Shown here one piece after another: positions 1 to 60,962 of a stretch of DNA of 60,962 nucleotides. Position numbers and translations under genes: made by a program. The stretch spans positions 1 to 60,962 of IMG/VR virus record IMGVR_UViG_3300045922_000164, one strand, 5' to 3'. How positions within the stretch are numbered: the stretch's first letter is position 1; each line of letters begins with the position of its first letter. This DNA comes from a virus. The notes below the pieces were generated by a model. The model did not search any database and had not been told where the DNA came from. It saw nothing but the letters and a program-made list of their open reading frames with translations.

Positions 1-255
1 CTACTCTCCCGGCCGGCGCTGCTGGATCACCGTGATCACCAGCTCACGCAGAGACCGGATTTCGGTCATCAGTTGCGTGAACTGCGAGTCGCTGTGATCA
101 CGGCGAACGTACGTCTCGCTGACGTGACGCTCGAAGTTCGACAGCGAATCACGGTTGCGGAGGACCTGAGCCCATATCGCTGTCGCGACTCCTGACAAGA
201 CGATCCACAGCCCTGAGAGGACTGCCAAAGCTAGGTCTCTCCATTCCACCACCAC
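1..255 (-). CDS. Small single-pass membrane protein
   Basis: The gene ends in a TAG at the first three bases of the window. It encodes one hydrophobic segment (LALAVLSGLWIVLSGVATAI) and then a charged, probably helical tail rich in Ser, Glu and Arg. I chose the GTG at 255, which lies just after the upstream small gene and has a G-rich stretch before it. An ATG at 288 would overlap that gene. Type (helix plus coiled tail) resembles small phage membrane proteins near tail genes, but no family is recognised. Confidence 0.55.
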   Translation of the reverse strand: MVVEWRDLALAVLSGLWIVLSGVATAIWAQVLRNRDSLSNFERHVSETYVRRDHSDSQFTQLMTEIRSLRELVITVIQQRRPGE

Positions 256-265
256 ACCCCCTACG

Positions 266-436
266 TTACGCGGCCTCGGGCTCGCCATCGTTCGTCTCGG
301 GCTTCTTCTCGGCAGCCTGCGCAACGAGCTGAGCCACGTAAGCTCGCAGCGCGAGCACTTCGCCCGTCAGGCGGCTGATCTCCGCGTTCAGCGTTTCGAT
401 GATGAACTTCGGTTCGAGATTGACTTGGTTCTGCAT
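266..436 (-). CDS. Small coiled-coil protein (56 aa)
   Basis: The reading frame begins MQNQVNLEPKFIIETLN and ends NDGEPEAA. The middle (residues 10-45) is an amphipathic helix with Leu/Ile/Val at heptad-like spacing, so a short coiled coil is likely. A good ribosome site (AGGAG) lies 8 bases before the ATG. It ends 11 bases before the downstream membrane protein gene, so the two are probably one operon. Function unknown; it may partner the membrane protein. Confidence 0.6.
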   Translation of the reverse strand: MQNQVNLEPKFIIETLNAEISRLTGEVLALRAYVAQLVAQAAEKKPETNDGEPEAA

Positions 437-458
437 GGTTGATCTCCTGTGGTTGGGT

Positions 459-483
459 GGGCCAGCCCAATGCGGGCTGGCCC
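459..483. terminator. Perfect 10-bp stem-loop after fibre cassette A
   Basis: GGGCCAGCCC, a 5-base loop and GGGCTGGCCC form a perfect stem between the fibre cassette and the last two small genes. There is no T-tract on the minus side; on the plus side the stem is followed by GGTCATTTTA. It could be an attenuator, an RNA-stabilising hairpin or a weak terminator. A decayed form of the same sequence follows cassette B near 58725-58740. Confidence 0.5.
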
Positions 484-493
484 GGTCATTTTA

Positions 494-529
494 CTACGTC
501 GCGCCTGTCACGGTGATTGTGTCGCCCAT
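494..529 (-). CDS. 11-residue mini-ORF, copy A
   Basis: An ATG six bases after the stop of the 137-aa fibre-associated gene opens the frame MGDTITVTGAT. The same peptide is kept at 58744-58779 although neighbouring sequence has diverged. It could be a translated peptide or just conserved 3' sequence. There is no homology-based support. Confidence 0.25.
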   Translation of the reverse strand: MGDTITVTGAT

Positions 530-535
530 GCTTGC

Positions 536-949
536 TTAGATGAGGTGTTCGGCCTCGATCTGGTAGGTTCCGCTTGAGGCGACCGTATTACCGCCATCAA
601 GAGAGATTTCCATCAGAAGCGTCGAATTCAATACCGTTCCCGGGGTTGAAGCCGTAATTCCCCACTGCCGGGTCGTATTCAATTGCAGCCACGTGTTTAA
701 CGTACCTGACGGCGTAGCTCCGGATTGAAGGGTTGCCCTGACGTAGGCGTTCGGGTTCGAACCTTTCGTCCACCAGCGATGTTGAAAGAAGGTTCCTTGT
801 CCAGTGACTACCGTGTTAACGGTTCCGTCTGACGCAAACTGAAGGGTCACCGTTATGGCCGAGCCGGAGGAGTATTGGAAGAATCCGCCCGGCAGCGGGA
901 CGACAAGCCTCCCCCCGGACGGGGCCATCATCATGTTCATCATCCCCAT
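536..949 (-). CDS. Tail fibre-associated protein, copy A (137 aa)
   Basis: This protein starts MGMMNMMMAPSGG and is rich in Ser, Thr, Gly and beta-prone segments, as expected for a fibre tip, fibre chaperone or receptor-binding accessory. Its start overlaps the stop of the larger fibre gene by one base (TAATG), so translation is coupled. A paralogue lies at 58786-59199. The two share their ends but differ in short patches, for example around residues 48-56 and 105-113, which suggests surface loops under diversifying selection. No enzyme motif is visible. Confidence 0.75.
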   Translation of the reverse strand: MGMMNMMMAPSGGRLVVPLPGGFFQYSSGSAITVTLQFASDGTVNTVVTGQGTFFQHRWWTKGSNPNAYVRATLQSGATPSGTLNTWLQLNTTRQWGITASTPGTVLNSTLLMEISLDGGNTVASSGTYQIEAEHLI

Positions 950-2364
950 TACGTCACGTCTCCCATAACGATCGCTTCGGTCGCGCTGTTGAACCAGATG
1001 GTCGCCATCCCGCGCGCTGCCAGCGTTCGGTTGCCGGTGTTAGACGTACCGGATTGCCGCAGCGTCAGGCCGGAGCCCTGCGTGAGCGTGATCGACGATG
1101 CGCTGTCGTTGTAGATGCTGAAGCTGTCGCCGGCAGCGTACGTATTGGCCGGGATCGTCACACCAGCAGTGACAGCGATGCACCGAGCGACTTTCGCGGT
1201 GTCCAGGGTGGTGTCGGTTGTTCTCGGAACACGACGGAAGCCGATTTCGTTATATCCCGCATCACTGGACGTATAACATTTTCCGTCTGTGTCTAGGAAT
1301 AGGCGCCCGACGTTATTTTGGAACAAACTAAATTGGTAATTATTTGAAACACCAATATACACAACATTACTAAATACGTGCCACGAATAGTTTGGGCCAG
1401 CGGTATTAAAAAAATAAAAACTGCCGTTATCTAACAATTCGGCAATTACGTATTCCAATCCGCTCACTCGTCTGCCGAACTGTAGCTTCCAACCCGTGTT
1501 ATCGCCGAACAGAATCCTGCCTGCTACAGGTGACGAGTAACCCGCCGCAATGGCGACGTTGTTCGAGGTAACCGTAGCTGGTAGACCTGTGGTGCTATTC
1601 ACCAGTATGCTGCCGCCGCTGGTGAATCCGCCGTTGATCGTGTGAGTGCCGGATGTGGGGGACGAAATCGTTACTTGACGGTTGTTGTTGGCGGAGATGA
1701 CACTGGTGTTGTTGACGTAAAAATTCCAGCCAGTAATGGTTGCCCCGCTACGGATAAGCTCAATTGCTGGCTGTGATGAGCTAAAATCATCAGTATATGC
1801 TCTTATATGAAAATTGCCGCCGATCGTAATTATATACCATGTTTTTGTGTCAACAGTTTGGTCTGGTGTTCTTATTTCAATTCCGCTAAAAGTGTCTCTA
1901 AATACACGAAAGTAGTCTCCACTGATTCCGTTTGTCCAGACACCATCTCCACGAAGGAACGTCGCGGCGTTGGCAGTCCCGCTACCAAGCCTCGCCGTCG
2001 GTACCGTACCGCTCGCGAGATTGGAGGCGTTCAGGTTGGTGATGGCGGAGCCGTTACCTGAGAACGTCCCCGAGAACGTCCCCGACACTGTTCCGGAGAA
2101 GGAGGCTGAGGTTCCGGAGAGCGCTCCAGTAAGAGTGCCCCCGGAGAGCTTGAGGTAGCCGAGCGGCATCTCGACCCAGCTCGACCCATTCCATCTATCG
2201 AAGAACGTGGTCCCGGCGTTGTACCGCTTCGCCCCGGTAGGAACCGTCCCAGACAGGGTTTCACCTTCCAGCAGCTTCGAGAGGGCGGAAACGTGGTCCC
2301 TGACGTACGAGAGGACGGACGCGTACGCGGTGGTGGTTTGCGGTTGGTCGAAGTTGATCGGCAT
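949..2364 (-). CDS. Tail fibre protein, copy A (471 aa)
   Basis: Low-complexity fibre features are clear: SGTLTGALSGTSASFSGTVS-type repeats, then NLNASNLASGTVP, then a beta-rich C-terminal half ending IWFNSATEAIVMGDVT. The N-terminal about 100 residues (INFDQPQTTTAYASVLSYVR) differ from copy B and are probably its own virion-attachment part. The middle is identical to copy B over 505 bp at DNA level, after which a region of about 70 residues diverges before the tail becomes similar again. Its start overlaps the FN3 gene stop (ATGA). It is likely a receptor-binding trimeric fibre. Confidence 0.85.
   Translation of the reverse strand: MPINFDQPQTTTAYASVLSYVRDHVSALSKLLEGETLSGTVPTGAKRYNAGTTFFDRWNGSSWVEMPLGYLKLSGGTLTGALSGTSASFSGTVSGTFSGTFSGNGSAITNLNASNLASGTVPTARLGSGTANAATFLRGDGVWTNGISGDYFRVFRDTFSGIEIRTPDQTVDTKTWYIITIGGNFHIRAYTDDFSSSQPAIELIRSGATITGWNFYVNNTSVISANNNRQVTISSPTSGTHTINGGFTSGGSILVNSTTGLPATVTSNNVAIAAGYSSPVAGRILFGDNTGWKLQFGRRVSGLEYVIAELLDNGSFYFFNTAGPNYSWHVFSNVVYIGVSNNYQFSLFQNNVGRLFLDTDGKCYTSSDAGYNEIGFRRVPRTTDTTLDTAKVARCIAVTAGVTIPANTYAAGDSFSIYNDSASSITLTQGSGLTLRQSGTSNTGNRTLAARGMATIWFNSATEAIVMGDVT
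1493..1997. repeat. 505-bp exact direct repeat, left copy
   Basis: This stretch of fibre gene A is base-for-base the same as 59746-60250 in fibre gene B by direct comparison. The first flanking mismatches are at 1492 and 1998. It is lower in GC than its surroundings. The repeat is in the same orientation and about 58 kb from its partner, so recombination between the copies could delete or exchange everything between them. Confidence 0.95.
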
Positions 2365-4649
2365 CAGACACCTACACCTTGCCAGCTAACCGTGCCAGTC
2401 GTCTGGGCTCCGTTCTGGTCGAACAGGTAGACCACGAACGACAGAGGGTACGGAGCATCCACAAAGTCTACTACCGGGATCTTCGGAGTGGTACCGGATG
2501 CTTGGACCAGGGGAGGCCCGAACAGGTCCACGAAGTAGGCGACCCCGAACCGGTAGGTCCCGCCGGATGATCCTTGGGTGGTGACCTGATTCAGCGTCAC
2601 CTGATTCGTTCCGATCGCGGTGATGACGGTCCCACCCTGAATCCCAGGTCCCTCGACAGACATCCCGACAGCTAGGTTGGTCGTGGAGATCGAGGTGATC
2701 GTGTTCTGGCCTGATGTGTTGTTCCCGGTTTTCACGAACTCGTTTCCGTCTGCCGTCAGGACGAACCTAGTCCCACCAACGCCAACGTTCCCGTAACCGC
2801 TCAGTCTCTTTTGCTTGGTGTTCAGCCTGACGTTCAGAGCTGACAGCGTGATGATGTCGCGGTCTGTGGTTGGTGATGCGTTGAACCTCACCCTGACGTA
2901 CCTGAACCCGGAGGGGACGAAGTACGAGTCACCTGTGAACGGACCAGTGTACGGATCTCCGATGTTGACCTTGTAGCTAATCTCGATGAAGTAAGAGGGT
3001 GATCCTGCGACCACAGAGTACGTCGGGGTGACGTTGATGGTGGTCGATGGGACCACAGCACCGTAATCGATCTCGATCTCGTAGTATCCAGAGCTTGGTG
3101 TTGGCTGGATGTAGATCGGGTAGTTGGCGTTGATCTGGTCTTGAGGTGACCCCCACGATCTCGACGTGAAGTGCTGTGCCCACGTCTCACTTGTGTTAAC
3201 CGGGAGGACGATTTTCTCAATCTCCCTGATCGCACTCGAAAGTGTCCCGACCGTCATTAGGCTGACGTTCAGGTCGCTGTAGAGAACGTAGTCGGGTGGC
3301 TGGTTGACGAACGCGGTCACGCTTCTTGCCTGACCAACGTTCCCTGCTGTATCTCTTGCCCTCACCCAGTAGGTGTAGGTCCCGGCGGCCTGCTCGAATA
3401 CCGTCGTGAACAGCCCGCTCTTGTCCCCAATCTGGCTTGCTGTGGGGAGGGTGTTGCCCTTCAGGATCTCGTAGGTCTCAATCGGCAGAGACCCAGTCGT
3501 TGGGGGCTGCCACCGCAGGAGGACGTTGTTGTCGATCACCTCAGAGGTGAGGCTAGCCACCATCCCTGGGGCCTGAACGGAGACATCGTAGAAAGATGGC
3601 GTCCCGAAGTTCCCTGCCACATCGACAGGCGTGACCCAGAACCTCTGATCACCGAGCCAGTCGGCCTTGATCTGGTGGTTTCTGGTGTACTCGTTGCCGA
3701 TCACGACGGCAGACGAGTACGTGGATCCACGACGGATCTCGTAGCGATCGATGGCAAACGATCCAGAACTCTCACTCCACGAGAGAATCAGGTTGGATCC
3801 AACGAACTGCGCCGAGATCGTGACATGGATCGGTGCGGAGATGACGACATCGACGGAGGCTGCTGTCCCAGAGTAGAAGCCGTAGATGTCTTTCGCTCTG
3901 ACCCAGAACCGGTATGTCCCGGCAACTTGGACCGGGTAGTTGAAGTAGGTCGTCTTGTGAAGGCCGAGGCTCTGAGCTGTCGCGTAGACGTTCCCGAGCC
4001 TGATCTCGTACCCGTCCAGATCCTCCTCGACGACCGGGTTCCACCTGAGCGTGATGACGAACTTGTCCAGGGAGTACGTCAGGTTCGTCACATCCCCAGG
4101 CTGCTTGCTGTCTGAAGTCCCGGAGATCGAGTTGAACGGCCCCTTCAGGTCGCTCTTGTTGATGAACCTGATCCAGTAGTAGACCCCAACACCACTGACG
4201 AACCCGTCCTCGTAGAACGATACGGTTGGGACGCTCGCGATCGCTGTCGCCAGAGAAAGGCTGTCGGAGGTATGCCTCCAGATCTCGGTGAACTGGTGGC
4301 CCTCGTAGGTTGGGGCATTCCACTCCAGACGCATCGCGTACGGCAGCCGCGTCACCGTAAGCCCCGTGGGGGCCGGCGGCGTCTGTAGGGTGGGCTCAGA
4401 AGGGGGATCGATCAGGCGGCCGGACACCTTCGGTGCCCTGACCGCGATCTTTGACTCGATGAGATCCCTGAAGGTGACAGCGCTGTCGAGGAGGGAGTCG
4501 TTGGTCTTCGCAACGTCGCCAGTCAGGACACCGATAGCCTCCGAGACCTTCTTCGCCCACCTGATGATCGTGCTGCTGTCGGTGGACTTGAGGTCGTCTA
4601 CGACCGGTCGGATGATCGGCCTGTCTCTCTTGACAACATCATCCGCCAC
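2364..4649 (-). CDS. Fibronectin type III repeat virion protein (761 aa)
   Basis: From about residue 88 to 450 there are four consecutive FN3-like domains, recognisable from repeated patterns such as PTGLTVTRLPYAMRLEWNAP, YEIRLG, YEIRRG and YEILKG with conserved Trp and Tyr. The N-terminal about 85 residues are charged and helical. The C-terminal 300 residues are beta-rich. The gene lies between the nozzle gene and fibre A with short overlaps at both ends. I infer a tail-tip or fibre-attachment protein. FN3 domains are common in phage tail proteins that meet the host surface. Confidence 0.75.
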   Translation of the reverse strand: MADDVVKRDRPIIRPVVDDLKSTDSSTIIRWAKKVSEAIGVLTGDVAKTNDSLLDSAVTFRDLIESKIAVRAPKVSGRLIDPPSEPTLQTPPAPTGLTVTRLPYAMRLEWNAPTYEGHQFTEIWRHTSDSLSLATAIASVPTVSFYEDGFVSGVGVYYWIRFINKSDLKGPFNSISGTSDSKQPGDVTNLTYSLDKFVITLRWNPVVEEDLDGYEIRLGNVYATAQSLGLHKTTYFNYPVQVAGTYRFWVRAKDIYGFYSGTAASVDVVISAPIHVTISAQFVGSNLILSWSESSGSFAIDRYEIRRGSTYSSAVVIGNEYTRNHQIKADWLGDQRFWVTPVDVAGNFGTPSFYDVSVQAPGMVASLTSEVIDNNVLLRWQPPTTGSLPIETYEILKGNTLPTASQIGDKSGLFTTVFEQAAGTYTYWVRARDTAGNVGQARSVTAFVNQPPDYVLYSDLNVSLMTVGTLSSAIREIEKIVLPVNTSETWAQHFTSRSWGSPQDQINANYPIYIQPTPSSGYYEIEIDYGAVVPSTTINVTPTYSVVAGSPSYFIEISYKVNIGDPYTGPFTGDSYFVPSGFRYVRVRFNASPTTDRDIITLSALNVRLNTKQKRLSGYGNVGVGGTRFVLTADGNEFVKTGNNTSGQNTITSISTTNLAVGMSVEGPGIQGGTVITAIGTNQVTLNQVTTQGSSGGTYRFGVAYFVDLFGPPLVQASGTTPKIPVVDFVDAPYPLSFVVYLFDQNGAQTTGTVSWQGVGV

Positions 4650-6297
4650 GGAACTCCCTCGTGTCGTTGGCGATCATCACCCGGGTCACCGTCACGTTCC
4701 CCTCAAGCTCGATCTCCCACCTCCTGCTTCTGAATCCAGAAGGCATCGAGAACTCAGCGTGATCTGTCACGGTTCTCGTGTGGCGAAGAAGCATCTGCCC
4801 GAAGGTTGGCGATGTCTTCACGTCGTCCGACGAGTAGACACGGATCGTCACAGGATAGGACTTCGCAGCGATCTTGCCCCACGAGTAGTTGATCCCTGGC
4901 TCGATCTCGTACTGCCTGCTCCTCCAGCGGTAGGTGTAAAGGGTGGTCTGGCCCTCGAACTTCACGATCTGCTTGTTCGGGAGGACGAGGAAGAGGGCAT
5001 CCCGTACGGGATCCGTGTACCCGGCCTCAGCCCACAGAGAGAGGAAGGAAAGAGGCTGAAGCTCAGCCTTCGGGTCGAAGATGAAACCCTGCTTCACACC
5101 GTTGTCGAAGAAGCAGACATACCTACCATTCCACGTGTAGGCGTGCATGGAGGCTGGGTTCAGCGATTGCCAGTACGACCTCTCGATCAGAGCCTCCGTG
5201 ACGAGCCTCGCCCCGGATGCGTCGACGGCGACGAGCCCGTTGTTGGAGGCGTACACCACGCCCCACCCCATCTCAACAATCGACCTCCTTGCGACGCACG
5301 CTTCATTGATGTCGAGGTTCTGGACGGTCATGTTGTCCGGGGAAGAACCCCAGATGATGGACGGCTTGCCGTTGGTGCAGATGACAGCGGTGTTCCCGAA
5401 GACGCCGATGCCCACCACAGGGTAGGGGACCGTCAGCACGTACTTCGACGGCCAAGCGTACGGCTTGAACGGCTCACAGAAGTAGATGTCGTTACCGACC
5501 GCTCCGATGATGATCCCGTTGGGCATGTTCCTGATGAAGCTCAGCCCAGCCGGAGGCATCTCGTAGTCGAGCGTGTTCAGGGTTCTCCCGAGGCTGCTTG
5601 AGGAAACGTTGTCGGCGAACGAGTTTGCGGTAGATGTGATCTCTGCGACGAACTGGTAGTCGGTGCCGGAGGAGGCCCCGAGGACAGTCCTGTAAATCCT
5701 GCGGCGGTTGATGTTGTGGTCAGATGGGGCGCTGTCGAAGAATGACAGGTTCACCGTCTGCCCGGGGATCACGTTGATCTCGAACGGGGGGCTTGGCTGA
5801 CCCTCCTCCCCATCTTCAGAGACGTACGTGTAGACGTAGGCGCGCGTCTCTATTGATCCCGACCCAGAACCGGACGCAGAACCAGAGCACGCGGTAGCTG
5901 GAGCGGGGATGCCGAGCTTCCTGCTCGCAATCGGGTAGTTCGTTCCGCCGCCGGTCAACGCCAGCGTGGAGTTGGTCCACCTCGGGTGGCCGAAGGCTGA
6001 GTCGCCGGTGAAGTAGGTCTTCTCTGCGGTGTCCCCGAAGATCTGACCCTTCACCACATCGACGACATCACTCCAGTGAAACCAATACTGAGTCTCGTCT
6101 GTGACGTTCTGCCCGAACCTGTAGATCGTCTTCGGGACTGGTGCCTTCGTCGTCGTCCAGACGTAGGAAGGCTGACGAAGGCCGCGAAGCGTTCCGTTGG
6201 AGAGAAAGCAGTCGACGGCAACCTGCGCCCCATGTGGGGGAAGGTTGACCGGATCGAGCTTCGGGTAGACGCCCCCGATAACCCTGATGTCGATCAT
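4639..6297 (-). CDS. Tail nozzle protein, T7 gp12-like (552 aa)
   Basis: The start IRVIGGVYPKLDPVNLPP followed by AQVAVDCFLSNGTLRGLRQP is typical of podovirus nozzle (tail tubular B) proteins. The body is a beta-propeller-like sequence with no catalytic motif. It follows directly after the gp11-like adaptor gene in the usual connector-to-nozzle order and overlaps the FN3 gene by 11 bases. It should form the hexameric end of the short tail. Confidence 0.75.
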   Translation of the reverse strand: MIDIRVIGGVYPKLDPVNLPPHGAQVAVDCFLSNGTLRGLRQPSYVWTTTKAPVPKTIYRFGQNVTDETQYWFHWSDVVDVVKGQIFGDTAEKTYFTGDSAFGHPRWTNSTLALTGGGTNYPIASRKLGIPAPATACSGSASGSGSGSIETRAYVYTYVSEDGEEGQPSPPFEINVIPGQTVNLSFFDSAPSDHNINRRRIYRTVLGASSGTDYQFVAEITSTANSFADNVSSSSLGRTLNTLDYEMPPAGLSFIRNMPNGIIIGAVGNDIYFCEPFKPYAWPSKYVLTVPYPVVGIGVFGNTAVICTNGKPSIIWGSSPDNMTVQNLDINEACVARRSIVEMGWGVVYASNNGLVAVDASGARLVTEALIERSYWQSLNPASMHAYTWNGRYVCFFDNGVKQGFIFDPKAELQPLSFLSLWAEAGYTDPVRDALFLVLPNKQIVKFEGQTTLYTYRWRSRQYEIEPGINYSWGKIAAKSYPVTIRVYSSDDVKTSPTFGQMLLRHTRTVTDHAEFSMPSGFRSRRWEIELEGNVTVTRVMIANDTREFRGG

Positions 6298-6935
6298 CAG
6301 TTGTTAACTGGCTTCGTCTCAAGTTTGCCGGCCCTCTTCATGTCGCCGAGTTGGGCTGCCTCGATGGCACGCTCGAAGAGCGCACTGTAGCCTGTCGCGA
6401 GGTTCGGGTCGAACCAGGGCGCGCCCTTCATCGCCATGAGGCGGGCTTTCGCTCCGTGGCTGATTGACTCGCCCCACTTCTCGAAGATGAAGTCATCGAA
6501 CCCGGGAGCGCTCCTCTTCGGGGCGCGAAGGAATCTGGCCCTCAGTACCCCAGTTTGGGTGGTCGCCGGATTCGGAGCAACCCAGAACTTCCCGTCGTTC
6601 TCGACGGTCCAGTATTGAGGGGTACCAACCTGCGTCTTCCAGTCGGTAAACTCCCTCTCGATGAGCCACCCTGCTCTGTAGGTCAGCGGCTTGCCCTGAT
6701 AGTGGATCGCTTCGATGCGAACAAGACGGTTGTCGGTGCCGATCTCTGCGGTTGGGATCGACTGCTCTACCCCACCACCGGTGAGATCGAACGGTGCTGA
6801 TGTCTTTCGCATCAGCCCGCCGCGTGCGATGAAGTCGATGGCGGCGAGCTTGATGTGGTGCTCGACGAGTGACTGAGGGGGGTTCCCCTTCAGCTCGTAG
6901 AGGACATCGGGAACGAGATCTGCCCAGACTGCCAT
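6297..6935 (-). CDS. Tail tubular protein A-like adaptor (212 aa)
   Basis: The N-terminal helical part (VWADLVPDVLYELKGNPPQS) and the later 'QYWTVENDGKFWVAPNPATTQTGVLRARF' pattern, given here only in outline, match gp11-like adaptors that sit under the portal in short-tailed phages. The gene is flanked by a small head-tail connector gene and the nozzle gene, and shares a one-base overlap on both sides. The role is inferred from pattern and order. Confidence 0.7.
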   Translation of the reverse strand: MAVWADLVPDVLYELKGNPPQSLVEHHIKLAAIDFIARGGLMRKTSAPFDLTGGGVEQSIPTAEIGTDNRLVRIEAIHYQGKPLTYRAGWLIEREFTDWKTQVGTPQYWTVENDGKFWVAPNPATTQTGVLRARFLRAPKRSAPGFDDFIFEKWGESISHGAKARLMAMKGAPWFDPNLATGYSALFERAIEAAQLGDMKRAGKLETKPVNN

Positions 6936-7252
6936 CAGGTCGCTCCAGAGAACAGTTGGAAGAACGCGGCAGCGCGCTCCTGCACTGACGCGGAGTCATT
7001 TCTCCATTCCGCTCGCGCCGTCACGTAGTCTGCGAGGGGTTGCTCGTACGAATCGGGAAGCGGGATCGGGTCGGTCAGAGAATACTCGTTTGCAGGAAGC
7101 GTTATCCCGAAGAAAAGATCCGGGCGCGCCGACCGGAGAAGCTGTACAGCAACGTTGGCGTACTTCAGCAGTTGCGCGTCAGAGAACCTCGTGTTGTCAT
7201 CGTCATTGAGCGGAATCCTGGCGAGGTTGACAACATTCTGAAACGTTCTCAT
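6935..7252 (-). CDS. Small head-to-tail adaptor-like protein (105 aa)
   Basis: This mostly helical protein contains LLKYANVAVQLLRSARPDLF, a pattern seen in small connector proteins of short-tailed phages. It lies between the capsid genes and the gp11-like adaptor. I infer that it helps join portal to tail. Exact family membership would need a profile search. Confidence 0.55.
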   Translation of the reverse strand: MRTFQNVVNLARIPLNDDDNTRFSDAQLLKYANVAVQLLRSARPDLFFGITLPANEYSLTDPIPLPDSYEQPLADYVTARAEWRNDSASVQERAAAFFQLFSGAT

Positions 7253-7255
7253 GAG

Positions 7256-7564
7256 TTACCCCTTCTTCGCCCTCTTCAGTTTGGCGACGAGCGCTCCCGT
7301 CGGCGTGTCCTCGGAGGCATCCTTCCCGAACAGACGCCTGTGCTCCGCGAGCAGCTCGTCCACCGTCATCTCGTCGTAGGAAGCTGGTGATTCCTCGAAC
7401 ACAGGTTGATCGTCAGGTGTGCGAACTGACAGGAACCAGCGCGCGTGCTCTTCGTTGTCGACGTTGCAGTAGCACGCTCCATTACCGGGGACGAACGTGT
7501 ACTCCACGCCTTCGATGACGTGCGTCACCGGAACCCTATAAGGCTCATTCAGCTTGATTCTCAT
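7256..7564 (-). CDS. Hypothetical virion-module protein (102 aa)
   Basis: The protein has a beta-rich first half (YRVPVTHVIEGVEYTFVPG) and a charged helical C-terminus (VDELLAEHRRLFG, ending LKRAKKG). Its start lies only nine bases from a strong hairpin and no clear ribosome site is visible, so its translation may depend on that structure. Position suggests a capsid or connector accessory. Family not recognised. Confidence 0.6.
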   Translation of the reverse strand: MRIKLNEPYRVPVTHVIEGVEYTFVPGNGACYCNVDNEEHARWFLSVRTPDDQPVFEESPASYDEMTVDELLAEHRRLFGKDASEDTPTGALVAKLKRAKKG

Positions 7565-7572
7565 GTGGAAGA

Positions 7573-7596
7573 AGAGAGGGGGTTACCCCCCTCTCT
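7573..7596 (-). terminator. Strong hairpin between capsid and connector genes
   Basis: AGAGAGGGGG and CCCCCTCTCT pair perfectly around a 4-base loop. On the minus strand the stem is followed by TTCTTCC, a weak U-rich tail. It sits right after the 142-aa gene and before the 102-aa gene, so it could lower transcription of connector and tail genes relative to capsid genes. Confidence 0.6.
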
Positions 7597-7599
7597 CTG

Positions 7600-8028
7600 T
7601 TACGCCGGCCGATACCAGAGCGTCATCCCGAGTTCGCCGTTACCGGTGCCTGCACCGGTGAAGACGACGCCTACAGGACGATCATTCACGTTGTCTACCG
7701 CAACACGGTCGACAGCGTTCGTCGTCCGTCGGCTGAACCCTGGGGACTGGACGTTCACGCCGGACATCCATGCGGTGCCGGAGATCGCGGTCAGCGCGCT
7801 GTTCAGGATCCCGACGTTCACGACGGCTGTCGAGCCGGTGTCGAGGTCGTCGTAATCCAGAGCGACATCGACCGGAACGCACCCAGCCGGCAGGAAGCCG
7901 AGAGCCAGAACATCGTTCGCCGCCATCGCGGGGACGGTGATGTTGAGGCGGATCGCCACAACGCCAGAGTCCGATGGCGTCGGCATCGGCTTGAGCCCTT
8001 TGGCGTAATCGTTGAGGTAGGTTGCCAT
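7600..8028 (-). CDS. Probable capsid-associated protein (142 aa)
   Basis: It directly follows the major capsid gene with an 18-base gap. The sequence is beta-rich and neutral (VVAIRLNITVPAMAANDVLA, then Gly/Thr/Val strands), as in capsid decoration or head-fibre proteins, with no enzymatic motif. A good ribosome site (AGGAGAAC) precedes the ATG. The decoration role is inferred from position and composition. Confidence 0.6.
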   Translation of the reverse strand: MATYLNDYAKGLKPMPTPSDSGVVAIRLNITVPAMAANDVLALGFLPAGCVPVDVALDYDDLDTGSTAVVNVGILNSALTAISGTAWMSGVNVQSPGFSRRTTNAVDRVAVDNVNDRPVGVVFTGAGTGNGELGMTLWYRPA

Positions 8029-8046
8029 AGCGTTCTCCTGTTCAGA

Positions 8047-9204
8047 TTAGTTCGGGTTCGCGGCAGCCGTATCGAGCGCGATGACACCGAAGTCGGCGTC
8101 AACGCCAGCGATCGTGAAGCGGGTCTTGCGGATGCCGAAGATCGAGGAGGTGCTGATGACAGCCATGTTCCCGTTGTCGCGGGACTCCTCGTGCCAGTCG
8201 AACCGCAGACCGGTCCCCGGCGACCCGAACGCGATCACGGCAGCCTGACGCCCCATGAAGAGGGCACGAGCCACGTTGACGGAGCCGGCGCCGCCGTCGG
8301 TGCGACGCAACACACCACGGTGCTTGTGCAGGATCACGTCGTTGTACATCCCGAGGCCGCCGCGGAAGATCGGGCTGTTCCGCCCTTCAGCACCGGCGGC
8401 CGCCTTCTGGATGTCCAGCCATTGGCCGGTCGACGTGTTCGCGCGCAGATCGAACTCCTGCCACGGGTGCATCACGATCACGTAGTGGTCGGCCCCCTCG
8501 ATCTTGATCGGCTCGATGGCGGGGATACCACTCGAACCTCCGCCCATCGTCGATGCGCGAGCGACCGCGCGATCGATCAGGGCGAGATCGAACTTGTGGT
8601 TCGCCGTCAGCGATCCGAACGATGTCGCTGGGACGCCGGACGCGGCACCGAACATCCAGTGATTCGAGTCGGGCGTGAAGAACGGGTTGTTCGCGAACCC
8701 GACGTAACCGTTCTGGAAGATGTAGTCGGTGTTGGCGAAGGTCGCCGCGCCCGAGGTGCCCGTGGTGCGGAAGCCGCCCGACAGGTACAGGAAGAACAGC
8801 TCGTCGAAGAGGCGAGCCCACCACTCACCCTGGCGAGCGCGAGCGATCCGACGCAGGTCGTGGATCGTCCGCTTGCGCGTCATCCGGCCGCCGGTGTTGA
8901 CGCCACCGCGAGCCTGATCGATGTACAGGGAGTCGGTGTAGAGCTTCAGATCCTCCTCTTTGCCTTCGAGGATGTTGTCACCCTCTACCGGCTGCATGCG
9001 AAGCTGCATGACCAGATCGTACGAGATCTGCTCACCAGCTTCACTTTCGAGGTGCGGAAGCATCTGGATGGGCGTCTGCGCCTCGACGCCAACGCCCATG
9101 AAGTTGCGGCTGAAGTAGGAAGTGCGTCCAACGTCGACAGCGAGGAATGCGCTGTAACGCTTGACGGCTTTCGGGTCGTTGAGACCAATGATCGTGCGTG
9201 CCAT
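8047..9204 (-). CDS. Major capsid protein, N4 gp56-type (385 aa)
   Basis: The segment LRMQPVEGDNILEGKEEDL followed by YTDSLYIDQARGGV, and later a Trp-rich helix (QGEWWARLFDELFFLYLSGG), match the N4-gp56/DUF4043 family of HK97-fold capsid proteins. Length is typical. The scaffold-like gene lies upstream, separated only by the CsrA-like gene. The ribosome site AGGAG precedes the ATG at good spacing, and a GC hairpin is present in the leader near 9228-9250. Confidence 0.85.
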   Translation of the reverse strand: MARTIIGLNDPKAVKRYSAFLAVDVGRTSYFSRNFMGVGVEAQTPIQMLPHLESEAGEQISYDLVMQLRMQPVEGDNILEGKEEDLKLYTDSLYIDQARGGVNTGGRMTRKRTIHDLRRIARARQGEWWARLFDELFFLYLSGGFRTTGTSGAATFANTDYIFQNGYVGFANNPFFTPDSNHWMFGAASGVPATSFGSLTANHKFDLALIDRAVARASTMGGGSSGIPAIEPIKIEGADHYVIVMHPWQEFDLRANTSTGQWLDIQKAAAGAEGRNSPIFRGGLGMYNDVILHKHRGVLRRTDGGAGSVNVARALFMGRQAAVIAFGSPGTGLRFDWHEESRDNGNMAVISTSSIFGIRKTRFTIAGVDADFGVIALDTAAANPN

Positions 9205-9257
9205 AGCGTTCTCCTAGGAGTTACACACGGCGCGCACTCTTGCGCGTGCCACCAAAG

Positions 9258-9449
9258 TCAAGACCGGAGCACGCCTTTCGCGGCCTCAGCCGCTCCAGAC
9301 GGAGGCTTCGGAGGCGGCACCACATTCACCGAAGGTGGTGCCACGATCCTCAACCTTGCCCTTCGTCCAGACTTCTCCTGTAAGGATACAGAAGTCTTGT
9401 CGATTTGCAAGGTCTGACCGACATCAAGGTCGACGTGGATGGTTTTCAC
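9258..9449 (-). CDS. CsrA-like RNA-binding protein (63 aa)
   Basis: The protein reads VKTIHVDLDVGQTLQIDKTS and then RARLRIVAPPSVNVV. CsrA proteins have the same order: start, VGETL.I, a strand, then RIG..AP..V.V. The match covers the core five-strand fold but not the usual RREE-type end, so it is divergent. The GTG at 9449 gives a CsrA-like N-terminus; a TTG at 9503 would lengthen it and overlap the scaffold gene. It lies between scaffold and capsid genes, and could bind the mRNA of capsid genes or host mRNAs. No strong ribosome site is seen. Confidence 0.5.
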   Translation of the reverse strand: MKTIHVDLDVGQTLQIDKTSVSLQEKSGRRARLRIVAPPSVNVVPPPKPPSGAAEAAKGVLRS

Positions 9450-9477
9450 AGAAAACGCGGCGCGGAAGCCCTCGACT

Positions 9478-10389
9478 TCAGTCGTGGGTAGTTGACCCCT
9501 CAAGGTACCTCTTCTGCTGCTCCGGCGTCATCCTTGCGATCGCCCGCTCCAACTCCAGCCCAGACAGCCCCTCCAGGAATGCGAACTCCGCGTCATCCGA
9601 CTCGGTGTCTGCGGCAGCGGGGGCGCGCGCCAGGTTCTTGACGTTCGCTTTGACCTCGCGGGCGCGGACGGCATTCCTGATCGATTCCGGGTCAGGCTGG
9701 GGAGCCTTCTGTTTCCGCTCGATCAGGCCGGCAATCTGCCGCACCTCGTCCATCGCCAGCTTGTGGCTCTCCGAAAGGAACCACTGGTACGACTTGTTGG
9801 AGTGCTCCGGCATCGCAGCGAGAGCCTTCATTTTCTGGTCCCAGATCCCCAGAAGGACCGGGTTGCTGTCGTAGTCGATGCCCTCGTTCTCGCGGACATT
9901 GCGCTTGAACTCCTCCAGCATCGCTGCCGCGCTCGCCGCCGCCAGACTGCGGTTGTAGGACTCGGTGAGAATCTGCCGGTCGTAGCGCCGGTCGAGCAGG
10001 GAGATCTTCTCGTTGATCTGGTCGAGCTGTTCGTCGTACTCGTCAGCCCCAATCTCACCTTCGCGATATCTCTGCCGGATGCGCTTGCGCTCTTCGAGGA
10101 GTGCGGAACGCTCGCTCTCGTAGTCCTCGATGCGGTCTTGATCTGGGGGAGAAAGCTGCGGGATGACAGGCATCTTTGCCTGGATTGCAGGCTCCTCCTC
10201 ATCTTTTTCTTCTGCCTTCTCTTCGGCCTTCTCTTCAGCCTTCGGCTCCTCCTTCTCCTCCGGCTCCTCATCCGGCTCATCTTCGCCGGCCACCTTCTTG
10301 AGGAGGTCAATCTCCTCGTCCTCGTCTTTCAGGGACTCGATCTCTTCCTTGCTCAGACCTTCGAGGTCTTTCTCGTTCATGTCACTCAT
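9478..10389 (-). CDS. Capsid scaffolding protein-like (303 aa)
   Basis: A very acidic N-terminus (runs of Glu, Asp, Lys at residues 18-65) is followed by long charged helices and coiled-coil segments (LLEERKRIRQRYREGEIGAD), with no catalytic motif. This composition and its position just before the major capsid gene are typical of scaffolding proteins. It overlaps the 62-aa gene upstream by four bases. Confidence 0.75.
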   Translation of the reverse strand: MSDMNEKDLEGLSKEEIESLKDEDEEIDLLKKVAGEDEPDEEPEEKEEPKAEEKAEEKAEEKDEEEPAIQAKMPVIPQLSPPDQDRIEDYESERSALLEERKRIRQRYREGEIGADEYDEQLDQINEKISLLDRRYDRQILTESYNRSLAAASAAAMLEEFKRNVRENEGIDYDSNPVLLGIWDQKMKALAAMPEHSNKSYQWFLSESHKLAMDEVRQIAGLIERKQKAPQPDPESIRNAVRAREVKANVKNLARAPAAADTESDDAEFAFLEGLSGLELERAIARMTPEQQKRYLEGSTTHD

Positions 10390-10574
10390 TGAGCCTCCTC
10401 TCCGACGACTTTCGCCAGATTCATCAGTTTGGATTTCGCGTACTCTTGGGCTGCCTTCAGACGCTTCGGATCCTTCTTGATCTGCTCAGCAGTCATCAGG
10501 GTGTCGCAGTCCATTGCGGCCTGCCAGTCGTACTTCATTGACTTCTCTGAGTCGTTCCTTGTCAGTCTTGCCAT
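10386..10574 (-). CDS. Small helical protein next to TnpB (62 aa)
   Basis: Starts MARLTRNDSEKSMKYDWQAA and is largely helical. The ribosome site AGGA lies six bases before the ATG at 10574. The TnpB element ends 14-20 bases upstream, so the insertion appears to leave this gene and its ribosome site whole. Function unknown. Confidence 0.65.
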   Translation of the reverse strand: MARLTRNDSEKSMKYDWQAAMDCDTLMTAEQIKKDPKRLKAAQEYAKSKLMNLAKVVGEEAQ

Positions 10575-10587
10575 GCTGTTCCTGCTA

Positions 10588-11928
10588 TCAAAAACGTGCG
10601 CAATCATGCGCACCGTTCTCTTCCTGCCCCGACGCGTCCTGCTGACCGCATTCGTATCTGACAGGCGTGACTTTCCCGACTACGATGGGAACCATTCCCA
10701 CCGCAGTGCCGCCGTTGCCGGACGGGCTCGCCACGGGTAGGGCAGTTGCGGTTGCCAGCCGTTTGAGATTGAGCGCTGCATTCACGTCCCTGTCGTGGTG
10801 TGCCCCACATTGCAGACACGTCCAGCTCCGATCCTTGAGCGCGAGCGCCTCGTTCTTCCAGCCGCAGACTGAACAGAGGCGGCTACTTGGGTACCAGCGA
10901 TCGGCAATGATCAGCCGGGTGCCGTAGCGTTTCGCCTTGCATTCGATCTGCCTGCGAAATATACCAAAGCCCACGTCGCTGATGGCACGGGCCAGTCTGT
11001 CGTTGGCCAGCATGCCCTTGACGCGCAAGTCCTCGATCACCACCGCTTGGTTTTCACGGCAAAGACGGGTCGTGAGCTTGTGGGTGAAATCCGCTCTGAC
11101 ATTGGCAATACGGGCGTGCAGCCTTGCCAATGCCGCAGAGGACTTCCTGCGGTTGTTGGAGACTGGAAGGCGGGTGCCTTTGGGTAGCCTGGCTTGCGGC
11201 GCGAATCCAGCGGCAGCCTTGGCGGCTTCGATCTTGCGACTTACGCGCCGGCTACGGATTCTCAACCGGCGCAACGCCGCTTTGAGCGGCGCGGGCGCTT
11301 CGATGCCTTCGCCGCTCGAAATGGTCGCTGCTGCTTTGACGCCAAGATCGACGCCGACGACGCCGTTTCCGGTGCGAGGGCGATGGAAGACGCGATCTGG
11401 AACTTCAACCTGAATCGCTACAAACCAACGGTCCGCAGTGCGTGATACCGTTGCACCGAGAATCTTGCCATCGAAGCGCAGCGCTTCGGTCATGGCGACT
11501 TCACCCACCTTGGGCAGACGAATCGTTTTGCCGTTGGCCCGAAACCTGTCGTTGGAAACGTAGAATCTGTCACGACAGCGGCCCTTCTTCTTAAATTGCG
11601 GCTCATGCGCAGGTTTCCCCGCCTTGATGTCAGCGAAGAAACGATTCCATGCCTTTTCAAGATTCGCAAAGGGCTGTGCGTGGGCGTCCCGATGGATGGT
11701 CTTGAGCCACGGCTGCCCGTTTGCATCCAGCCATTCAGGATCGCGGTACTTGATGGCGTTGAACTGCTTTTTGAGCGCCATCGCGTGGGGCTTTCGCCCG
11801 GCCGCGTACTGCCGCTTCCATTCCGCAAGCGCCCAGTTCCACACCCGCCGCGCGGTGCCGCAGGCGCGGCCGAGATACTCGGCCTGTTCTGGGGTTGGGC
11901 AGAGGGCAATCTTGTGGGTCAGTTGCAT
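10588..11928 (-). CDS. tnpB: TnpB RNA-guided nuclease of IS200/IS605 type
   Basis: The RuvC-type catalytic sites all look intact: GVVGVDLGVKAAATI (Asp), VVIEDLRVKGML (Glu) and HHDRDVNAALNL (Asp), with the CxxC...CxxC zinc finger (SVCG and LQCG) between the last two. The N-terminal ATPEQ-type region and the rest are full length (about 446 aa). I chose the second ATG (MQLTHKIALCPTPEQ); four codons earlier is another. No TnpA is near, so it is a solo tnpB. The guide RNA of such proteins normally overlaps the 3' end of the gene; here a hairpin (GTGCGC/GCGCAC, 10597-10616) is at that end. Confidence 0.9.
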   Translation of the reverse strand: MQLTHKIALCPTPEQAEYLGRACGTARRVWNWALAEWKRQYAAGRKPHAMALKKQFNAIKYRDPEWLDANGQPWLKTIHRDAHAQPFANLEKAWNRFFADIKAGKPAHEPQFKKKGRCRDRFYVSNDRFRANGKTIRLPKVGEVAMTEALRFDGKILGATVSRTADRWFVAIQVEVPDRVFHRPRTGNGVVGVDLGVKAAATISSGEGIEAPAPLKAALRRLRIRSRRVSRKIEAAKAAAGFAPQARLPKGTRLPVSNNRRKSSAALARLHARIANVRADFTHKLTTRLCRENQAVVIEDLRVKGMLANDRLARAISDVGFGIFRRQIECKAKRYGTRLIIADRWYPSSRLCSVCGWKNEALALKDRSWTCLQCGAHHDRDVNAALNLKRLATATALPVASPSGNGGTAVGMVPIVVGKVTPVRYECGQQDASGQEENGAHDCARF

Positions 11929-11945
11929 GGTTTTATGCAAGCTGG
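10590..11945 (-). mobile_element. Solo-tnpB insertion, IS1341-like
   Basis: The element lies exactly between the stop of the Ser-rich repeat gene and the start of the 62-aa gene. Its left end carries an inverted repeat TTGCAT/ATGCAA (11923-11940) around the start codon. The right end carries the GTGCGC/GCGCAC hairpin. Both are the kind of subterminal palindromes seen in IS200/IS605 elements. Exact ends are not fixed by target duplication, as this family makes none. Confidence 0.55.
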
Positions 11946-11947
11946 CT

Positions 11948-13132
11948 TCAGTCCATTGCGAGGGCGACGATTGTCGCGAGATCGTACTCCGAAATCCCGT
12001 ATTCGGCGAGGAAGCCGTCCACGTATTCGGCCCCTACCTTGTCCCGGATTCCAACAGACTCGGAGATCCGGGCGTGGTAAACGTTCCCGGTCGGTTGTGC
12101 CTTGGGTTGGGCGGCAGGCGGAAGCGTGATGACGACGGGCTTCCTCTCAGCCTGTTTCCTCTCAGCCGGCTTCACTTCAGCCGGCTTCCTCCTCTTCCTG
12201 GATTCCAGAAGCTCGTAGAGCTGCCGGACGTACTTCTCTGTGACCTTCCCTCCGTAGTATCTCGACTCGGACGGGTAGGAGGAGAGATCGAGGATCCCGG
12301 AGGACTCGGCGACCGAGACGTTGGCGATCAGTTGCGCGCCAACGAGGTCGGCGACCGATGCGGCCTCGGAGACAGCCCTATCGTTGTCACTGACGTAGGT
12401 CGCGTCCTGGGAGTCCGATGCGGACGCCGACTCCTGAATGACCGCACCGGATGCTAATGCCGCATTCTGGGTATCCAAAACGGATGATGACTCCTGGACC
12501 GACGCCCCTACTGTTGCTGAGGCTGCCGCCGAATCTTGCGGTGCAGAAGTCTCGGCAACGGAAGCCTGAAATACCGCTGTCGCCGACTGACTGTCAGAGA
12601 TCGAAGCCTGCTCGGATACTGAGTCCTGTAGCCCACTTGGAGCGTCCGTGCTCTCTGAGATGGATGCGGTCTCGGAGACGGAAGCCTCCGTGACCAAGCT
12701 CGAAGACTGCTGGTCTGCTGAGGAAACAGATTCCGCAACCGAGGAGGACGTTGTCGCTTGCGCGCTCTGGGCGTCAGCGACCGATGCGGACTCGGATACG
12801 GAACCGGAGGCCGCCTGAGCGGAATCCTGAGCCTCCGAGACGGAAACCTGCTCCGATACCGACGCCTGAAGGACGGAGGCGGCCGTCTGGCTGTCGGAGG
12901 GAGAAACCTGCTCGGATACCGCCGACTGGAAGACTGCGGACGAAGACTGTGAGTCCGCTACCGCAGCAGCCTCAGCGATCGACGCGTTCGCGAGAAGCTG
13001 CGCCGAAAGCGATTCGAGCGCGCTCGCGCTCTCCTGAACGACTCCGGAGAGGGCGGAAACGCGCCCGAATGGGGCAACCCGCCTCCTCTTCGGACGCGGG
13101 AATAGAGGCGGCGGCCGCCTAAACAGCGGCAT
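11948..13132 (-). CDS. Ser-rich protein with 20-residue tandem repeats
   Basis: A basic, Pro/Arg-rich N-terminus (LFRRPPPLFPRPKRRR) is followed from about residue 70 to 290 by ten or so units of exactly 20 residues, with consensus SVSEs(a/v)SvsDsQ and eight variable residues. The C-terminus is Lys/Arg/Glu-rich and ends with a short globular part. Such repeats suggest a fibrous or decorated head or tail appendage. No family recognised. It lies in the accessory virion block between portal and scaffold. Confidence 0.7.
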   Translation of the reverse strand: MPLFRRPPPLFPRPKRRRVAPFGRVSALSGVVQESASALESLSAQLLANASIAEAAAVADSQSSSAVFQSAVSEQVSPSDSQTAASVLQASVSEQVSVSEAQDSAQAASGSVSESASVADAQSAQATTSSSVAESVSSADQQSSSLVTEASVSETASISESTDAPSGLQDSVSEQASISDSQSATAVFQASVAETSAPQDSAAASATVGASVQESSSVLDTQNAALASGAVIQESASASDSQDATYVSDNDRAVSEAASVADLVGAQLIANVSVAESSGILDLSSYPSESRYYGGKVTEKYVRQLYELLESRKRRKPAEVKPAERKQAERKPVVITLPPAAQPKAQPTGNVYHARISESVGIRDKVGAEYVDGFLAEYGISEYDLATIVALAMD

Positions 13133-13135
13133 CGA

Positions 13136-13612
13136 TCACTCGCGTTCGAGGACCCAAAGTGTGCCGCTCAGCAGCAGTGCGTCCGCCGGGGCCTCTACAA
13201 GCTCTACGGTCGCTCTGCGCCCTGCGGGCAGCACGATTTGCTGAAGGTCAGAAAACACCTTGTCGAACCCAGCCCTTGGGTTGAACGCACCGGTCCAGTG
13301 GACGACGATGGTGCCGCCGCTGGCTTGGGTCGTGTCGTTGACGCGAGCAGTGAAGCTCGCTGCGCCCCCACCTCCAGTAGTGTTGACTGGGGTGGCGGAC
13401 CCTCCACCACTACCTGCTGTCGTCTGGCCGCTGCGGATTCTCAGCCGCAAAAGTTCTTCCTGAGCGTCGCCAGCGTCAGCCGTGCCGCCTCCGACACCGA
13501 GTTCAAAGCCAAGCAGAACGATTGCAGTGTTACTGGGTGCGACGACAGCGAAAAGGTCCTGCGCGGCCGAGACAGATACGCCATCGAAGCTGACTGTGTA
13601 GATGCCTGCCAT
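13136..13612 (-). CDS. Hypothetical virion-type protein (158 aa)
   Basis: Mostly beta and Gly/Ala/Thr-rich (MAGIYTVSFDGVSVSAAQDL), with a Gly-rich loop near residues 68-80. Proteins of this type are found among phage structural genes, but I cannot name a function. It is packed between the Ser-rich repeat gene and a 661-aa gene with short gaps. A ribosome site GGAGAG precedes the start. Confidence 0.65.
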   Translation of the reverse strand: MAGIYTVSFDGVSVSAAQDLFAVVAPSNTAIVLLGFELGVGGGTADAGDAQEELLRLRIRSGQTTAGSGGGSATPVNTTGGGGAASFTARVNDTTQASGGTIVVHWTGAFNPRAGFDKVFSDLQQIVLPAGRRATVELVEAPADALLLSGTLWVLERE

Positions 13613-13621
13613 GACTCTCTC

Positions 13622-15607
13622 CTAAAAGTGCGAAAGCACGCCCATTGTAGGTTTCCTTCGGCGCGGGAATAGTGATCTGGGCGTTGGTGCGCCGAGCGTC
13701 AGTCTCGGCTGCTGCGTATAGCTGTCCAACGGGTTCGCGCCAGCGTAAACACGGAAGTCCCAGTAATCACCGTTGGCCGCCGGAGACTGTGTTTTCAGTG
13801 CCCACTCGACCTCCGTGTTCTGATCGGCCCCAAGGTCGAGCGAATCAGAGCCATTCTCGTCATCCCACCGGCGCCCGGTCAGAAACGTGCCGGTGCCGCC
13901 CGTCAAGCGTTGCGTCGTAGCCTCCCCGCCCGACGCAATGTTGGCGCTCGGAGCGACGTACAACTGGTTGACGACCTCCGGCACGCGCGAACGCATGACG
14001 AGGAACGCTGTCGGGCCTGAACCTGACGCGCTGATCGTGTAGGAATAGGTTGGCGCAACCGTGCCGCTGCCGCTACTGACAGGCACCGTATCGACGATGT
14101 GTCGGTGGTCGTTGCCGTTCGTGACCGCTGTGCTTGCTCGGTTCGTTAGCGTGCCGAACGTGATACCGCTTGCGGTGATGGACTTGTTGCTTTGCGTTCC
14201 TGAGTCGATGTTTTGCGCCACCGCGATCAGAACCAGCCTGTTGCTATCGAGCGTCACAGATGTTGTTGCTGTCGCGCTGTAGCTCGTATCGTTTGAGGTG
14301 TCCGCGCCGGTAGCAAGTTCCACGTCAAGCTCAGCACCAGCCGCAACCTCGATGCGGTGAATGGTGGCGCGCAGCGTGTTGTTGGTGTCCCCGGACAGGC
14401 TGACGGTGACGGTGCCGGTTTCCGATCCTGTCGTCACGTCCTTGATGAAGATGTCCACGCGCCGGGTGCCGGTATCGACACCCCAGGTGCCTGTTCCGCC
14501 CTCCAGTCCGCCGATGCGCGTCCACCCTGACGGCATGGTCGGCACGGTGTTGGCGGTGCTGCTGCGGCCGGTGACGACACAGATCAGCTTGGACGTACTC
14601 GCACTGATTCCTGACGGGTATGAAGGCGTGCAGCTTGTCGTACCGCTCGATCCGGTGCCGACGGCACCATAGGTCGGCTGCGACAGTTGCTCTGGCACAT
14701 TGGCTCCAACCGGCACAGCCACGTAACCGCCCGCACCGTTCTTCTGCGCACGCAGAGTCGGAGCGAACGATGCCGGATCACCGGAGGCTTGCAGCAGAAA
14801 GCGCAGCAGCACGGTGTCGCCGAGCGCTGCGTTGATGTTGGTGTTCTGCGCGGCCAGCCAGCCGTGCGTGGATTCAGAGCCGTCGTCTACGCCGAAGCGG
14901 AAGGCAGCCTGATTGACGGTCGCACTGGGTCCGCTGCTGAACGTGAAGACAAGCAGCGCAGCAGCCAAACCGTTGTTGCTAGTTATTCCAGCCGTGAAGC
15001 TCGCCGTGGTCGTCTTTGTCCCGGCGGCAGTCTCCTTCAGATGGCCTACCGCATGGCCGCGCCCATTTGCGCCAGCTTGCAACGTAGCATTGAGCGTGAG
15101 ATTGCTGTTCGCCCACGACCACGTAAAGTTGTCATCTTGGCCGCCCTGTTTCCAACCGACACACCCAATGAGTAGCTGGTCGCCAGCAGGAATGCTGCTT
15201 GTTGTTCCAGAGCTGATCGATGTGGCGTCGGCTGTGGCGCCGTTGTCGTTGCTGACTGCTGCCTCGAACGTCCATGTGCCTGATGCGTCGGCAGCGAACT
15301 CGGAGATCAGCAAAGCCTTCGTGTTGGACGTGCCGTCATCGACCTGTACGTTGGTCGGCTCGTTCGCGCCCGCGATCTTCGTCCAGACGACGAAGGTGCG
15401 ACGATAAGTAGTGTCTCCCTGGAGAATCGTGCGCGCTACACGCTGCGTCCAGCCGCTGCCGCTGATCGTGAAGTTCGCTGCGCTACCACCACTGCGGTCC
15501 GATGCCTGCGCGACAAGCAGGTTGCCCTCGATAGGCGTCGAGGCAAAGGTCGCACTTGCAGGATCACCCTGGTTGCTCGCTGACTGGACGTGGGAAAAGT
15601 TCGCCAT
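13622..15607 (-). CDS. Large beta-rich virion-type protein (661 aa)
   Basis: Begins MANFSHVQSASNQGDPASAT and contains two related halves of Ser/Thr/Gly-rich beta sequence, each with the pattern TPIEGNLLVAQASD or YPSGISASTSKLICVV and 'GWTQR/GWTRIGG', suggesting a duplicated domain at about residues 1-230 and 310-540. The C-terminus is a further beta domain. Adhesin-like or head appendage proteins look like this. No catalytic motif is seen. Confidence 0.7.
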   Translation of the reverse strand: MANFSHVQSASNQGDPASATFASTPIEGNLLVAQASDRSGGSAANFTISGSGWTQRVARTILQGDTTYRRTFVVWTKIAGANEPTNVQVDDGTSNTKALLISEFAADASGTWTFEAAVSNDNGATADATSISSGTTSSIPAGDQLLIGCVGWKQGGQDDNFTWSWANSNLTLNATLQAGANGRGHAVGHLKETAAGTKTTTASFTAGITSNNGLAAALLVFTFSSGPSATVNQAAFRFGVDDGSESTHGWLAAQNTNINAALGDTVLLRFLLQASGDPASFAPTLRAQKNGAGGYVAVPVGANVPEQLSQPTYGAVGTGSSGTTSCTPSYPSGISASTSKLICVVTGRSSTANTVPTMPSGWTRIGGLEGGTGTWGVDTGTRRVDIFIKDVTTGSETGTVTVSLSGDTNNTLRATIHRIEVAAGAELDVELATGADTSNDTSYSATATTSVTLDSNRLVLIAVAQNIDSGTQSNKSITASGITFGTLTNRASTAVTNGNDHRHIVDTVPVSSGSGTVAPTYSYTISASGSGPTAFLVMRSRVPEVVNQLYVAPSANIASGGEATTQRLTGGTGTFLTGRRWDDENGSDSLDLGADQNTEVEWALKTQSPAANGDYWDFRVYAGANPLDSYTQQPRLTLGAPTPRSLFPRRRKPTMGVLSHF

Positions 15608-16420
15608 CTACAACTGCTCGCCCAGTGTTGCCTTGTTCGAGTTGAACCAGGTCGCAGTCTTTCCGGTGACGGAATCAGTGAGATCATCAACGCTGGTGAA
15701 GCCCGGCTTGAACCACCATCGAGCAGCCTGACCAGCGGACGTGACGATCTGATTCATGTTGGCCGCTTCGGACTGAATGTCTGTAAGCGATAGTTCAGCG
15801 TTGAAAATTTTCACCTGGCCAAGTGAGCCGCTGAGACGTTCGCTGCTGATGTTCCACGGTGCATCACCGAATACAAGTGCAGGTGTGCGAGATGATCCAC
15901 CATTCGGCGCGAACTGGTCGGCGCTGCCGTTGGGGCACTGATAAGTGATGACCCTGTTTGTGCTGACGGTCAGATTCCAGTAGAACGTGATGTGCGCAGC
16001 ATTGGTTGGCACACGCTTGGCCACACAGGCTTGCGTGTACCACTGTCCTTTCGTGACTACGGTCGAATTGCCGTTGTCGTCCGTGATGTCATCCTGTCCA
16101 TCGGTTGAAATCTCCCAATTGTGCGTAGTGCCACTTTCTCCACCAGGCGGATAGGGGTGGCAACCGTAATACGTTGTGTCGGCAGAAAATGCGTTGTCGT
16201 TCCAAGCGTGAAAGAAAGTCGTGTAATAGCCAGTTTGCTGAACCGGCTTGTAGCGCCAGATAATCGTCGCTGGTGTAGCCGGCACTAAGTTCGACCCGGT
16301 GAACTGAAATGCAACGATAGTGCTTTGAGGATTCTGTCCGTTGCTCGGGAATACAAGCGCATTCCCTGCGGTGCCTCCAGACGTGCGCACCTTCGCGCTG
16401 CTGACAGCGCCACGCCGCAC
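15608..16420 (-). CDS. LamG/concanavalin-like domain protein (270 aa)
   Basis: The pattern IVAFQFTGSNLVPATPATII with later WNLTVSTNRVITY and VKIFNAELSLTDIQSEAANM is typical of LamG-type lectin folds, which bind sugars. I took the GTG at 16420, directly after the stop of the upstream 60-aa gene; a longer frame up to 16543 would overlap that gene. Its C-terminal stop is one base before the 661-aa gene start. A surface-exposed, glycan-binding virion protein is inferred. Confidence 0.6.
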   Translation of the reverse strand: MRRGAVSSAKVRTSGGTAGNALVFPSNGQNPQSTIVAFQFTGSNLVPATPATIIWRYKPVQQTGYYTTFFHAWNDNAFSADTTYYGCHPYPPGGESGTTHNWEISTDGQDDITDDNGNSTVVTKGQWYTQACVAKRVPTNAAHITFYWNLTVSTNRVITYQCPNGSADQFAPNGGSSRTPALVFGDAPWNISSERLSGSLGQVKIFNAELSLTDIQSEAANMNQIVTSAGQAARWWFKPGFTSVDDLTDSVTGKTATWFNSNKATLGEQL

Positions 16421-16422
16421 GA

Positions 16423-16599
16423 TTACTGTGCTGCGTCGGTAGTCTGCGCGCTTAACCACGCCTCCACCTCGTCCATGAGTTGGCCGAACCGAATGGTGTA
16501 CAGGTAGTATTCCCCGACGGGAGCTTTGGCGCGCGCCCTCCACGCATCGAGCACGCGCTTGAGCACGTCGAGCGGATCGTCACCCGGATCGAGCAGCAT
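16423..16599 (-). CDS. Small helical protein (58 aa)
   Basis: Starts MLLDPGDDPLDVLKRVLDAW and is helical with a Trp/Tyr-rich middle. It overlaps the end of the upstream 84-aa gene and ends two bases before the LamG gene. A TTG two codons earlier is an alternative start. The ordered chain of overlaps supports coding. No function assigned. Confidence 0.55.
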   Translation of the reverse strand: MLLDPGDDPLDVLKRVLDAWRARAKAPVGEYYLYTIRFGQLMDEVEAWLSAQTTDAAQ

Positions 16600-16834
16600 G
16601 TTCAAGCATCGCCATCAATCTCGCGTTCTTCTCGACAGCGTCTGCCAGAGCGCGATCACGATCCTGCGCGTACCGGACAAGCTCCTCGATGATCTGAGCA
16701 AGCCTCAGTGTCGCTCTTCGCTCGTAGATGTTCTTCCTCTGGCCAGCACTCCGGCGGATCGATTGCGCCTCAGCGAGCGCAGTCTCGATCAGGCTACGCA
16801 CGCTCAGTTGCGCTTCGTGCAGATCGCCATCCAT
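16580..16834 (-). CDS. Small helical protein (84 aa)
   Basis: Starts MDGDLHEAQLSVRSLIETAL and is nearly all helix with Arg, Ala and Glu, so a coiled coil is likely. It overlaps the secreted-protein gene by 31 bases and the next small gene by 20 bases. Family not recognised. Confidence 0.6.
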   Translation of the reverse strand: MDGDLHEAQLSVRSLIETALAEAQSIRRSAGQRKNIYERRATLRLAQIIEELVRYAQDRDRALADAVEKNARLMAMLEHAARSG

Positions 16835-17406
16835 GTCCGCTCTTTGTTGACCGCGCAGTAGACAGTCGAGCCCACCACGTCGCGCGTGTCGCAGTAGCAC
16901 AAAGCATCCACTGTGGCGCGAGCAGTAGGTGTGGTGGCGCGCTTGCCGTCCTTGTAGGCGTACGCTGGACGTGTCGTGTACCCTGGATTAGGGGCGACCC
17001 TCCACGTCGGTTCCGGCGGCATCGATGCCATTAGGGCATCGTAAACGGCTTTGTACGTAGGCCACTGGTCATAAGGAATGATGGTACGTCCTTGTGCGTC
17101 TTTCTCAAACTTCTTGGTCGCGTACTTCTTGTGTGCCTCCGCCCAGTCTTCCGGCGTTCCTTTAGCCAGCAAATACGCGATGTTCTCCCAGTCAGGCACG
17201 AAGTCCGACAGGAGACCGCTGTAAATGACAGCTCTCGCTGGTTCGTACGGGCTCGGACACCACCATCCAAAAGCTCGCGCCTTGTCGTCGCTCTTGATGG
17301 TGAACCCTGCGCCGCTGCCGAACGGCGCAGGAATGCACGCCGGCTGAGCGGCGACCGACAAAGGCAACGCGATCAGCGCGCTAAGCCACCACCGGACCCG
17401 TACCAC
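16804..17406 (-). CDS. Predicted secreted protein (200 aa)
   Basis: A signal peptide is evident: two Arg, a hydrophobic core (WWLSALIALPLSV) and an AAQPA cleavage-like site near residue 19. The mature part has several Cys (ACIPAPFG, WWCPSP, LCYCD, VYCAV, AICTK), which fits a disulfide-bonded periplasmic protein. The start GTG at 17406 follows GGAGG. A secreted protein inside the virion block is unusual; it could act on the host envelope or in superinfection exclusion. Not assigned to a family. Confidence 0.7.
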   Translation of the reverse strand: MVRVRWWLSALIALPLSVAAQPACIPAPFGSGAGFTIKSDDKARAFGWWCPSPYEPARAVIYSGLLSDFVPDWENIAYLLAKGTPEDWAEAHKKYATKKFEKDAQGRTIIPYDQWPTYKAVYDALMASMPPEPTWRVAPNPGYTTRPAYAYKDGKRATTPTARATVDALCYCDTRDVVGSTVYCAVNKERTWMAICTKRN

Positions 17407-17761
17407 CTCCGCCTCCTTCGTCGAGCGGGTTGGCTGCAACCGCTTCCGCGAGTGAGTCGGTGTTGTCGCTGAGTTCTTGCGCGAGGTTGGCAAGCTCGTC
17501 AGCGACAGCCTGCCCTGCGGCAGCCTGCTGAGCAAGCTCCGCAATACGGGCCGCCATGTTCTCAATGAGAAGTTTGGCGCTCGCGGCCGCACCTTTGGCT
17601 TCTTCCACTTCTTGACGCATGCGCGCCATCGCTTGTTGGATGCTCATGATCTGCTCTCCTAATTTATCGACGCTCGACTTCAGACCGCTGACAGCAAGCA
17701 CAAGAGCGTCGAATTGTGCTTGCGTCGGTACATCAATCTCGTTGGTGACGAAGATCTTCAT
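17381..17761 (-). CDS. Coiled-coil protein (126 aa)
   Basis: Starts MKIFVTNEIDVPTQAQFDAL. From residue 25 to 105 it is a long heptad-rich helix (SSVDKLGEQIMSIQQAMARM, then Ala/Glu-rich). The C-terminus is a Gly tail. It overlaps the secreted-protein gene by 26 bases and shares ATGA with the upstream zinc-motif gene. Its role is unknown; a structural or scaffolding part is possible. Confidence 0.65.
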   Translation of the reverse strand: MKIFVTNEIDVPTQAQFDALVLAVSGLKSSVDKLGEQIMSIQQAMARMRQEVEEAKGAAASAKLLIENMAARIAELAQQAAAGQAVADELANLAQELSDNTDSLAEAVAANPLDEGGGGGTGPVVA

Positions 17762-17937
17762 TGCGCCATCATCCTAGCCGGCTCCGGGAAGTAGAGGGCG
17801 CACGAGCGTGCGATCGACTCGTCGGTGATGACGTACATCGATGTGACGCCATGCACCGTCGCCCACCCAGGCAGTGGGGCGCGGCAGACCACCACACCAT
17901 CTTCCTCGGTGTGGTGCGTGCACTCAGAGCACCGCAC
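17758..17937 (-). CDS. Small zinc-motif protein (59 aa)
   Basis: The frame begins VRCSECTHHTEEDGVVVCRA. CxxC with a following His and Cys makes a plausible zinc site. It starts at GTG directly after the stop of a ten-residue mini-ORF and ends with an ATGA overlap with the coiled-coil gene. Coding is supported by this coupling. Function unknown. Confidence 0.55.
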   Translation of the reverse strand: MRCSECTHHTEEDGVVVCRAPLPGWATVHGVTSMYVITDESIARSCALYFPEPARMMAQ

Positions 17938-17970
17938 TCAGCAGCCCTTTTTGCCTTTTCCCTTTTTCAT
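17938..17970 (-). CDS. Ten-residue Lys-rich mini-ORF
   Basis: MKKGKGKKGC starts in an ATGA overlap with the upstream 47-aa gene, and its TGA touches the next GTG start. It may only carry ribosomes between the two genes. A zinc- or nucleic-acid-binding peptide cannot be excluded. Confidence 0.25.
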   Translation of the reverse strand: MKKGKGKKGC

Positions 17971-18110
17971 TTCTTCCTCTTCTCCTTGTCGGCAGCCACG
18001 AACTCCTTCGCCACAGAAACCGGCACAGGAGGCTTCTTCGCGCCCGGAGGCTTCCACCCGTGCGCGACAGCCCGCATGAGGCGGGCTTGCTTTTCACTCT
18101 TGGATGGCAT
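17967..18110 (-). CDS. Small phage protein, MPSKS type (47 aa)
   Basis: Starts MPSKSEKQARLMRAVAHGWK and ends in a Lys-rich tail. The pattern 'MP(S/A)KS..QARLMRAVAH...VA.EFV.AD' is one I recognise from many phage genomes, function unknown. It starts in a TGATG overlap with the upstream gene. Confidence 0.7.
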   Translation of the reverse strand: MPSKSEKQARLMRAVAHGWKPPGAKKPPVPVSVAKEFVAADKEKRKK

Positions 18111-18766
18111 CAGGTCAGACTCAGACTGTAGGTGACGTTGAGTTGGTCGGTCGCTGCGACCGTCTTGTTGCCACCGGTGAAGTCTCCCGCGCTGACGAGA
18201 ACTCCAGTCGTGTCGTCAACGGTCGCGGAGCCGCCGTTGTTCAGGAAAGCCCCCGCGACGGTACCGCTAGAGGTGAACGTGAAGGTCACCGCTGCGGATG
18301 TCTGCTTCGTTCCACCGGATGCCGCCGAGAAGGAGGGAGTTTTCCGTCCTCCGGAGTACGCTGGCGCGTTCGCTCCACCGACTTCGTCCCATCCACCGTG
18401 GGACGCCTGCGTGTCGCCGGCTGCGGCGGAACCGGTTCCCTTCAGGCCGATCCGGCAGGTCTGCGTGTAGGAGGAGCCGGACAGGTACTTGTCGAGGATG
18501 TCGTTCTTGCCGACCGTCGTCACCAGGTTGTGGAATCGGTCGGTGGCGACGACGAACCGCGGGATTGATGCGAGTTCGCGCTCGATGCCCTCGTCGTACT
18601 TCTCCCGAAGTCGCTCGATGAGCTTCATCGCCTTGTCGAGATACTCCGGCAGGACTCGCGTCAGGGTGGCCGAGTAGAGGCCGAAGGTGATGAGACCGTC
18701 TGAAATTCCGCGCGAGACGACCAGGGAGGCGCTCGCCGCGTCCTTCGCGTTCACGTTGTCATTCAT
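18110..18766 (-). CDS. Hypothetical virion protein after portal (218 aa)
   Basis: The first 90 residues are helical (LTRVLPEYLDKAMKLIERLR), the remainder is Gly/Thr/Ser-rich beta sequence (TFTFTSSGTVAGAFLNNGGS, ending LNVTYSLSLT). The second part looks like an Ig-like or capsid decoration fold. The ATG at 18766 overlaps the portal stop. Head accessory function is inferred from the neighbourhood. Confidence 0.65.
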   Translation of the reverse strand: MNDNVNAKDAASASLVVSRGISDGLITFGLYSATLTRVLPEYLDKAMKLIERLREKYDEGIERELASIPRFVVATDRFHNLVTTVGKNDILDKYLSGSSYTQTCRIGLKGTGSAAAGDTQASHGGWDEVGGANAPAYSGGRKTPSFSAASGGTKQTSAAVTFTFTSSGTVAGAFLNNGGSATVDDTTGVLVSAGDFTGGNKTVAATDQLNVTYSLSLT

Positions 18767-21308
18767 TCGACTGCTCCTTTCTGATGTCGACGACACGTTC
18801 GCCCATGTTATCCGAGATTTCCGCCACAAGTCGACCTCTGCCGGTGTTGATGACGATCCTTCTTGGCTTCTTGGCAGTACCATCGACGCGACCCGCGACC
18901 TCCTTCACGGAGTCTGCCTCCACGCTCTTCGCGACGATGGCGCTCTTGTCTTGGGACAGACCTGCGGCCAGGCCGTCGAGAGCTTTCGCGGTCGCCTGCT
19001 GGACGCTCACAATCTGGGCCGCCATCTGCTGCTGCGCAGCAAGCAGAGCGGAGAGCTGTTGCACGAACTCCGGCTGAATGGGTGAGGTCGCCACACCTCC
19101 CGAGGACGGCGGTGGAGGGATGGCACTCTGGGAGGGGGCGACCTCGTAGGTGGGTGGGGCCACGGCTCCGCTGGAAGGAGGAGGAGACACGGAGGGGACT
19201 GCGGACGTGGCCCCGGAAGGGGGTCCAAGTCGGGCACGGATGGCGTCCGCCTCCGCGTCCGTCTTGTCGGCTTTCGCTTCTTTCTCGGCGATCTCGGCGG
19301 CGGCCTTCCGCATGGCAAGCTGCCCCATCGCGGCTTCCGCTGCCGCCTGCTCCGGCGTCTTGTTCATGCCGCGCGCTTCCGCGATGAGGGCTCGCAAGCG
19401 GTTGACCATCTCGTCTTTCTTCGGGAAGTCGGCCATGTCGACCACGAGATCGAGCATGCTGATCGCGAACTGGGGAGCGAGCGGTGCGATGTCGGAGATC
19501 ATCTTGGACATCTGTTCGAACATCGCCTGCCGCATCGATGCGGTGTAGTCCTGGTCGTCGACGATGAAGTCCGCCTTCGATGCGGTGATGTCGTTCAGGA
19601 AACGAACTTTCCCGTCCGGGCCGATCTCGGGTTGGTTGATGCGGACCCACTCGATCGAATTCTGCGGGTTCGGGTTCGAGAACTCCGGGCTATCGATGGG
19701 CTCGCTCTTGTAGTTCGTGAGCCTGATGACCTTCGGCAGCGACATGAACTGCTCGCAGTTTGACAGCTTCTTCTCGCCGGACAGCGAGATTGCCAGACGA
19801 AGGTTCGAGAACGGCGTCATCGTGGTCAGCGTGCCCTGCTGCTGGCGCGCCATGATCGCCATCCCGCTGATCGCGTTCGTCTTCCGGCCGAGGAGTTCGT
19901 CGGTGACGCCGGATGCGGTCTGCATGAACTGCCGGTCCATCATCGCGATGTTCGACTGGACCGCGACCTCGTTGTAGTCGCGCCGGATCTCGAACCGCTT
20001 CGAGCCGTCGCGCATGACGAAAACACCGCTCGGGTTCGATGCGTTGTCGATCGCGTCCTGGAGGGTGTACTCGCCCTGCAGGTCGAACGCTCCGTACTCG
20101 GTGATGAGTTGGTTGACGGCGAGCAGGAAGAGCGACTTGCTCATCCGGTGGTTCAGGTCTTCCTGCGGATCCCGGAGATTGCGCACGAAGCCGTACGGCA
20201 TCCCGTCGCGGCCCCTGCGGTAGCACCAGATCGGGGTGAACGGGAACTCGTTGTGGCGGAATGGCGACGGCCCCTCGGCCAGCATCGCACCCTCGGTGAA
20301 GTAAGCGACCCGCATGCGCATGATCTTGGCCGGCACGATGTCGGCCTTGCCCTGCTGGATCGAGCGCTCCATCCCCTGGTGGCCCGGCTCGTAGATGAAG
20401 CCGTTGAAGGGTCCGCCTCGGACGACCTGCGCCTGCTCCGGCTTGCGGTACCAGCACTCGTAGATGCGAACGCGAGCCCGCTGGTTGTTCGGCTCCGCCG
20501 TCGTGGATCCCGCGTACGTGGTATCCCGCCAGACGCTCTCGTTCGTGTCGATCCGGTCGCCGATGTACCAAAGCTCGTCTTCAAGGCGCTGATCCAGGGA
20601 GTCCGCCCCTACGGCAGCGCTCCTGAGCACGTGCGCGCGATCCGGCCACATGGCGATCGCCACATCGAGGTCGATCGTGCGCCAGCGGATGATGTAGCGC
20701 ATGTCGCGCCCGAGGATGTCGCGCGAGTGCGAGTCGTGCAGGATGTTGCGCCAGCTTTCCCAGCCGCTGTAGATGAGTTCGCCGGTGGCGTCATCGGTGA
20801 GGCTGTCTTCGAGCCAGGAAAGCCCGCAGGTGACGGCTTCCTCGAAGGCCGCACTGCGCGCGTGGTGCGTGCGGTTCGCGTCGTCGACGTATTTCAGCAC
20901 CTTGGTCTTGACGACCGCGCCCTCGAAGTCGTCCTCCTCGCGCGGCAGAACTCTGTGGTCGATCCGGCTCTGGCGCTCGGTGCCTGTGATCCAGTTGATC
21001 TGGACCGCGATCTCGTTGTACACGAGCGGCTTCTGCCCTCGCGCTCTGACGGTCTCCGCTTCCTCCTGACCCCACTGGATGCCGTCCTTGAAGTCCTGGT
21101 CGATCGCCATCTGACGACGGTTCTCGGCCTGCCGCATCCGCTCGTGGTGCAGCCAGCTAAGGCAGCGGCGGTGGATGGCGCGCGCTTCCTCCCCGTCCAT
21201 CGGGTGATCGCTGATGGACGCCGAAGCCTCGACCGCCTTCCGCTCCTCCTGGGTGAGGCCGCCATCGAGCGTGTCCTCGCCGCGGTCGTGGATCGGGAAT
21301 GCGTCCAT
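18759..21308 (-). CDS. Portal protein, P22 type (849 aa)
   Basis: Length and sequence fit P22-like portals of podoviruses. Features include WGQEEAETVRARGQKPLVYN followed by INWITGTERQSR near residues 75-115, and FPFTPIWCYRRGRDGMPYGF with VRNLRDPQEDLNHRMSKSL near 330-370. The C-terminal 200 residues are helical, with Ala/Pro-rich and Gln-rich stretches that could form the barrel or crown. It follows the terminase genes. It is the DNA channel and packaging dock. Confidence 0.9.
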   Translation of the reverse strand: MDAFPIHDRGEDTLDGGLTQEERKAVEASASISDHPMDGEEARAIHRRCLSWLHHERMRQAENRRQMAIDQDFKDGIQWGQEEAETVRARGQKPLVYNEIAVQINWITGTERQSRIDHRVLPREEDDFEGAVVKTKVLKYVDDANRTHHARSAAFEEAVTCGLSWLEDSLTDDATGELIYSGWESWRNILHDSHSRDILGRDMRYIIRWRTIDLDVAIAMWPDRAHVLRSAAVGADSLDQRLEDELWYIGDRIDTNESVWRDTTYAGSTTAEPNNQRARVRIYECWYRKPEQAQVVRGGPFNGFIYEPGHQGMERSIQQGKADIVPAKIMRMRVAYFTEGAMLAEGPSPFRHNEFPFTPIWCYRRGRDGMPYGFVRNLRDPQEDLNHRMSKSLFLLAVNQLITEYGAFDLQGEYTLQDAIDNASNPSGVFVMRDGSKRFEIRRDYNEVAVQSNIAMMDRQFMQTASGVTDELLGRKTNAISGMAIMARQQQGTLTTMTPFSNLRLAISLSGEKKLSNCEQFMSLPKVIRLTNYKSEPIDSPEFSNPNPQNSIEWVRINQPEIGPDGKVRFLNDITASKADFIVDDQDYTASMRQAMFEQMSKMISDIAPLAPQFAISMLDLVVDMADFPKKDEMVNRLRALIAEARGMNKTPEQAAAEAAMGQLAMRKAAAEIAEKEAKADKTDAEADAIRARLGPPSGATSAVPSVSPPPSSGAVAPPTYEVAPSQSAIPPPPSSGGVATSPIQPEFVQQLSALLAAQQQMAAQIVSVQQATAKALDGLAAGLSQDKSAIVAKSVEADSVKEVAGRVDGTAKKPRRIVINTGRGRLVAEISDNMGERVVDIRKEQSNE

Positions 21309-21703
21309 CAGATCTCGCCCTCGTAGATGGTCTGCCCGTCGGCCTTGACCTCGACCTCACCGACTGCGGGCGGCTTCTCGGGGTCAGGCTCAGGAGGCAT
21401 TCTGAGCAGATCCGGCGCGAACCGCAAGATCGCGTCCGCGCACATGATGGCTGTCGCCCTGTCCAAGCGCCCCATGACTTCGGCGGCGGTCATGCCCTTT
21501 TCGATCACGGCCCGCCCGTCCACCTTGTCCGACTCGACGCATATCGAGTGGAGGGACTGTAGCGGGAGAACATATCCTGACCGCCTGTCGCCGGACAACG
21601 GAAACAAGATCATCGCGGGTTCGCCGTTCACCCACTGAAGGGAGACGCCGATGTCCCGGTACCGGTACACTTTCCAAGCCTTATCGCCGCCTACCAACAT
21701 CAC
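21308..21703 (-). CDS. Hypothetical protein between terminase and portal (131 aa)
   Basis: Starts MMLVGGDKAWKVYRYRDIGV. Mixed beta/helix with a helical middle and an acidic Pro-rich tail. It overlaps the terminase stop at one end and shares its last base with the portal start. No family recognised; the tight packing shows that it is expressed with the packaging genes. Confidence 0.65.
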   Translation of the reverse strand: MMLVGGDKAWKVYRYRDIGVSLQWVNGEPAMILFPLSGDRRSGYVLPLQSLHSICVESDKVDGRAVIEKGMTAAEVMGRLDRATAIMCADAILRFAPDLLRMPPEPDPEKPPAVGEVEVKADGQTIYEGEI

Positions 21704-23142
21704 ATCCCCACGTAGATTTTGAGTTTGCGCTTGACCCCAACTGGCTGCGCGAACCTACGCATCATAAACGCATAACGGCTCGCAGAGATAACGTCCTCAC
21801 CGACTTTGACAATCTGCCCGTCTCTGCGGTGGTACGCGCGGAATTCTTTCAGCCAGAGTTCGCAAGTTCTGGAGACTTTCCAGCGCCCGGTTTTCATGCG
21901 TTCGAGCATCTGCATGATGCCGGCTTCCAGGCCACGCGACCCGTCTTCGAAGGTAGCGTGCTCCGGAAGCATTCTGAACCCGGCTTCCCGGTACGCCTGC
22001 GCAATCTGGATGCCGCTGCCTTTGTCCCGCTGGAGCCCGTCCTGCGGCCACGCCCACGGGATGTCGCCCCAGTTCTTGAGTCTGGGCCAGACCAGAGGGG
22101 GGATCGAGTCGACGCCGGTCGCGGAGAAGTCGCGCTCGACGTAGATCACGTCCTCGTCCCGGTCCCACATCAGGCGGACGGCCGCGAACGGGTGGTCGAT
22201 GCCGAAGTCCATCCCGCCGATGACGACCCAGTGGGCCGGCGGATCAGGCGGATCGCAGATGATCGCTTCCTCCTCGACCGGGAACACCCTCCCGGATCCG
22301 AGCACCGGGATGCCTCTCGTGCGGGCGGCGCGGACGTGCTCCGGGTACTCTGCGGCGATCTCCCGCTTTGTGGCTTCATCCAGATGGGGGACATCGTCCC
22401 ACGAGCACTGGACGAGATACCGCGAATCGTTGACCGGCCCCTCAATCAGGGTTCCCTCGCGCATGTAGCGCTGGACGACCTGGGTGACGCCACGCAGCGG
22501 GGTGAAGGTCAGCATCACGATCCCGCTGGTGGTCATCGTCCGGGTGACGCACTCCTCGTAGATCTCGATCGGAGGCTCCTCGTCCAGCACGATCGCGTCG
22601 ACCTCGGTGAACTGGAAGGCCTCCCGGCCCTGGTCATACGACTTGAAGTAGACCTGGGAGAGGCCGCCATCGCGGTGTCTGACGCGCACCCAGTCGAGGG
22701 CTTCCCCCTGCTTGATCTCGCGGGCATCGATCAGTTCGCCCGGCAGGATGCCGGTGCCGGGGTCGGACATCGGGCCGAGTAACTTTTCCTGAACACCCTC
22801 CCGGACGCTCTTGCTGGTGTCGCCGCAGACCCAGGCTTTGATCGGGCGGGTGAACCGCTTCCCGCGCCACCAGTCGGGGTAGATGCCGGTTAGGTGGCAG
22901 GTGACCTCGTAGAGGGCCGCCAGCGTCTTCCCGACCCGGTTGCCCGCCATGAAGGCCCGCTGCCGGTGGGTGGCCCCGGCGGCGAAGAAGGCCATCTGCT
23001 TGGGGTAGAGCTCCCGCCGCAGGGGGCCGTCGGGCGGAAAGAGCGACCCGAGCTTCCTCCTCCTCTGCCTCCACGCCACCTCCTCCGCCAGCACCAGCGC
23101 CTGCATGGCCGGCGGCATTGATTCCAGTTCTGCTAGCAGCAT
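21700..23142 (-). CDS. terL: Terminase large subunit (480 aa)
   Basis: The ATPase Walker A is AGNRVGKT near residue 66 and Walker B is DAIVLDEE near 185. The motor domain ends with a coupling motif (LTFTPLRG). The nuclease domain begins with GGMDFGIDHPFA near 316, whose Asp is the usual first catalytic residue. Length is typical. It cuts concatemers and pumps DNA into the prohead with the portal. The ribosome site is weak. The 115-bp gap upstream has no clear promoter. Confidence 0.93.
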   Translation of the reverse strand: MLLAELESMPPAMQALVLAEEVAWRQRRRKLGSLFPPDGPLRRELYPKQMAFFAAGATHRQRAFMAGNRVGKTLAALYEVTCHLTGIYPDWWRGKRFTRPIKAWVCGDTSKSVREGVQEKLLGPMSDPGTGILPGELIDAREIKQGEALDWVRVRHRDGGLSQVYFKSYDQGREAFQFTEVDAIVLDEEPPIEIYEECVTRTMTTSGIVMLTFTPLRGVTQVVQRYMREGTLIEGPVNDSRYLVQCSWDDVPHLDEATKREIAAEYPEHVRAARTRGIPVLGSGRVFPVEEEAIICDPPDPPAHWVVIGGMDFGIDHPFAAVRLMWDRDEDVIYVERDFSATGVDSIPPLVWPRLKNWGDIPWAWPQDGLQRDKGSGIQIAQAYREAGFRMLPEHATFEDGSRGLEAGIMQMLERMKTGRWKVSRTCELWLKEFRAYHRRDGQIVKVGEDVISASRYAFMMRRFAQPVGVKRKLKIYVGM

Positions 23143-23257
23143 CGCCTAAAAATCGCTTATCTCGCAACCAGCCATGGATAAAGTTTACTTTCGTGCTGCA
23201 CCGCAAGAGTGCTCGACTTTTGTTCTCGGTCGGCTTGCATTACTTTTCCTTAAGTGC

Positions 23258-23839
23258 TCACGAGGGCTGATTCACGATTTCTGAGTCTTCCAGCGCGCCC
23301 CGTGGCACCGCCATCAGCACCCGCCGCAGGCGCGACATGACCTCCTCATCAGGGAGATCACGTACGGTGGCCATCGTGACGCGCCGCTGGTCGACGATCA
23401 TGCCCTGCATCCTGGCGGCCAGGTCGATGGCTTTCAGGGCGGTGCTCGGCTCGACGTCTGCGCACGCCTCCACGATCCGGAGGGTGCGGTAGAGGAGGGC
23501 TTCCCGGGAGCCCATCGAGGCGATGTAGGCCCGCAGGGCGGCCATCTTCTCGGCGCTGATGGCTGCAACCTCCGGGATCGCGAGGGCCGCAACCTCTGCC
23601 GCGACCTTCTGGATCTTCTGCCCGCCCTCGATCACCGCCTGGACGGCCTGGTCGGCCTTCTGCTGCGTGTCCTCGATGGCCCGCTTGATGTCCGGCCGGG
23701 CTAGCAGCCGGAGCGACTTCCTGCTAGCAACCCTGCGGTCGGCGTCCGGCCAGACGGTCATGTAGGCCCCCACGGGGTCGCGGGTGGCCAGGTACTCCCG
23801 CACGAACCGGGCCTCTTCGTGACTTAGCGTGTGATCCAC
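23258..23839 (-). CDS. terS: Terminase small subunit (193 aa)
   Basis: The N-terminal HTH pattern SHEEARFVREYLATRDPVGA with RPDIKRAIED is the Terminase_2-type DNA-binding domain. The middle is a long helix for oligomerisation. It starts with GTG, overlaps the HNH-like gene by 16 bases, and lies upstream of the large subunit. It should recognise the packaging site. Confidence 0.8.
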   Translation of the reverse strand: MDHTLSHEEARFVREYLATRDPVGAYMTVWPDADRRVASRKSLRLLARPDIKRAIEDTQQKADQAVQAVIEGGQKIQKVAAEVAALAIPEVAAISAEKMAALRAYIASMGSREALLYRTLRIVEACADVEPSTALKAIDLAARMQGMIVDQRRVTMATVRDLPDEEVMSRLRRVLMAVPRGALEDSEIVNQPS

Positions 23840-24288
23840 GATGAGTGGTCCTCTGGCTTCGGAAGACGCATTCTAGGCTTCGGCGGCCCGTCGCGCCAGA
23901 AAGCGCCCCGGTGGTCGGTGACCTTGATGTGGCGCACGCAGTCGGCTCTGCCGCAGGTGGTGATGACGTACTCGGAGCGGTGGAGCGGGCGGCCCATATC
24001 GCGGGATGCGATCGCGCGCTGCAATGACTCGTGCGTGCGCAACCCGTCCGGGCGCATGCCCGTCTCGACCTGCGGCCTGCGCACCCGCGCGTGCGGGAAG
24101 ATCAGGCACCCGTTCTCCTCGACGCACTCCGCGAGCTTCCCCTCGATGAGTCGGCTGACTTCTGCGAGCCAGTCGACACCGTTGACTTTGCACCAGTTCC
24201 AGAACCGCTGGCCGGATGTCAGCTTCTTGGACTGACGCATGAGGCCACTGGTTCCGGTAAGTCCTTGACGTGGTTGCGTTTTTGTCAT
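23824..24288 (-). CDS. HNH/His-Me finger endonuclease-like (154 aa)
   Basis: The segment TTCGRADCVRHIKVTDHRGA has the C-x4-C-x2-H spacing seen in zinc-stabilised His-Me finger nucleases. The first half has basic and aromatic residues (WNWCKVNGVDWLAEV). HNH genes beside terminase genes often assist DNA cleavage at packaging. The first ATG overlaps one of two direct repeats in the divergent promoter region; an internal ATG at 24240 is possible. Confidence 0.55.
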   Translation of the reverse strand: MTKTQPRQGLTGTSGLMRQSKKLTSGQRFWNWCKVNGVDWLAEVSRLIEGKLAECVEENGCLIFPHARVRRPQVETGMRPDGLRTHESLQRAIASRDMGRPLHRSEYVITTCGRADCVRHIKVTDHRGAFWRDGPPKPRMRLPKPEDHSSWITR

Positions 24289-24313
24289 TCGGTCTCAAAA
24301 GTGGTTGCGTTTT
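24270..24313. repeat. Direct repeats in divergent intergenic region
   Basis: GTGGTTGCGTTTT occurs at 24270-24282 and again at 24301-24313, 31 bp (about three helical turns) apart, between the leftward terminase operon and the rightward early operon. This spacing suits a regulator or dual promoter elements. A plus-strand TTGACG (24265) and TTGCGT (24305) could act as -35 boxes, but no good -10 is seen. Confidence 0.5.
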
Positions 24314-24347
24314 CCGAAAAAGTGTGATACGCTGGATTTTATCGCGT

Positions 24348-24658
24348 GAGGCAAGTTGCCTCAATGGCCCTCTACCCGAGGGCACGGACTGCCGGGATGG
24401 CAGACCTGGAGCCGGGGCGTCTACCCCGGCGAGCCGACGGCGGGCTCTGAATCGTCGGACTCCGGAGGCCCCAATGGGGTCCCCCGCATGAGGGGGCGCA
24501 AGCGATGGGAAGGTTGACAGCCACCGCAAGAGTGGACAGCCGAGAGGAAAGGGGCGTCGCGAAGGAAGCGCCACACAGTGGTCCGGTCCGAGCCGCGCCC
24601 CACACAACCCTGGCCCCCGCGCAGGGGGCGCAGCAGTAAGCGCACTCGCGTGAGTGCG
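24348..24658 (+). ncRNA. Hairpin-rich leader or non-coding RNA
   Basis: At least ten perfect short stems lie in tandem: 24348-24362, 24367-24383, 24389-24403, 24411-24430 (GCCGGGG/CCCCGGC), 24431-24447, 24469-24479, 24481-24496, 24521-24535, 24613-24629 and 24641-24658 (CGCACTC/GAGTGCG, followed by TTTACT). No coding frame fits. It precedes the first early gene. It may be an early non-coding RNA, a 5' leader or a protein-binding DNA. The last stem could act as a weak terminator or attenuator. This accounts for the 400-bp gap 24289-24688. Confidence 0.5.
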
Positions 24659-24688
24659 TTTACTCCTGTCAACCCAGAGGAGGGAAGC

Positions 24689-24877
24689 ATGCGCTACGAG
24701 CAGGCAATCAAGACTGCGATCTCTCGCGCGAAGAGGCGCGGAGAAGAGATGTTCGTGATCTACGAGGACGGAGAGTACGAAGTCGCCGACAACTACGACC
24801 TCGAAACATGGTACTTGGGGCAAGACCCCATCGGGGTCGCCACCCCCGAAGGCATGTACGAGTCGTTCCGGAGATAA
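24689..24877 (+). CDS. Early small protein (62 aa)
   Basis: Starts MRYEQAIKTAISRAKRRGEE. Acidic and Tyr-rich after a basic helix. The ribosome site GAGGAGGG is very strong. First gene of the rightward early operon, after the hairpin-rich leader. Function unknown; small acidic early proteins are often host-takeover factors. Confidence 0.75.
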   Translation: MRYEQAIKTAISRAKRRGEEMFVIYEDGEYEVADNYDLETWYLGQDPIGVATPEGMYESFRR

Positions 24878-24880
24878 ATC

Positions 24881-25072
24881 ATGATGTCAAGCATCCAAAG
24901 AAAACGTGCTGAGCGGCTGTTCAAGCAGGACCGCCGCGATCGCGATGCGAAGCTGCGGCAGAAGCACGCCGCGCACGCGAAGATGAACGCGATCGCCTGC
25001 CCGGACGTGGACTACGTGGGGCTGTCGTGGTTTGTCAGGTGGGCATGCCCGCACTGCGGGTGGAAACGTTGA
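24881..25072 (+). CDS. Early small protein with CxxC (63 aa)
   Basis: A basic N-terminal helix (IQRKRAERLFKQDRRDRDAK) is followed by a hydrophobic stretch and ACPHCGWKR at the end. A single CxxC pair might bind zinc in a dimer. Function unknown. It sits three bases after the previous stop. Confidence 0.6.
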   Translation: MMSSIQRKRAERLFKQDRRDRDAKLRQKHAAHAKMNAIACPDVDYVGLSWFVRWACPHCGWKR

Positions 25073-25087
25073 CAACAGGAGGGAACG

Positions 25088-25270
25088 ATGGACGTGAAAA
25101 AACTGCGTGACTGGGAGATCAAAGACATGCTCCGCAGGGGCGTAGACCCCGCAATCGCTACCGTGCTCCGCACCGAACTGGAGCGCCGCTACAAGCTCCG
25201 CAGGGAGCGGGAGTCCGCCAAATGGCGGCAATGGTGCTCACTTGAGGCGCGTGCGCGCCTAGTGGGGTGA
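25088..25270 (+). CDS. Early small helical protein (60 aa)
   Basis: Starts MDVKKLRDWEIKDMLRRGVD and is helical and charged. The ribosome site AGGAGGG lies just upstream. Not recognised. Confidence 0.65.
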   Translation: MDVKKLRDWEIKDMLRRGVDPAIATVLRTELERRYKLRRERESAKWRQWCSLEARARLVG

Positions 25271-25273
25271 GCT

Positions 25274-25549
25274 ATGACGATGATCACTACCAGATACATC
25301 CCCGCGACCACCACGCGCGGAGCCCGTATCGCTGTTTCAGCGTACGGCACAAAAGCTAGGCTCTACGTCCCGTACGACTACGAGCTGATCTCATTCGAAA
25401 ACCACGTGGCGGCGGCCAACGCTTACGTCAGGTACGCCAAATTGAATCGGTCAACTGGCGTGCATGAGGGTGAGTACGCTGTGACCGAGTCGAAGCGCGG
25501 CTACACATTCATTTTCATCGGCGAAACCGAATATCTCGGAGCAGAGTAG
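25274..25549 (+). CDS. Early hypothetical protein (91 aa)
   Basis: Starts MTMITTRYIPATTTRGARIA. Short beta strands at first, then a helix (HVAAANAYVRYAKLN). This start pattern, with 'TRYIPATTTRGARI', is shared by small proteins of other phages of Proteobacteria; function unknown. The next gene begins directly after its stop. Confidence 0.7.
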   Translation: MTMITTRYIPATTTRGARIAVSAYGTKARLYVPYDYELISFENHVAAANAYVRYAKLNRSTGVHEGEYAVTESKRGYTFIFIGETEYLGAE

Positions 25550-25801
25550 ATGTACAGGCCAAGTCTTGTCAAAACCGGAAAGTCGTTCGTGTTCGTTGGC
25601 CACATTCCTATGGAGCTTGCCTACAAGGTGGAGTTGTACACCGAGGAGCAGCTTCTCCAAGCGTGGCGTGGCGCGCGGAAATACCCGCCTTTGAGGACCT
25701 TCAAGACCGAGGGGGAAGCCATCGAGGCGGCGATGGCAGCCGGGTGCGAAAGCGTCAGCCTCCCCGGAGGAAGAATCGTCCACTTCAAGGGTGCAGCATG
25801 A
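25550..25801 (+). CDS. Early hypothetical protein (83 aa)
   Basis: Starts MYRPSLVKTGKSFVFVGHIP, alternating beta and helix, with a C-terminal strand SLPGGRIVHFKGAA. Starts directly after the preceding stop and overlaps the next gene by four bases. No family recognised. Confidence 0.65.
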   Translation: MYRPSLVKTGKSFVFVGHIPMELAYKVELYTEEQLLQAWRGARKYPPLRTFKTEGEAIEAAMAAGCESVSLPGGRIVHFKGAA

Positions 25802-26024
25802 CCATGATGACATTCGATGGGGTTATCGACACACGCGCGCGTGAGGCGAAAACGCCGACCGTGGCACGGTATATCGATGTACCTGGCGAAGTGCAGTACG
25901 TGGTGGTGGCACCAAGTATGGCTGCCTGCGCGACATCCACGGCAGTGTGCGCACGTGGCGCTCCTACAGCGGTGCGCGGCGCGCAGCAAAGCGATGGCTT
26001 CAAATGTGGGGAGAAATGGCATGA
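25798..26024 (+). pseudogene. Early gene with apparent -1 frameshift
   Basis: The first frame gives MTMMTFDGVIDTRAREAKTP and on to VPGEVQYVVV. From about 25910 the sensible sequence continues in another frame (KYGCLRDIHGSVRTWRSYSG) to a TGA at 26022-26024, which overlaps the next ATG as ATGA. The join lies in GTGGTGGTGGCACC. One extra G there would restore one frame of 75 codons. This is either a sequencing error, a mutation, or programmed frameshifting. Confidence 0.55.
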
Positions 26025-26203
26025 ACATCGAATCGGTAGCTGCCGCGATCTATGCGGCCAGGCCAGCGGAAGGCATGAGCGACGAGTTCAAGCGTGGTGC
26101 CGACTCTGCACGCTGGGAGGTCACGTACTTTCTGGCCAGCAAGTACGAAAACGAAGACCCGAATTTCAACGTGCGCGCCTTTCTCAAGGCGTGCGGTTTT
26201 TAA
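26021..26203 (+). CDS. Early small protein (60 aa)
   Basis: Starts MNIESVAAAIYAARPAEGMS. Helical with conserved-looking aromatic residues (WEVTYFLASKYE). The ATGA overlap with the restored upstream frame supports both. Function unknown. Confidence 0.65.
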   Translation: MNIESVAAAIYAARPAEGMSDEFKRGADSARWEVTYFLASKYENEDPNFNVRAFLKACGF

Positions 26204-26222
26204 CAGAAGGAGAGCAGACTAA

Positions 26223-27209
26223 ATGAACTGGACGAACGTTCTCAAAAATTGTGTGCAAGCTCAGGTCCCGGTGATCCTCTGGGGTCCACCGGGAGTCGGC
26301 AAGACCGCCCGGGTGGGCCAGTTGGCGGAAGAAATGGGCCTGCCTCTGGAGGTGGTTGTGCTCTCGTTGCGCGACCCCACCGATGTCGCAGGACTCCCCG
26401 TCGTGACGAATGACGGGGTGGTCCTGTCCCCGCCCGCGTGGGCGAAGCGGCTGGCTCAGGCCGGGAGGGGGATCCTCTTCTTGGATGAGTTTTCGTGCGC
26501 TGCACCATCGTTGCAGGCGGCCGCGCTCCGCATCCTCTCCGAGAGGGTCATCGGTGACACGCCGCTTCCCGACGGGGTGGCGATCGTCCTGGCCGCCAAC
26601 CCTGCGGACCAGGCCGCAGGCGGGTTCGACCTGTCCGCACCGGCGGCGAACCGCTTCCTGCACCTGTACGTGACCGCCGAGCCCGCAGAGTGGGCGACGT
26701 GGGCGGCAGGGAAATCTCGCGAGCATGCCCTTGTGGCCGGCTTCATCTCCCGCCGTCCGGAGCTTCTGTGCAAGGTCCCGAATGACGCTGAGTCGGCCGG
26801 AAAAGCGTGGCCCAGCCCGCGCTCGTGGGATTTGGGTGCGCGCGCCGTCCTCGCAGGGGTGCCGCGCGATGCCGCGTACCCGGCTGCGGTCGGGGATGGG
26901 GCTGCGTTGGAATTCCTGACTTGGGTCAGGGAGGCCGACCTGCCTGATCCCGAGGGCATCCTTGCCGACCCGGATTCCGCCACGTTCCCCAAGCGTGGGG
27001 ACATGATCCATGCGGTCATGCTGTCGGTGGCGTCCGCTGTCGCATCGAACCCGACTTCAGAGCGGTGGAGTGCTGCCTGGAAGTACATCGGGCGGTCCCC
27101 GGTCCTCGATGTCGTGGTCCCGGCTGCCCGCACTCTGGTGGCCGTGCGGAAGAAGGTGCCTTCGCTGCCGCTTCCTCTGGAGGCTGCGAAGCTTGGGGAG
27201 GTGTTGTGA
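26223..27209 (+). CDS. MoxR-type AAA+ ATPase (328 aa)
   Basis: Walker A is WGPPGVGKTA at residues 20-29 and Walker B is ILFLDEFS near 82-89. LRILSERVIGDTPLPDGV and LAANPADQAAGG match the second region of MoxR/AAA_5 ATPases (sensor 1 Asn in AANP). The ribosome site AGGAGAG is strong. These ATPases usually act with VWA proteins, one of which is encoded two genes downstream. They are thought to remodel protein complexes. Confidence 0.85.
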   Translation: MNWTNVLKNCVQAQVPVILWGPPGVGKTARVGQLAEEMGLPLEVVVLSLRDPTDVAGLPVVTNDGVVLSPPAWAKRLAQAGRGILFLDEFSCAAPSLQAAALRILSERVIGDTPLPDGVAIVLAANPADQAAGGFDLSAPAANRFLHLYVTAEPAEWATWAAGKSREHALVAGFISRRPELLCKVPNDAESAGKAWPSPRSWDLGARAVLAGVPRDAAYPAAVGDGAALEFLTWVREADLPDPEGILADPDSATFPKRGDMIHAVMLSVASAVASNPTSERWSAAWKYIGRSPVLDVVVPAARTLVAVRKKVPSLPLPLEAAKLGEVL

Positions 27210-27613
27210 CGACCGAGGAACTCGAAGCAGCGTGGTCGCAATTCAGAAGGCTTACCGAAGCGAGTCAAAAACTCATTCAGTTGACCAACGCATCAAGGAT
27301 TGAAGTGCGCACCAAGATGTTTCGGGTGCGCACCACAGGGGAAGAAATAGTCATCAATGCGATGTTCGCCACACTCCATCACCCGAAGGTAAACGGGCCA
27401 GTCTATGTGTCTGGCTACGGTCTCAACAGCTTCGCGAGAATGATGGAGAAGATGAGCGTTCGGGAGTTAGCCACCTTTATGGCAACCATTGACAAGGCCA
27501 CCTCGTGGTGTCTCGACAGAATCGAAGGACTCAAGCGCGCCGAATACAACGCCCGCTTGGGTCCGTCTGGGAGACAGGTTGCTGCACGGGTGGCGATGGA
27601 GAAGATGCCATGA
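27206..27613 (+). CDS. Hypothetical helical protein (135 aa)
   Basis: GTG start in a GTGA overlap with the ATPase. Helical ends flank a beta-rich middle (IEVRTKMFRVRTTGEEIVIN). It is between the ATPase and its VWA-type partner and overlaps both, so it likely works with them. Not recognised. Confidence 0.7.
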   Translation: MTTEELEAAWSQFRRLTEASQKLIQLTNASRIEVRTKMFRVRTTGEEIVINAMFATLHHPKVNGPVYVSGYGLNSFARMMEKMSVRELATFMATIDKATSWCLDRIEGLKRAEYNARLGPSGRQVAARVAMEKMP

Positions 27614-28836
27614 CTGACATCCGTTTACAGAAGGCTAGGGTGCGTGCGATGAGCACCCACCCCTATCTCGCCACAGCCCTGATGGCGCTTCAGCCTGTGG
27701 AAAAGCCCATCGGCACGATGGCGGTCGACTCCGGGTGGAGGTTGTACTACGACCCGGCGCAGGTAGAGACGTGGGGGACCGACAAGTCAGCCGGTGTGCT
27801 GATTCACGAGGTCGCCCACTTGCTCCGCCGGCACGCTGAAAGGCGCGGTCAACGTGATCCGCGCACGTGGAACATCGCGTGCGACGCCGAGATCAACGAC
27901 GATCTCGTGCAGGAGGTTGACCTGCCGGCGGAAGGCATCCTGCCGCAGACCCTTGGTCTCAGGGAGGGGCTGACTGCCGAGGAGTATTACAAGATCATCG
28001 AGGCGCAGCAGTCCGCCGCACACTGGTCGGGCGAGCAATCCCCCGGCGGCGACGGCGACGGCTCCTGCGGCGGTACAGGCGAAGGCGACAGCGATGCCCC
28101 CTCCGCCCAAGGCCGCAGCCCCTCGGTGACCGCAGGCGACTGCGGGTCGTGCGCGGACGGGGTGAAGCGTGAGTATGAGCTTCCCGCCGACGACGCTGAC
28201 GCACCAGGGATCACTGAGGCGGAAGCGAAAGCCATCGCACGCTCTGTCGCTCGTCAGATCGAGAGCGCCAAAGAGCGCGGCACGGTCCCGGGCGGGTGGC
28301 GCAGGTGGGCGAGCGAGCAGCTTGCGCCCCCCAGGGTTCCCTGGCAGCAGGTTCTTGCGGCCACCGTGCGTCGGACTGCGCAGACTGCGGCGGGTGTGGG
28401 GGACTACACGTACGCCCGTCCAAGCAGGCGCGGCGTCAAGGGGGTGATCCTCCCGGCGAGCCGTCGTCCGATTCCGGCGGTGTCCGTGGTCGCGGACACG
28501 TCCGGCTCGATGTCTGGCTCGGACATTGCGTCGATTCTCAGCGAGATCGACGGCATCTGCCGCACGGTCGGGCGCGTGAGGTGGATCGCAGCGGACGCCA
28601 AGATTCAGGGCAGCGGGGTCGCTACCAACGCCAAAGGCGTGCGTCTGACCGGCGGTGGAGGGACCGACCTCCGTCCTGCGATCGCGGAGGCGGACAAGGG
28701 GGCGGACGTGATCGTAGTCCTCACGGACTGCTACACGCCGTGGCCCCTCAAGCCAACGCGAGCGCACATGATCGTCTGCGCCACCCCAGGATCCACAACG
28801 TCACCCGCTTGGGCACGTAGGGTGGAGATCAGCTAA
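27610..28836 (+). CDS. Metallopeptidase-like/VWA protein (408 aa)
   Basis: The zincin motif HEVAHLLRRH is near residue 63. The middle is Gly/Ser/Asp-rich and probably disordered. The C-terminal domain (VVADTSGSMSGSDIASILSE near residue 295) has the DxSxS metal-binding loop of VWA folds, with later GTDLRPAI and VLTDC. This order matches the DUF2201/COG3864 metallopeptidase-plus-VWA type that pairs with MoxR ATPases. Overlaps the preceding gene by ATGA. Confidence 0.85.
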   Translation: MTDIRLQKARVRAMSTHPYLATALMALQPVEKPIGTMAVDSGWRLYYDPAQVETWGTDKSAGVLIHEVAHLLRRHAERRGQRDPRTWNIACDAEINDDLVQEVDLPAEGILPQTLGLREGLTAEEYYKIIEAQQSAAHWSGEQSPGGDGDGSCGGTGEGDSDAPSAQGRSPSVTAGDCGSCADGVKREYELPADDADAPGITEAEAKAIARSVARQIESAKERGTVPGGWRRWASEQLAPPRVPWQQVLAATVRRTAQTAAGVGDYTYARPSRRGVKGVILPASRRPIPAVSVVADTSGSMSGSDIASILSEIDGICRTVGRVRWIAADAKIQGSGVATNAKGVRLTGGGGTDLRPAIAEADKGADVIVVLTDCYTPWPLKPTRAHMIVCATPGSTTSPAWARRVEIS

Positions 28837-28848
28837 CGGTTCGGCTTG

Positions 28849-29119
28849 CCGCCACCAGAGTGCCCGCTGCCCCGGCGGACTGCACGATGACGGTGGCGGA
28901 ATACCGAGGGCTCACGCTTCGCAAGGAGACCTCCGGTCTCAACTTGCTCGCGTTCGCCTTCACGCGACCGTTTCTCTCGATTGGCTCCAGTGCGTAGCGC
29001 CCGACGCTCCGTCGGACCGCGCGATGACCGCACGGACAACATGCCGAAGTTTCTAGGCTTCTGCGCTTCGCTTCGCTGCCTTGGGGCGCTCCGCTCAGCT
29101 TGCGAAGCCTACAAACTTC
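28849..29119 (+). ncRNA. Structured RNA candidate upstream of RT
   Basis: Four stems lie between the VWA gene and the RT gene. CCGCCACC pairs with GGTGGCGG (28850/28892). GCAAG-GAGACC pairs with GGTCTC-aa-CTTGC (28921-28947). A nested hairpin (GTGCG, GCGC, CCGACG / CGTCGG, GCGC, CGCAC) spans 28990-29033. A long arm at 29046-29062 pairs with 29103-29119 with one mismatch. It ends 18 bases before the RT start codon. The position and the long last hairpin resemble the msr-msd region of retrons, but no clear a1/a2 repeat was found. Confidence 0.5.
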
Positions 29120-29137
29120 ACACGCAACGAGGCTCTC

Positions 29138-30244
29138 ATGCTGTATTACATCGACACAAACTCCTTCTATCCTGGTCTGATTCGACCTGCCTACACGATC
29201 AAAACGATCAGGAATGGGGGGAAGGAGCGCAAGCTCTACATCTCGTCCGACATTGTGAGCAGGAAAAACCTGCGCGTTATGGCAGCCAGATTGGCGAAGC
29301 ACATCGACGAACGCAGGTACATGCACGACCACGGCTTCCGCGGTGGCCGCTCTCCGGTGACGTGCGCTGCTTCACTGAGGGGCAGGAGGTACTACCTGTC
29401 CGCCGACCTCCAGGACTGTTTCCCCTCCACGACTCGTGAGATGGTGAGGCGCGGCCTGAACTTGGCCGGTGCGTCGATAGACGACGACCTGCTGGAGATC
29501 ATCACGCCAGATGGCGCTCCACAGCAAGGCATCCCGACGAGCCCGATCCTTGTGGCGATCGCCCTCAAGGCTCTCGACATGGAGATCGTGAAGCGGTGGC
29601 CTGGGGTGCTCTACTCGCGGTATGCGGACGACCTGAACTTCGCGACAGACTCGCTTGAGGTGGCGCGCGAGATCAGGCGCGAGCTTCCTGGGATCGCCGA
29701 CCGTCTCGGGTGGAAAGTGAACCCGAGGAAGTGGCAGATGACCGACTCGAAGGTGTGCCGGCCGGTCATCTGTGGCGTCGTGCTTGACGGGAATAGAACG
29801 CGCCCGACGCGCGAGTTCCGCAAGGTGCTTCGCGCAGCCGAGCATGCAGGATCAGACTCCTACCGCACGAGAGGATTGCACGGGTGGACCGCTACCGCAG
29901 TCCGTGAACTTCCTCCACACGGCCGTCCTGTGCGCGCTGATAATAGGGGGTGGGACATCACTTACCGAGGGGTGAGTCTGAAGGCTGTACTCATCAAGGG
30001 TGACTGGTACTACGAGGCGCCATCCGGACCACGCTCACCGCTGACGCTTGCCAAGCACCCAAGGATTCTGATCCCCTCTCTGTATCGGGCGTTCCACTTC
30101 GACGGTGGGTTCATGCTCGACAGGATAGACAGGGTGTGGAGGCTGTGGTCGCACAACAACGTGATAGAGAAATGGGAATCGCGACCGAAGTGGGATTACG
30201 TAAAGTCGTTGATTGCAATCAGGAAGCTAGAGAGGGAACTGTGA
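29138..30244 (+). CDS. Reverse transcriptase with C-terminal extra domain
   Basis: Retron-like RT order is visible: HGFRGGRSPVT (res 65-75), catalytic SADLQDCFPS (Asp90), PQQGIPTSPILVAIALKALD (128-147), YADD (162-165), then GWKVNPRKWQM and VICGVVLDG (209-217). Retron hallmarks are altered: NAxxH is CAASL and VTG is ICG. Residues 269-368 form an added domain (W.I.YRGV.LKA...W.Y....KWESRPK) like the small proteins encoded downstream. Start ATG at 29138 follows ACGAGG. It could be a divergent retron, an abortive-type RT or a new class. Confidence 0.85.
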   Translation: MLYYIDTNSFYPGLIRPAYTIKTIRNGGKERKLYISSDIVSRKNLRVMAARLAKHIDERRYMHDHGFRGGRSPVTCAASLRGRRYYLSADLQDCFPSTTREMVRRGLNLAGASIDDDLLEIITPDGAPQQGIPTSPILVAIALKALDMEIVKRWPGVLYSRYADDLNFATDSLEVAREIRRELPGIADRLGWKVNPRKWQMTDSKVCRPVICGVVLDGNRTRPTREFRKVLRAAEHAGSDSYRTRGLHGWTATAVRELPPHGRPVRADNRGWDITYRGVSLKAVLIKGDWYYEAPSGPRSPLTLAKHPRILIPSLYRAFHFDGGFMLDRIDRVWRLWSHNNVIEKWESRPKWDYVKSLIAIRKLEREL

Positions 30245-30606
30245 GCTTGCCTCCATACGGCAAGATCATCATAAAGATCGGCGACAACAGGTGGAGCATC
30301 TGTTGGAGAGGCATCCCGATGGAAGCTGAACGCAGGGACGGAGAGTGGAGGTACTACCACACAAACCCATCATTACGAAAACAAACCTTCGGACGAACGC
30401 CGCGATATGTGGCCCAGAATATTAGTCGAGAGATTCACATCGACAGAGAGTTTCGCCTTGTGCGGTGGCATGGCATGTACGGGAGCTGGTACCTGTACAT
30501 GGGAAATGGCTATCACGCATCGGTTATCAAGGCTTGGGAGAAGAGACCAAAGCGCAATGAGTTGTTGGCCACCATCGCGATGGCAAAGCTAGAGAGGAAA
30601 CCGTGA
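30241..30606 (+). CDS. Paralogue of RT C-terminal domain, copy 1 (121 aa)
   Basis: GTG start overlaps the RT stop. Residues 15-121 (NRWSICWRGIPMEAE, then FRLVRWHGMYGSWYLYMGNG, ending ELLATIAMAKLERKP) match the RT C-terminal domain: W-I-x-W/Y-RG-I/V, W at the next strand, KAWEKRPK and a final IA..KLE helix. This is a stand-alone version of the domain. Function unknown; it could bind the same RNA or protein partner as the RT. Confidence 0.75.
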   Translation: MSLPPYGKIIIKIGDNRWSICWRGIPMEAERRDGEWRYYHTNPSLRKQTFGRTPRYVAQNISREIHIDREFRLVRWHGMYGSWYLYMGNGYHASVIKAWEKRPKRNELLATIAMAKLERKP

Positions 30607-30974
30607 GAAAGCCGCCGCACGGGCGTGTCGTTGGAAGAGTGAACGACACGACGTGGAGAATCCTCTGGAGAGGAATCCAGATGGAGGCCGCCGCTGAACA
30701 CCACAGGTGGGTTTACCGGTGCGACGACCCAATACGCGCCAACGGGACGGCTGGCTATACGCCACGTGAAGCGGTCAAGTATTGCGGCAGGGTAATTGAG
30801 CTTGGCGGCGGATTCAGTCTCGTCAGGCTGTGCGGCATGTACGGATACTGGTATCTGTACAAAGGATCGCGCTACTCGAAGTTCAGTCGCATGGTCTGTC
30901 AGTGGGGAAAAAGGCCGCCACGCAGCGTAGTGTTGTCAACCATCGCACTGGAGAAGCTGGAGGAAAGCACATGA
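30603..30974 (+). CDS. Paralogue of RT C-terminal domain, copy 2 (123 aa)
   Basis: GTG start in a GTGA overlap. Shares TTWRILWRGIQMEA, FSLVRLCGMYGYWYLYKGS, then QWGKRPPR and a final STIALEKLE with copy 1 and, more distantly, with the RT tail. Copies 1 and 2 are about a third to a half alike by eye. The array probably arose by tandem duplication. Confidence 0.75.
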   Translation: MRKPPHGRVVGRVNDTTWRILWRGIQMEAAAEHHRWVYRCDDPIRANGTAGYTPREAVKYCGRVIELGGGFSLVRLCGMYGYWYLYKGSRYSKFSRMVCQWGKRPPRSVVLSTIALEKLEEST

Positions 30975-31159
30975 GATCGGAGGAAGAGCACTACTTGGAC
31001 GAGAAATACTTCATCTCCAAGAGGAAGACAAACGATGGTGAGGAATGGATCCTATGCAGGAACGGATTGACGTTTGCATGGATCCTGCACAGGTGGAAGG
31101 ATAAGCCGTCCATAGAGGAAGCGATGGCGACAGTTGCCATATTGAAATTGGGAGCATAG
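30971..31159 (+). CDS. Short paralogue of RT C-terminal domain (62 aa)
   Basis: ATGA overlap with copy 2. It keeps only the second half of the domain: EEWILCRNGLTFAWILHRWK and KPSIEEAMATVAILKLGA match FRLVRWHG...W.LY and W.KRP....L.TIA..KL of copies 1 and 2. A shortened family member is more likely than a degraded pseudogene, given the intact overlaps. Confidence 0.6.
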   Translation: MRSEEEHYLDEKYFISKRKTNDGEEWILCRNGLTFAWILHRWKDKPSIEEAMATVAILKLGA

Positions 31160-31161
31160 CG

Positions 31162-31440
31162 ATGGGTTGGATTGAAGACTCGAAGAGAACGATGGAGCGC
31201 TGGCTGGAAGACGGGGACACATGGATCGGTGTCTTCCAGAACAGAGACCTTTCGAGCAGCGATTGCGGGCGCACGATTGCGCTCCCGTTCTCGCTGAGCG
31301 ACGGGTCGTACGAGAAGGCCGAAGTAGGCAAGTCGCGAGCGCCGGACACGAGTGCCGGTCTCGGATGGCGGTACATCCTCATCGGTAAGGCCACGAGTGC
31401 CGACGAGGCAATTTCTTTCTTCAACACGGAGGGCAAATGA
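31162..31440 (+). CDS. Hypothetical protein (92 aa)
   Basis: Starts MGWIEDSKRTMERWLEDGDT. Charged helix first, then beta sequence (RTIALPFSLSDGSYEKAEVG) and a short helix (SADEAISFFNTEG). No clear likeness to the RT-domain family. It overlaps the DUF932-like gene by ATGA. Confidence 0.65.
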   Translation: MGWIEDSKRTMERWLEDGDTWIGVFQNRDLSSSDCGRTIALPFSLSDGSYEKAEVGKSRAPDTSAGLGWRYILIGKATSADEAISFFNTEGK

Positions 31441-32504
31441 AAGGTGGAATGGAACTGAAAGATCTGGCGGCTGAAATCAGGCGGCGTGCAGAGAGCAAGC
31501 GTGATCTGCTTGCTCCTGTGTCGAAGCTCGTCATGGAGGGTGGTGGCCAGCTTTCAGTCATCAACGGGAAGCTGGAGCGGTACCTCGTCAACGAGATCGC
31601 GCACGAGCAGATCGCCGACTACACCGGCATCCCCATGGGGTACTACCGGAGAATGCTCGCCGACGAGAGCGCGATCCTGGCGACGAACGTCAACCACTGG
31701 TTCGGCCGCAAGGAGAATGACCGCAGGCTGGTCAGGACGCTGGACGGGAAGGTCCGCGCGTTCCTGTCGGACAAGTACCGGCCGCTGGAGCATGAGGATC
31801 TGGCTGAGGCTGTCCTGCCGATCATCGGTCAGGCGCGGATGCAGATCGTCTCCGCCTACATCACCGACCGCAAGCTGTACATCAAGGCGATCGAACCGAG
31901 CACGCTCCGCTCGGTGCCGACCGGCAAGAAGGTTGGGGCGTCGGTCGAGCATCAGCAGGTCTGCCCTGCGGTCGTCATCTCGAACTCCGAGGTCGGGCAT
32001 GGCGCGCTCCAGATCCTCTCCGGGGTCTACACGCAGCGCGATCACCTGATGACGATGGGTGCGAGCCTGCGCAAGTACCACACGGGGGCGCGCGCAGACA
32101 TCTCCGACGAAGTGTACGAGATGCTGTCGGACGATACCAAGCGCGCCACCGATGTGGCCCTCTGGAAGCAGGTGCAGGACATCGTGCGGTCAGCGGTCGA
32201 CGAGGCGAAGTTTGAGGCGATCTGCGCCAAGCTCGGTGAGGCTGCGGCCGACGTGATCCTGCCTGAGCAGGCGGTCGAGGTCGTCGAGAGGTTCGCCCGC
32301 CGGTACACCCTGCAGGACTCCGAGAAGAAGGGTGTGCTGGCCGCACTCATCGAGGGCGGAGATCTCACCAGGTTCGGGCTGTCGGCTGCGGTCTGCAGGC
32401 ACTCCGAGTTTGTGGACGACTACGACCGGGCGAGCGAGATGGAGCGGACCGCCGGAGAGATCATCGAGCTGTCCAGGAGCCAGTGGCGCGACCTGGTGAA
32501 CTAA
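31437..32504 (+). CDS. DUF932-type phage/plasmid protein (355 aa)
   Basis: The sequence NGKLERYLVNEIAHEQIADY, TGIPMGYYRRML and VRAFLSDKYRPLEHEDLAEA matches the DUF932 family found in phages, plasmids and defence islands. Length is typical. Its biochemical role is not established. It is the last gene before a clear terminator, so it ends the early transcription unit. Confidence 0.85.
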   Translation: MKGGMELKDLAAEIRRRAESKRDLLAPVSKLVMEGGGQLSVINGKLERYLVNEIAHEQIADYTGIPMGYYRRMLADESAILATNVNHWFGRKENDRRLVRTLDGKVRAFLSDKYRPLEHEDLAEAVLPIIGQARMQIVSAYITDRKLYIKAIEPSTLRSVPTGKKVGASVEHQQVCPAVVISNSEVGHGALQILSGVYTQRDHLMTMGASLRKYHTGARADISDEVYEMLSDDTKRATDVALWKQVQDIVRSAVDEAKFEAICAKLGEAAADVILPEQAVEVVERFARRYTLQDSEKKGVLAALIEGGDLTRFGLSAAVCRHSEFVDDYDRASEMERTAGEIIELSRSQWRDLVN

Positions 32505-32508
32505 ACTG

Positions 32509-32535
32509 GTGGGGCGCAATGCCCCACTATTTTTT
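32509..32535 (+). terminator. Rho-independent terminator
   Basis: GTGGGGC, a 5-base loop and GCCCCAC form a perfect 7-bp stem, followed by TATTTTTT. It lies five bases after the DUF932 gene stop. This is the best terminator in the window. Confidence 0.85.
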
Positions 32536-32548
32536 GCATGGAGCAAAC

Positions 32549-32890
32549 ATGAAAGCACTCATTGCATCCGCACTTCTGACAATCTCGCTGAGCGCGCACG
32601 CCGGAAGCACATTCTTCATCTCCGGGAACAAGCTGCTCGAATGGTGCGAAAACGAGCGTTTGTCTCCAATGTGCTACGGATACGTAGTCGGGGTGGCAGA
32701 CTCGAAGATGAAGCACTGCCCGATGCCTGGTGTAACGGTCAAGCAGATGGGGAACACGGTGATCAAGTACGCGAAGATGATGCCGGAAAACCTTCATGGT
32801 CCGGCAGACGTGCTCGTTCACGCGATACTGAGCTACGCATTCAACTGCGAGATCGAAAACAAAAAAGATGGAGCGCTGAGGATGATGTAA
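32549..32890 (+). CDS. Rap1a/Tai-like secreted protein (113 aa)
   Basis: A signal peptide (KALIASALLTISLSAHA) is followed by FISGNKLLEWC, CYGYVVGVADS, then MPGVTVKQMGN and AILSYAFNC. This Cys and aromatic pattern matches the Rap1a/Tai immunity family, which protects the periplasm from secreted amidase toxins. Phage copies might block competing toxins or cell-wall hydrolases. It starts just after the terminator, so it likely has partial readthrough or its own promoter. Confidence 0.7.
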   Translation: MKALIASALLTISLSAHAGSTFFISGNKLLEWCENERLSPMCYGYVVGVADSKMKHCPMPGVTVKQMGNTVIKYAKMMPENLHGPADVLVHAILSYAFNCEIENKKDGALRMM

Positions 32891-33354
32891 TGCACAAGCA
32901 AGAAGTAATCAGAACCGGGGACATCACCCTCTACATCGACTACGGCATCAACGAGGTGGGCGGGCATCAGAGGTTCTTCATCCTTGGTGTCCTGTACGAC
33001 GGCTTCAAGCTCGTTGAGAGCGGGAAAATATTCGACACCATCAGGAAGCTGGCACCCGGGAAGTACGACGACCTGATGGCGCTCCATCAGTGCGACATCA
33101 ATGGTGCGCACGTCAACAGCAGGAAGCTGGCGTGGATCCTCGTGAAACGCATCCTCAGAAAAGACCTGTGGGCAGAGCGAGAGAACAACATCGAAGATCT
33201 ACGCAGGATCCTGCGCGCTACCGATGAGGAGGTGAACGAACTCATCGAACGGTGCCAGAAAGAGGGTGGTGCTCCAATCGATGAATACCTGAGCCGGAAG
33301 ATTCCGCTATGGAAGGCGGAAGCTGCTCTGGCTCGAATCAACCACGGACTGTGA
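32890..33354 (+). CDS. Hypothetical protein (154 aa)
   Basis: Starts MHKQEVIRTGDITLYIDYGI. Beta-rich first half, helical and charged second half. TAATG overlap with the Rap1a-like gene. Not recognised. Confidence 0.65.
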   Translation: MHKQEVIRTGDITLYIDYGINEVGGHQRFFILGVLYDGFKLVESGKIFDTIRKLAPGKYDDLMALHQCDINGAHVNSRKLAWILVKRILRKDLWAERENNIEDLRRILRATDEEVNELIERCQKEGGAPIDEYLSRKIPLWKAEAALARINHGL

Positions 33355-33364
33355 CGGAGGAAAC

Positions 33365-33556
33365 ATGAAGGAGTCGTATCTGCAAAAGCTGAAAGAGCAA
33401 TACAGGCTGCGCGACAAGACCTACAAGGCACTCAAGATGGTGCTCGTCGACGGTCGAAGCTGGAGGGATGCAGAGCGCACGACAGGTGTCGCGCGCTCGA
33501 CAATCTTCAGATCCCTCCAGAGGATCGGGATCCTCAAGAAGGTGACGCACTTGTAG
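33365..33556 (+). CDS. Small HTH protein, TrfB/Hin-like (63 aa)
   Basis: Residues 21-60 (KALKMVLVDGRSWRDAERTT, then VARSTIFRSLQRIG) form a helix-turn-helix like those of TrfB/KorA-type repressors and resolvase C-termini. It may regulate the early operon. Ribosome site GGAGG. Its 3' end overlaps the converging spanin gene by 23 bp. Confidence 0.7.
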   Translation: MKESYLQKLKEQYRLRDKTYKALKMVLVDGRSWRDAERTTGVARSTIFRSLQRIGILKKVTHL

Positions 33557-34139
33557 GGGTGGCGTCAGGGATCTTCTCAAAGAACGACGGGGGCGGGGTG
33601 ATTCCGCCCTCGATCATCGGTGCCACTACCTCTGCGATGTATCGCTGGCAGGCTTGCAGTTGCCTGACTGCTCGATCTGCTCGATCGGCTTCCCGGACAA
33701 GAAACTCTCGATCCGGCAGAGGAAGTTGGCTTCGGTCGGCTTCATAATCCCGGCAGGTGGAGGGGGCAGCTTCGGCTGGGAGGAGGGGACGGGCGGCGGC
33801 TTGCTGGCGCAGCCGCTCAATGACAGCGCGATAACGGCGACAATCATTCTCAATGATCTGCTCATACTCCCTCCTGATCTTCTCGTTCGCTGCTCTCGCC
33901 TCCTCCTCTACCTTCCTCGCCCTCTCTTCGGCTTCACGTAGCTGCTCTGCGTACTGAAGCTCCCGCTCGCTCCATCTCTTCCCCCACTTGTCTTCGTTCT
34001 GCAAGACAGCCTGCTTGACCCTCTCGTTCGCATCACTGCATCCGTACAGGTAGCCCGAGATGCCGCTCACGATGATGGCCAGAGCTACCATCGACATCAA
34101 ACGGGGTGACGCAAGACCAAGCACGAACCACCCGATCAC
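33534..34139 (-). CDS. Rz: Inner-membrane spanin, Rz-like (201 aa)
   Basis: One N-terminal membrane segment (MSMVALAIIVSGISGYLYG) is followed by a long periplasmic coiled coil with many Glu, Arg and Lys (residues 50-120) and a Pro-rich end. The lipoprotein partner is encoded inside it in another frame. Together they fuse inner and outer membranes at the end of lysis. Start overlaps the holin-like gene by ATGA. Confidence 0.85.
   Translation of the reverse strand: MIGWFVLGLASPRLMSMVALAIIVSGISGYLYGCSDANERVKQAVLQNEDKWGKRWSERELQYAEQLREAEERARKVEEEARAANEKIRREYEQIIENDCRRYRAVIERLRQQAAARPLLPAEAAPSTCRDYEADRSQLPLPDREFLVREADRADRAVRQLQACQRYIAEVVAPMIEGGITPPPSFFEKIPDATPTSASPS
33626..33865 (-). CDS. Rz1: Outer-membrane lipoprotein spanin, Rz1-like (79 aa)
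   Basis: Fully embedded in the Rz-like gene in another frame. Signal peptide and lipobox (IVAVIALSLSGC, with Cys18 as lipidation site) then a Pro-rich stretch (SKPPPVPSSQPKLPPPPAG), as in lambda Rz1. It is longer than usual (about 60 residues). Confidence 0.85.
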   Translation of the reverse strand: MSRSLRMIVAVIALSLSGCASKPPPVPSSQPKLPPPPAGIMKPTEANFLCRIESFLSGKPIEQIEQSGNCKPASDTSQR

Positions 34140-34384
34140 TTCTTCCTGCTCTTGATGAATGCAATCGTCCTGTCGAGAAAGTAGATCGCGATCCCGACGC
34201 TCATCAACAGAAGCTCTGGGTGCGATTGCTCATCCATCACAGCACCGATCGTTGCAATTCCACCGATCGACATCAGAACGAACGCTGCAAACTGTAGCCA
34301 CGTGTCATGGTAGTGAACGTAGAAGACTGCGGCAACGCATACGATGACGACAAATGACAACGCAACAACGGTGATTGCATCCAT
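34136..34384 (-). CDS. Holin-like three-helix membrane protein (82 aa)
   Basis: Starts MDAITVVALSFVVIVCVAAV. Three hydrophobic segments at about 3-23, 30-48 and 58-75 are followed by a basic end (KSRKK). GAGAAG precedes the ATG. It lies between spanin and a second holin-like gene, so it may be a holin, antiholin or pinholin. Confidence 0.65.
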   Translation of the reverse strand: MDAITVVALSFVVIVCVAAVFYVHYHDTWLQFAAFVLMSIGGIATIGAVMDEQSHPELLLMSVGIAIYFLDRTIAFIKSRKK

Positions 34385-34391
34385 GTTCTTC

Positions 34392-34736
34392 TCACTTTGG
34401 TGGGAGTCCGAGGAAGCGGCGCACCACAGCACGCAACCACTCTGCAAGCTCCTCACCGTTGATGACATCGATCACCGACATCAGCTTCATCATCAGCGCA
34501 ACCCCGAAGCTGCCGACGAGAAATCCGACAGCCCCAGACATCTTCGGCTTGCCAAGCCAATCGACCAACGGCTCGGTGAGGAATGCGGCCATCAGTGCGC
34601 CGCAGACAAACGTCGTGAAAACTACGATAGCAGGCTTCCTGCTGGCGATCGCGGCCGCGGCAGCAACCAGAGCGCCAGCGATGCCTGAGGCTACAGCCTT
34701 CCAGGTTGCCGAAAGCCACCCGTGAAAATCGTCCAC
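34392..34736 (-). CDS. Holin (114 aa)
   Basis: Hydrophobic segments are at about residues 13-31 (VASGIAGALVAAAAAIA), 36-55 and 67-88. The pattern VCGALMAAFLTEPLVDWLG with MSGAVGFLVGSFGVALMMKL is that of common holins of phages of Proteobacteria. It follows the endolysin gene directly. Confidence 0.75.
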   Translation of the reverse strand: MDDFHGWLSATWKAVASGIAGALVAAAAAIASRKPAIVVFTTFVCGALMAAFLTEPLVDWLGKPKMSGAVGFLVGSFGVALMMKLMSVIDVINGEELAEWLRAVVRRFLGLPPK

Positions 34737-34745
34737 TCCCTTCTC

Positions 34746-35390
34746 CTACGCTTGCAATGCACGAGAAAACAGGGCCAGACGGTTTTCGATGTCCATCCTG
34801 GACCCAGTGATACGCCTGACCAGAAGGCGGAAGCTGATCGCCAGCAGGTCGTTGCCGCCGATCTTGTCCCAGAACCAGCCGGCTGAGTCTGCCGCGTACC
34901 GTGGCTCAGACAGCATGTCGGGCCTCTCGGTTGCAGGCACCCCTGTGGCGGCCTCGTAGGCCGCGTAGTTCGATTTCCCGGTCAGTTGGAACAATCCCCT
35001 TCCCCGGTACTTCCAGCCGTCTCCTGAGCCCTGTGGGCCGTTCCCAAGCCTATTCGCGTACACGAGGTCGGCAAGCTCCATCGGACGGTTGACGTAGAGC
35101 AGCGGGTTCCTCTTCCCATCTGGCAGCGGGTCCATCAGGGTCTCCCCCTCCGACGGCATCCGGAAGATCGAGAACACCTCCACCAGCCTCTCCGGAGTTC
35201 GGTAACTGAGGTTCTCCTCGGTACGGGTGAACATCCAGCTCTCCCTGGCCGCGTTCGCCACGAATGCGGCCACCTGCTCCTCGGTGACGATCCCCCACTT
35301 GAAGCACGCCTCATCGATGTGTGGGGCGAACCGCTCCGCATCCTGGAGCCTGCACCCTGTCGCAGAAACCAGCCACCGAGCGTCGATCAT
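34746..35390 (-). CDS. Endolysin, GH19 chitinase-like (214 aa)
   Basis: QVAAFVANAARESWMFTRTE contains the general acid Glu, and WKYRGRGLFQLTGKSNYAAY is the conserved GH19 segment. No signal peptide. It should hydrolyse peptidoglycan in the periplasm after holin opening. The frame is open much farther upstream, but that extension covers a structured non-coding region; the ATG at 35390 fits the family start. Confidence 0.88.
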   Translation of the reverse strand: MIDARWLVSATGCRLQDAERFAPHIDEACFKWGIVTEEQVAAFVANAARESWMFTRTEENLSYRTPERLVEVFSIFRMPSEGETLMDPLPDGKRNPLLYVNRPMELADLVYANRLGNGPQGSGDGWKYRGRGLFQLTGKSNYAAYEAATGVPATERPDMLSEPRYAADSAGWFWDKIGGNDLLAISFRLLVRRITGSRMDIENRLALFSRALQA

Positions 35391-35408
35391 TCCCACATCG
35401 TAGCACGC

Positions 35409-35437
35409 TTGACATGGGACAGAAAGCGTGAGAATAT
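35409..35437 (+). promoter_or_regulatory. Sigma70-type promoter, plus strand
   Basis: Perfect TTGACA (35409-35414), 17-18 bp spacer, then GAATATT (partial -10; AATATT with an 18-bp spacer is 4 of 6). It points to the right into a region with no gene. It opposes the surrounding minus-strand genes. Confidence 0.5.
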
Positions 35438-35444
35438 TCGCCCG

Positions 35445-35840
35445 CCTCCGAGACCCACCCGGGGTTTTCAGGAGTGCTGCCCAGCCGCGACACCTCGCGC
35501 CCTGTCGCGATCCTGCATCTGACCAATGCCTTGGGGCGGCACCCCTGAGTACCCTCGGTGGGCCGGGGGCAGGTCCTGACTCGTCGGTCGAGATGACGGC
35601 GGGAGTCAGGATACAACGGGGAACCGTGGGGCAGGGCTGAAACATCCCCATGCGATGGCGAAGGCAGCGTCGCAAGCCCGAAAAGGCTGCCGGGTGAAGT
35701 GCCTTGGCTCCATACGGCAGTGAGCCTGGCCTCTGAAGGAAACCCTGCGCTACAGGGCTAGAGGCTGGGCTCGTCCTTTCACCACCAGCAGTGGATGGGA
35801 GGACGCTGCATCGTAGCGTTGTGACGACATCTCCACAACG
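35445..35840 (+). ncRNA. Structured non-coding element, 0.4 kb
   Basis: Paired segments by direct inspection: TCCTGACTC/GAGTCAGGA (35574/35603), GGCAGC/GCTGCC (35663/35686), GGTGAA/TTCACC (35693/35778) enclosing GGCTC/GAGCC (35706/35722) and GCCTCT/AGAGGC (35729/35760) which itself encloses CCCTG/CAGGG, then ACGCT/AGCGT (35803/35815) and GTTGTG/CACAAC (35818/35834). The nested multi-branch design suggests an RNA. The strand is inferred from the promoter at 35409. No known family recognised. An origin of replication is another option. Confidence 0.5.
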
Positions 35841-35878
35841 CGAGATATCCCGAAAACCTAACCCCAAAAAAACGCCAA

Positions 35879-35950
35879 GTGGGGGGAAGGGTGAGGGGAA
35901 GTAGGGAAAGGGGGTGCGGGGGAAAGGGAGAAGGGGAGAGGGGAGGGTGC
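35879..35950 (+). other. Polypurine G-rich tract, G-quadruplex candidate
   Basis: About 70 bases of almost only G and A on the plus strand, with ten runs of three to six G. It lies between the structured element and the DUF1364 gene. It could form G-quadruplex or triplex, stall polymerases or help unwinding. Confidence 0.7.
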
Positions 35951-35955
35951 CCGAA

Positions 35956-35976
35956 AATGTTAGTGGCACTAACATT
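35956..35976 (-). terminator. Perfect 10-bp palindrome after DUF1364 gene
   Basis: AATGTTAGTG and CACTAACATT flank one central base. On the minus strand it follows the DUF1364 stop by two bases and is followed by TTCGG (ATT then TTCG). It can be a terminator for the replication operon or an operator. Confidence 0.5.
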
Positions 35977-35978
35977 CC

Positions 35979-36269
35979 CTAGAGGTTGCGTTTCTCGCAT
36001 AGCATCCTTGTCTCCTCGACCGCCCTCCTGAAAGCTCTCATCACGTCCGCCCTGCTCAGGTGCGGAACCCTCCTTCTCCAGTCGAGAACATCGTGGCAGG
36101 CGGCGCAAGCGAACGCGCCCCAGTTGTCGTCCGCCTTGATCCCCATCCCCTTGCCGTGCTTCAGTTGATTCGAGTGCGCTAGCACGGTCGTCTCAGTGCC
36201 ACCGAGACAGACGCCCGGCAGCCTCATCGTGCAGGGCATCCCTCTGGCGGCCTCACGTATTTTCGTCAT
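35979..36269 (-). CDS. DUF1364-type phage protein, HNH-like (96 aa)
   Basis: MTKIREAARGMPCTMRLPGV, then VLAHSNQLKHGKGMGIKADD and ACAACHDVLDWR match DUF1364. The Cys pairs and His residues form a zinc/HNH-like core. Such proteins lie in phage replication/recombination regions and are thought to be nucleases. Overlaps the upstream gene by 17 bases. Confidence 0.75.
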   Translation of the reverse strand: MTKIREAARGMPCTMRLPGVCLGGTETTVLAHSNQLKHGKGMGIKADDNWGAFACAACHDVLDWRRRVPHLSRADVMRAFRRAVEETRMLCEKRNL

Positions 36270-36750
36270 GCTGGATGAGCGCCGAGTACGGGATCCTGAT
36301 GTCGCGATGGAAGGCTTCCTTCGCGCTCTCCACGTGGTCGATGTCTGCCCGCGATGAGACTCCCAGGTGGATCCGCATCATCTCAGCAACAACCTCCTCG
36401 TCCGTCGGCTTCACGTCGTCACGAAGAAGGTTCAGGAGGGCGCGCTCGCGAAGGTGACTGAATCTGGCGAAGAACCACGTCCTGAAGTGCTCTGTGGCGC
36501 ACCAGCGTCCTGCAAGCACCGACAGAGGACCGCCCTTTCTTTCCTGCGCGACCGGCATCTCGTCGTCGCCGATCTCCACCATCACGCACGCAAGACGCTG
36601 ACCGGCGACCTTGCCGTGCTTCACCGTCATCCGCTTGAACACCTCAAGCTGCTCCGGATCGGAAAGCAGCAGCGTGATCTGCGCTCCACCGCTGTGGGTT
36701 TCCCTCCAGCCGAGCAGCATCACCTCACCCTGAAACGCCACGTTTTCCAT
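36253..36750 (-). CDS. Phage replication-region hypothetical protein (165 aa)
   Basis: Starts MENVAFQGEVMLLGWRETHS and continues with beta strands (GGAQITLLLSDPEQLEVFKR), then a helical second half (HFRTWFFARFSHLR). I recognise the start pattern from other phages but know no function. It shares its first base with the helicase stop, so it is coexpressed with replication. Confidence 0.65.
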   Translation of the reverse strand: MENVAFQGEVMLLGWRETHSGGAQITLLLSDPEQLEVFKRMTVKHGKVAGQRLACVMVEIGDDEMPVAQERKGGPLSVLAGRWCATEHFRTWFFARFSHLRERALLNLLRDDVKPTDEEVVAEMMRIHLGVSSRADIDHVESAKEAFHRDIRIPYSALIQHDENT

Positions 36751-38054
36751 CAGAACGAACTCCTCTTCGGTTTCACGTTGATCGGCAGCTTCTCGCTCTC
36801 CTCGAACCTGGAGAACTCAGGAGAAAACTTCAGCGGGATCTCTCCGACCGGACCGTTCCTGTGCTTCCTCACGAGAACCTCAGCGTACCCCTTGAGAGAG
36901 TGGTCGTCAGGCATGTACACCTCCGGCCTGTGGATGAACATCACCACGTCCGCGTCCTGCTCGATCTCTCCGGAATCTCTGAGGTCAGAAAGCATCGGCC
37001 GCTTGTCTGGCCTCTTCTCCGGATCCCGGTTCAACTGGGCCAGGAGAAGCACCGGGGCGTCGAGTTCGCGAGCGAGAGCCTTCATCGCCCTGGAGATCGA
37101 GCCGACTTCCTGCGCCCTCGTCTCACCTGTGCCTCCAGACATGAGGCCCAAGTAGTCGACCACCACAAGATCCAGCCCGTGCTTCCTCTTGTGTCTGACG
37201 CACTTCACCCTGATGTCGGCGGCAGACTGCGCTGGCGTGTCGTCGACCCACAGGTTCATCTTCTCGATCGAGGCGACAGCGTCAACAAACCTGCGCCACC
37301 CGTCGTCCGCCATCTGGGACGGATACTGCATCAGGTGGCTGTAGATCCTGCCCTCTGAAGCGATCGCCCTCTCGATCAGTTCGTGCGCACCCATCTCCAT
37401 CGAGAACACGAGAACGCTCCCCCATCTGGCCACGTTTGACGCGATCGCCATCGCGAGGGATGTTTTCCCCATCGAAGGTCGGCCTGCAAGCACCACCAGG
37501 TTCTGCTTCCTGAGTCCGCCCGCCAGGGCGCGATCGATGAGTCCCGTCCTCACCCTGTCGGTTACCCCATCCTTCCTGCGCTGGATCTCGGTCGCGACAG
37601 CGGTCACGATCTCTCTCACGGAAACTGGACCGCCTGCGTGCGTTGACACGACAAGCTCCGAAATCCTGTCGTGCAGTCTTCCGAGAATCTCTGTCGCGCT
37701 CCCGGCGGATTCGGTCGCTTCCCTGAATGCGGCCGCCGCCTTCCTGAGCAGCGATCTGTCTCTGACGGTTTCCGCGTACCTCGCGATCAGAGAAGACCCA
37801 GGGACGGATGACGCAAGCTCGTTGAGCTTCGCGAGAAGATCGCGATCTTGATTCCCAAGCGAGCGCGCCCTCTCGAAGACGGTGATGATGTCGACCTTCT
37901 CTCCATCAAGGATCATCCGCCTGATGGTCGAGAAGATGAACCTGTATTCGGCGACGAAGAAGTCGTCGTCGTTCAGGCTGATGAGATCGAACGACTGTGG
38001 GTCGTTCAGAAGACACCCGAGTACCGCTGCCTCAGACTCAGGCGACTCACGCAT
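36750..38054 (-). CDS. dnaB: Replicative DNA helicase, DnaB-like (434 aa)
   Basis: N-terminal domain (ESEAAVLGCLLNDPQSF) for primase/loader contact, then the RecA-like core with Walker A GRPSMGKTSLAMAIA near residue 192, Walker B LDLVVVDYLGLMSGG near 295, and the H4/sensor segment SDLRDSGEIEQDADVVMFIHR. Typical DnaB length. Overlaps the initiator gene by eight bases. Confidence 0.92.
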   Translation of the reverse strand: MRESPESEAAVLGCLLNDPQSFDLISLNDDDFFVAEYRFIFSTIRRMILDGEKVDIITVFERARSLGNQDRDLLAKLNELASSVPGSSLIARYAETVRDRSLLRKAAAAFREATESAGSATEILGRLHDRISELVVSTHAGGPVSVREIVTAVATEIQRRKDGVTDRVRTGLIDRALAGGLRKQNLVVLAGRPSMGKTSLAMAIASNVARWGSVLVFSMEMGAHELIERAIASEGRIYSHLMQYPSQMADDGWRRFVDAVASIEKMNLWVDDTPAQSAADIRVKCVRHKRKHGLDLVVVDYLGLMSGGTGETRAQEVGSISRAMKALARELDAPVLLLAQLNRDPEKRPDKRPMLSDLRDSGEIEQDADVVMFIHRPEVYMPDDHSLKGYAEVLVRKHRNGPVGEIPLKFSPEFSRFEESEKLPINVKPKRSSF

Positions 38055-38913
38055 TGTCAGGATCCATGTCAGCGAGCCTGCCCCTCTCAGTCAGCCGGAC
38101 AGTCCCCTCTTCATCGAAATGCCACAGCCGGAACCAGTTCTCCTTGATGGTCCGCAGGAATACCGCTCTCCAGTCGATGTACTTCTTCCTGCGGTGCGGC
38201 TCACCGTAGAGGTAGCGGTTCCTGAAGTAGCGCGCGTGGAGGTTGATCATGTCCTCCGTCAGCCCGATCGATGCAGCGAACTGATACAGGGGCGGCCACC
38301 CTCTGTAGAACGGCTCCCCCCTTCGTTCGAGTTCTTCCATGTACTCGGCGAACGTACACATCGCCCCGGTGCCCCTGCCCAGATTTTTGTTGGGCACCTC
38401 CTCCATCAGGGCAAGCTGCTCGACGATGTTGAGTCGCCCGGAAAGCTCGTGCTCTATCACTGCATCGACATACCGTGGTGCCGTCTTCTTGTTCTTGCCG
38501 ATCCCCTGCTGGCGCTTCTCTCTCCACCTCCTCACTGCCTGCCTGAGCGCCTCCCTCTTCTCGTCAGAGACGTGCGCTGACGTGTAATCGAACGACCTGT
38601 GGACCATGATTTCGTAGTGCATCTCGGACCGCTGGAAGAGATACCTCCCTCCTGCTGGGCCGTTCGGGTTCTCGTAGTCCTCCTGGCACAGGACCTTCAG
38701 AGCGTGCCTGACATCGTACTCGTCTGTGCCGACGATGGCAGCGATCTTGGTGGGATCCATCTCCACCATGACCCTGCTTTCTTCGTCAGGGCGCGCGTGC
38801 GCTATCGCGTACATCCAGACGGCGAACACGGTAGGCCCCTGCCCCAGAAGTGGGCCGCTGAAAATCGCAGGCTGAACGATGGCAATCCATTCATGGTAGG
38901 CGGGTGAACTCAT
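38047..38913 (-). CDS. Replication initiator or helicase loader-like (288 aa)
   Basis: Starts MSSPAYHEWIAIVQPAIFSG. The first 130 residues have a winged-helix look (VFAVWMYAIAHARPDEESRV, then PTKIAAIVGTDEYDVRHALK), like phage replisome organisers. The rest is charged and helical. It lies directly before dnaB. I infer origin binding or helicase recruitment. Confidence 0.6.
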   Translation of the reverse strand: MSSPAYHEWIAIVQPAIFSGPLLGQGPTVFAVWMYAIAHARPDEESRVMVEMDPTKIAAIVGTDEYDVRHALKVLCQEDYENPNGPAGGRYLFQRSEMHYEIMVHRSFDYTSAHVSDEKREALRQAVRRWREKRQQGIGKNKKTAPRYVDAVIEHELSGRLNIVEQLALMEEVPNKNLGRGTGAMCTFAEYMEELERRGEPFYRGWPPLYQFAASIGLTEDMINLHARYFRNRYLYGEPHRRKKYIDWRAVFLRTIKENWFRLWHFDEEGTVRLTERGRLADMDPDNA

Positions 38914-39151
38914 AGTTGCATGATCTGCATCGGATCTTTTGCGGAATGAGCCTTTGGTCGAATGGCTCTTTCGTGTTGGCGAGGATGATGTAGGTGCCGA
39001 CGGTTGCCGCGATCTTCGGATGCGGCACCCCGATCGGGACCATCGAGATGTGGCCGCACTTCGTGCAGCCGAATGGCACAAGCTCGAACTCGTCAGGCTT
39101 CTCAGGCCACTCAAGCACCTGCCATGTCTTGTATTCGCCTGGTGACGGCAT
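38891..39151 (-). CDS. Zinc-ribbon protein (86 aa)
   Basis: FGCTKCGHISMVPIG and KIRCRSCNYEF give two CxxC knuckles at about residues 28 and 76. The ATG at 39151 follows an attenuator-like hairpin. Overlaps the initiator gene by 23 bases. Nucleic-acid binding is likely; function unknown. Confidence 0.7.
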   Translation of the reverse strand: MPSPGEYKTWQVLEWPEKPDEFELVPFGCTKCGHISMVPIGVPHPKIAATVGTYIILANTKEPFDQRLIPQKIRCRSCNYEFTRLP

Positions 39152-39154
39152 AGA

Positions 39155-39178
39155 CAAAATCGGGGGCCGAAGCCCCCG
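39155..39178 (-). terminator. Rho-independent terminator or attenuator
   Basis: On the minus strand CGGGGGC-TTCG-GCCCCCG is a 7-bp stem with a stable UUCG loop, followed by ATTTTGT. It lies between the 71-aa gene and the zinc-ribbon gene, whose start is four bases beyond the tail. It would cut transcription from the repressor promoter before the replication genes. Confidence 0.75.
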
Positions 39179-39196
39179 TAGATGTGTTGTCAGGTG

Positions 39197-39412
39197 TCAG
39201 ACCTCGGCGTGAGCGCTCTTCCTCCCGCGAGGGCGCGCCTCCACATCCTCGATCTCGACGCCGCTGCGAGCCAGCTCGTAGATTTCCTCCGGCTTCGCAA
39301 CCTCAGCCACGATCGAGGTGCGGGCTGCGTGACTGACCGCAGCCTGCTGATTGTAGGCCCGGACGAGCCGGGGACCGTCGGAAGTCAGAACCTTGTAGAT
39401 CCTCAAGTTCAT
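39197..39412 (-). CDS. Hypothetical protein (71 aa)
   Basis: Starts MNLRIYKVLTSDGPRLVRAY: short beta strands, a helix (NQQAAVSHAARTSIV) and an acidic end. Resembles small proteins encoded by early phage operons. Function unknown. The ribosome site (AGGTGAC) is before the ATG. Confidence 0.65.
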   Translation of the reverse strand: MNLRIYKVLTSDGPRLVRAYNQQAAVSHAARTSIVAEVAKPEEIYELARSGVEIEDVEARPRGRKSAHAEV

Positions 39413-39446
39413 GTGTCACCTCACAAAAGCACGGCTGACGCTGCCG

Positions 39447-39686
39447 TTAGCGTTCGACTTTCGCCGAAATCCTCCGCCTGCGCGCTGCCGCGATCTGCTC
39501 CACAGAGATGTCTCCGCACCCGCAGCGCTTCCAGCTAACCACGATACGCACCGCCAGAGACAGCGATGGTGTCGAGTGACCGCGCACGATCTTGCTGAGG
39601 TAAGCCTCAGTCGTGCCGGCCATCTCGGCGATCTTCCTGCGCGTTGCGCGCGGCAGTCGCATGTACGAGCGGTGCAGCCTGTTCAC
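39447..39686 (-). CDS. Cro/CI-like HTH repressor (79 aa)
   Basis: RRKIAEMAGTTEAYLSKIVR then GHSTPSLSLAVRI is a Cro/C1-type helix-turn-helix. I chose GTG at 39686 because the minus-strand -10 box (TACAAT, 39693-39698) puts transcription start at about that base, giving a leaderless mRNA as in lambda cI. An ATG at 39662 is an alternative; the GTG at 39725 lies upstream of the promoter. It probably binds the two 19-bp sites next to it. Confidence 0.75.
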   Translation of the reverse strand: MNRLHRSYMRLPRATRRKIAEMAGTTEAYLSKIVRGHSTPSLSLAVRIVVSWKRCGCGDISVEQIAAARRRRISAKVER

Positions 39687-39692
39687 TCGGGC

Positions 39693-39722
39693 ATTGTACC
39701 TATTCGGTACAAGAGAAGTCAA
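39693..39722 (-). promoter_or_regulatory. Repressor promoter, minus strand
   Basis: TTGACT (39717-39722 on the minus strand), 18-bp spacer, TACAAT (39693-39698). It overlaps operator 39694-39712, so the repressor can control itself. Confidence 0.7.
39694..39712. promoter_or_regulatory. Operator O1 (19-bp palindrome)
   Basis: TTGTACC-TATTC-GGTACAA, perfect 7-bp half sites. It covers the -10 box of the leftward promoter. Matches operator 39739-39757 in length and half-site sequence. Confidence 0.75.
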
Positions 39723-39730
39723 CACCCCGC

Positions 39731-39758
39731 TTGACAGATTGTCCTCAATTGGTACAAT
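39731..39758 (+). promoter_or_regulatory. Rightward promoter, plus strand
   Basis: TTGACA (39731-39736), 16-bp spacer, TACAAT (39753-39758). Close to consensus. It drives the Sak4-like gene at 39782 and the genes following it. The second operator overlaps its spacer and -10. Confidence 0.8.
39739..39757. promoter_or_regulatory. Operator O2 (19-bp imperfect palindrome)
   Basis: TTGTCCT-CAATT-GGTACAA. It has the same length and outer bases as O1, centre to centre 45 bp away. Binding would block the rightward -10 box. Confidence 0.65.
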
Positions 39759-39781
39759 CGGACACCCATAGCGGAGGGATC

Positions 39782-40861
39782 ATGTTTAAACCAGCAACGA
39801 ACTCGATGGCATACCTCAAGGCCGGGATCATGGGGTTCCAGGGGTCCGGCAAGACCCACACCTCTGTCGCGATCGCGGTCGGCCTCATGCTCCACATGCG
39901 GGAGCGCAAGCTCGAAGCGGGCATGCGCCCGGTGTTCTTTCTCGATACCGAGACGGGGTCGGATTGGGTCAAGCCCCTGTTCGACGAGCACGGGATCGAG
40001 CTTCAGGTCGCGAAGACGCGAGCGTTCGATGACCTGATTCCCGCCGTCAACGAGGCGGAGAAGGCCGGCAGCGTCCTCATCATCGACTCCATCACCCACT
40101 TCTGGCGCGACCTCACCGAGAGCTACGCGCGCGCCAAGAACCGGTTCAGGCTTCAGTTCGAGGACTGGGCCTACCTCAAGAAGCGGTGGGGCGAGTACAC
40201 CGACCGCTACGTCAACTCCTGGGTCCACATCATCATGGCGGGCCGGGCCGGGTACGAGTACGACTTCTTCGAGGACGAGGAGACCAAGAAGAAGGAGCTT
40301 GAGAAGACCGGCATCAGGATGAAGGCCGAAGGCGAGACCGGCTTCGAGCCGAGCCTGCTCATCCTGATGGAGCGGAAGATGGACATCTCCGGCGATGTCC
40401 CGAAAATGCACTTCGAGGCGCACGTCCTGAAGGACCGCAGCCGACGCATCGACGGGAAAACGTTCATCTTCGACCACAACACGCCGCTGCTCGACACCTA
40501 CTCGAAGTTTGCCCCCCACATCGAGTACCTGAACCTCGGCGGGCAGCACTTCGGTGTGGACACCTCCCGCACCACCGACATCCCGGACGACAAGAGCAAG
40601 AGGGACTGGAGGTGGCGTGAGCAGCAGCGCGCCATCATCCTCGACCGCATCAAGGCCGCCTTCGTCGAGGCCGGCATGGACGGGAACTCGGCTGACGTGA
40701 AGAAGCGCCGGATCGAGCTTCTGCGCGAGTGCTTCAAGACCAATAGCTGGATCGAGATCGAGTCGCGTCTGGCCCTCGAAGAGATCGAGGAGGGCCACGA
40801 CAGACTCATCCTGGCATTGCATCCGGAGAAGGCGAAGGAGCCTGAGGAGGCTGTGAAGTGA
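39782..40861 (+). CDS. RecA/Sak4-like ATPase (359 aa)
   Basis: Walker A FQGSGKTHTSVAIAVGL near residues 20-36; Walker B VLIIDSITHFW near 105-115. AAA_24/Sak4-type proteins with this form anneal ssDNA or help recombination with SSB, which is encoded in the same operon. Strong ribosome site (GGAGGGA). First gene after the rightward promoter. Confidence 0.8.
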   Translation: MFKPATNSMAYLKAGIMGFQGSGKTHTSVAIAVGLMLHMRERKLEAGMRPVFFLDTETGSDWVKPLFDEHGIELQVAKTRAFDDLIPAVNEAEKAGSVLIIDSITHFWRDLTESYARAKNRFRLQFEDWAYLKKRWGEYTDRYVNSWVHIIMAGRAGYEYDFFEDEETKKKELEKTGIRMKAEGETGFEPSLLILMERKMDISGDVPKMHFEAHVLKDRSRRIDGKTFIFDHNTPLLDTYSKFAPHIEYLNLGGQHFGVDTSRTTDIPDDKSKRDWRWREQQRAIILDRIKAAFVEAGMDGNSADVKKRRIELLRECFKTNSWIEIESRLALEEIEEGHDRLILALHPEKAKEPEEAVK

Positions 40862-40932
40862 GATTGATCATCTGGAGCGTGCTCATCATCATCGTTCTGG
40901 GTTGGCTGCTTGCATTCTCGGGTGCGCTGTGA
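40858..40932 (+). CDS. 24-residue membrane peptide
   Basis: GTG start in a GTGA overlap with the Sak4-like gene, frame MRLIIWSVLIIIVLGWLLAF, ends four bases into the next gene's start region (GTGA). One transmembrane helix. Small phage membrane peptides like this often target host proteins. Confidence 0.45.
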   Translation: MRLIIWSVLIIIVLGWLLAFSGAL

Positions 40933-41087
40933 TCGACCGCGACTACATCCGGGATGTCCTTGAGAAGCTGGCCGCGCTCGCAATGCACAAGCACTCTGAT
41001 GTCTCTGTCGCGGATGAGGCGATCGAGGTGATCTGTCAACTGATGGAGGTTATCGATGGCAAGGACGAGCATCGAGAAAACTGCTGA
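40929..41087 (+). CDS. Small helical protein (52 aa)
   Basis: GTG start overlaps the preceding stop. VIDRDYIRDVLEKLAALAMH, helical, ends with Cys. Overlaps the nuclease gene by 32 bases. Function unknown. Confidence 0.55.
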   Translation: MIDRDYIRDVLEKLAALAMHKHSDVSVADEAIEVICQLMEVIDGKDEHRENC

Positions 41088-41433
41088 GCGGGTGATGCTG
41101 GCGCACAAGATCCCCGCGTGGCGTGTGGAGTTCGCGTTCGCCAGGCCGCGCCGCTGGAGGTTCGACTTCGCGTGGCCCGAGCAGATGGTCGCCCTCGAAG
41201 TGGAGGGCGGAATCTGGGTAGCAGGAAGGCACAGCAGGCCGACCGGGTACGCGGCCGACTGCGAGAAGTACAACGAGGCGGCCATCCGTGGGTGGAAGGT
41301 GATCCGGGCCACCGGAGATCACGTCAAGAGCGGGGAGTTCGTGGGATGGGTGAAGAGAGCACTTGGCTTAGAACAGTCGGGTACTACGGGCCGGAGCTTC
41401 GCGTCTGGTCGGCGGTCACGGTCGCAGCGGTGA
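41056..41433 (+). CDS. PD-(D/E)XK-type endonuclease-like (125 aa)
   Basis: The central part RRWRFDFAWPEQMVALEVEG (Asp, then E-V-E) and YAADCEKYNEAAIRGWKVIR is the fold pattern of small DUF559/VSR-like nucleases that replace RusA in many phages. The C-terminus is basic. Recombination or junction resolution is inferred from its position between the Sak4-like and SSB genes. Confidence 0.75.
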   Translation: MARTSIEKTAERVMLAHKIPAWRVEFAFARPRRWRFDFAWPEQMVALEVEGGIWVAGRHSRPTGYAADCEKYNEAAIRGWKVIRATGDHVKSGEFVGWVKRALGLEQSGTTGRSFASGRRSRSQR

Positions 41434-41630
41434 TCTTCGCGGTCGTCGCGTTCGGCCCGCTCCAGTGGTACTACACCAGCGTCGGGGCGGCTGAAGCTCG
41501 TGCGGCAGAGCACGCGAGACGGAACGAGGCGATCAGGAAGTGCGGTAAAGGTTCTGTGGCCTACATCGAAGCGAAGTCGGGCAACGTGTTGTGTGCTGGC
41601 AAATGGTTGAATGCGGAGAGCAAACAATGA
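41346..41630 (+). CDS. Single-pass membrane protein (94 aa)
   Basis: Starts MGEESTWLRTVGYYGPELRV. One hydrophobic helix (AVTVAAVIFAVVAFGPLQW, about residues 23-42) and a soluble part with two Cys. Overlaps the nuclease gene by 88 bases in another frame. Function unknown. Confidence 0.6.
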   Translation: MGEESTWLRTVGYYGPELRVWSAVTVAAVIFAVVAFGPLQWYYTSVGAAEARAAEHARRNEAIRKCGKGSVAYIEAKSGNVLCAGKWLNAESKQ

Positions 41631-41660
41631 ATGAATACCCGGTGAAAGAACTAAACAGGT

Positions 41661-41840
41661 GTGAAGACTCTCTCTGTAGACGATGTAATCTGCGCTCTTT
41701 TTATCATAACATCGAAATATGAAAGTACATGTAATGACAGTAGCGTTCTGAAGCATATTGTTGAAGCTGGCAACCACCTTATCTTTGCGGTTGAGAAAAT
41801 CAAAGCCGCGAAGAGGATACTTAATGGCGAATTGCAATGA
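41661..41840 (+). CDS. Small helical protein (59 aa)
   Basis: GTG start, MKTLSVDDVICALFIITSKY to KAAKRILNGELQ. Amphipathic helices. Base composition is AT-richer than the genes before it, so it may be acquired. An overlapping ORF at 41627-41722 is a less likely alternative. Function unknown. Confidence 0.6.
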   Translation: MKTLSVDDVICALFIITSKYESTCNDSSVLKHIVEAGNHLIFAVEKIKAAKRILNGELQ

Positions 41841-41869
41841 ATGTCTGGGTAGTACCGTATGAAGAATGA
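41837..41869 (+). CDS. Ten-residue mini-ORF MNVWVVPYEE
   Basis: Starts in an ATGA overlap with the 59-aa gene and its end overlaps the next ATG by 11 bases. May only serve translational coupling. Confidence 0.2.
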   Translation: MNVWVVPYEE

Positions 41870-42131
41870 CTTTGACGAGTTTGTCAGGAAGACTGTCAGC
41901 AAATCGATAAGGCTTGAAAGAGAGAAAGCTGGACCTGTGACTTGCGTGGTGAGCAGGACTCGCACTACTGAAGGTTTCGCGGAAATCGAGCTGGTGATTG
42001 ATAATCGAGTGGTGCTGAGGTTTTCTAACGACACTTACGGGGACAGCTATGAAATTGTGGCAAGGCGCGTTGCTGAGTTGATCCTTGATGTGGCGAGCAA
42101 CCCATGCTCGTTGAATGGTCTCAGGGGGTAA
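41859..42131 (+). CDS. Hypothetical protein (90 aa)
   Basis: Starts MKNDFDEFVRKTVSKSIRLE: helix, then beta strands (GFAEIELVIDNRVVLRF) and a C-terminal helix. Moderately AT-rich like its neighbour. Not recognised. Confidence 0.65.
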   Translation: MKNDFDEFVRKTVSKSIRLEREKAGPVTCVVSRTRTTEGFAEIELVIDNRVVLRFSNDTYGDSYEIVARRVAELILDVASNPCSLNGLRG

Positions 42132-42133
42132 CT

Positions 42134-42628
42134 ATGAGTCCGCTGAGAATCGTCTTTCAGTTCCTCTTTGAGCTTCTGTGCATTCCTTTGGCAGTTGTAG
42201 GCGTGCCGATTGTGGTGCTGTTCGCCAAATGGGACGACTACGAGACCGATTTCTCTGGTGGTTGTGCCCCCAACGGCCCGCCGGCGATCCGTGGCGATCT
42301 GCCCAAGTGGGCCGCCTGGTTCGGAACCTTTGACGAGCGGCTGCCTGGAGGCATGTACGAACCGTCGGTAGCTCGCGTCTACCAGAAATACGGCCGCTAT
42401 GTCTGCTCGCTGTACTGGCTGATTGTCAGGAACCGAATGTTCGGCTTGATGAAGTTCCTATTTGGAAAGCCAGCTGAACGGCATGAGCAAAGCGAGTTCG
42501 TCATGCACGAGGTCGGTCCATTCATGATTGGATGGGGTACGAAGGTCTACCGCGCCACCCCGACCGCTCACTGGAGAGACGGGCCTTTCGTTCGTTGCCC
42601 GTCGGTGACGATCCGATTGAAGCGATGA
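42134..42628 (+). CDS. Phage membrane-associated protein (164 aa)
   Basis: N-terminal membrane segment (IVFQFLFELLCIPLAVVGVP, about residues 5-30), then a Trp/Gly/Pro-rich domain (WAAWFGTFDERLPGG). I recognise similar proteins in other phages without known function. GGGGG is located six bases before the ATG at 42134. Confidence 0.65.
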   Translation: MSPLRIVFQFLFELLCIPLAVVGVPIVVLFAKWDDYETDFSGGCAPNGPPAIRGDLPKWAAWFGTFDERLPGGMYEPSVARVYQKYGRYVCSLYWLIVRNRMFGLMKFLFGKPAERHEQSEFVMHEVGPFMIGWGTKVYRATPTAHWRDGPFVRCPSVTIRLKR

Positions 42629-42795
42629 AGTCGAGCAACTACTACGTCAGGTTCCCGAGGAGCTTGCGGGAGGCTGAGCATCGTGTCTACATGCACACCG
42701 AACAGGTAATGACGGCGCGCACGATGCTCAGGTATCCTGTGCGCGCCTACCGCAGACCCATCGATAACATCTTCAGACTACTGGGGTTCTCATGA
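42625..42795 (+). CDS. Small basic protein (56 aa)
   Basis: ATGA overlap. MKSSNYYVRFPRSLREAEHR to FRLLGFS, basic and helical. Could bind nucleic acid. Function unknown. Confidence 0.6.
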   Translation: MKSSNYYVRFPRSLREAEHRVYMHTEQVMTARTMLRYPVRAYRRPIDNIFRLLGFS

Positions 42796-43187
42796 TCTTT
42801 CTCGACAGACCAGACGGCGACTGGATTGCTCGCGCTCTTGAGGACGGAACGTTCGAGTTCAACCCGAACATACCTGATGCGAAAGAGAGATTCCTTGCGG
42901 CCAACCCGACGCTCGGGAAGGCGATCGTCGCAGGTGTGGACGCGAAGGCAGAGCTGTCGGAAATCAGAAAGGCTTCCACCCAAACTGAGGCGGAGGCAGA
43001 GCTGTCGAGGCTGCGTGACGTAGACAACAGACTGAAGATTGTGCTCGGCGCGCTCAGGTTCATCGTCTACCAGTATTCGATTGAGAAGACAGATGAGTCG
43101 ATGAGGGCTATCGGCAAGATGTTCGGCCAGAATCTTGTCGATCTCATCTACCAGGAGCCAAGGCCACCTAGGGAGACTCGGCAATGA
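42792..43187 (+). CDS. Hypothetical helical protein (131 aa)
   Basis: Starts MIFLDRPDGDWIARALEDGT, then long helices (AEAELSRLRDVDNRLKIVLG). ATGA overlaps at both ends. No family recognised. Confidence 0.65.
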   Translation: MIFLDRPDGDWIARALEDGTFEFNPNIPDAKERFLAANPTLGKAIVAGVDAKAELSEIRKASTQTEAEAELSRLRDVDNRLKIVLGALRFIVYQYSIEKTDESMRAIGKMFGQNLVDLIYQEPRPPRETRQ

Positions 43188-43378
43188 GAGCAATCGTCTT
43201 CGCTGTTCTGCTCGCCTTCTCGACCGCATCCGAGGCAGCGACAGCGTTCTTGGTTCGGTGCGACATCGGTATGTCGGTGACGGGTCGCACCATCTACATC
43301 GGCACCTACCAGTACGCAGGCAGATACTTCAAGGTGTCGTTCGATCACTACTGCCCGCCGACGATCGAGGTCTACTGA
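43184..43378 (+). CDS. Small secreted protein (64 aa)
   Basis: Signal peptide MRAIVFAVLLAFSTASEAAT, likely cut after Ala18. The mature part is beta-rich with two Cys (LVRCDIG and DHYCPP). Shares its last base with the SSB start. Periplasmic role unknown. Confidence 0.65.
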   Translation: MRAIVFAVLLAFSTASEAATAFLVRCDIGMSVTGRTIYIGTYQYAGRYFKVSFDHYCPPTIEVY

Positions 43379-43773
43379 TGATCAACAAGGTGATTCTGGT
43401 TGGACGGGTTGGCAAGGACCCGGTGCTCAAGAGCACGAAGAACGGTTATGACGTGTGCGCGATCACGCTCGCCACGACGGAGCGCTGGAAGGACTCGAAG
43501 GGAGACAAGCAGGAGGCGACCGAGTGGCACTACGTCAAGTTCTACGGCAAGGTGTCGAGGATCATCGCAGACTACGTGCGCAAGGGCTCCATGCTCTATG
43601 TCGAGGGGAAGATCCACACCGTGAAGGCGGACGACAAATACTTCACCGAGATCGTCTGCGACAGGTTCCAGTTCCTCCCAGACGGCAAGACCAACGGGAG
43701 GTCCAGGGAGGAGCCCAAGGCGGAGTCCAATCAGGCTGGCATCGAGTCCATTGAGGACGACATCCCGTGGTGA
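43378..43773 (+). CDS. ssb: Single-stranded DNA-binding protein (131 aa)
   Basis: MINKVILVGRVGKDPVLKST, TEWHYVKFYGK and LYVEGKIHT are the OB-fold landmarks. The C-terminus is IEDDIPW, an acidic tip with Trp replacing the usual Phe, which recruits partner proteins. Works with the Sak4-like ATPase and replication genes. Confidence 0.95.
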   Translation: MINKVILVGRVGKDPVLKSTKNGYDVCAITLATTERWKDSKGDKQEATEWHYVKFYGKVSRIIADYVRKGSMLYVEGKIHTVKADDKYFTEIVCDRFQFLPDGKTNGRSREEPKAESNQAGIESIEDDIPW

Positions 43774-44054
43774 AGAACTACCTCGTTGACGAGGAGAGAG
43801 AGCGCCGGCTCAGGGCACAGGTCGAGTCTGCCCTGCGCCGGATCCCTCCTGAAGTCGTCAACGGCGGAGTGATGAGGGCGCAAGCCTACAAGCGGTGGGC
43901 TGAGGAAGCCATCAGGATCCTGAAGAACCCGAAATCTGTGCCTGGGCAGTTCGAGTCGCTCATGTTCCACCTGAACTACCTGTGCAGCGACGAGTTCATG
44001 GTCGCACCTTCTCGGCCGTCTTCTTCGCCTCCTCCCGAAGACGATCAACCCTGA
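43767..44054 (+). CDS. Small helical protein after SSB (95 aa)
   Basis: GTG start. Charged helix (DEERERRLRAQVESALRRIP), then MRAQAYKRWAEEAIRILK and a Ser/Pro tail. The last 59 bases overlap the converging end of the giant virion gene, so the two transcripts are antisense there. Confidence 0.6.
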   Translation: MVKNYLVDEERERRLRAQVESALRRIPPEVVNGGVMRAQAYKRWAEEAIRILKNPKSVPGQFESLMFHLNYLCSDEFMVAPSRPSSSPPPEDDQP

Positions 44055-47000
44055 CCTGCACCCTGCGGTCGAACTCCTCCTGCGTGATCCCACGGCGGGC
44101 AAGCTGCCGGGCGAGACCACGGATCTCCTCCTCCGTGCGCTCTTTGTAAGCCTTGAACTCCTGCACAGCCCTGAGCCTCATCTCGTCAGGCGGGTAGGAC
44201 TTGATCTTCACCCCGACGGATGACGCGAGAGCCTGACCAAGGCTCACTTCTCGCCCGAACGGGTCGAGCTTGCCTCTCAACGCAGACTCGATGGCCGTCC
44301 AGCTCCACGTCTGGAAATGGCCGGTCTCCGCCATCGGGATGACGTACCCCGGTCCGGGAAGAGGCAGGTTCGGCATCATCGCTTTGAAGAACCAGTCGCC
44401 GAACTTGATCGCCCGCTCAAGAGGGGTGTCGTTCTCGTCGATGATGGGCTTCCCTGTGAACTGGGACTTGTTGACGAAGAACTCCGCCATCAGGGACAGG
44501 GGGCCGCCAACGGAGAGCCAGTCAGGAACCGGGATGATTGCCTGGCTGGATTGCACGTCGAAGACGCTCCCACCTGGGACCCAACGGCGCACGTCGAGGA
44601 ATACCGGGGAGCCGTGCCGGTCGTTCCATGGCAGCCTGATCATCCTCGGGAAGATGCCGAAGACCCGACCGGAAAGCTCTTCCGGCATCAGCCTGCGCTC
44701 GCGCTCCTCGTCGCCGTCCGCACCAAGCAGGGAGTACGCGAGCGAGTTGAGGACGCTGGCGATCGTCCAGTATTTGGCGATCTTCCACGGCTTCTTGAAT
44801 GCCGTCTCGATCATCAGCGGGATCGCCCGGTAGCTGAACGCGATGAACGGGAGCCCGGTCCTACGGGCGGCCTGAACCCAGGGAGCGTTGATGTCGTAGT
44901 TCAGGAACGCATCACGTGCGGCCTTCCCGGCTTCGATGTCGCTCTTGCCGGCGTCGATCTCGCGCATGAACTTCGCCAGACGGAAGACCGAATCCTCCTG
45001 CTGGTAGAGGGAAACGAGAGTGTCGAACGGAAGTCTTCCTCTGCTCAAGAGAGACTTCGTGGCGTCCATGTTGCCCTTGAGCGACATCCAGACAAGCTGC
45101 ATGACCGATATCTTGCTGATGTCGGACTCGTTCAGGCTGCCCTCGATCTGCTTCAGGATCGGGCTGATGAACTCCTCGTTGATATCTGCGGCCACGAAGC
45201 TGCCGTACTCCGCTCCGCTGTCCTCGTAGCGGTTCATCAGGGCGACAGCCTGCGGGTCTCCCTTCTTCGCCTTGATGATGACGTTGAGCGCACCGATGAT
45301 GTCCCTCACGCGAACGTCGGCAACGTCCGCCATGATGAAGTTGGACATCACGTTGTTCATGTGGACCGACGGGCTGAGTGCGGTCTTGCTCTTCTTCCAG
45401 AACCTCAGCGTGCTGTCCCACAACTGGGAGAGCTCGCCCTCCGGGACAGCCATCGCGGTCCGGATGTCGTTCCAGATGACGCCGGGGAGAGCGCGACCAG
45501 CCAGAGCGCCATACTTGTGGATCTTCGTCCCCTGCACGTAGGTGCTTGGCACGATGACCCACTCGTCCCTGCCGTAGGTCTTGGTCGTGACGAATCCCTC
45601 TGAGGCCGGGACGATGTTGTCGACCTCCTTCGGATCCTTCGCGTACTCCCTGTTCACCCACGCCAGGAACCTTGCTGTCTCCACGTCGCGGACGGCAGCG
45701 ATGACCGTCTTCGCGAACGCGTACTTGACTTCCTCGATCTCTCCCAGTCGCTCCCGCTCCTCCTTCGTGAGGTCGCGCCACATGCCGACCTGGTTGTTCT
45801 TGTCGAAGAAGCGGGCCTCCCAGATCCCCTCGGCCTGATGCCCAGGCGGGTGGACACCAGCTTGCGCGGCCTGGAGCGGGACGTACTCGACGCTCCTGAG
45901 CCTGCCAGCTTCATCTCTGCGCTCGAACCGGACGAACAGGTCGCCCTTGTTCACCTCGTCGGTGTACTTGATCAGGGCATCATCCTTCACGTCGTCCCTG
46001 AGTCCGCGACCCCTGAAGTTCTCGGCGCGGATCGCGGCAGACCGCTTGAAGGACTTCATGAGCGTGCTGCCTTTGTCCATCAGGTGGCGAGCGTAAGTCC
46101 TGTGCAGGTACGCCATCAGGTTGCGGTTGTAGCTCTCCTCCGAGAGAAGACCCAGAGCGACAGCCTCCCGCCCAAGCTCATCCACGAGCTCCTTCATCTT
46201 GAGCAGGTGTTGCCGGCTGTCCTCAGGCAACCTGGCCATGAGACGCCTTTCAAGCTCGGTGTCAGGCTTCTCGGACATCCACAGGTACGCGATCCTGCTT
46301 TCCTCCTTCGTGAGGTTGGCAAGGTGGTCGAGGAGATTCTTCGACTCCCTGAGCCTGCGGTTGATGTGCGCCCGCTTCACGATCTTCGCGTCAAGGTAGG
46401 GCTCAGGCAGACCGTAGTCAGCGATCAGGCCGTGCGCCGCCTTCTCAAGAAGCGGGTGCTTAACTGTCTCCATCCGGCCTACGGCATGCAGCTTGTCCCA
46501 GATCGGAGACGTGATGTGCTTGGCCAGAAGCTCGAAGCCAGCCTTCTTGAAGACGAGATCGATGAGGCCGGAGTGTCCCTCGGTCGTCATCTGGGGGGCG
46601 ACCGAGTAGAACGGCTTCGGGGCCAGGTTCAGGGTGCTCTCGCGGATGAGCTTCGTGACAGCGTTCGTCCTCTCATTCTCGTCCTCGATGTTCACCGCGT
46701 CAGCCAGCTTCCCGGCCTGATCGAGCCTCAGGAGAGCCTCCGTGATCGCGACCCTTGAGATCGTCCTGTTGCCTGCGGCGACGATGTACGGGTTGACACT
46801 GGTGGTCGGCTCCGCCCTCTGTGTCTCCCCCTCCACCTTGACCCTGGCCAAAGCCTCATCGAACGCCGGCTCGTTGTAGAGGGACATCACGTCCCTGAGC
46901 CAGATCGCCATCGAGCCGACGGTGTGTTCTACGTTGTCACGGTAGATCCTGAGTCCGGCGTCATACTGGTTGGCATGCAGGCCGACGTGGTCCGTTTTCC

Positions 47001-50000
47001 CCTCGCGCAAGATCGAGTTCAGGGTGGCCTCAGCCCTCCTGATGAGAGCCCTGTCGCTCAGGCCGAACGGGTCGCCGACGAACCTCCTGTTCGTCGCCGC
47101 CGCCCACTTCATGATTGCCTGATAGATCAACGCCCCATCGGTCACGTTCTGCGTGAGGCCGATCATGTTGGCGACAGCAGTCTTGTCGTCGAAGTAGACG
47201 GTGGCTTGCGCAGTCCTCGGGATGCTGTCAGGCGGCTCACCGCGCTCAGCGGACAGCTTTCTGATCTGCTCGTCTGTGAGCTTGACCTCGATGTCCCACT
47301 TGCTGTGGGGCTGGAACGACGCGACGCCATTGAGGCTGAGGGTTGGTGACGCCTCCTGGTACGCGAACATCTCTCTGGCTGCCCGCAGAACAGGCGACTT
47401 CGTTGCTGTGATTTTTCCTCCAGACGCCTGCGTGAGGATCTTGTTCAGGTCTGAAGACTTGACGATCTTGTAGTCGAACAGCTTCCTGTTCTTCGCGAAC
47501 GCAAGGAGAGCAGCGCCAACACGAGCCTCCGTGGCTGCGCTCCGTTTGTCTCTCAGCTTCTTCGTGTCCTTGTAGACCCCAGGAACAATGTCCCCGGGGT
47601 ACTCGACGATGATGTTCGAGATGTCGCCCTCGTCGAGTCCGTCACCGTAGTCAGGCTGCTCTCCGAAGATCTCGGTCTCGATCCACTGGTCCTCCCCGGA
47701 TGTGGAGAAGAGTGGCACTGTGCGCGACATGAACTTCTGCATCATGTCGTCCGTGATGTCGAACCCCAATTGGGTTGACTCTTCGCCGTCGTAGTACGTG
47801 AAGACCTGTTTTACTCGATCTCCACCGAGCTTCTTCAGCACATCTTCGGCAACCATCGGGACGATCTTGTCGTAGAACTCAAGCATCCCTGTTCCGCCGA
47901 ATGATTCATCGACTTGAATATCTACGGCGTCGTTTTTCTTCTTTGCTTCATCTAGGGCAGAGAGAATTTTTTTGGTAAGCTCTTTGCCGAACAACTCATG
48001 CACGCCAAGTTTTTTTGCAACGTATGCAGAAGGTCCGTGCGTAACCATAAACATTGTGTTGTTGTTTTCAAGAACTCCCGATAGAACTGTGTAATGTTTT
48101 TGTGATAACCAAACGAGTCCAGTCTGAGTCACCCTGATTTTGTCAACAGCCTTCCTGAGATTATATCTATAAGCCTGCTGTGTGCCGGTTGTCCATGCAA
48201 CCTTGCGCGCTCCGCGCACGATTGCCTGATTGATCGCTGACTTGAGCGCCAAAGAAACCCAAGACTTGGTTTCTTGGATAAATGGCCCAGAAGGCGTGTA
48301 CTGGTACGACTTGAGGCGACCTAGCTCTTGCCTTGTCTTTTCTATCTCAGATTGAAGGAGTTCACTGTCGTCTTTAGATGATCTCGCAATCAGATCATCA
48401 AGCTCTTTCTTAAGCCTGAAATACGACTGCCCCTTCCTGTAGTCTTGTGCCCAGTCGCTCTGAATTTCCTGTATGAAGAATACAGGCTGACCGTCCTGAC
48501 CCTTCCTTATGTCATAACGCAAATGGAAGATTCTGTTTTTCTCGATGCCACCGAACATCCTGTGTGTAATTAGCACTTTGTAATTGATTTCTCCTGTGGC
48601 TGGTTCCCCAGCGTCGAGCGCAAGAATGCCGGCTTCAGATATACGATCCTTGGACAGTTCGTAGTCTGTGTATTGTATGAATGGGACGCTCTCAATAGAT
48701 TCGAACTCTTTGTAGTCAGCAGCGCTCTTTGCTATTTGAGTAGCCTCATTCACGGCTCGCTCAATAAGACCCTCACGTGGCCAGTAATCACTCAGATTGT
48801 ACTCGGTTATCTTCCTGTTTGTTCCCCAAACAAATACCTTGTCTTTCTTCACTACTACATACCCGGCTCCTGCCGGACCATACGCAACGAAAGCGTTCTT
48901 TGACACCCATCCGGCTCGTCTACCTGTATAGATCGCCTGCCTTTCTTTGATGTACTCTGCGCCCTCGATTGCACTAAGCACATCTTCCTTCGTGAGCTTT
49001 TTCTTCTTTTCTTTTGCGAGCTCGATGACCTCCCTGACTCCGGTCCACGCGATCTCGTCCTCTTTCACCCCCTTGTTCTTCAGGCCGTTGATGATGTTCT
49101 CCCACTGGTCTGCGGGTGCGGAGTTGACCTTCAGGTCCCTGACAGCCTTATGGAGTGGGCTGTAGGCCCACCAGGGGATGCTGGTGCTGAACTTGACCCG
49201 GCTCTGGACCGGGACTGAGGTGTGCTTGCGCCCGATCAGGACTGCCGCCCCCGAGCGCCCGAACTCGCGGGTGAGGTAGCCGTCGAAGCCGGCCTCGATG
49301 ACCGCCCTCTCGAAAGCGTTCCTGTCCTTGCTGACGAGGTTCAGCGGGTCGGCGTCAGCGTCATAGAGGTTGCGCAGCCTGACGGTATGCTCTTGGCTGC
49401 CGACGACAGACTCAGGGTGGATCCCTGAGCCGGTGTCGAAGTAGAAGTAGATCCGGTGGCTTAGCTCTGGGTCTGACTTGACCCGCTCCCACTCGTCTCC
49501 CCTGTGGTTGCGTCCGTAGTAGGCTCCGTTGAGGAACTGCCTCCGCTCGCCGGAGAAGTGGTGGCCGACGACTTCGACGGAGTGCTCTCGCGGCTCCCCG
49601 TAGACGGCTGAAGTTTCCTCTCCAGCGCTCGCCTCAGTTGCTCTTCCGCGCCCGCCATCGGGTCGCTCGAACTGGGCGACCCACCCTTCGAGCCTTTTCT
49701 GGGCGTACGCACGAAGGCGGTCGGCATCAGCACGCCTGCTCCCCCGAACACCTTCTCGTCCGGCCCCAGTTCCCTCCACGACCTGATTGCCATACCTCGT
49801 TCCCTCCAAGTAGGCTTCCGCGCTCCCTGGCTCGATCCAGTCGGAGCGGAAGCGTTTGACTCCGACATCGTACTCCTGATCCTCCGACGCGAGCGCGCTC
49901 CTGATGGCGCTCAGGAACGAGTCGTCGGAGGCGTTGGTGAAGTTCCCGATAATGAGGTGGCCGTCCTTCACCGAGTACCCAATCGGCGAGTTCACCGCGG

Positions 50001-53000
50001 ACGACACCCTGTCCACCATCCTCCCGAAGAGTTCCTCAGCCTCCGCAGGCGAGATGCCGCCGTCCTTCGTGATCGTGACGAACGAGGTGACACCATTACC
50101 CTCGGTGACGGACTCGTCGTACGCGATCATCGCCTTCTGATCGAAGATGTAGCCGAGAACCTTAGCCACCTCAACTGCATCATCAATCGACGACTTCGGC
50201 AGGTGGACGATGAAGTTCGGAGACGACTCGTTCATGAAGCCGCCGACGGAGTGCTCGATCCTGAACGGGATGCCCATGTCGTTCAGAACACGAGGCACGA
50301 TAGAGCGAGCCACCGACTCGCTGATGAGCTTCAGCGCGCGCTTCGGGAGAGCGGTCAGCCGCTCTTTGAGCTGTCCTTCTCCTGGGACGACTTCTGCGTA
50401 GACCCCCGTGTCCTCTCTTTGCTTCGGTGCAACAGAGTACGAATGAGATCCCAGTTCGGGTTCCAGTCCAGAATCGGGATATCCTTCTCCACGATCCTGT
50501 TCCTCTCTTCGAACAAGTCCTCTTTTCTCGGCATAACGTGTCACCTCCGTTCCGTAATCGGTGAGCAGCTTCCTGTCGGTCCTCGCACCGAGACGTTGGT
50601 AATAGATCTTCTCCGGGTACCAGAGAAGGGCTTGCAGGTCGGCGACCTCAAGGTCGTACCCGCGCTTGCGCATCCTCCCAAGGAGGTTGTTCATCACGCG
50701 TCGGATGAAGTCGCGCTGGGCCGCGCTACGTGGCGCGTCACGCAGGGGGCTTCTCTGCCCGAGTTCGTCCTCGAAGTCGACGACCTCCTTCTCCGGAAGC
50801 AGGATGTCGCCAGTCAGCCGACCGATGGTGCGCATCAACCACTGATCGATGGTCAGGAACTCGTACCTGCCCATCAAGTTCGGGAAGAATCCGGCCCCAA
50901 CCTTCGACCCGAAGATGACAGCAACAGGCAGCTCGGCGTCGACAAGCTCCTTGATGTTCTTCAGACCGAATGCCTGCTTCGTGATCGAGACGGGCTGGAC
51001 CTCCAACATTCTCTGGACGAACCCGTCCACCCCATAGTGCCTGATGATCGCGTTCGCGCGAGCGAACGAGTTCACCATCTGGCGAGCTCTGACGACAGGT
51101 TTCGCTCCCGGGTACATGACGATGTAGCTCTTGTCCTCGGGGAGCTTTCTGTTCTGCTCGTAGTACCCGTAGACCTCGAACGCTGTCCTCACGTTGTCGG
51201 ACACGCTCAGTCCTGGAGACGTGATCGCCAGGATGAACGCGAACATCGCCCGCCCATCAGGTGTGCCGATGCTCGGGTAGACCTTCGCCGCCATCTGCAT
51301 GGCGGTCTCAAGGTTCTTCCGGTACCAGTCGATCGCGTTGTCCGGGTCGTCCATCGCGTGGATGGCCTCAGCCTCCAGGATCTCCGCGATGAAGTTCACC
51401 GCCTCATCATCGAAGCTCTTCAGAGGACCGCCGAAGGTCTTCCTGTAGTTCTCTTCGAGGAACCTGCCGATGGCTTTGAGACCGGTCTTCTCGTCGTCTG
51501 AGTTCGTGACCCTGACGTTCTGCTTGAGATCTTGGTCTCCGTAGACGACATCGATGAGCGAGACCGCACGCTGTTTGTCGGTGAGCTTCGGTGGGGCGAC
51601 GCTGTATGCGGCAGCCCTCCTTCTGGTGTCAGCGATGTCTTGCGGCGAGATTGTCAGCGTCTCCCTGCCGCTCTCGGTTTGAACGGAAACCGTCCTACTA
51701 TTCTTCCCGCCTCCCTTGAGCATTCCGCGAAGACGCTCGACTTCCTTCTTCGGGATAAAGAGCAGTCTTCCGTTGTACGCCTCATCAAGGACGTGAGCTG
51801 CGCTCGCGTGCTTGCCGTAGAGGGTCGCGACCTGAATGACCTTGTTGACTGGGCCGTCGCCATTCCTGAGGTTGCCCTTCTCAAGAACGGCAAGCAGTGG
51901 GTGACCTTCTGGAGAGATGGCCGGCAGGATGACGCTTACCCTCTTCGCCTCATTGAAGTTCTTCACCGGGACGCCATTCTCATTCCTTGGGTCCAGGATG
52001 GCCCTGGGCTGCATCGCGAGAAGTTCTGGCAGGGCACCGATGATGTTCGAGTCGATGCCTTCTGTGCCATGACGCTCGCGGATGTGTTCCACCGTGCCGC
52101 GATGAAGGGTTACCGGCGCGTTCGTGGAGACGCCGGCAAATCCGTATTCCCTTGGTAGCGACCGCGCAATCGTCACCTCGGGGAAGCGCTCTTGAACATC
52201 TCCTACGTTTTCAACCCAGTTCTTTAGCAATGTGGAGTATTTGGTGCCCTCAGCAGGCTTTCTGACCTCTCCGGTCGATCTTCCGGAGATAGCCCTGATG
52301 AGACCGAACGCTTCAGCGTCAGAGATATCGCTGACATCGCGACCGGTGACGCGCTTGATGTAGTGCTTGACCCTGTTGGCGAACCGCTTGATCGCTGCGA
52401 TGATGCCGGGCTTGAATTGGTCTGGAACCTCCAGACCGTACCGCATCCGGATGGCGTCCGTCCTCCCTGTGCGGATCGCAGCCTCAAGCTCTGCTCCAGC
52501 CTCCTCGATGGCTTGCGTCATCGCGACTGCGGCTCTCGCGTCGCCGGCAGCCCTCTCCTCCATGATCCTCGTCGCGAGGTCTCGGATGAACCTGTTGCGT
52601 CCGAGTTCGGCGATGTCGGCCTTGTAGCCCTCGCTCTCCCTGACAGCCTTCCCGCGATGGAAGAGTTCGTGCCACGCCACCCAGGCGGCGCGCTCTTCCG
52701 CCGTCATCAGGACTTTTCCAGTCCTCGAAACGACCGGTCGGATCCGGTCAGCGAAGATGGTCAGGGTGTCTGTGGCGTCGTCGTACTGGGCCTCAACACC
52801 TTCCGGCACGGAGGAGAAGAGGCGGCCCTGCTGGTCAACCTGGTCGGCGCGCGCAACCTTGATCCTCTTGGCGCGCTCTGCGCCCACTCCTCTCGCCACG
52901 ACTCTGGCGACAGCGCGAGACAGGAGGCCGCCCTCCTCCTCGAACATCCTGATCTGCTTCTCAAGGTCGGCCTTCTCCAGTTTGGCGGCCTGTACTGCCT

Positions 53001-55773
53001 CCTCCTTGGATCCGATTCCTGGGATCCCGAGTTGTTGCGGAGCCTGCTGAGGTTGGACCTGCTGTGGCTGAGCCTGCTGAGGCTGCTGTGGCTGCGGTTG
53101 CTGAGGCTGAACCCTCCCCTGCTGCTCTTCAGCCTGCCAAACCTCCTCCGGTGTTGGAGGCCACCCGCCCTCTTGGATTCGACGCTCAAACCCTTGCGCC
53201 AGCATCTCCATTGAGGGTTCGGGAGCGGCAGGAGCAGGTTGAGCGGCGGCTTGCTGTGGAGCAGGCCGAACCTGGGGAGCAGGCGGAACCTGTGGAGCAG
53301 GCTGAGCCTGTGGAGCAAGCTGGGCCTGCGGAGCAGGCTGAACCTGGGGAGCGGGCTGAATCTGTGGAACGGCCTCCTGCTCGCCCATGACCACAGCGGG
53401 TGTCTGAGGCCACGTCCCCTCATCAATCCTGGACTTCCACTCGTCAGCAATCGTCTGAGGGATCCTAGGCTCCTGAATCGGCGGGAGAGCTGCCTGAGTG
53501 GGAACGGCTTCCTCAGTTGGTTGTGCCGCCCGAGGTGGTGCCACCTGCTCAGTTGGTTGTACCGTCTGCTCAGGGAACACTGGCCCGAGAACCTCCTCAG
53601 CGGGGATTGGTTCTCCGCGCAGCCTCGCTGCCTCCCGTCTGAGCTCTTCCGCCTTCTCGCTGAGCGGGCTTTTCTGAGCCTCAGGGGTCGCCGCAGGCTT
53701 CTGGTCGGCAGGCTTGACCATCTGCTCAGCGGCGGCATCCGCAGCGTTGATACCAATAGCCCTGATACTCTGCGGGGCTATGGTTGCTGTTCCAATCGGG
53801 TGGCCAGCAAGATACCCGAGAGTTGCTGACTCGATATAATCCCAGATTTTTTCTTTCGTGAGAACTTCGTCTCCACGCCCAGTAAGCAACTGCACTAGGT
53901 CGGTAATGAGCTGCTGAGCAACCTCTTCTGTTGCCTCACCTACACCAACCTTCGCCCCCTCTTTTATTGCGTACTTTGCGGCAGCTCCCTTGCTTGTTAT
54001 TGCAGCTAGTTTTTGCGCAGCATCCTTCGCCCTTAATCCAACAAGCGATCTGATTAGCTCAGGCGTTACGCCTAATCCCCTTTCTACAAGACCGTAGAAC
54101 AATGATGCAGGAGCAACATATTTGCCTGCCTCACGCAGGTTGTTTCTGATTTTTTCTATGTCATACGGCTTGTCTTCAGGCGTATAAACGCCGAGAGCAG
54201 ACGGCCGCAAAAGCCCGCCCTCTCCAGGCCATTCTTTGTTTTGAATTGCTGAGTTGATTGCGTTTTGTGTGATTTCTGCAGCGCCCTGTGCTGCAGCACC
54301 AACAACAGAGGCAGATCCAGCAACCGTTTCTGGCATGCTGGCAAGCCTTGCGGCTATCGCTCTTTTCGTTGCTGCATCAATGGCAGCTTTGTCAAGAGCC
54401 TTCATCGCCGCGCCCCTTGCTATCAAAGCGCCGCCACCAGACATCAATGTTGCAACGGCAAGAGGAGCTGAGCTTGCCAATGCGGAAGGCCAGCTAAACG
54501 AGAGCCACTTAGAGAAATCGTCAAGGTTTTTTACATCACCAAGCTCAGGTACATCTCCCCTAAGCCTACGCATCTCTCCTAGATATTCAAAGTATTTTTG
54601 CAGAGCATCATCAACAAACTTGTCTGATTTTGCTAAGGCATTGGCAAGCCTGCTCTTGATTTCTGCTCGCTTTTCTGGAGATGATTGCCAGTATTCATTT
54701 GCCTCAAGCCACTGGTCGTTGTTGACCTTGAGGTCTTTGATATTCTTCCCGCTATCGATCTGGTCGTAGATGTTGGCGAGAGTTCTATTTCGCTCATAGT
54801 CAGCTACCGCTGCAGCGGCAGCTAGCGATTTCTTTACACCCTCTGTTGCCCCACGGAACCCTGACTCCAGTCCCCTCGTAACTACTGAAGGCTTTTGCTC
54901 CTCTCCGGGCTGCTGCACATACGTCGGATCGCCGACAGACACCGATGGGAGGCTCTCTGCGCTTCCAGCCTGCTGCTCTTGCGTGCTTGGACGAGGAACA
55001 TCGACCACGGGAACGTCTGTCACGTCGCCAGCGGTCGTCCGCATCCCCTCCGCACCGGTGGCCTGCGGCATCGTCGTGTCTGGCTTGCCCTTCGGGAGCA
55101 TGGAGGCGAGCCTGTCGATGATGCCTGGTGCGGTCTCCTCGTCGAACAGCTTCCTCGCTGGGGCGATCTCCTCGGTCTTCAGTTGCGGGATGACAACCTC
55201 CTTGAAGTAGAGGTTGCGCATCGCTTCCCGCGTGTCGAAGTCGGCGTTCTGGTATTCGGGGGTGGCCTTGACCTCATCCCAAGTCATCGGCCTCACCGAT
55301 GGCTTGGTTTCTCCGGTCTTCTGGAGCTTCTCCAGCACGTCCGTCATGTAGCTGGAGACATCCTTCCCGTTCGAGTCCTTCAGGTTCCTGCGGTAGGGCG
55401 GGCCGTCTCCGAGGTTGACGTTGCCCTCGCCGGAGAAGTAGCCGACCGCAATCTTGGCCGGATCCGCACCGAACTTCTCGGAAAGCCGCTTGATCTCCCT
55501 GATCCCGGCTCTGGCCTGCTGAACTGGGTCTCCGGTGTCCGGCTCACCCATGACCCGCTGGTAGGTGGCAGGCATGACCTGCATCGGGCCACGGGCTCCG
55601 TCGACCGATGTCTTGACGTTTCTGCCTGAAGATGTCTCCTGTTCGTAGATTGCCTTGATGACAGGCGCAAGATCGTCCGCGCCCTCTTCCTTGATGAGGG
55701 AGTCGATGTCGATCTGAGCCGAAACCGAGCTTCGCTTCGGCAGCGGAAACGGAGACTCGTCAAACAGACTCAT
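43996..55773 (-). CDS. Giant polyvalent virion protein (3925 aa)
   Basis: Start ATG 55773 is in an ATGA overlap. Residues 20-110: lytic transglycosylase (IYEQETSSG, ARGPMQVMPATYQ). About 430-460: hydrophobic. About 805-910: Pro/Gln repeats. 1035: HELFH metallopeptidase-like site. About 1210-1390: MuF-C/barnase-EndoU-like nuclease pattern (VTLHRGTVEHIRERHG). About 2065-2170: ART-like segment (HHFSGERRQFLNGAYYG). About 3430-3925: LPD38-like end. This layout fits polyvalent proteins ejected with DNA. Domain names are by pattern only. The gene may act in wall passage and early host attack. Confidence 0.85.
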   Translation of the reverse strand: MSLFDESPFPLPKRSSVSAQIDIDSLIKEEGADDLAPVIKAIYEQETSSGRNVKTSVDGARGPMQVMPATYQRVMGEPDTGDPVQQARAGIREIKRLSEKFGADPAKIAVGYFSGEGNVNLGDGPPYRRNLKDSNGKDVSSYMTDVLEKLQKTGETKPSVRPMTWDEVKATPEYQNADFDTREAMRNLYFKEVVIPQLKTEEIAPARKLFDEETAPGIIDRLASMLPKGKPDTTMPQATGAEGMRTTAGDVTDVPVVDVPRPSTQEQQAGSAESLPSVSVGDPTYVQQPGEEQKPSVVTRGLESGFRGATEGVKKSLAAAAAVADYERNRTLANIYDQIDSGKNIKDLKVNNDQWLEANEYWQSSPEKRAEIKSRLANALAKSDKFVDDALQKYFEYLGEMRRLRGDVPELGDVKNLDDFSKWLSFSWPSALASSAPLAVATLMSGGGALIARGAAMKALDKAAIDAATKRAIAARLASMPETVAGSASVVGAAAQGAAEITQNAINSAIQNKEWPGEGGLLRPSALGVYTPEDKPYDIEKIRNNLREAGKYVAPASLFYGLVERGLGVTPELIRSLVGLRAKDAAQKLAAITSKGAAAKYAIKEGAKVGVGEATEEVAQQLITDLVQLLTGRGDEVLTKEKIWDYIESATLGYLAGHPIGTATIAPQSIRAIGINAADAAAEQMVKPADQKPAATPEAQKSPLSEKAEELRREAARLRGEPIPAEEVLGPVFPEQTVQPTEQVAPPRAAQPTEEAVPTQAALPPIQEPRIPQTIADEWKSRIDEGTWPQTPAVVMGEQEAVPQIQPAPQVQPAPQAQLAPQAQPAPQVPPAPQVRPAPQQAAAQPAPAAPEPSMEMLAQGFERRIQEGGWPPTPEEVWQAEEQQGRVQPQQPQPQQPQQAQPQQVQPQQAPQQLGIPGIGSKEEAVQAAKLEKADLEKQIRMFEEEGGLLSRAVARVVARGVGAERAKRIKVARADQVDQQGRLFSSVPEGVEAQYDDATDTLTIFADRIRPVVSRTGKVLMTAEERAAWVAWHELFHRGKAVRESEGYKADIAELGRNRFIRDLATRIMEERAAGDARAAVAMTQAIEEAGAELEAAIRTGRTDAIRMRYGLEVPDQFKPGIIAAIKRFANRVKHYIKRVTGRDVSDISDAEAFGLIRAISGRSTGEVRKPAEGTKYSTLLKNWVENVGDVQERFPEVTIARSLPREYGFAGVSTNAPVTLHRGTVEHIRERHGTEGIDSNIIGALPELLAMQPRAILDPRNENGVPVKNFNEAKRVSVILPAISPEGHPLLAVLEKGNLRNGDGPVNKVIQVATLYGKHASAAHVLDEAYNGRLLFIPKKEVERLRGMLKGGGKNSRTVSVQTESGRETLTISPQDIADTRRRAAAYSVAPPKLTDKQRAVSLIDVVYGDQDLKQNVRVTNSDDEKTGLKAIGRFLEENYRKTFGGPLKSFDDEAVNFIAEILEAEAIHAMDDPDNAIDWYRKNLETAMQMAAKVYPSIGTPDGRAMFAFILAITSPGLSVSDNVRTAFEVYGYYEQNRKLPEDKSYIVMYPGAKPVVRARQMVNSFARANAIIRHYGVDGFVQRMLEVQPVSITKQAFGLKNIKELVDAELPVAVIFGSKVGAGFFPNLMGRYEFLTIDQWLMRTIGRLTGDILLPEKEVVDFEDELGQRSPLRDAPRSAAQRDFIRRVMNNLLGRMRKRGYDLEVADLQALLWYPEKIYYQRLGARTDRKLLTDYGTEVTRYAEKRGLVRREEQDRGEGYPDSGLEPELGSHSYSVAPKQREDTGVYAEVVPGEGQLKERLTALPKRALKLISESVARSIVPRVLNDMGIPFRIEHSVGGFMNESSPNFIVHLPKSSIDDAVEVAKVLGYIFDQKAMIAYDESVTEGNGVTSFVTITKDGGISPAEAEELFGRMVDRVSSAVNSPIGYSVKDGHLIIGNFTNASDDSFLSAIRSALASEDQEYDVGVKRFRSDWIEPGSAEAYLEGTRYGNQVVEGTGAGREGVRGSRRADADRLRAYAQKRLEGWVAQFERPDGGRGRATEASAGEETSAVYGEPREHSVEVVGHHFSGERRQFLNGAYYGRNHRGDEWERVKSDPELSHRIYFYFDTGSGIHPESVVGSQEHTVRLRNLYDADADPLNLVSKDRNAFERAVIEAGFDGYLTREFGRSGAAVLIGRKHTSVPVQSRVKFSTSIPWWAYSPLHKAVRDLKVNSAPADQWENIINGLKNKGVKEDEIAWTGVREVIELAKEKKKKLTKEDVLSAIEGAEYIKERQAIYTGRRAGWVSKNAFVAYGPAGAGYVVVKKDKVFVWGTNRKITEYNLSDYWPREGLIERAVNEATQIAKSAADYKEFESIESVPFIQYTDYELSKDRISEAGILALDAGEPATGEINYKVLITHRMFGGIEKNRIFHLRYDIRKGQDGQPVFFIQEIQSDWAQDYRKGQSYFRLKKELDDLIARSSKDDSELLQSEIEKTRQELGRLKSYQYTPSGPFIQETKSWVSLALKSAINQAIVRGARKVAWTTGTQQAYRYNLRKAVDKIRVTQTGLVWLSQKHYTVLSGVLENNNTMFMVTHGPSAYVAKKLGVHELFGKELTKKILSALDEAKKKNDAVDIQVDESFGGTGMLEFYDKIVPMVAEDVLKKLGGDRVKQVFTYYDGEESTQLGFDITDDMMQKFMSRTVPLFSTSGEDQWIETEIFGEQPDYGDGLDEGDISNIIVEYPGDIVPGVYKDTKKLRDKRSAATEARVGAALLAFAKNRKLFDYKIVKSSDLNKILTQASGGKITATKSPVLRAAREMFAYQEASPTLSLNGVASFQPHSKWDIEVKLTDEQIRKLSAERGEPPDSIPRTAQATVYFDDKTAVANMIGLTQNVTDGALIYQAIMKWAAATNRRFVGDPFGLSDRALIRRAEATLNSILREGKTDHVGLHANQYDAGLRIYRDNVEHTVGSMAIWLRDVMSLYNEPAFDEALARVKVEGETQRAEPTTSVNPYIVAAGNRTISRVAITEALLRLDQAGKLADAVNIEDENERTNAVTKLIRESTLNLAPKPFYSVAPQMTTEGHSGLIDLVFKKAGFELLAKHITSPIWDKLHAVGRMETVKHPLLEKAAHGLIADYGLPEPYLDAKIVKRAHINRRLRESKNLLDHLANLTKEESRIAYLWMSEKPDTELERRLMARLPEDSRQHLLKMKELVDELGREAVALGLLSEESYNRNLMAYLHRTYARHLMDKGSTLMKSFKRSAAIRAENFRGRGLRDDVKDDALIKYTDEVNKGDLFVRFERRDEAGRLRSVEYVPLQAAQAGVHPPGHQAEGIWEARFFDKNNQVGMWRDLTKEERERLGEIEEVKYAFAKTVIAAVRDVETARFLAWVNREYAKDPKEVDNIVPASEGFVTTKTYGRDEWVIVPSTYVQGTKIHKYGALAGRALPGVIWNDIRTAMAVPEGELSQLWDSTLRFWKKSKTALSPSVHMNNVMSNFIMADVADVRVRDIIGALNVIIKAKKGDPQAVALMNRYEDSGAEYGSFVAADINEEFISPILKQIEGSLNESDISKISVMQLVWMSLKGNMDATKSLLSRGRLPFDTLVSLYQQEDSVFRLAKFMREIDAGKSDIEAGKAARDAFLNYDINAPWVQAARRTGLPFIAFSYRAIPLMIETAFKKPWKIAKYWTIASVLNSLAYSLLGADGDEERERRLMPEELSGRVFGIFPRMIRLPWNDRHGSPVFLDVRRWVPGGSVFDVQSSQAIIPVPDWLSVGGPLSLMAEFFVNKSQFTGKPIIDENDTPLERAIKFGDWFFKAMMPNLPLPGPGYVIPMAETGHFQTWSWTAIESALRGKLDPFGREVSLGQALASSVGVKIKSYPPDEMRLRAVQEFKAYKERTEEEIRGLARQLARRGITQEEFDRRVQVRVDRLREEAKKTAEKVRP

Positions 55774-57152
55774 CACTTCCTCCACGGAGTGGGGATTTCC
55801 TTCTGCTGCGTAACTCCTGGGACGGCTGGCTTGCCTCCACCTCCTGTCGCCTTCTCAATTTCATTCTGCCTGATGTATTCATCGTAAGCCTTCTGCGCTG
55901 CGGCGGCAGGAGGCATGCCTGCTCTGATGTACACCTCAACGTTGGCCATGATCTGCGGAAGATTTTTCGCGTGATCTCCGCCGCTGATGATGTTGCCAAG
56001 CTGGTCTCTCGTTACGCCAAGAGCTGTTTCGACAATTGTTCTTGCCTTATTCAAACTGGACAGAAGGTCTGACTCTTTTGGTCCACCTTTTGCAATCGGT
56101 TTTAGCGTTTGCGTTCTCGGGTCCATGACGTAAGCGTCCTCTCCTGGACCCACCTTGATTACTTCAGGTTTCGATCCGTAATACTGGTTGTACAAGCCCT
56201 CCAAAGCGTCCCTTGGAATGGCTGAAATTCCTCCGCCTTTCGCTTTCAATGGGTTACCATCCTTGTCAAGGATCAGCATGTACTCCTTGCCCTTGTCATC
56301 CTTTTTGAATCCGTCTCTAGTAATCTCACCCCTGACAAAGCGTATCGCGCTAGGCTCTCCCTGAAATTCTCCGCTATTCCTTAAGAATCTAACTGCCTCA
56401 TCGCCCATTCCCAGCGACGCAAGCCTGTACACACCAGCAAGCCCCTTCGCAAGGATCTCACCTCCAAGAAGATTGGCCAAGCCGATTTTGTTTCTCTGCT
56501 CGACAGGAAGAGTCTCAAGATCGCCAGAAATCTTCGCCTTCTCATATTGCGTTCTGATTGGCATAATCTCTCTCGCGTAGAACGCTTCGAGCCTGCCCAT
56601 TTCGTTTCTGAGATCTGCGGCTTCATCCTGATTTACTTGGCGAACCAGGTGTCCCCTTCCACTCTTGATGAGGAAATCGCGGGCTTTATCGTAGAACGAC
56701 CGGTCGTACACCCTCTTTGGCTCCTGGCCGGCAGAGGTCTGCGGTGTTGTCTGTGGCTGCTGTGATGGCTGCTGACTGGTCGGCTGTACCCCTTGCTGGG
56801 CGATAGCAACAGGAGGCAGGGGAGACTCTGGGGCCGGAACGGACGTGACAGGGATTGCCTCTGCCCTGTACAGGCTTGGGTTGGCTATGTCGTTCTCAGG
56901 CGGCTCCTGCCTTGCAGACTCGACCCCTGATGCGGCCATCTGTGCTGCCGTGGAGGCTGGGGCTTGCGCGTTCGCGTACGCAGCGTTCAGGGCATCCCTG
57001 TCCTCCTTTTCCTGCAGTTGCCTTTGCAGCTCCGCCTGAAGAAGCTCGCGCCTCGTCTTCATGGACTGGCGCTGCTCCTCGTCCATCTGCGCTCTGGCGA
57101 ACCCGGTAACGCCGTGGGAGAGTGCTATCGCAAGACCTCTGAGTGCGCTCAT
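55773..57152 (-). CDS. Internal virion/ejection protein (459 aa)
   Basis: Charged N-terminal helix (QRQSMKTRRELLQAELQRQL), Gln/Pro-rich linker (about 120-145), then a helical domain and a C-terminal beta part (KVGPGEDAYVMDPRTQTLKP). The order ejection protein-polyvalent protein fits podovirus internal core genes. AT-richer segment at about 55.85-56.65 kb. Confidence 0.65.
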   Translation of the reverse strand: MSALRGLAIALSHGVTGFARAQMDEEQRQSMKTRRELLQAELQRQLQEKEDRDALNAAYANAQAPASTAAQMAASGVESARQEPPENDIANPSLYRAEAIPVTSVPAPESPLPPVAIAQQGVQPTSQQPSQQPQTTPQTSAGQEPKRVYDRSFYDKARDFLIKSGRGHLVRQVNQDEAADLRNEMGRLEAFYAREIMPIRTQYEKAKISGDLETLPVEQRNKIGLANLLGGEILAKGLAGVYRLASLGMGDEAVRFLRNSGEFQGEPSAIRFVRGEITRDGFKKDDKGKEYMLILDKDGNPLKAKGGGISAIPRDALEGLYNQYYGSKPEVIKVGPGEDAYVMDPRTQTLKPIAKGGPKESDLLSSLNKARTIVETALGVTRDQLGNIISGGDHAKNLPQIMANVEVYIRAGMPPAAAAQKAYDEYIRQNEIEKATGGGGKPAVPGVTQQKEIPTPWRK

Positions 57153-57158
57153 GTCACC

Positions 57159-58013
57159 CTACCTTCCAAAAAGCTTTGCCCCCAATGCTCCGCCGAACGG
57201 ACCACCCATCATGTAGCCGATGCCTGTGCCGAGGGCGGCAAACAGGGAGTCCTGAGACTGCTGTGATGCCTGCCACCCGGCAAGCTGGTTGGCGTACTGG
57301 GCATTCAGGATGCCTGCGGCGCTCTGGTTGGCTCCGATCGCTCCACCGTATCCAGCCATCATCCGGCCCGCTGCGGCAGCGTTCAATGCCAGAGGAGTCT
57401 GTGCGGTACCGAGCATTGCCCCGCCTGAAGCAACGCCTGCCTGACTCGCCGCGAGCGCAGTACCAGGAAGGCCACGACCGATCTGTGCTGCGTCCTGACG
57501 GAGCGCGATCCCTCGCACCCTCTCGTTCTCTCTCGCAGCCGTCATCGCCCCAGCCCTCGCGGCAGCGTTCATCACCTCGGTGGCACGGCTCATCCCTGCG
57601 AACCTGCCGCTGTTCGGGTTGATCCCCATCTGGGCGAGAGCTTGAGCGTTCGCCTCACGCGCGATGTCTGCGGCCCTCTGGGCGTCAATCCCCGCCCTCG
57701 CGGCGGCAGCCTCCTGCTCCTGCTGAGACCCTGCCTGCAAAGCCTCCCTGAAATACTGCTGCTCGACCGGCCTGACTGTTGTCTCGTAGTCTTCCCTCGA
57801 CTTCCTGGCCAACTCCATCTGGAGGTCAGCCATGCTGGCTTGGCCGGAGAGAACCCTATCAATCAGCGGCCTGAGTTCCTCAATCTGCCTCTGCTCGAAC
57901 CCCCACTGCTCTTTGGCAAACGCAAGCTGCTCCCTGCCGAGCGCGATATTCTCAAGAGCAGCCTGCCCAATCGCCGGGTCTGGCGGAGGGGGAGATGGTG
58001 CTCTACCACACAT
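57159..58013 (-). CDS. Internal virion protein with Gly/Ala-rich end (284 aa)
   Basis: MCGRAPSPPPPDPAIGQAAL, then a long helix (EQWGFEQRQIEELRPLIDRV) and an Ala/Gly/Met-rich C-terminus (FAALGTGIGYMMGGPFGGAL) which may insert into membranes. This 'MCG...PPPPDP' start is common in core/DNA ejection proteins of podoviruses. The Cys2 lacks a preceding signal, so lipidation is unlikely. Confidence 0.7.
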   Translation of the reverse strand: MCGRAPSPPPPDPAIGQAALENIALGREQLAFAKEQWGFEQRQIEELRPLIDRVLSGQASMADLQMELARKSREDYETTVRPVEQQYFREALQAGSQQEQEAAAARAGIDAQRAADIAREANAQALAQMGINPNSGRFAGMSRATEVMNAAARAGAMTAARENERVRGIALRQDAAQIGRGLPGTALAASQAGVASGGAMLGTAQTPLALNAAAAGRMMAGYGGAIGANQSAAGILNAQYANQLAGWQASQQSQDSLFAALGTGIGYMMGGPFGGALGAKLFGR

Positions 58014-58014
58014 T

Positions 58015-58467
58015 TCAGACTCCCTTGTAGAACACGGTGGATACAGGTGTGAACCCGGCCCTCTTCAGCAGAGGGCTGATGTCATGGGTGAGTTTAGATG
58101 TCATCACGATCCCAGAGCAACCAGATTCTTTCAGGTCATTCGTCGCGAATCTGAGAAGACGGATAGCAGTGAACCCCTTCCTGAACTGCGGGAGGAGATA
58201 GAAATATTCCTCAACAGCATTCGTTTTTCCTGTGTGCCTGCTCTGATAAAGAAGGAATGCTAGATGACCAACAAGGCTTCCATTGTGTCTTGCAGTGTAA
58301 ACAGAAATCTGCCCGCTTTTCTCAAGTCGAAGACCTTCTTCTATGTCTGGCGACACGCCTTCCTTCTCACGGTAAGCCTCAGTCTCACGCCAATGGAGAA
58401 GCCACAGAACCCTAGCCTCATCAGCTACGTCCTGAAACTTCTCTTTGGCGAAGACGACATCCATCAC
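58015..58467 (-). CDS. GNAT-type acetyltransferase (150 aa)
   Basis: GSLVGHLAFLLYQSRHTGKT followed by YFYLLPQFRKGFTAIRLLRF gives the strand and acetyl-CoA loop (Q/R-x-x-G-x) of GNAT enzymes, and LLKRAGFTPVSTVFYKGV is the usual end. GNATs lie beside virion genes in several short-tailed phages. Substrate unknown. Overlaps the upstream gene by four bases. Confidence 0.75.
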   Translation of the reverse strand: MMDVVFAKEKFQDVADEARVLWLLHWRETEAYREKEGVSPDIEEGLRLEKSGQISVYTARHNGSLVGHLAFLLYQSRHTGKTNAVEEYFYLLPQFRKGFTAIRLLRFATNDLKESGCSGIVMTSKLTHDISPLLKRAGFTPVSTVFYKGV

Positions 58468-58682
58468 TCATCCTTTTTCGCTTCGGCAATCGCACGCTCG
58501 ATCTTCGCTTTCTCTTCCTCTTCAGCACGCTTACGGTCGCATTCCATGACTTGATTCTCAAGCCATACCATCAGGCGAGCTAGTTCGCTTGATGTCTGCT
58601 GAGTCGGCGCTGCCTTGAGGGCGAGCGCGATCGCTGCGTGGAGTTTGTCAACGGTTTGTTGGTCTAAGCTGATCTGGTACAT
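58464..58682 (-). CDS. Small coiled-coil protein (72 aa)
   Basis: Starts MYQISLDQQTVDKLHAAIAL. Helical with a Lys/Glu-rich C-terminus. Similar in layout to the 56-aa helical protein after fibre A, though not clearly related. Ribosome site weak. Function unknown. Confidence 0.6.
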   Translation of the reverse strand: MYQISLDQQTVDKLHAAIALALKAAPTQQTSSELARLMVWLENQVMECDRKRAEEEEKAKIERAIAEAKKDE

Positions 58683-58743
58683 AGTTATATTCAAAGTTCT
58701 TTCGAATGGTTAAGGAAAAGCGTTGGCTGGCCTGGCTATTTTA

Positions 58744-58779
58744 CTAAGTCGCGCCTGTCACGGTGATTGTGTCGCCCAT
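58744..58779 (-). CDS. 11-residue mini-ORF, copy B
   Basis: MGDTITVTGAT again, six bases after the 137-aa copy B stop, exactly as in cassette A. See the entry at 494-529. Confidence 0.25.
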   Translation of the reverse strand: MGDTITVTGAT

Positions 58780-58785
58780 GCTTGC

Positions 58786-59199
58786 TTAGATGAGGTGTTC
58801 GGCCTCGATCTGGTAGGTTCCGCTTGAGGCGACCGTATTACCGCCATCAAGAGAGATTTGTATCAGAAGCGCCGAATATCTTACTTGTCCAGGGGATGAA
58901 GCCGTAATTCCCCACTGCCTGGTCGTATTCAGTTGCAGCCAAGCGTTCAATGTGCCTGATGGTGTGTCTCCGGATTGAAGCGTTGCCCTGACGTATGCGT
59001 TCGGGTTCGAACCTTTCGTCCACCAACGATGTGCAAAGGTGGTTCCATAACCTGTTGCTACACTATTTACAGTTCCATCTGACGCGAACTGAAGGGTTAC
59101 CGTTATGGCCGAGCCAGAGGAGTATTGGAAGAATTCGCCCGGCAGCGGAATGACGAGCCTGCCCCCAGACGGGGCCATCATCATGTTCATCATCCCCAT
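58786..59199 (-). CDS. Tail fibre-associated protein, copy B (137 aa)
   Basis: Same length as copy A. Ends are nearly the same, with differences in short patches (for example TGYGTTFAHRWW versus TGQGTFFQHRWW, and GQVRYSALLIQIS versus GTVLNSTLLMEIS). The differences include third-codon changes, so they are ordinary divergence. Coupled to fibre B by TAATG. Confidence 0.75.
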   Translation of the reverse strand: MGMMNMMMAPSGGRLVIPLPGEFFQYSSGSAITVTLQFASDGTVNSVATGYGTTFAHRWWTKGSNPNAYVRATLQSGDTPSGTLNAWLQLNTTRQWGITASSPGQVRYSALLIQISLDGGNTVASSGTYQIEAEHLI

Positions 59200-60962
59200 T
59201 ACGTCACGTCTCCCATAACAATGGCCTCGGTCGCGCTGTTGAACCAGATGGTCGCCATTCCGCGCGCTGCCAGCGTTCGGTTGCCGGTGTTCGTAGTGCC
59301 CGATTGCCGCAACGTGAGGCCGGAGCCCTGCGTGATTGTGATCTGCGATGAGCTATCGTTGTAGATGCTGAAGCTGTCTCCGGCAGCGTACGTATTGGCA
59401 GGGATCGTCACGCCCGCAGTGACAGCGATGCACTGAGCGACTTTTGCGGTGTTCAGAGTGGTGTCTGTCGTCCTTGGAACACGACGGAAGCCGATTTCGT
59501 TCGTCATGCCGTCAACAACGACGTACGTTTTTGCGTCTGTATCTAGAATTAAACGAATATTCCCATTTTGGAATAGAGAAAATCTGTAGCTGTTAGAGTA
59601 AGACCCAATGACTACATGATCCTGATATACGTGCCATGAATAGGTCACACCAGCAGTATTAAAAATATAAATATTGCCGTTATCTACCAATTCGGCGATT
59701 ACGCTTTCCGATCCGCCGTTTCGTCTGCCGAACTGTAACTTCCAGCCCGTGTTATCGCCGAACAGAATCCTGCCTGCTACAGGTGACGAGTAACCCGCCG
59801 CAATGGCGACGTTGTTCGAGGTAACCGTAGCTGGTAGACCTGTGGTGCTATTCACCAGTATGCTGCCGCCGCTGGTGAATCCGCCGTTGATCGTGTGAGT
59901 GCCGGATGTGGGGGACGAAATCGTTACTTGACGGTTGTTGTTGGCGGAGATGACACTGGTGTTGTTGACGTAAAAATTCCAGCCAGTAATGGTTGCCCCG
60001 CTACGGATAAGCTCAATTGCTGGCTGTGATGAGCTAAAATCATCAGTATATGCTCTTATATGAAAATTGCCGCCGATCGTAATTATATACCATGTTTTTG
60101 TGTCAACAGTTTGGTCTGGTGTTCTTATTTCAATTCCGCTAAAAGTGTCTCTAAATACACGAAAGTAGTCTCCACTGATTCCGTTTGTCCAGACACCATC
60201 TCCACGAAGGAACGTCGCGGCGTTGGCAGTCCCGCTACCAAGCCTCGCCGCCGGCACCGTACCGCTCGCGAGATTGGAGGCGTTCAGGTTGGTCAGGTTG
60301 GCGCCGCTGACTGCTGGGAGGGTTGCCGGGAACCGCGCATCCGGCACCGTACCGCTCGCGAGATTGGAGGCGTTCAGGTTGGTCAGGTTGGCGCCGCTGA
60401 CTGCTGGGAGGGTTGCCGGGAATCGCGCGTCCGGCACCGTACCGCTGGCGAGATTGGAGGCGTTCAGGTTGGTCAGGTTGGCGCCGCTGACTGCTGGGAG
60501 GGTTGCCGGGAATCGCGCGTCCGGCACCGTACCGCTCGCGAGATTGGAGGCGTTCAGGTTGGTCAGGTTGGCGCCGCTGATCGCCGGGAGCGCGGACGGA
60601 AACCGAGCATCAGGCACCGTTCCGCTCGCGAGATTGCTCGCGTTCAGGTTCGTGAGGTTGGCGCCGCTGCCCGAGAACGCCCCGGTGGCTGATACGTCAC
60701 CAGTGACTGACAAACCCGTCGCCGAGAACGTCGCTCGCAGGACCCCTTGAATCGAGACCGAGATTTGCCCGGCGGCCGGTCGGTAGAGGCCGCTCGAAGT
60801 CTCCGAATTGAACGAGATGGACGGGGTGCCAACCGTGCCGTCGGTGGCGCGGAAAGGTCCTGTCATCCCGCCTGCGCCGTTACGCGCGAGCGAGTTCGTG
60901 ATCTCCGCCGCTACGTCGTTCAGGGTGTTGTTCGCCCACGACGCCTGAATCAGCGTGTTGGG
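59199..60962 (-). CDS. Tail fibre protein, copy B (partial, 5' end missing)
   Basis: The frame runs to the right edge with no start; SWANNTLNDVAAEITNSLAR upstream of the internal ATG at 60866 is a usual fibre N-terminal domain. It then has five 30-residue repeats (GANLTNLNASNLASGTVPDA), the segment shared with copy A, a divergent patch (about 59.50-59.73 kb) and a shared end. Probably a second receptor-binding fibre. Confidence 0.85.
   Translation of the reverse strand, partial: PNTLIQASWANNTLNDVAAEITNSLARNGAGGMTGPFRATDGTVGTPSISFNSETSSGLYRPAAGQISVSIQGVLRATFSATGLSVTGDVSATGAFSGSGANLTNLNASNLASGTVPDARFPSALPAISGANLTNLNASNLASGTVPDARFPATLPAVSGANLTNLNASNLASGTVPDARFPATLPAVSGANLTNLNASNLASGTVPDARFPATLPAVSGANLTNLNASNLASGTVPAARLGSGTANAATFLRGDGVWTNGISGDYFRVFRDTFSGIEIRTPDQTVDTKTWYIITIGGNFHIRAYTDDFSSSQPAIELIRSGATITGWNFYVNNTSVISANNNRQVTISSPTSGTHTINGGFTSGGSILVNSTTGLPATVTSNNVAIAAGYSSPVAGRILFGDNTGWKLQFGRRNGGSESVIAELVDNGNIYIFNTAGVTYSWHVYQDHVVIGSYSNSYRFSLFQNGNIRLILDTDAKTYVVVDGMTNEIGFRRVPRTTDTTLNTAKVAQCIAVTAGVTIPANTYAAGDSFSIYNDSSSQITITQGSGLTLRQSGTTNTGNRTLAARGMATIWFNSATEAIVMGDVT
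59746..60250. repeat. 505-bp exact direct repeat, right copy
   Basis: Identical to 1493-1997, same orientation. First flanking mismatches at 59745 and 60251. Confidence 0.95.
60211..60670. repeat. 90-bp tandem repeats in fibre B
   Basis: GCGCCGCTGA recurs at 60301, 60391, 60481 and 60571, and as GCGCCGCTGC at 60661, exactly every 90 bp. The central units are almost identical in DNA. Copy number could change by slippage and set fibre length. Fibre A has only one such unit. Confidence 0.95.

What the first reader, a model, noticed from the sequence alone, without database searches (positions are those of the whole stretch)
28849..31159. Possible new RT-based phage system: structured RNA, RT and a small-protein array
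An RT with the YADD and QGIPTSP motifs is preceded by about 270 bases of stable hairpins and followed by three overlapping small genes whose proteins match the RT's own C-terminal domain. Gene overlaps (GTGA, ATGA) show one operon. I know of no retron, DGR or abortive RT with this arrangement. It could be a counter-defence, a host-control or a template-making system.
Basis: partly seen in the sequence, partly recalled or inferred. Interest (0 to 1): 0.9.

Follow-up and report, generated by a model that had tools for sequence, protein, structure and literature searches.

The report
Phage retron-like element, duplicated RNA unit
A virus of bacteria carries its own version of a retron (a reverse transcriptase that turns a folded RNA into single-stranded DNA), with the template-like RNA unit present twice and spare copies of the enzyme's tail encoded as separate small proteins; it belongs to a so far phage-only branch of such enzymes in which several members carry multi-unit RNA arrays.

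Summary
RT (29138-30244) is preceded by ~300 nt of structured RNA and followed by three overlapping small genes; two are full paralogues of the RT's C-terminal domain, the third resembles half of one.

The interpretation ('no known class') is partly right. Sequence models, a tree and a structure search all place the RT next to retron RTs, not DGR, group II or DRT/Abi RTs. It sits in a well-supported clade (98/94) found here only in viral contigs. Most members keep the retron motifs NAxxH and VTG, degenerate in the window (CAASL, ICG).

The upstream RNA is two tandem copies of a retron-like unit: bulged 7-bp closing stem, msr-like hairpin, long msd-like hairpin. A model built from hairpin 1 alone finds hairpin 2 at E=8e-7. 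Multi-unit arrays recur in L244 (4 units), L078 (4) and L236 (3). The same hairpin topology precedes RTs L233, L234 and L237.

Best reading: a phage-borne retron-like element making at least two msDNAs, with RT-derived small proteins as partners. Its role (decoy or antitoxin mimic against host defence, or exclusion of rival phages) is inferred. DNA production is untested.

New variant of a known kind.

The parts
26223..27209 (+). AAA (MoxR-like) ATPase gene of the same strand; recurrent neighbour of this RT clade
   Evidence: Pfam AAA_5, phrog_1297; AAA+DUF2201 pair also near RTs L068, L233, L238, L078
27505..28836 (+). DUF2201 metallopeptidase/VWA-like gene ending one base before the RNA
   Evidence: Pfam DUF2201_N E=2e-50, DUF2201
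28837..28973 (+). RNA unit 1: closing stem 28836-28843/28965-28971 (7 bp, U bulge), hairpins H1 and H2
   Evidence: fold z=-3.3, z=-4.0 in L001; compensatory stem change against L001
28849..28899 (+). H1, msr-like hairpin: 8-bp outer stem, 4-bp and 6-bp inner stems, ACY bulge, GATGAC internal loop
   Evidence: z=-3.4; shares 18 pairs with H3, 6 with changes on both sides
28906..28961 (+). H2, msd-like hairpin of unit 1; variable stem
   Evidence: rebuilt with different complementary bases in L001
28974..29137 (+). RNA unit 2: closing stem CTCGATTG/CAACGAG (28976-28983/29125-29131), hairpins H3 and H4; 3' side overlaps the RT ribosome-binding region
   Evidence: 99.4% identical in L001; aligns end to end with unit 1, 2/2000 shuffles as good
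28987..29035 (+). H3, second copy of the msr-like hairpin
   Evidence: found by a model built only from H1: E=7.6e-7, next best in window E=0.15
29046..29119 (+). H4, long msd-like hairpin just upstream of the RT start
   Evidence: 16-nt arms 94% complementary; z=-2.8
29138..30244 (+). Reverse transcriptase, retron-like; residues 1-250 RT, 251-368 C-terminal domain (CTD)
   Evidence: PADLOC retron models up to 90.5 bits; tree; fold
29888..30241 (+). CTD of the RT, the domain repeated downstream
30241..30606 (+). ORF2, stand-alone CTD paralogue (121 aa), start GTG inside GTGA overlap
   Evidence: AlphaFold pLDDT 87.7, two beta-rich/alpha halves; no fold match
30603..30974 (+). ORF3, second stand-alone CTD paralogue (123 aa)
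   Evidence: 41% identical to ORF2
30971..31159 (+). ORF4, half-length CTD-like protein (62 aa)
   Evidence: weak similarity to the C-terminal half; conserved in L001

Best explanation
A phage-borne, retron-like element. The early operon transcript carries two tandem copies of a retron-type RNA (closing stem, msr-like hairpin, msd-like hairpin). The RT binds each msr-like hairpin and reverse-transcribes the msd-like hairpin, giving two different branched or RT-bound single-stranded DNAs during infection. The RT's C-terminal domain and its separate copies (ORF2-4) bind the same RNA/DNA-RT complex or the same target, giving mixed complexes. The most likely use is conflict: the DNA/RNA-protein complexes act as decoys or antitoxin mimics that keep host retron-type or other DNA-sensing suicide systems silent, with different msd hairpins covering different host systems. 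Shown: gene and RNA anatomy, RT kinship, duplication and conservation of the RNA, recurrence of multi-unit arrays in the clade. Inferred: DNA synthesis, protein-RNA contacts. Hypothesis only: the decoy role (about 0.3 on its own). The confidence given is for the retron-like RNA-RT element, not for the decoy role.
For: RT class: the top PADLOC models are all retron RTs (RT_IX 90.5 bits); NCBIfam retron St85 71 bits against group II 45, Drt3a 17, Drt2 13; PDB sequence search Kva2 52, Ec86 43, group II 34.5; the 17 best PDB fold matches are retron RTs, then DRT2, group II, DRT9 and DGR. Tree: clade of 16 RTs from viral contigs, 98/94, L078 as sister 97/88, apart from the bacterial retron RTs sampled. 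Most clade members have NAxxH and VTG. RNA: the two units are true copies, and unit 2 is the best conserved stretch. Clade RTs L232, L233, L236, L240, L244 and L068 have upstream 250-nt folds at z -4.5 to -7.3, against -2.1 to +0.3 in their coding controls. H1 topology, with GAUGAC or a GAUGA-like loop, precedes RTs L233, L234 and L237. Arrays: L078 four units, z -9 to -10 for the two folded alone; L244 four units; L236 three units with one loop and different stems. Precedent for phage RNA arrays mimicking an antitoxin: PhiTE pseudo-ToxI (PMC3475682).
Against: The window RT itself departs from both retron signature motifs (CAASL for NAxxH, ICG for VTG). No Rfam family matches its RNA. No reverse-transcribed product is known. 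The closing stems are short (7 bp with a bulge). A blind self-similarity scan of the 700 nt upstream does not single out the window (z=-0.7), although L078, L244 and L249 exceed z=4 and L236 z=3. No msd-like sequence matches elsewhere in the phage. The CTD paralogues have no detectable fold relative, so their binding target is unknown. The H1-like hairpin in L233 is not found by the covariance model.
Confidence: 0.72

Rival explanations
1. A phage-carried exclusion system: the same retron-like RNA-RT complex guards the infected cell against competing phages, with the CTD proteins as effectors held silent by the msDNA (an ordinary retron logic carried by a phage).
For: Bacterial retrons are tripartite suicide systems whose effectors are held by RT-msDNA (PMC12548924, PMC13405049). 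C-terminal parts differ between clade members, like swappable retron effectors. CTD genes are the fastest evolving of the operon, dN/dS 0.37-0.40.
Against: No effector domain is recognised in the CTD proteins. The CTD is fused to the RT itself and copied, which is unlike a single toxic effector. The record looks like a podovirus; no integrase was seen among the genes scanned.
Confidence: 0.25
2. Cis-regulatory leader: the hairpins control translation or stability of the RT mRNA, and the duplication has no template role.
For: Unit 2 ends in the ribosome-binding region of the RT (CAACGAG, 29125-29131; ATG 29138), so the RNA can couple to RT translation.
Against: Two complete copies with conserved internal loop and variable outer and msd stems, four-unit arrays of about 1 kb in L078 and L244, and the same hairpin topology before other RTs of the clade are more than a leader needs.
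Confidence: 0.12
3. A diversity-generating retroelement, group II intron or DRT/Abi system.
For: All contain related RT domains; BPP-1-like podoviruses carry DGRs (own knowledge).
Against: QGIPTSP instead of the DGR SQ motif. No template/variable repeat pair: no match over 18 nt elsewhere in the window. No intron RNA. DRT and group II models score far below retron models, and the tree excludes the group II reference.
Confidence: 0.03

Closest known systems
Retron Kva2 (type IX) and retron Ec86/Eco1 (type II-A)
   Same: Closest RTs with solved structures; RT gene directly preceded by a structured RNA; QGxPTSP, YADD and thumb region with degenerate VTG. Ec86-like loci show a UGUUUCG hairpin as do clade members L237 and L244.
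   Different: Only 22-28% identical; NAxxH and VTG degenerate in the window; RNA duplicated; no NDT/winged-helix (Ec86, own knowledge) or HEPN/winged-helix (Kva2, PMC13405049) partner; instead an RT-fused domain with paralogues; carried by a podovirus.
The viral-contig RT clade found here (L232-L240, L242, L244, L246, L249, L068; sister L078)
   Same: Same clade at 98/94, structured RNA upstream, multi-unit arrays in L078, L244 and L236, AAA+DUF2201 neighbours in several.
   Different: Different C-terminal parts; most members keep the retron motifs; the CTD array is unique to the window and L001.
PhiTE pseudo-ToxI (PMC3475682)
   Same: Works-like comparison only: a phage RNA repeat array that mimics the antitoxin RNA of a host suicide system.
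   Different: No RT, no DNA product, unrelated RNA.

Membership tests
Retron | RT falls with retron RTs | tested here: met
   HMM, PDB, tree and fold results agree; it lies on a separate viral-contig branch
Retron | NAxxH motif (region X) | tested here: not met
   Window has CAASL at that place; most clade members have NAxxH
Retron | VTG motif (region Y) | tested here: not met
   Window has ICG, as does L068; most clade members have VTG/ITG
Retron | msr-msd RNA directly upstream, enclosed by a1/a2 inverted repeats | tested here: inconclusive
   Two units with short bulged closing stems and msr-like plus msd-like hairpins; predicted, not shown by transcript or cDNA
Retron | msDNA made, 2'-5' branched at a guanosine | not testable with these tools
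   needs nucleic-acid extraction
Retron | Known effector type encoded with RT | tested here: not met
   No effector family in CTD or ORF2-4; no fold match
Retron | Anti-phage defence activity | not testable with these tools
   needs plaque assays
Diversity-generating retroelement | TR/VR repeat pair with adenine-specific changes | tested here: not met
   No repeat of the region elsewhere in the window beyond 18 nt
Diversity-generating retroelement | SQ in RT motif 4 | tested here: not met
   QGIPTSP
Group II intron | Intron ribozyme RNA and maturase domain | tested here: not met
   No Rfam match; only RVT_1 in Pfam
DRT / UG / Abi RT | Best HMM score to DRT models | tested here: not met
   Drt3a 17 bits, Drt2 13 bits against retron 71

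The most novel reading that the evidence does not exclude
A virus-specific class of multi-template retroelements: phage retron-like RTs that read arrays of RNA units with a constant RT-binding hairpin and exchangeable template hairpins, producing a set of msDNAs that act as decoys or antitoxin mimics against several host defence systems, with RT-tail paralogues as adaptors.
Probability: 0.3. Interest if true: 0.92.

Novelty: new variant of a known kind. Interest (0 to 1): 0.74.

Why it matters
Retrons are studied as bacterial weapons against phages. A clade found only in viral contigs, with its own structured RNAs in one- to four-unit arrays, suggests phages have taken up or kept the same machinery for their own ends, and that one RT can serve several templates in nature. 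That would be directly testable and useful: natural multi-template retrons are what genome-editing users build by hand.

Tried and rejected
DGR: no template/variable repeats. Rfam: no family. Pattern search with the shared hairpin core CGGACYGCRCGATGAC in 2.9 million viral contigs: 61 loci, only the known relative next to an RT. CTD profile in viral contigs: only the same relative. CTD fold search in PDB and BFVD: nothing below E=0.03. Phage isolates: no clade member close enough to name a laboratory phage. msd-like sequences of L244 and L078 in their own phage genomes: no outside match beyond chance. Covariance model of H1/H3 in clade loci: only a sub-threshold, correctly placed hit in L237 (E=0.6), no better than random loci; the topology match of L233/L234/L237 therefore rests on folding, not on the model. 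First quick tree put L068 as sister of the window; the better-sampled careful tree gives the clade but not that sister pair. Literature: no paper found on tandem msr-msd units or phage retron arrays; the library is open-access only.

Full report
What is there. The window is a single 60,962-base virus record of a podovirus: portal, major head protein, internal virion protein, terminase, replicative helicase and a 3,929-aa polyvalent protein with a lytic transglycosylase domain. The RT starts at 29138 and ends at 30244; three small genes follow with GTGA, GTGA and ATGA overlaps. ORF2 and ORF3 are full paralogues of RT residues 256-366; ORF4 is a half-size, weaker relative. One near relative, L001, conserves everything.

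What class of RT. Retron models lead in every comparison: PADLOC, NCBIfam, PDB sequences, and PDB folds, where the first seventeen hits are retron RTs (model pLDDT 85-97 over most of the RT core; the CTD is modelled poorly in that full-length model). A profile of the window, L001 and L068 RTs found 165 relatives in viral contigs. In a careful tree of 56 RTs, sixteen viral-contig RTs, including the window's, form one clade (98/94), with L078 as sister (97/88), apart from the sampled bacterial retron RTs. The clade signature is HGFxxGRSxVTNAxxHVG, QGLPTSP, YTRYADDLTFS, GRRIxTG, PTRxxRRKLRAAxH. The window has CAASL and ICG where retrons have NAxxH and VTG; because these were tested and not met, I call it retron-like rather than a retron.

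The RNA. The 300 nt between the DUF2201/VWA stop codon and the RT start are two copies of one unit. Unit 1 (28837-28973) and unit 2 (28974-29137) align end to end better than 1,998 of 2,000 shuffled pairs. Their first hairpins H1 and H3 have the same 18 pairs, 100% formed, six with changes on both sides; covariation score 0.47 against 0.21 for shuffles, 0 of 500 as high. The independent test: a covariance model built from H1 alone (window and L001) finds H3 at E=7.6e-7, while the next best place in 61 kb has E=0.15. Each unit is closed by a 7-bp stem with one bulge and contains a second, longer hairpin; in H2 the stem is rebuilt with other complementary bases in L001. Unit 2 is 99.4% identical between the two phages, the best conserved stretch of the region.

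Recurrence. Upstream 250-nt folds of clade RTs are far more stable than shuffles in L232, L233, L236, L240, L244 and L068 (z -4.5 to -7.3; coding controls -2.1 to +0.3); several others are not. L078 carries four tandem units, each closed by an 18-bp stem, z -9 to -10 for the two units folded alone, with constant first hairpin and variable rest. L244 carries four units in about 900 nt, each with a different but complementary outer stem. L236 carries three units at 122-127 nt spacing, with constant loop CCCAACCCC and constant GCGACCACTCCC but different stems. The topology of H1 (outer stem, short 5' loop, inner stem, 2-3-nt 3' bulge, apical triloop, 5-6-nt 3' loop) returns before RTs L233 (loop GAUGAC, as in the window), L234 (GAUGA) and L237 (bulge ACC, as in H3, loop AGAUA). 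A blind repeat scan of 700 nt upstream flags 4 of 16 clade loci against 7 of 166 other RT loci at z>=3; it does not flag the window, whose copies are too diverged for plain sequence comparison over that length.

Neighbours. AAA ATPase plus DUF2201/VWA genes lie close to the RT on the same strand in the window, L068, L233, L238 and (downstream) L078, and in none of the loci L005-L061 fetched by a DNA pattern unrelated to RTs; L235 has a different MoxR+VWA pair downstream. Whether the pair works with the RT or marks a shared insertion site is open. The C-terminal parts of clade RTs differ; the window's CTD and its copies were found nowhere else.

The small proteins. ORF2 models well (pLDDT 87.7) as two beta-rich, helix-ended halves, matching ORF4 being one half. 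No fold match was found. dN/dS is 0.16 for the RT, 0.22 for its CTD, 0.37-0.40 for ORF2/ORF3 and 0.07-0.09 for the neighbouring AAA and VWA genes: real genes, faster evolving than the rest.

Mechanism. Shown: anatomy, kinship, duplication, conservation. Inferred from retron biology: the RT binds the msr-like hairpins and copies the msd-like hairpins, so two msDNAs are made. Hypothesis: the products and CTD proteins serve in conflict, as decoys or antitoxin mimics (a phage RNA array doing that to ToxIN is known, PMC3475682) or as exclusion of rival phages. I favour the first slightly, because the RNA is multiplied and diversified and no effector is recognisable, but neither has been tested.

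Limits. No transcript or cDNA data; the relatives are metagenomic contigs; bacterial genomes could not be rescanned with the clade profile; the paper library is open access only.

Noticed in passing
L078:2691-3700: Four tandem retron-like RNA units (18-bp closing stems, constant first hairpin, variable rest) upstream of a 316-aa RT in a 144-kb phage contig; AAA and DUF2201/VWA genes follow at 5027-7506. Probably the clearest multi-template array and deserves its own study.
   Followed up: partly
L244:5015-5915: Four RNA units with different complementary outer stems and UGUUUCG/UUGCUUCGA-type loops upstream of a 436-aa RT in a 101-kb phage contig.
   Followed up: partly
L236:5519-5850: Three hairpins with one loop (CCCAACCCC) and three different stems, each followed by GCGACCACTCCC, before a clade RT.
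   Followed up: partly
L234, L237, L239, L240 (RT C-termini): A shared C-terminal domain with WTSC...RxYG motifs, fused to clade RTs; Pfam finds nothing beyond RVT_1 in L234, L237 and L240.
   Followed up: no
L240:1-2284: A GOLLD RNA (Rfam RF02032, E=2e-43) within a tRNA array about 3.6 kb upstream of a clade RT.
   Followed up: no
window 43996-55785 (-): 3,929-aa polyvalent protein with a lytic transglycosylase (SLT) domain and LPD37.
   Followed up: no
window 10588-11940 (-): Transposase-like gene (phrog_506) inside the structural gene cluster.
   Followed up: no
L249:5018-5087 and 5384-5453: A 70-nt direct repeat, 98.6% identical, upstream of a clade RT.
   Followed up: no
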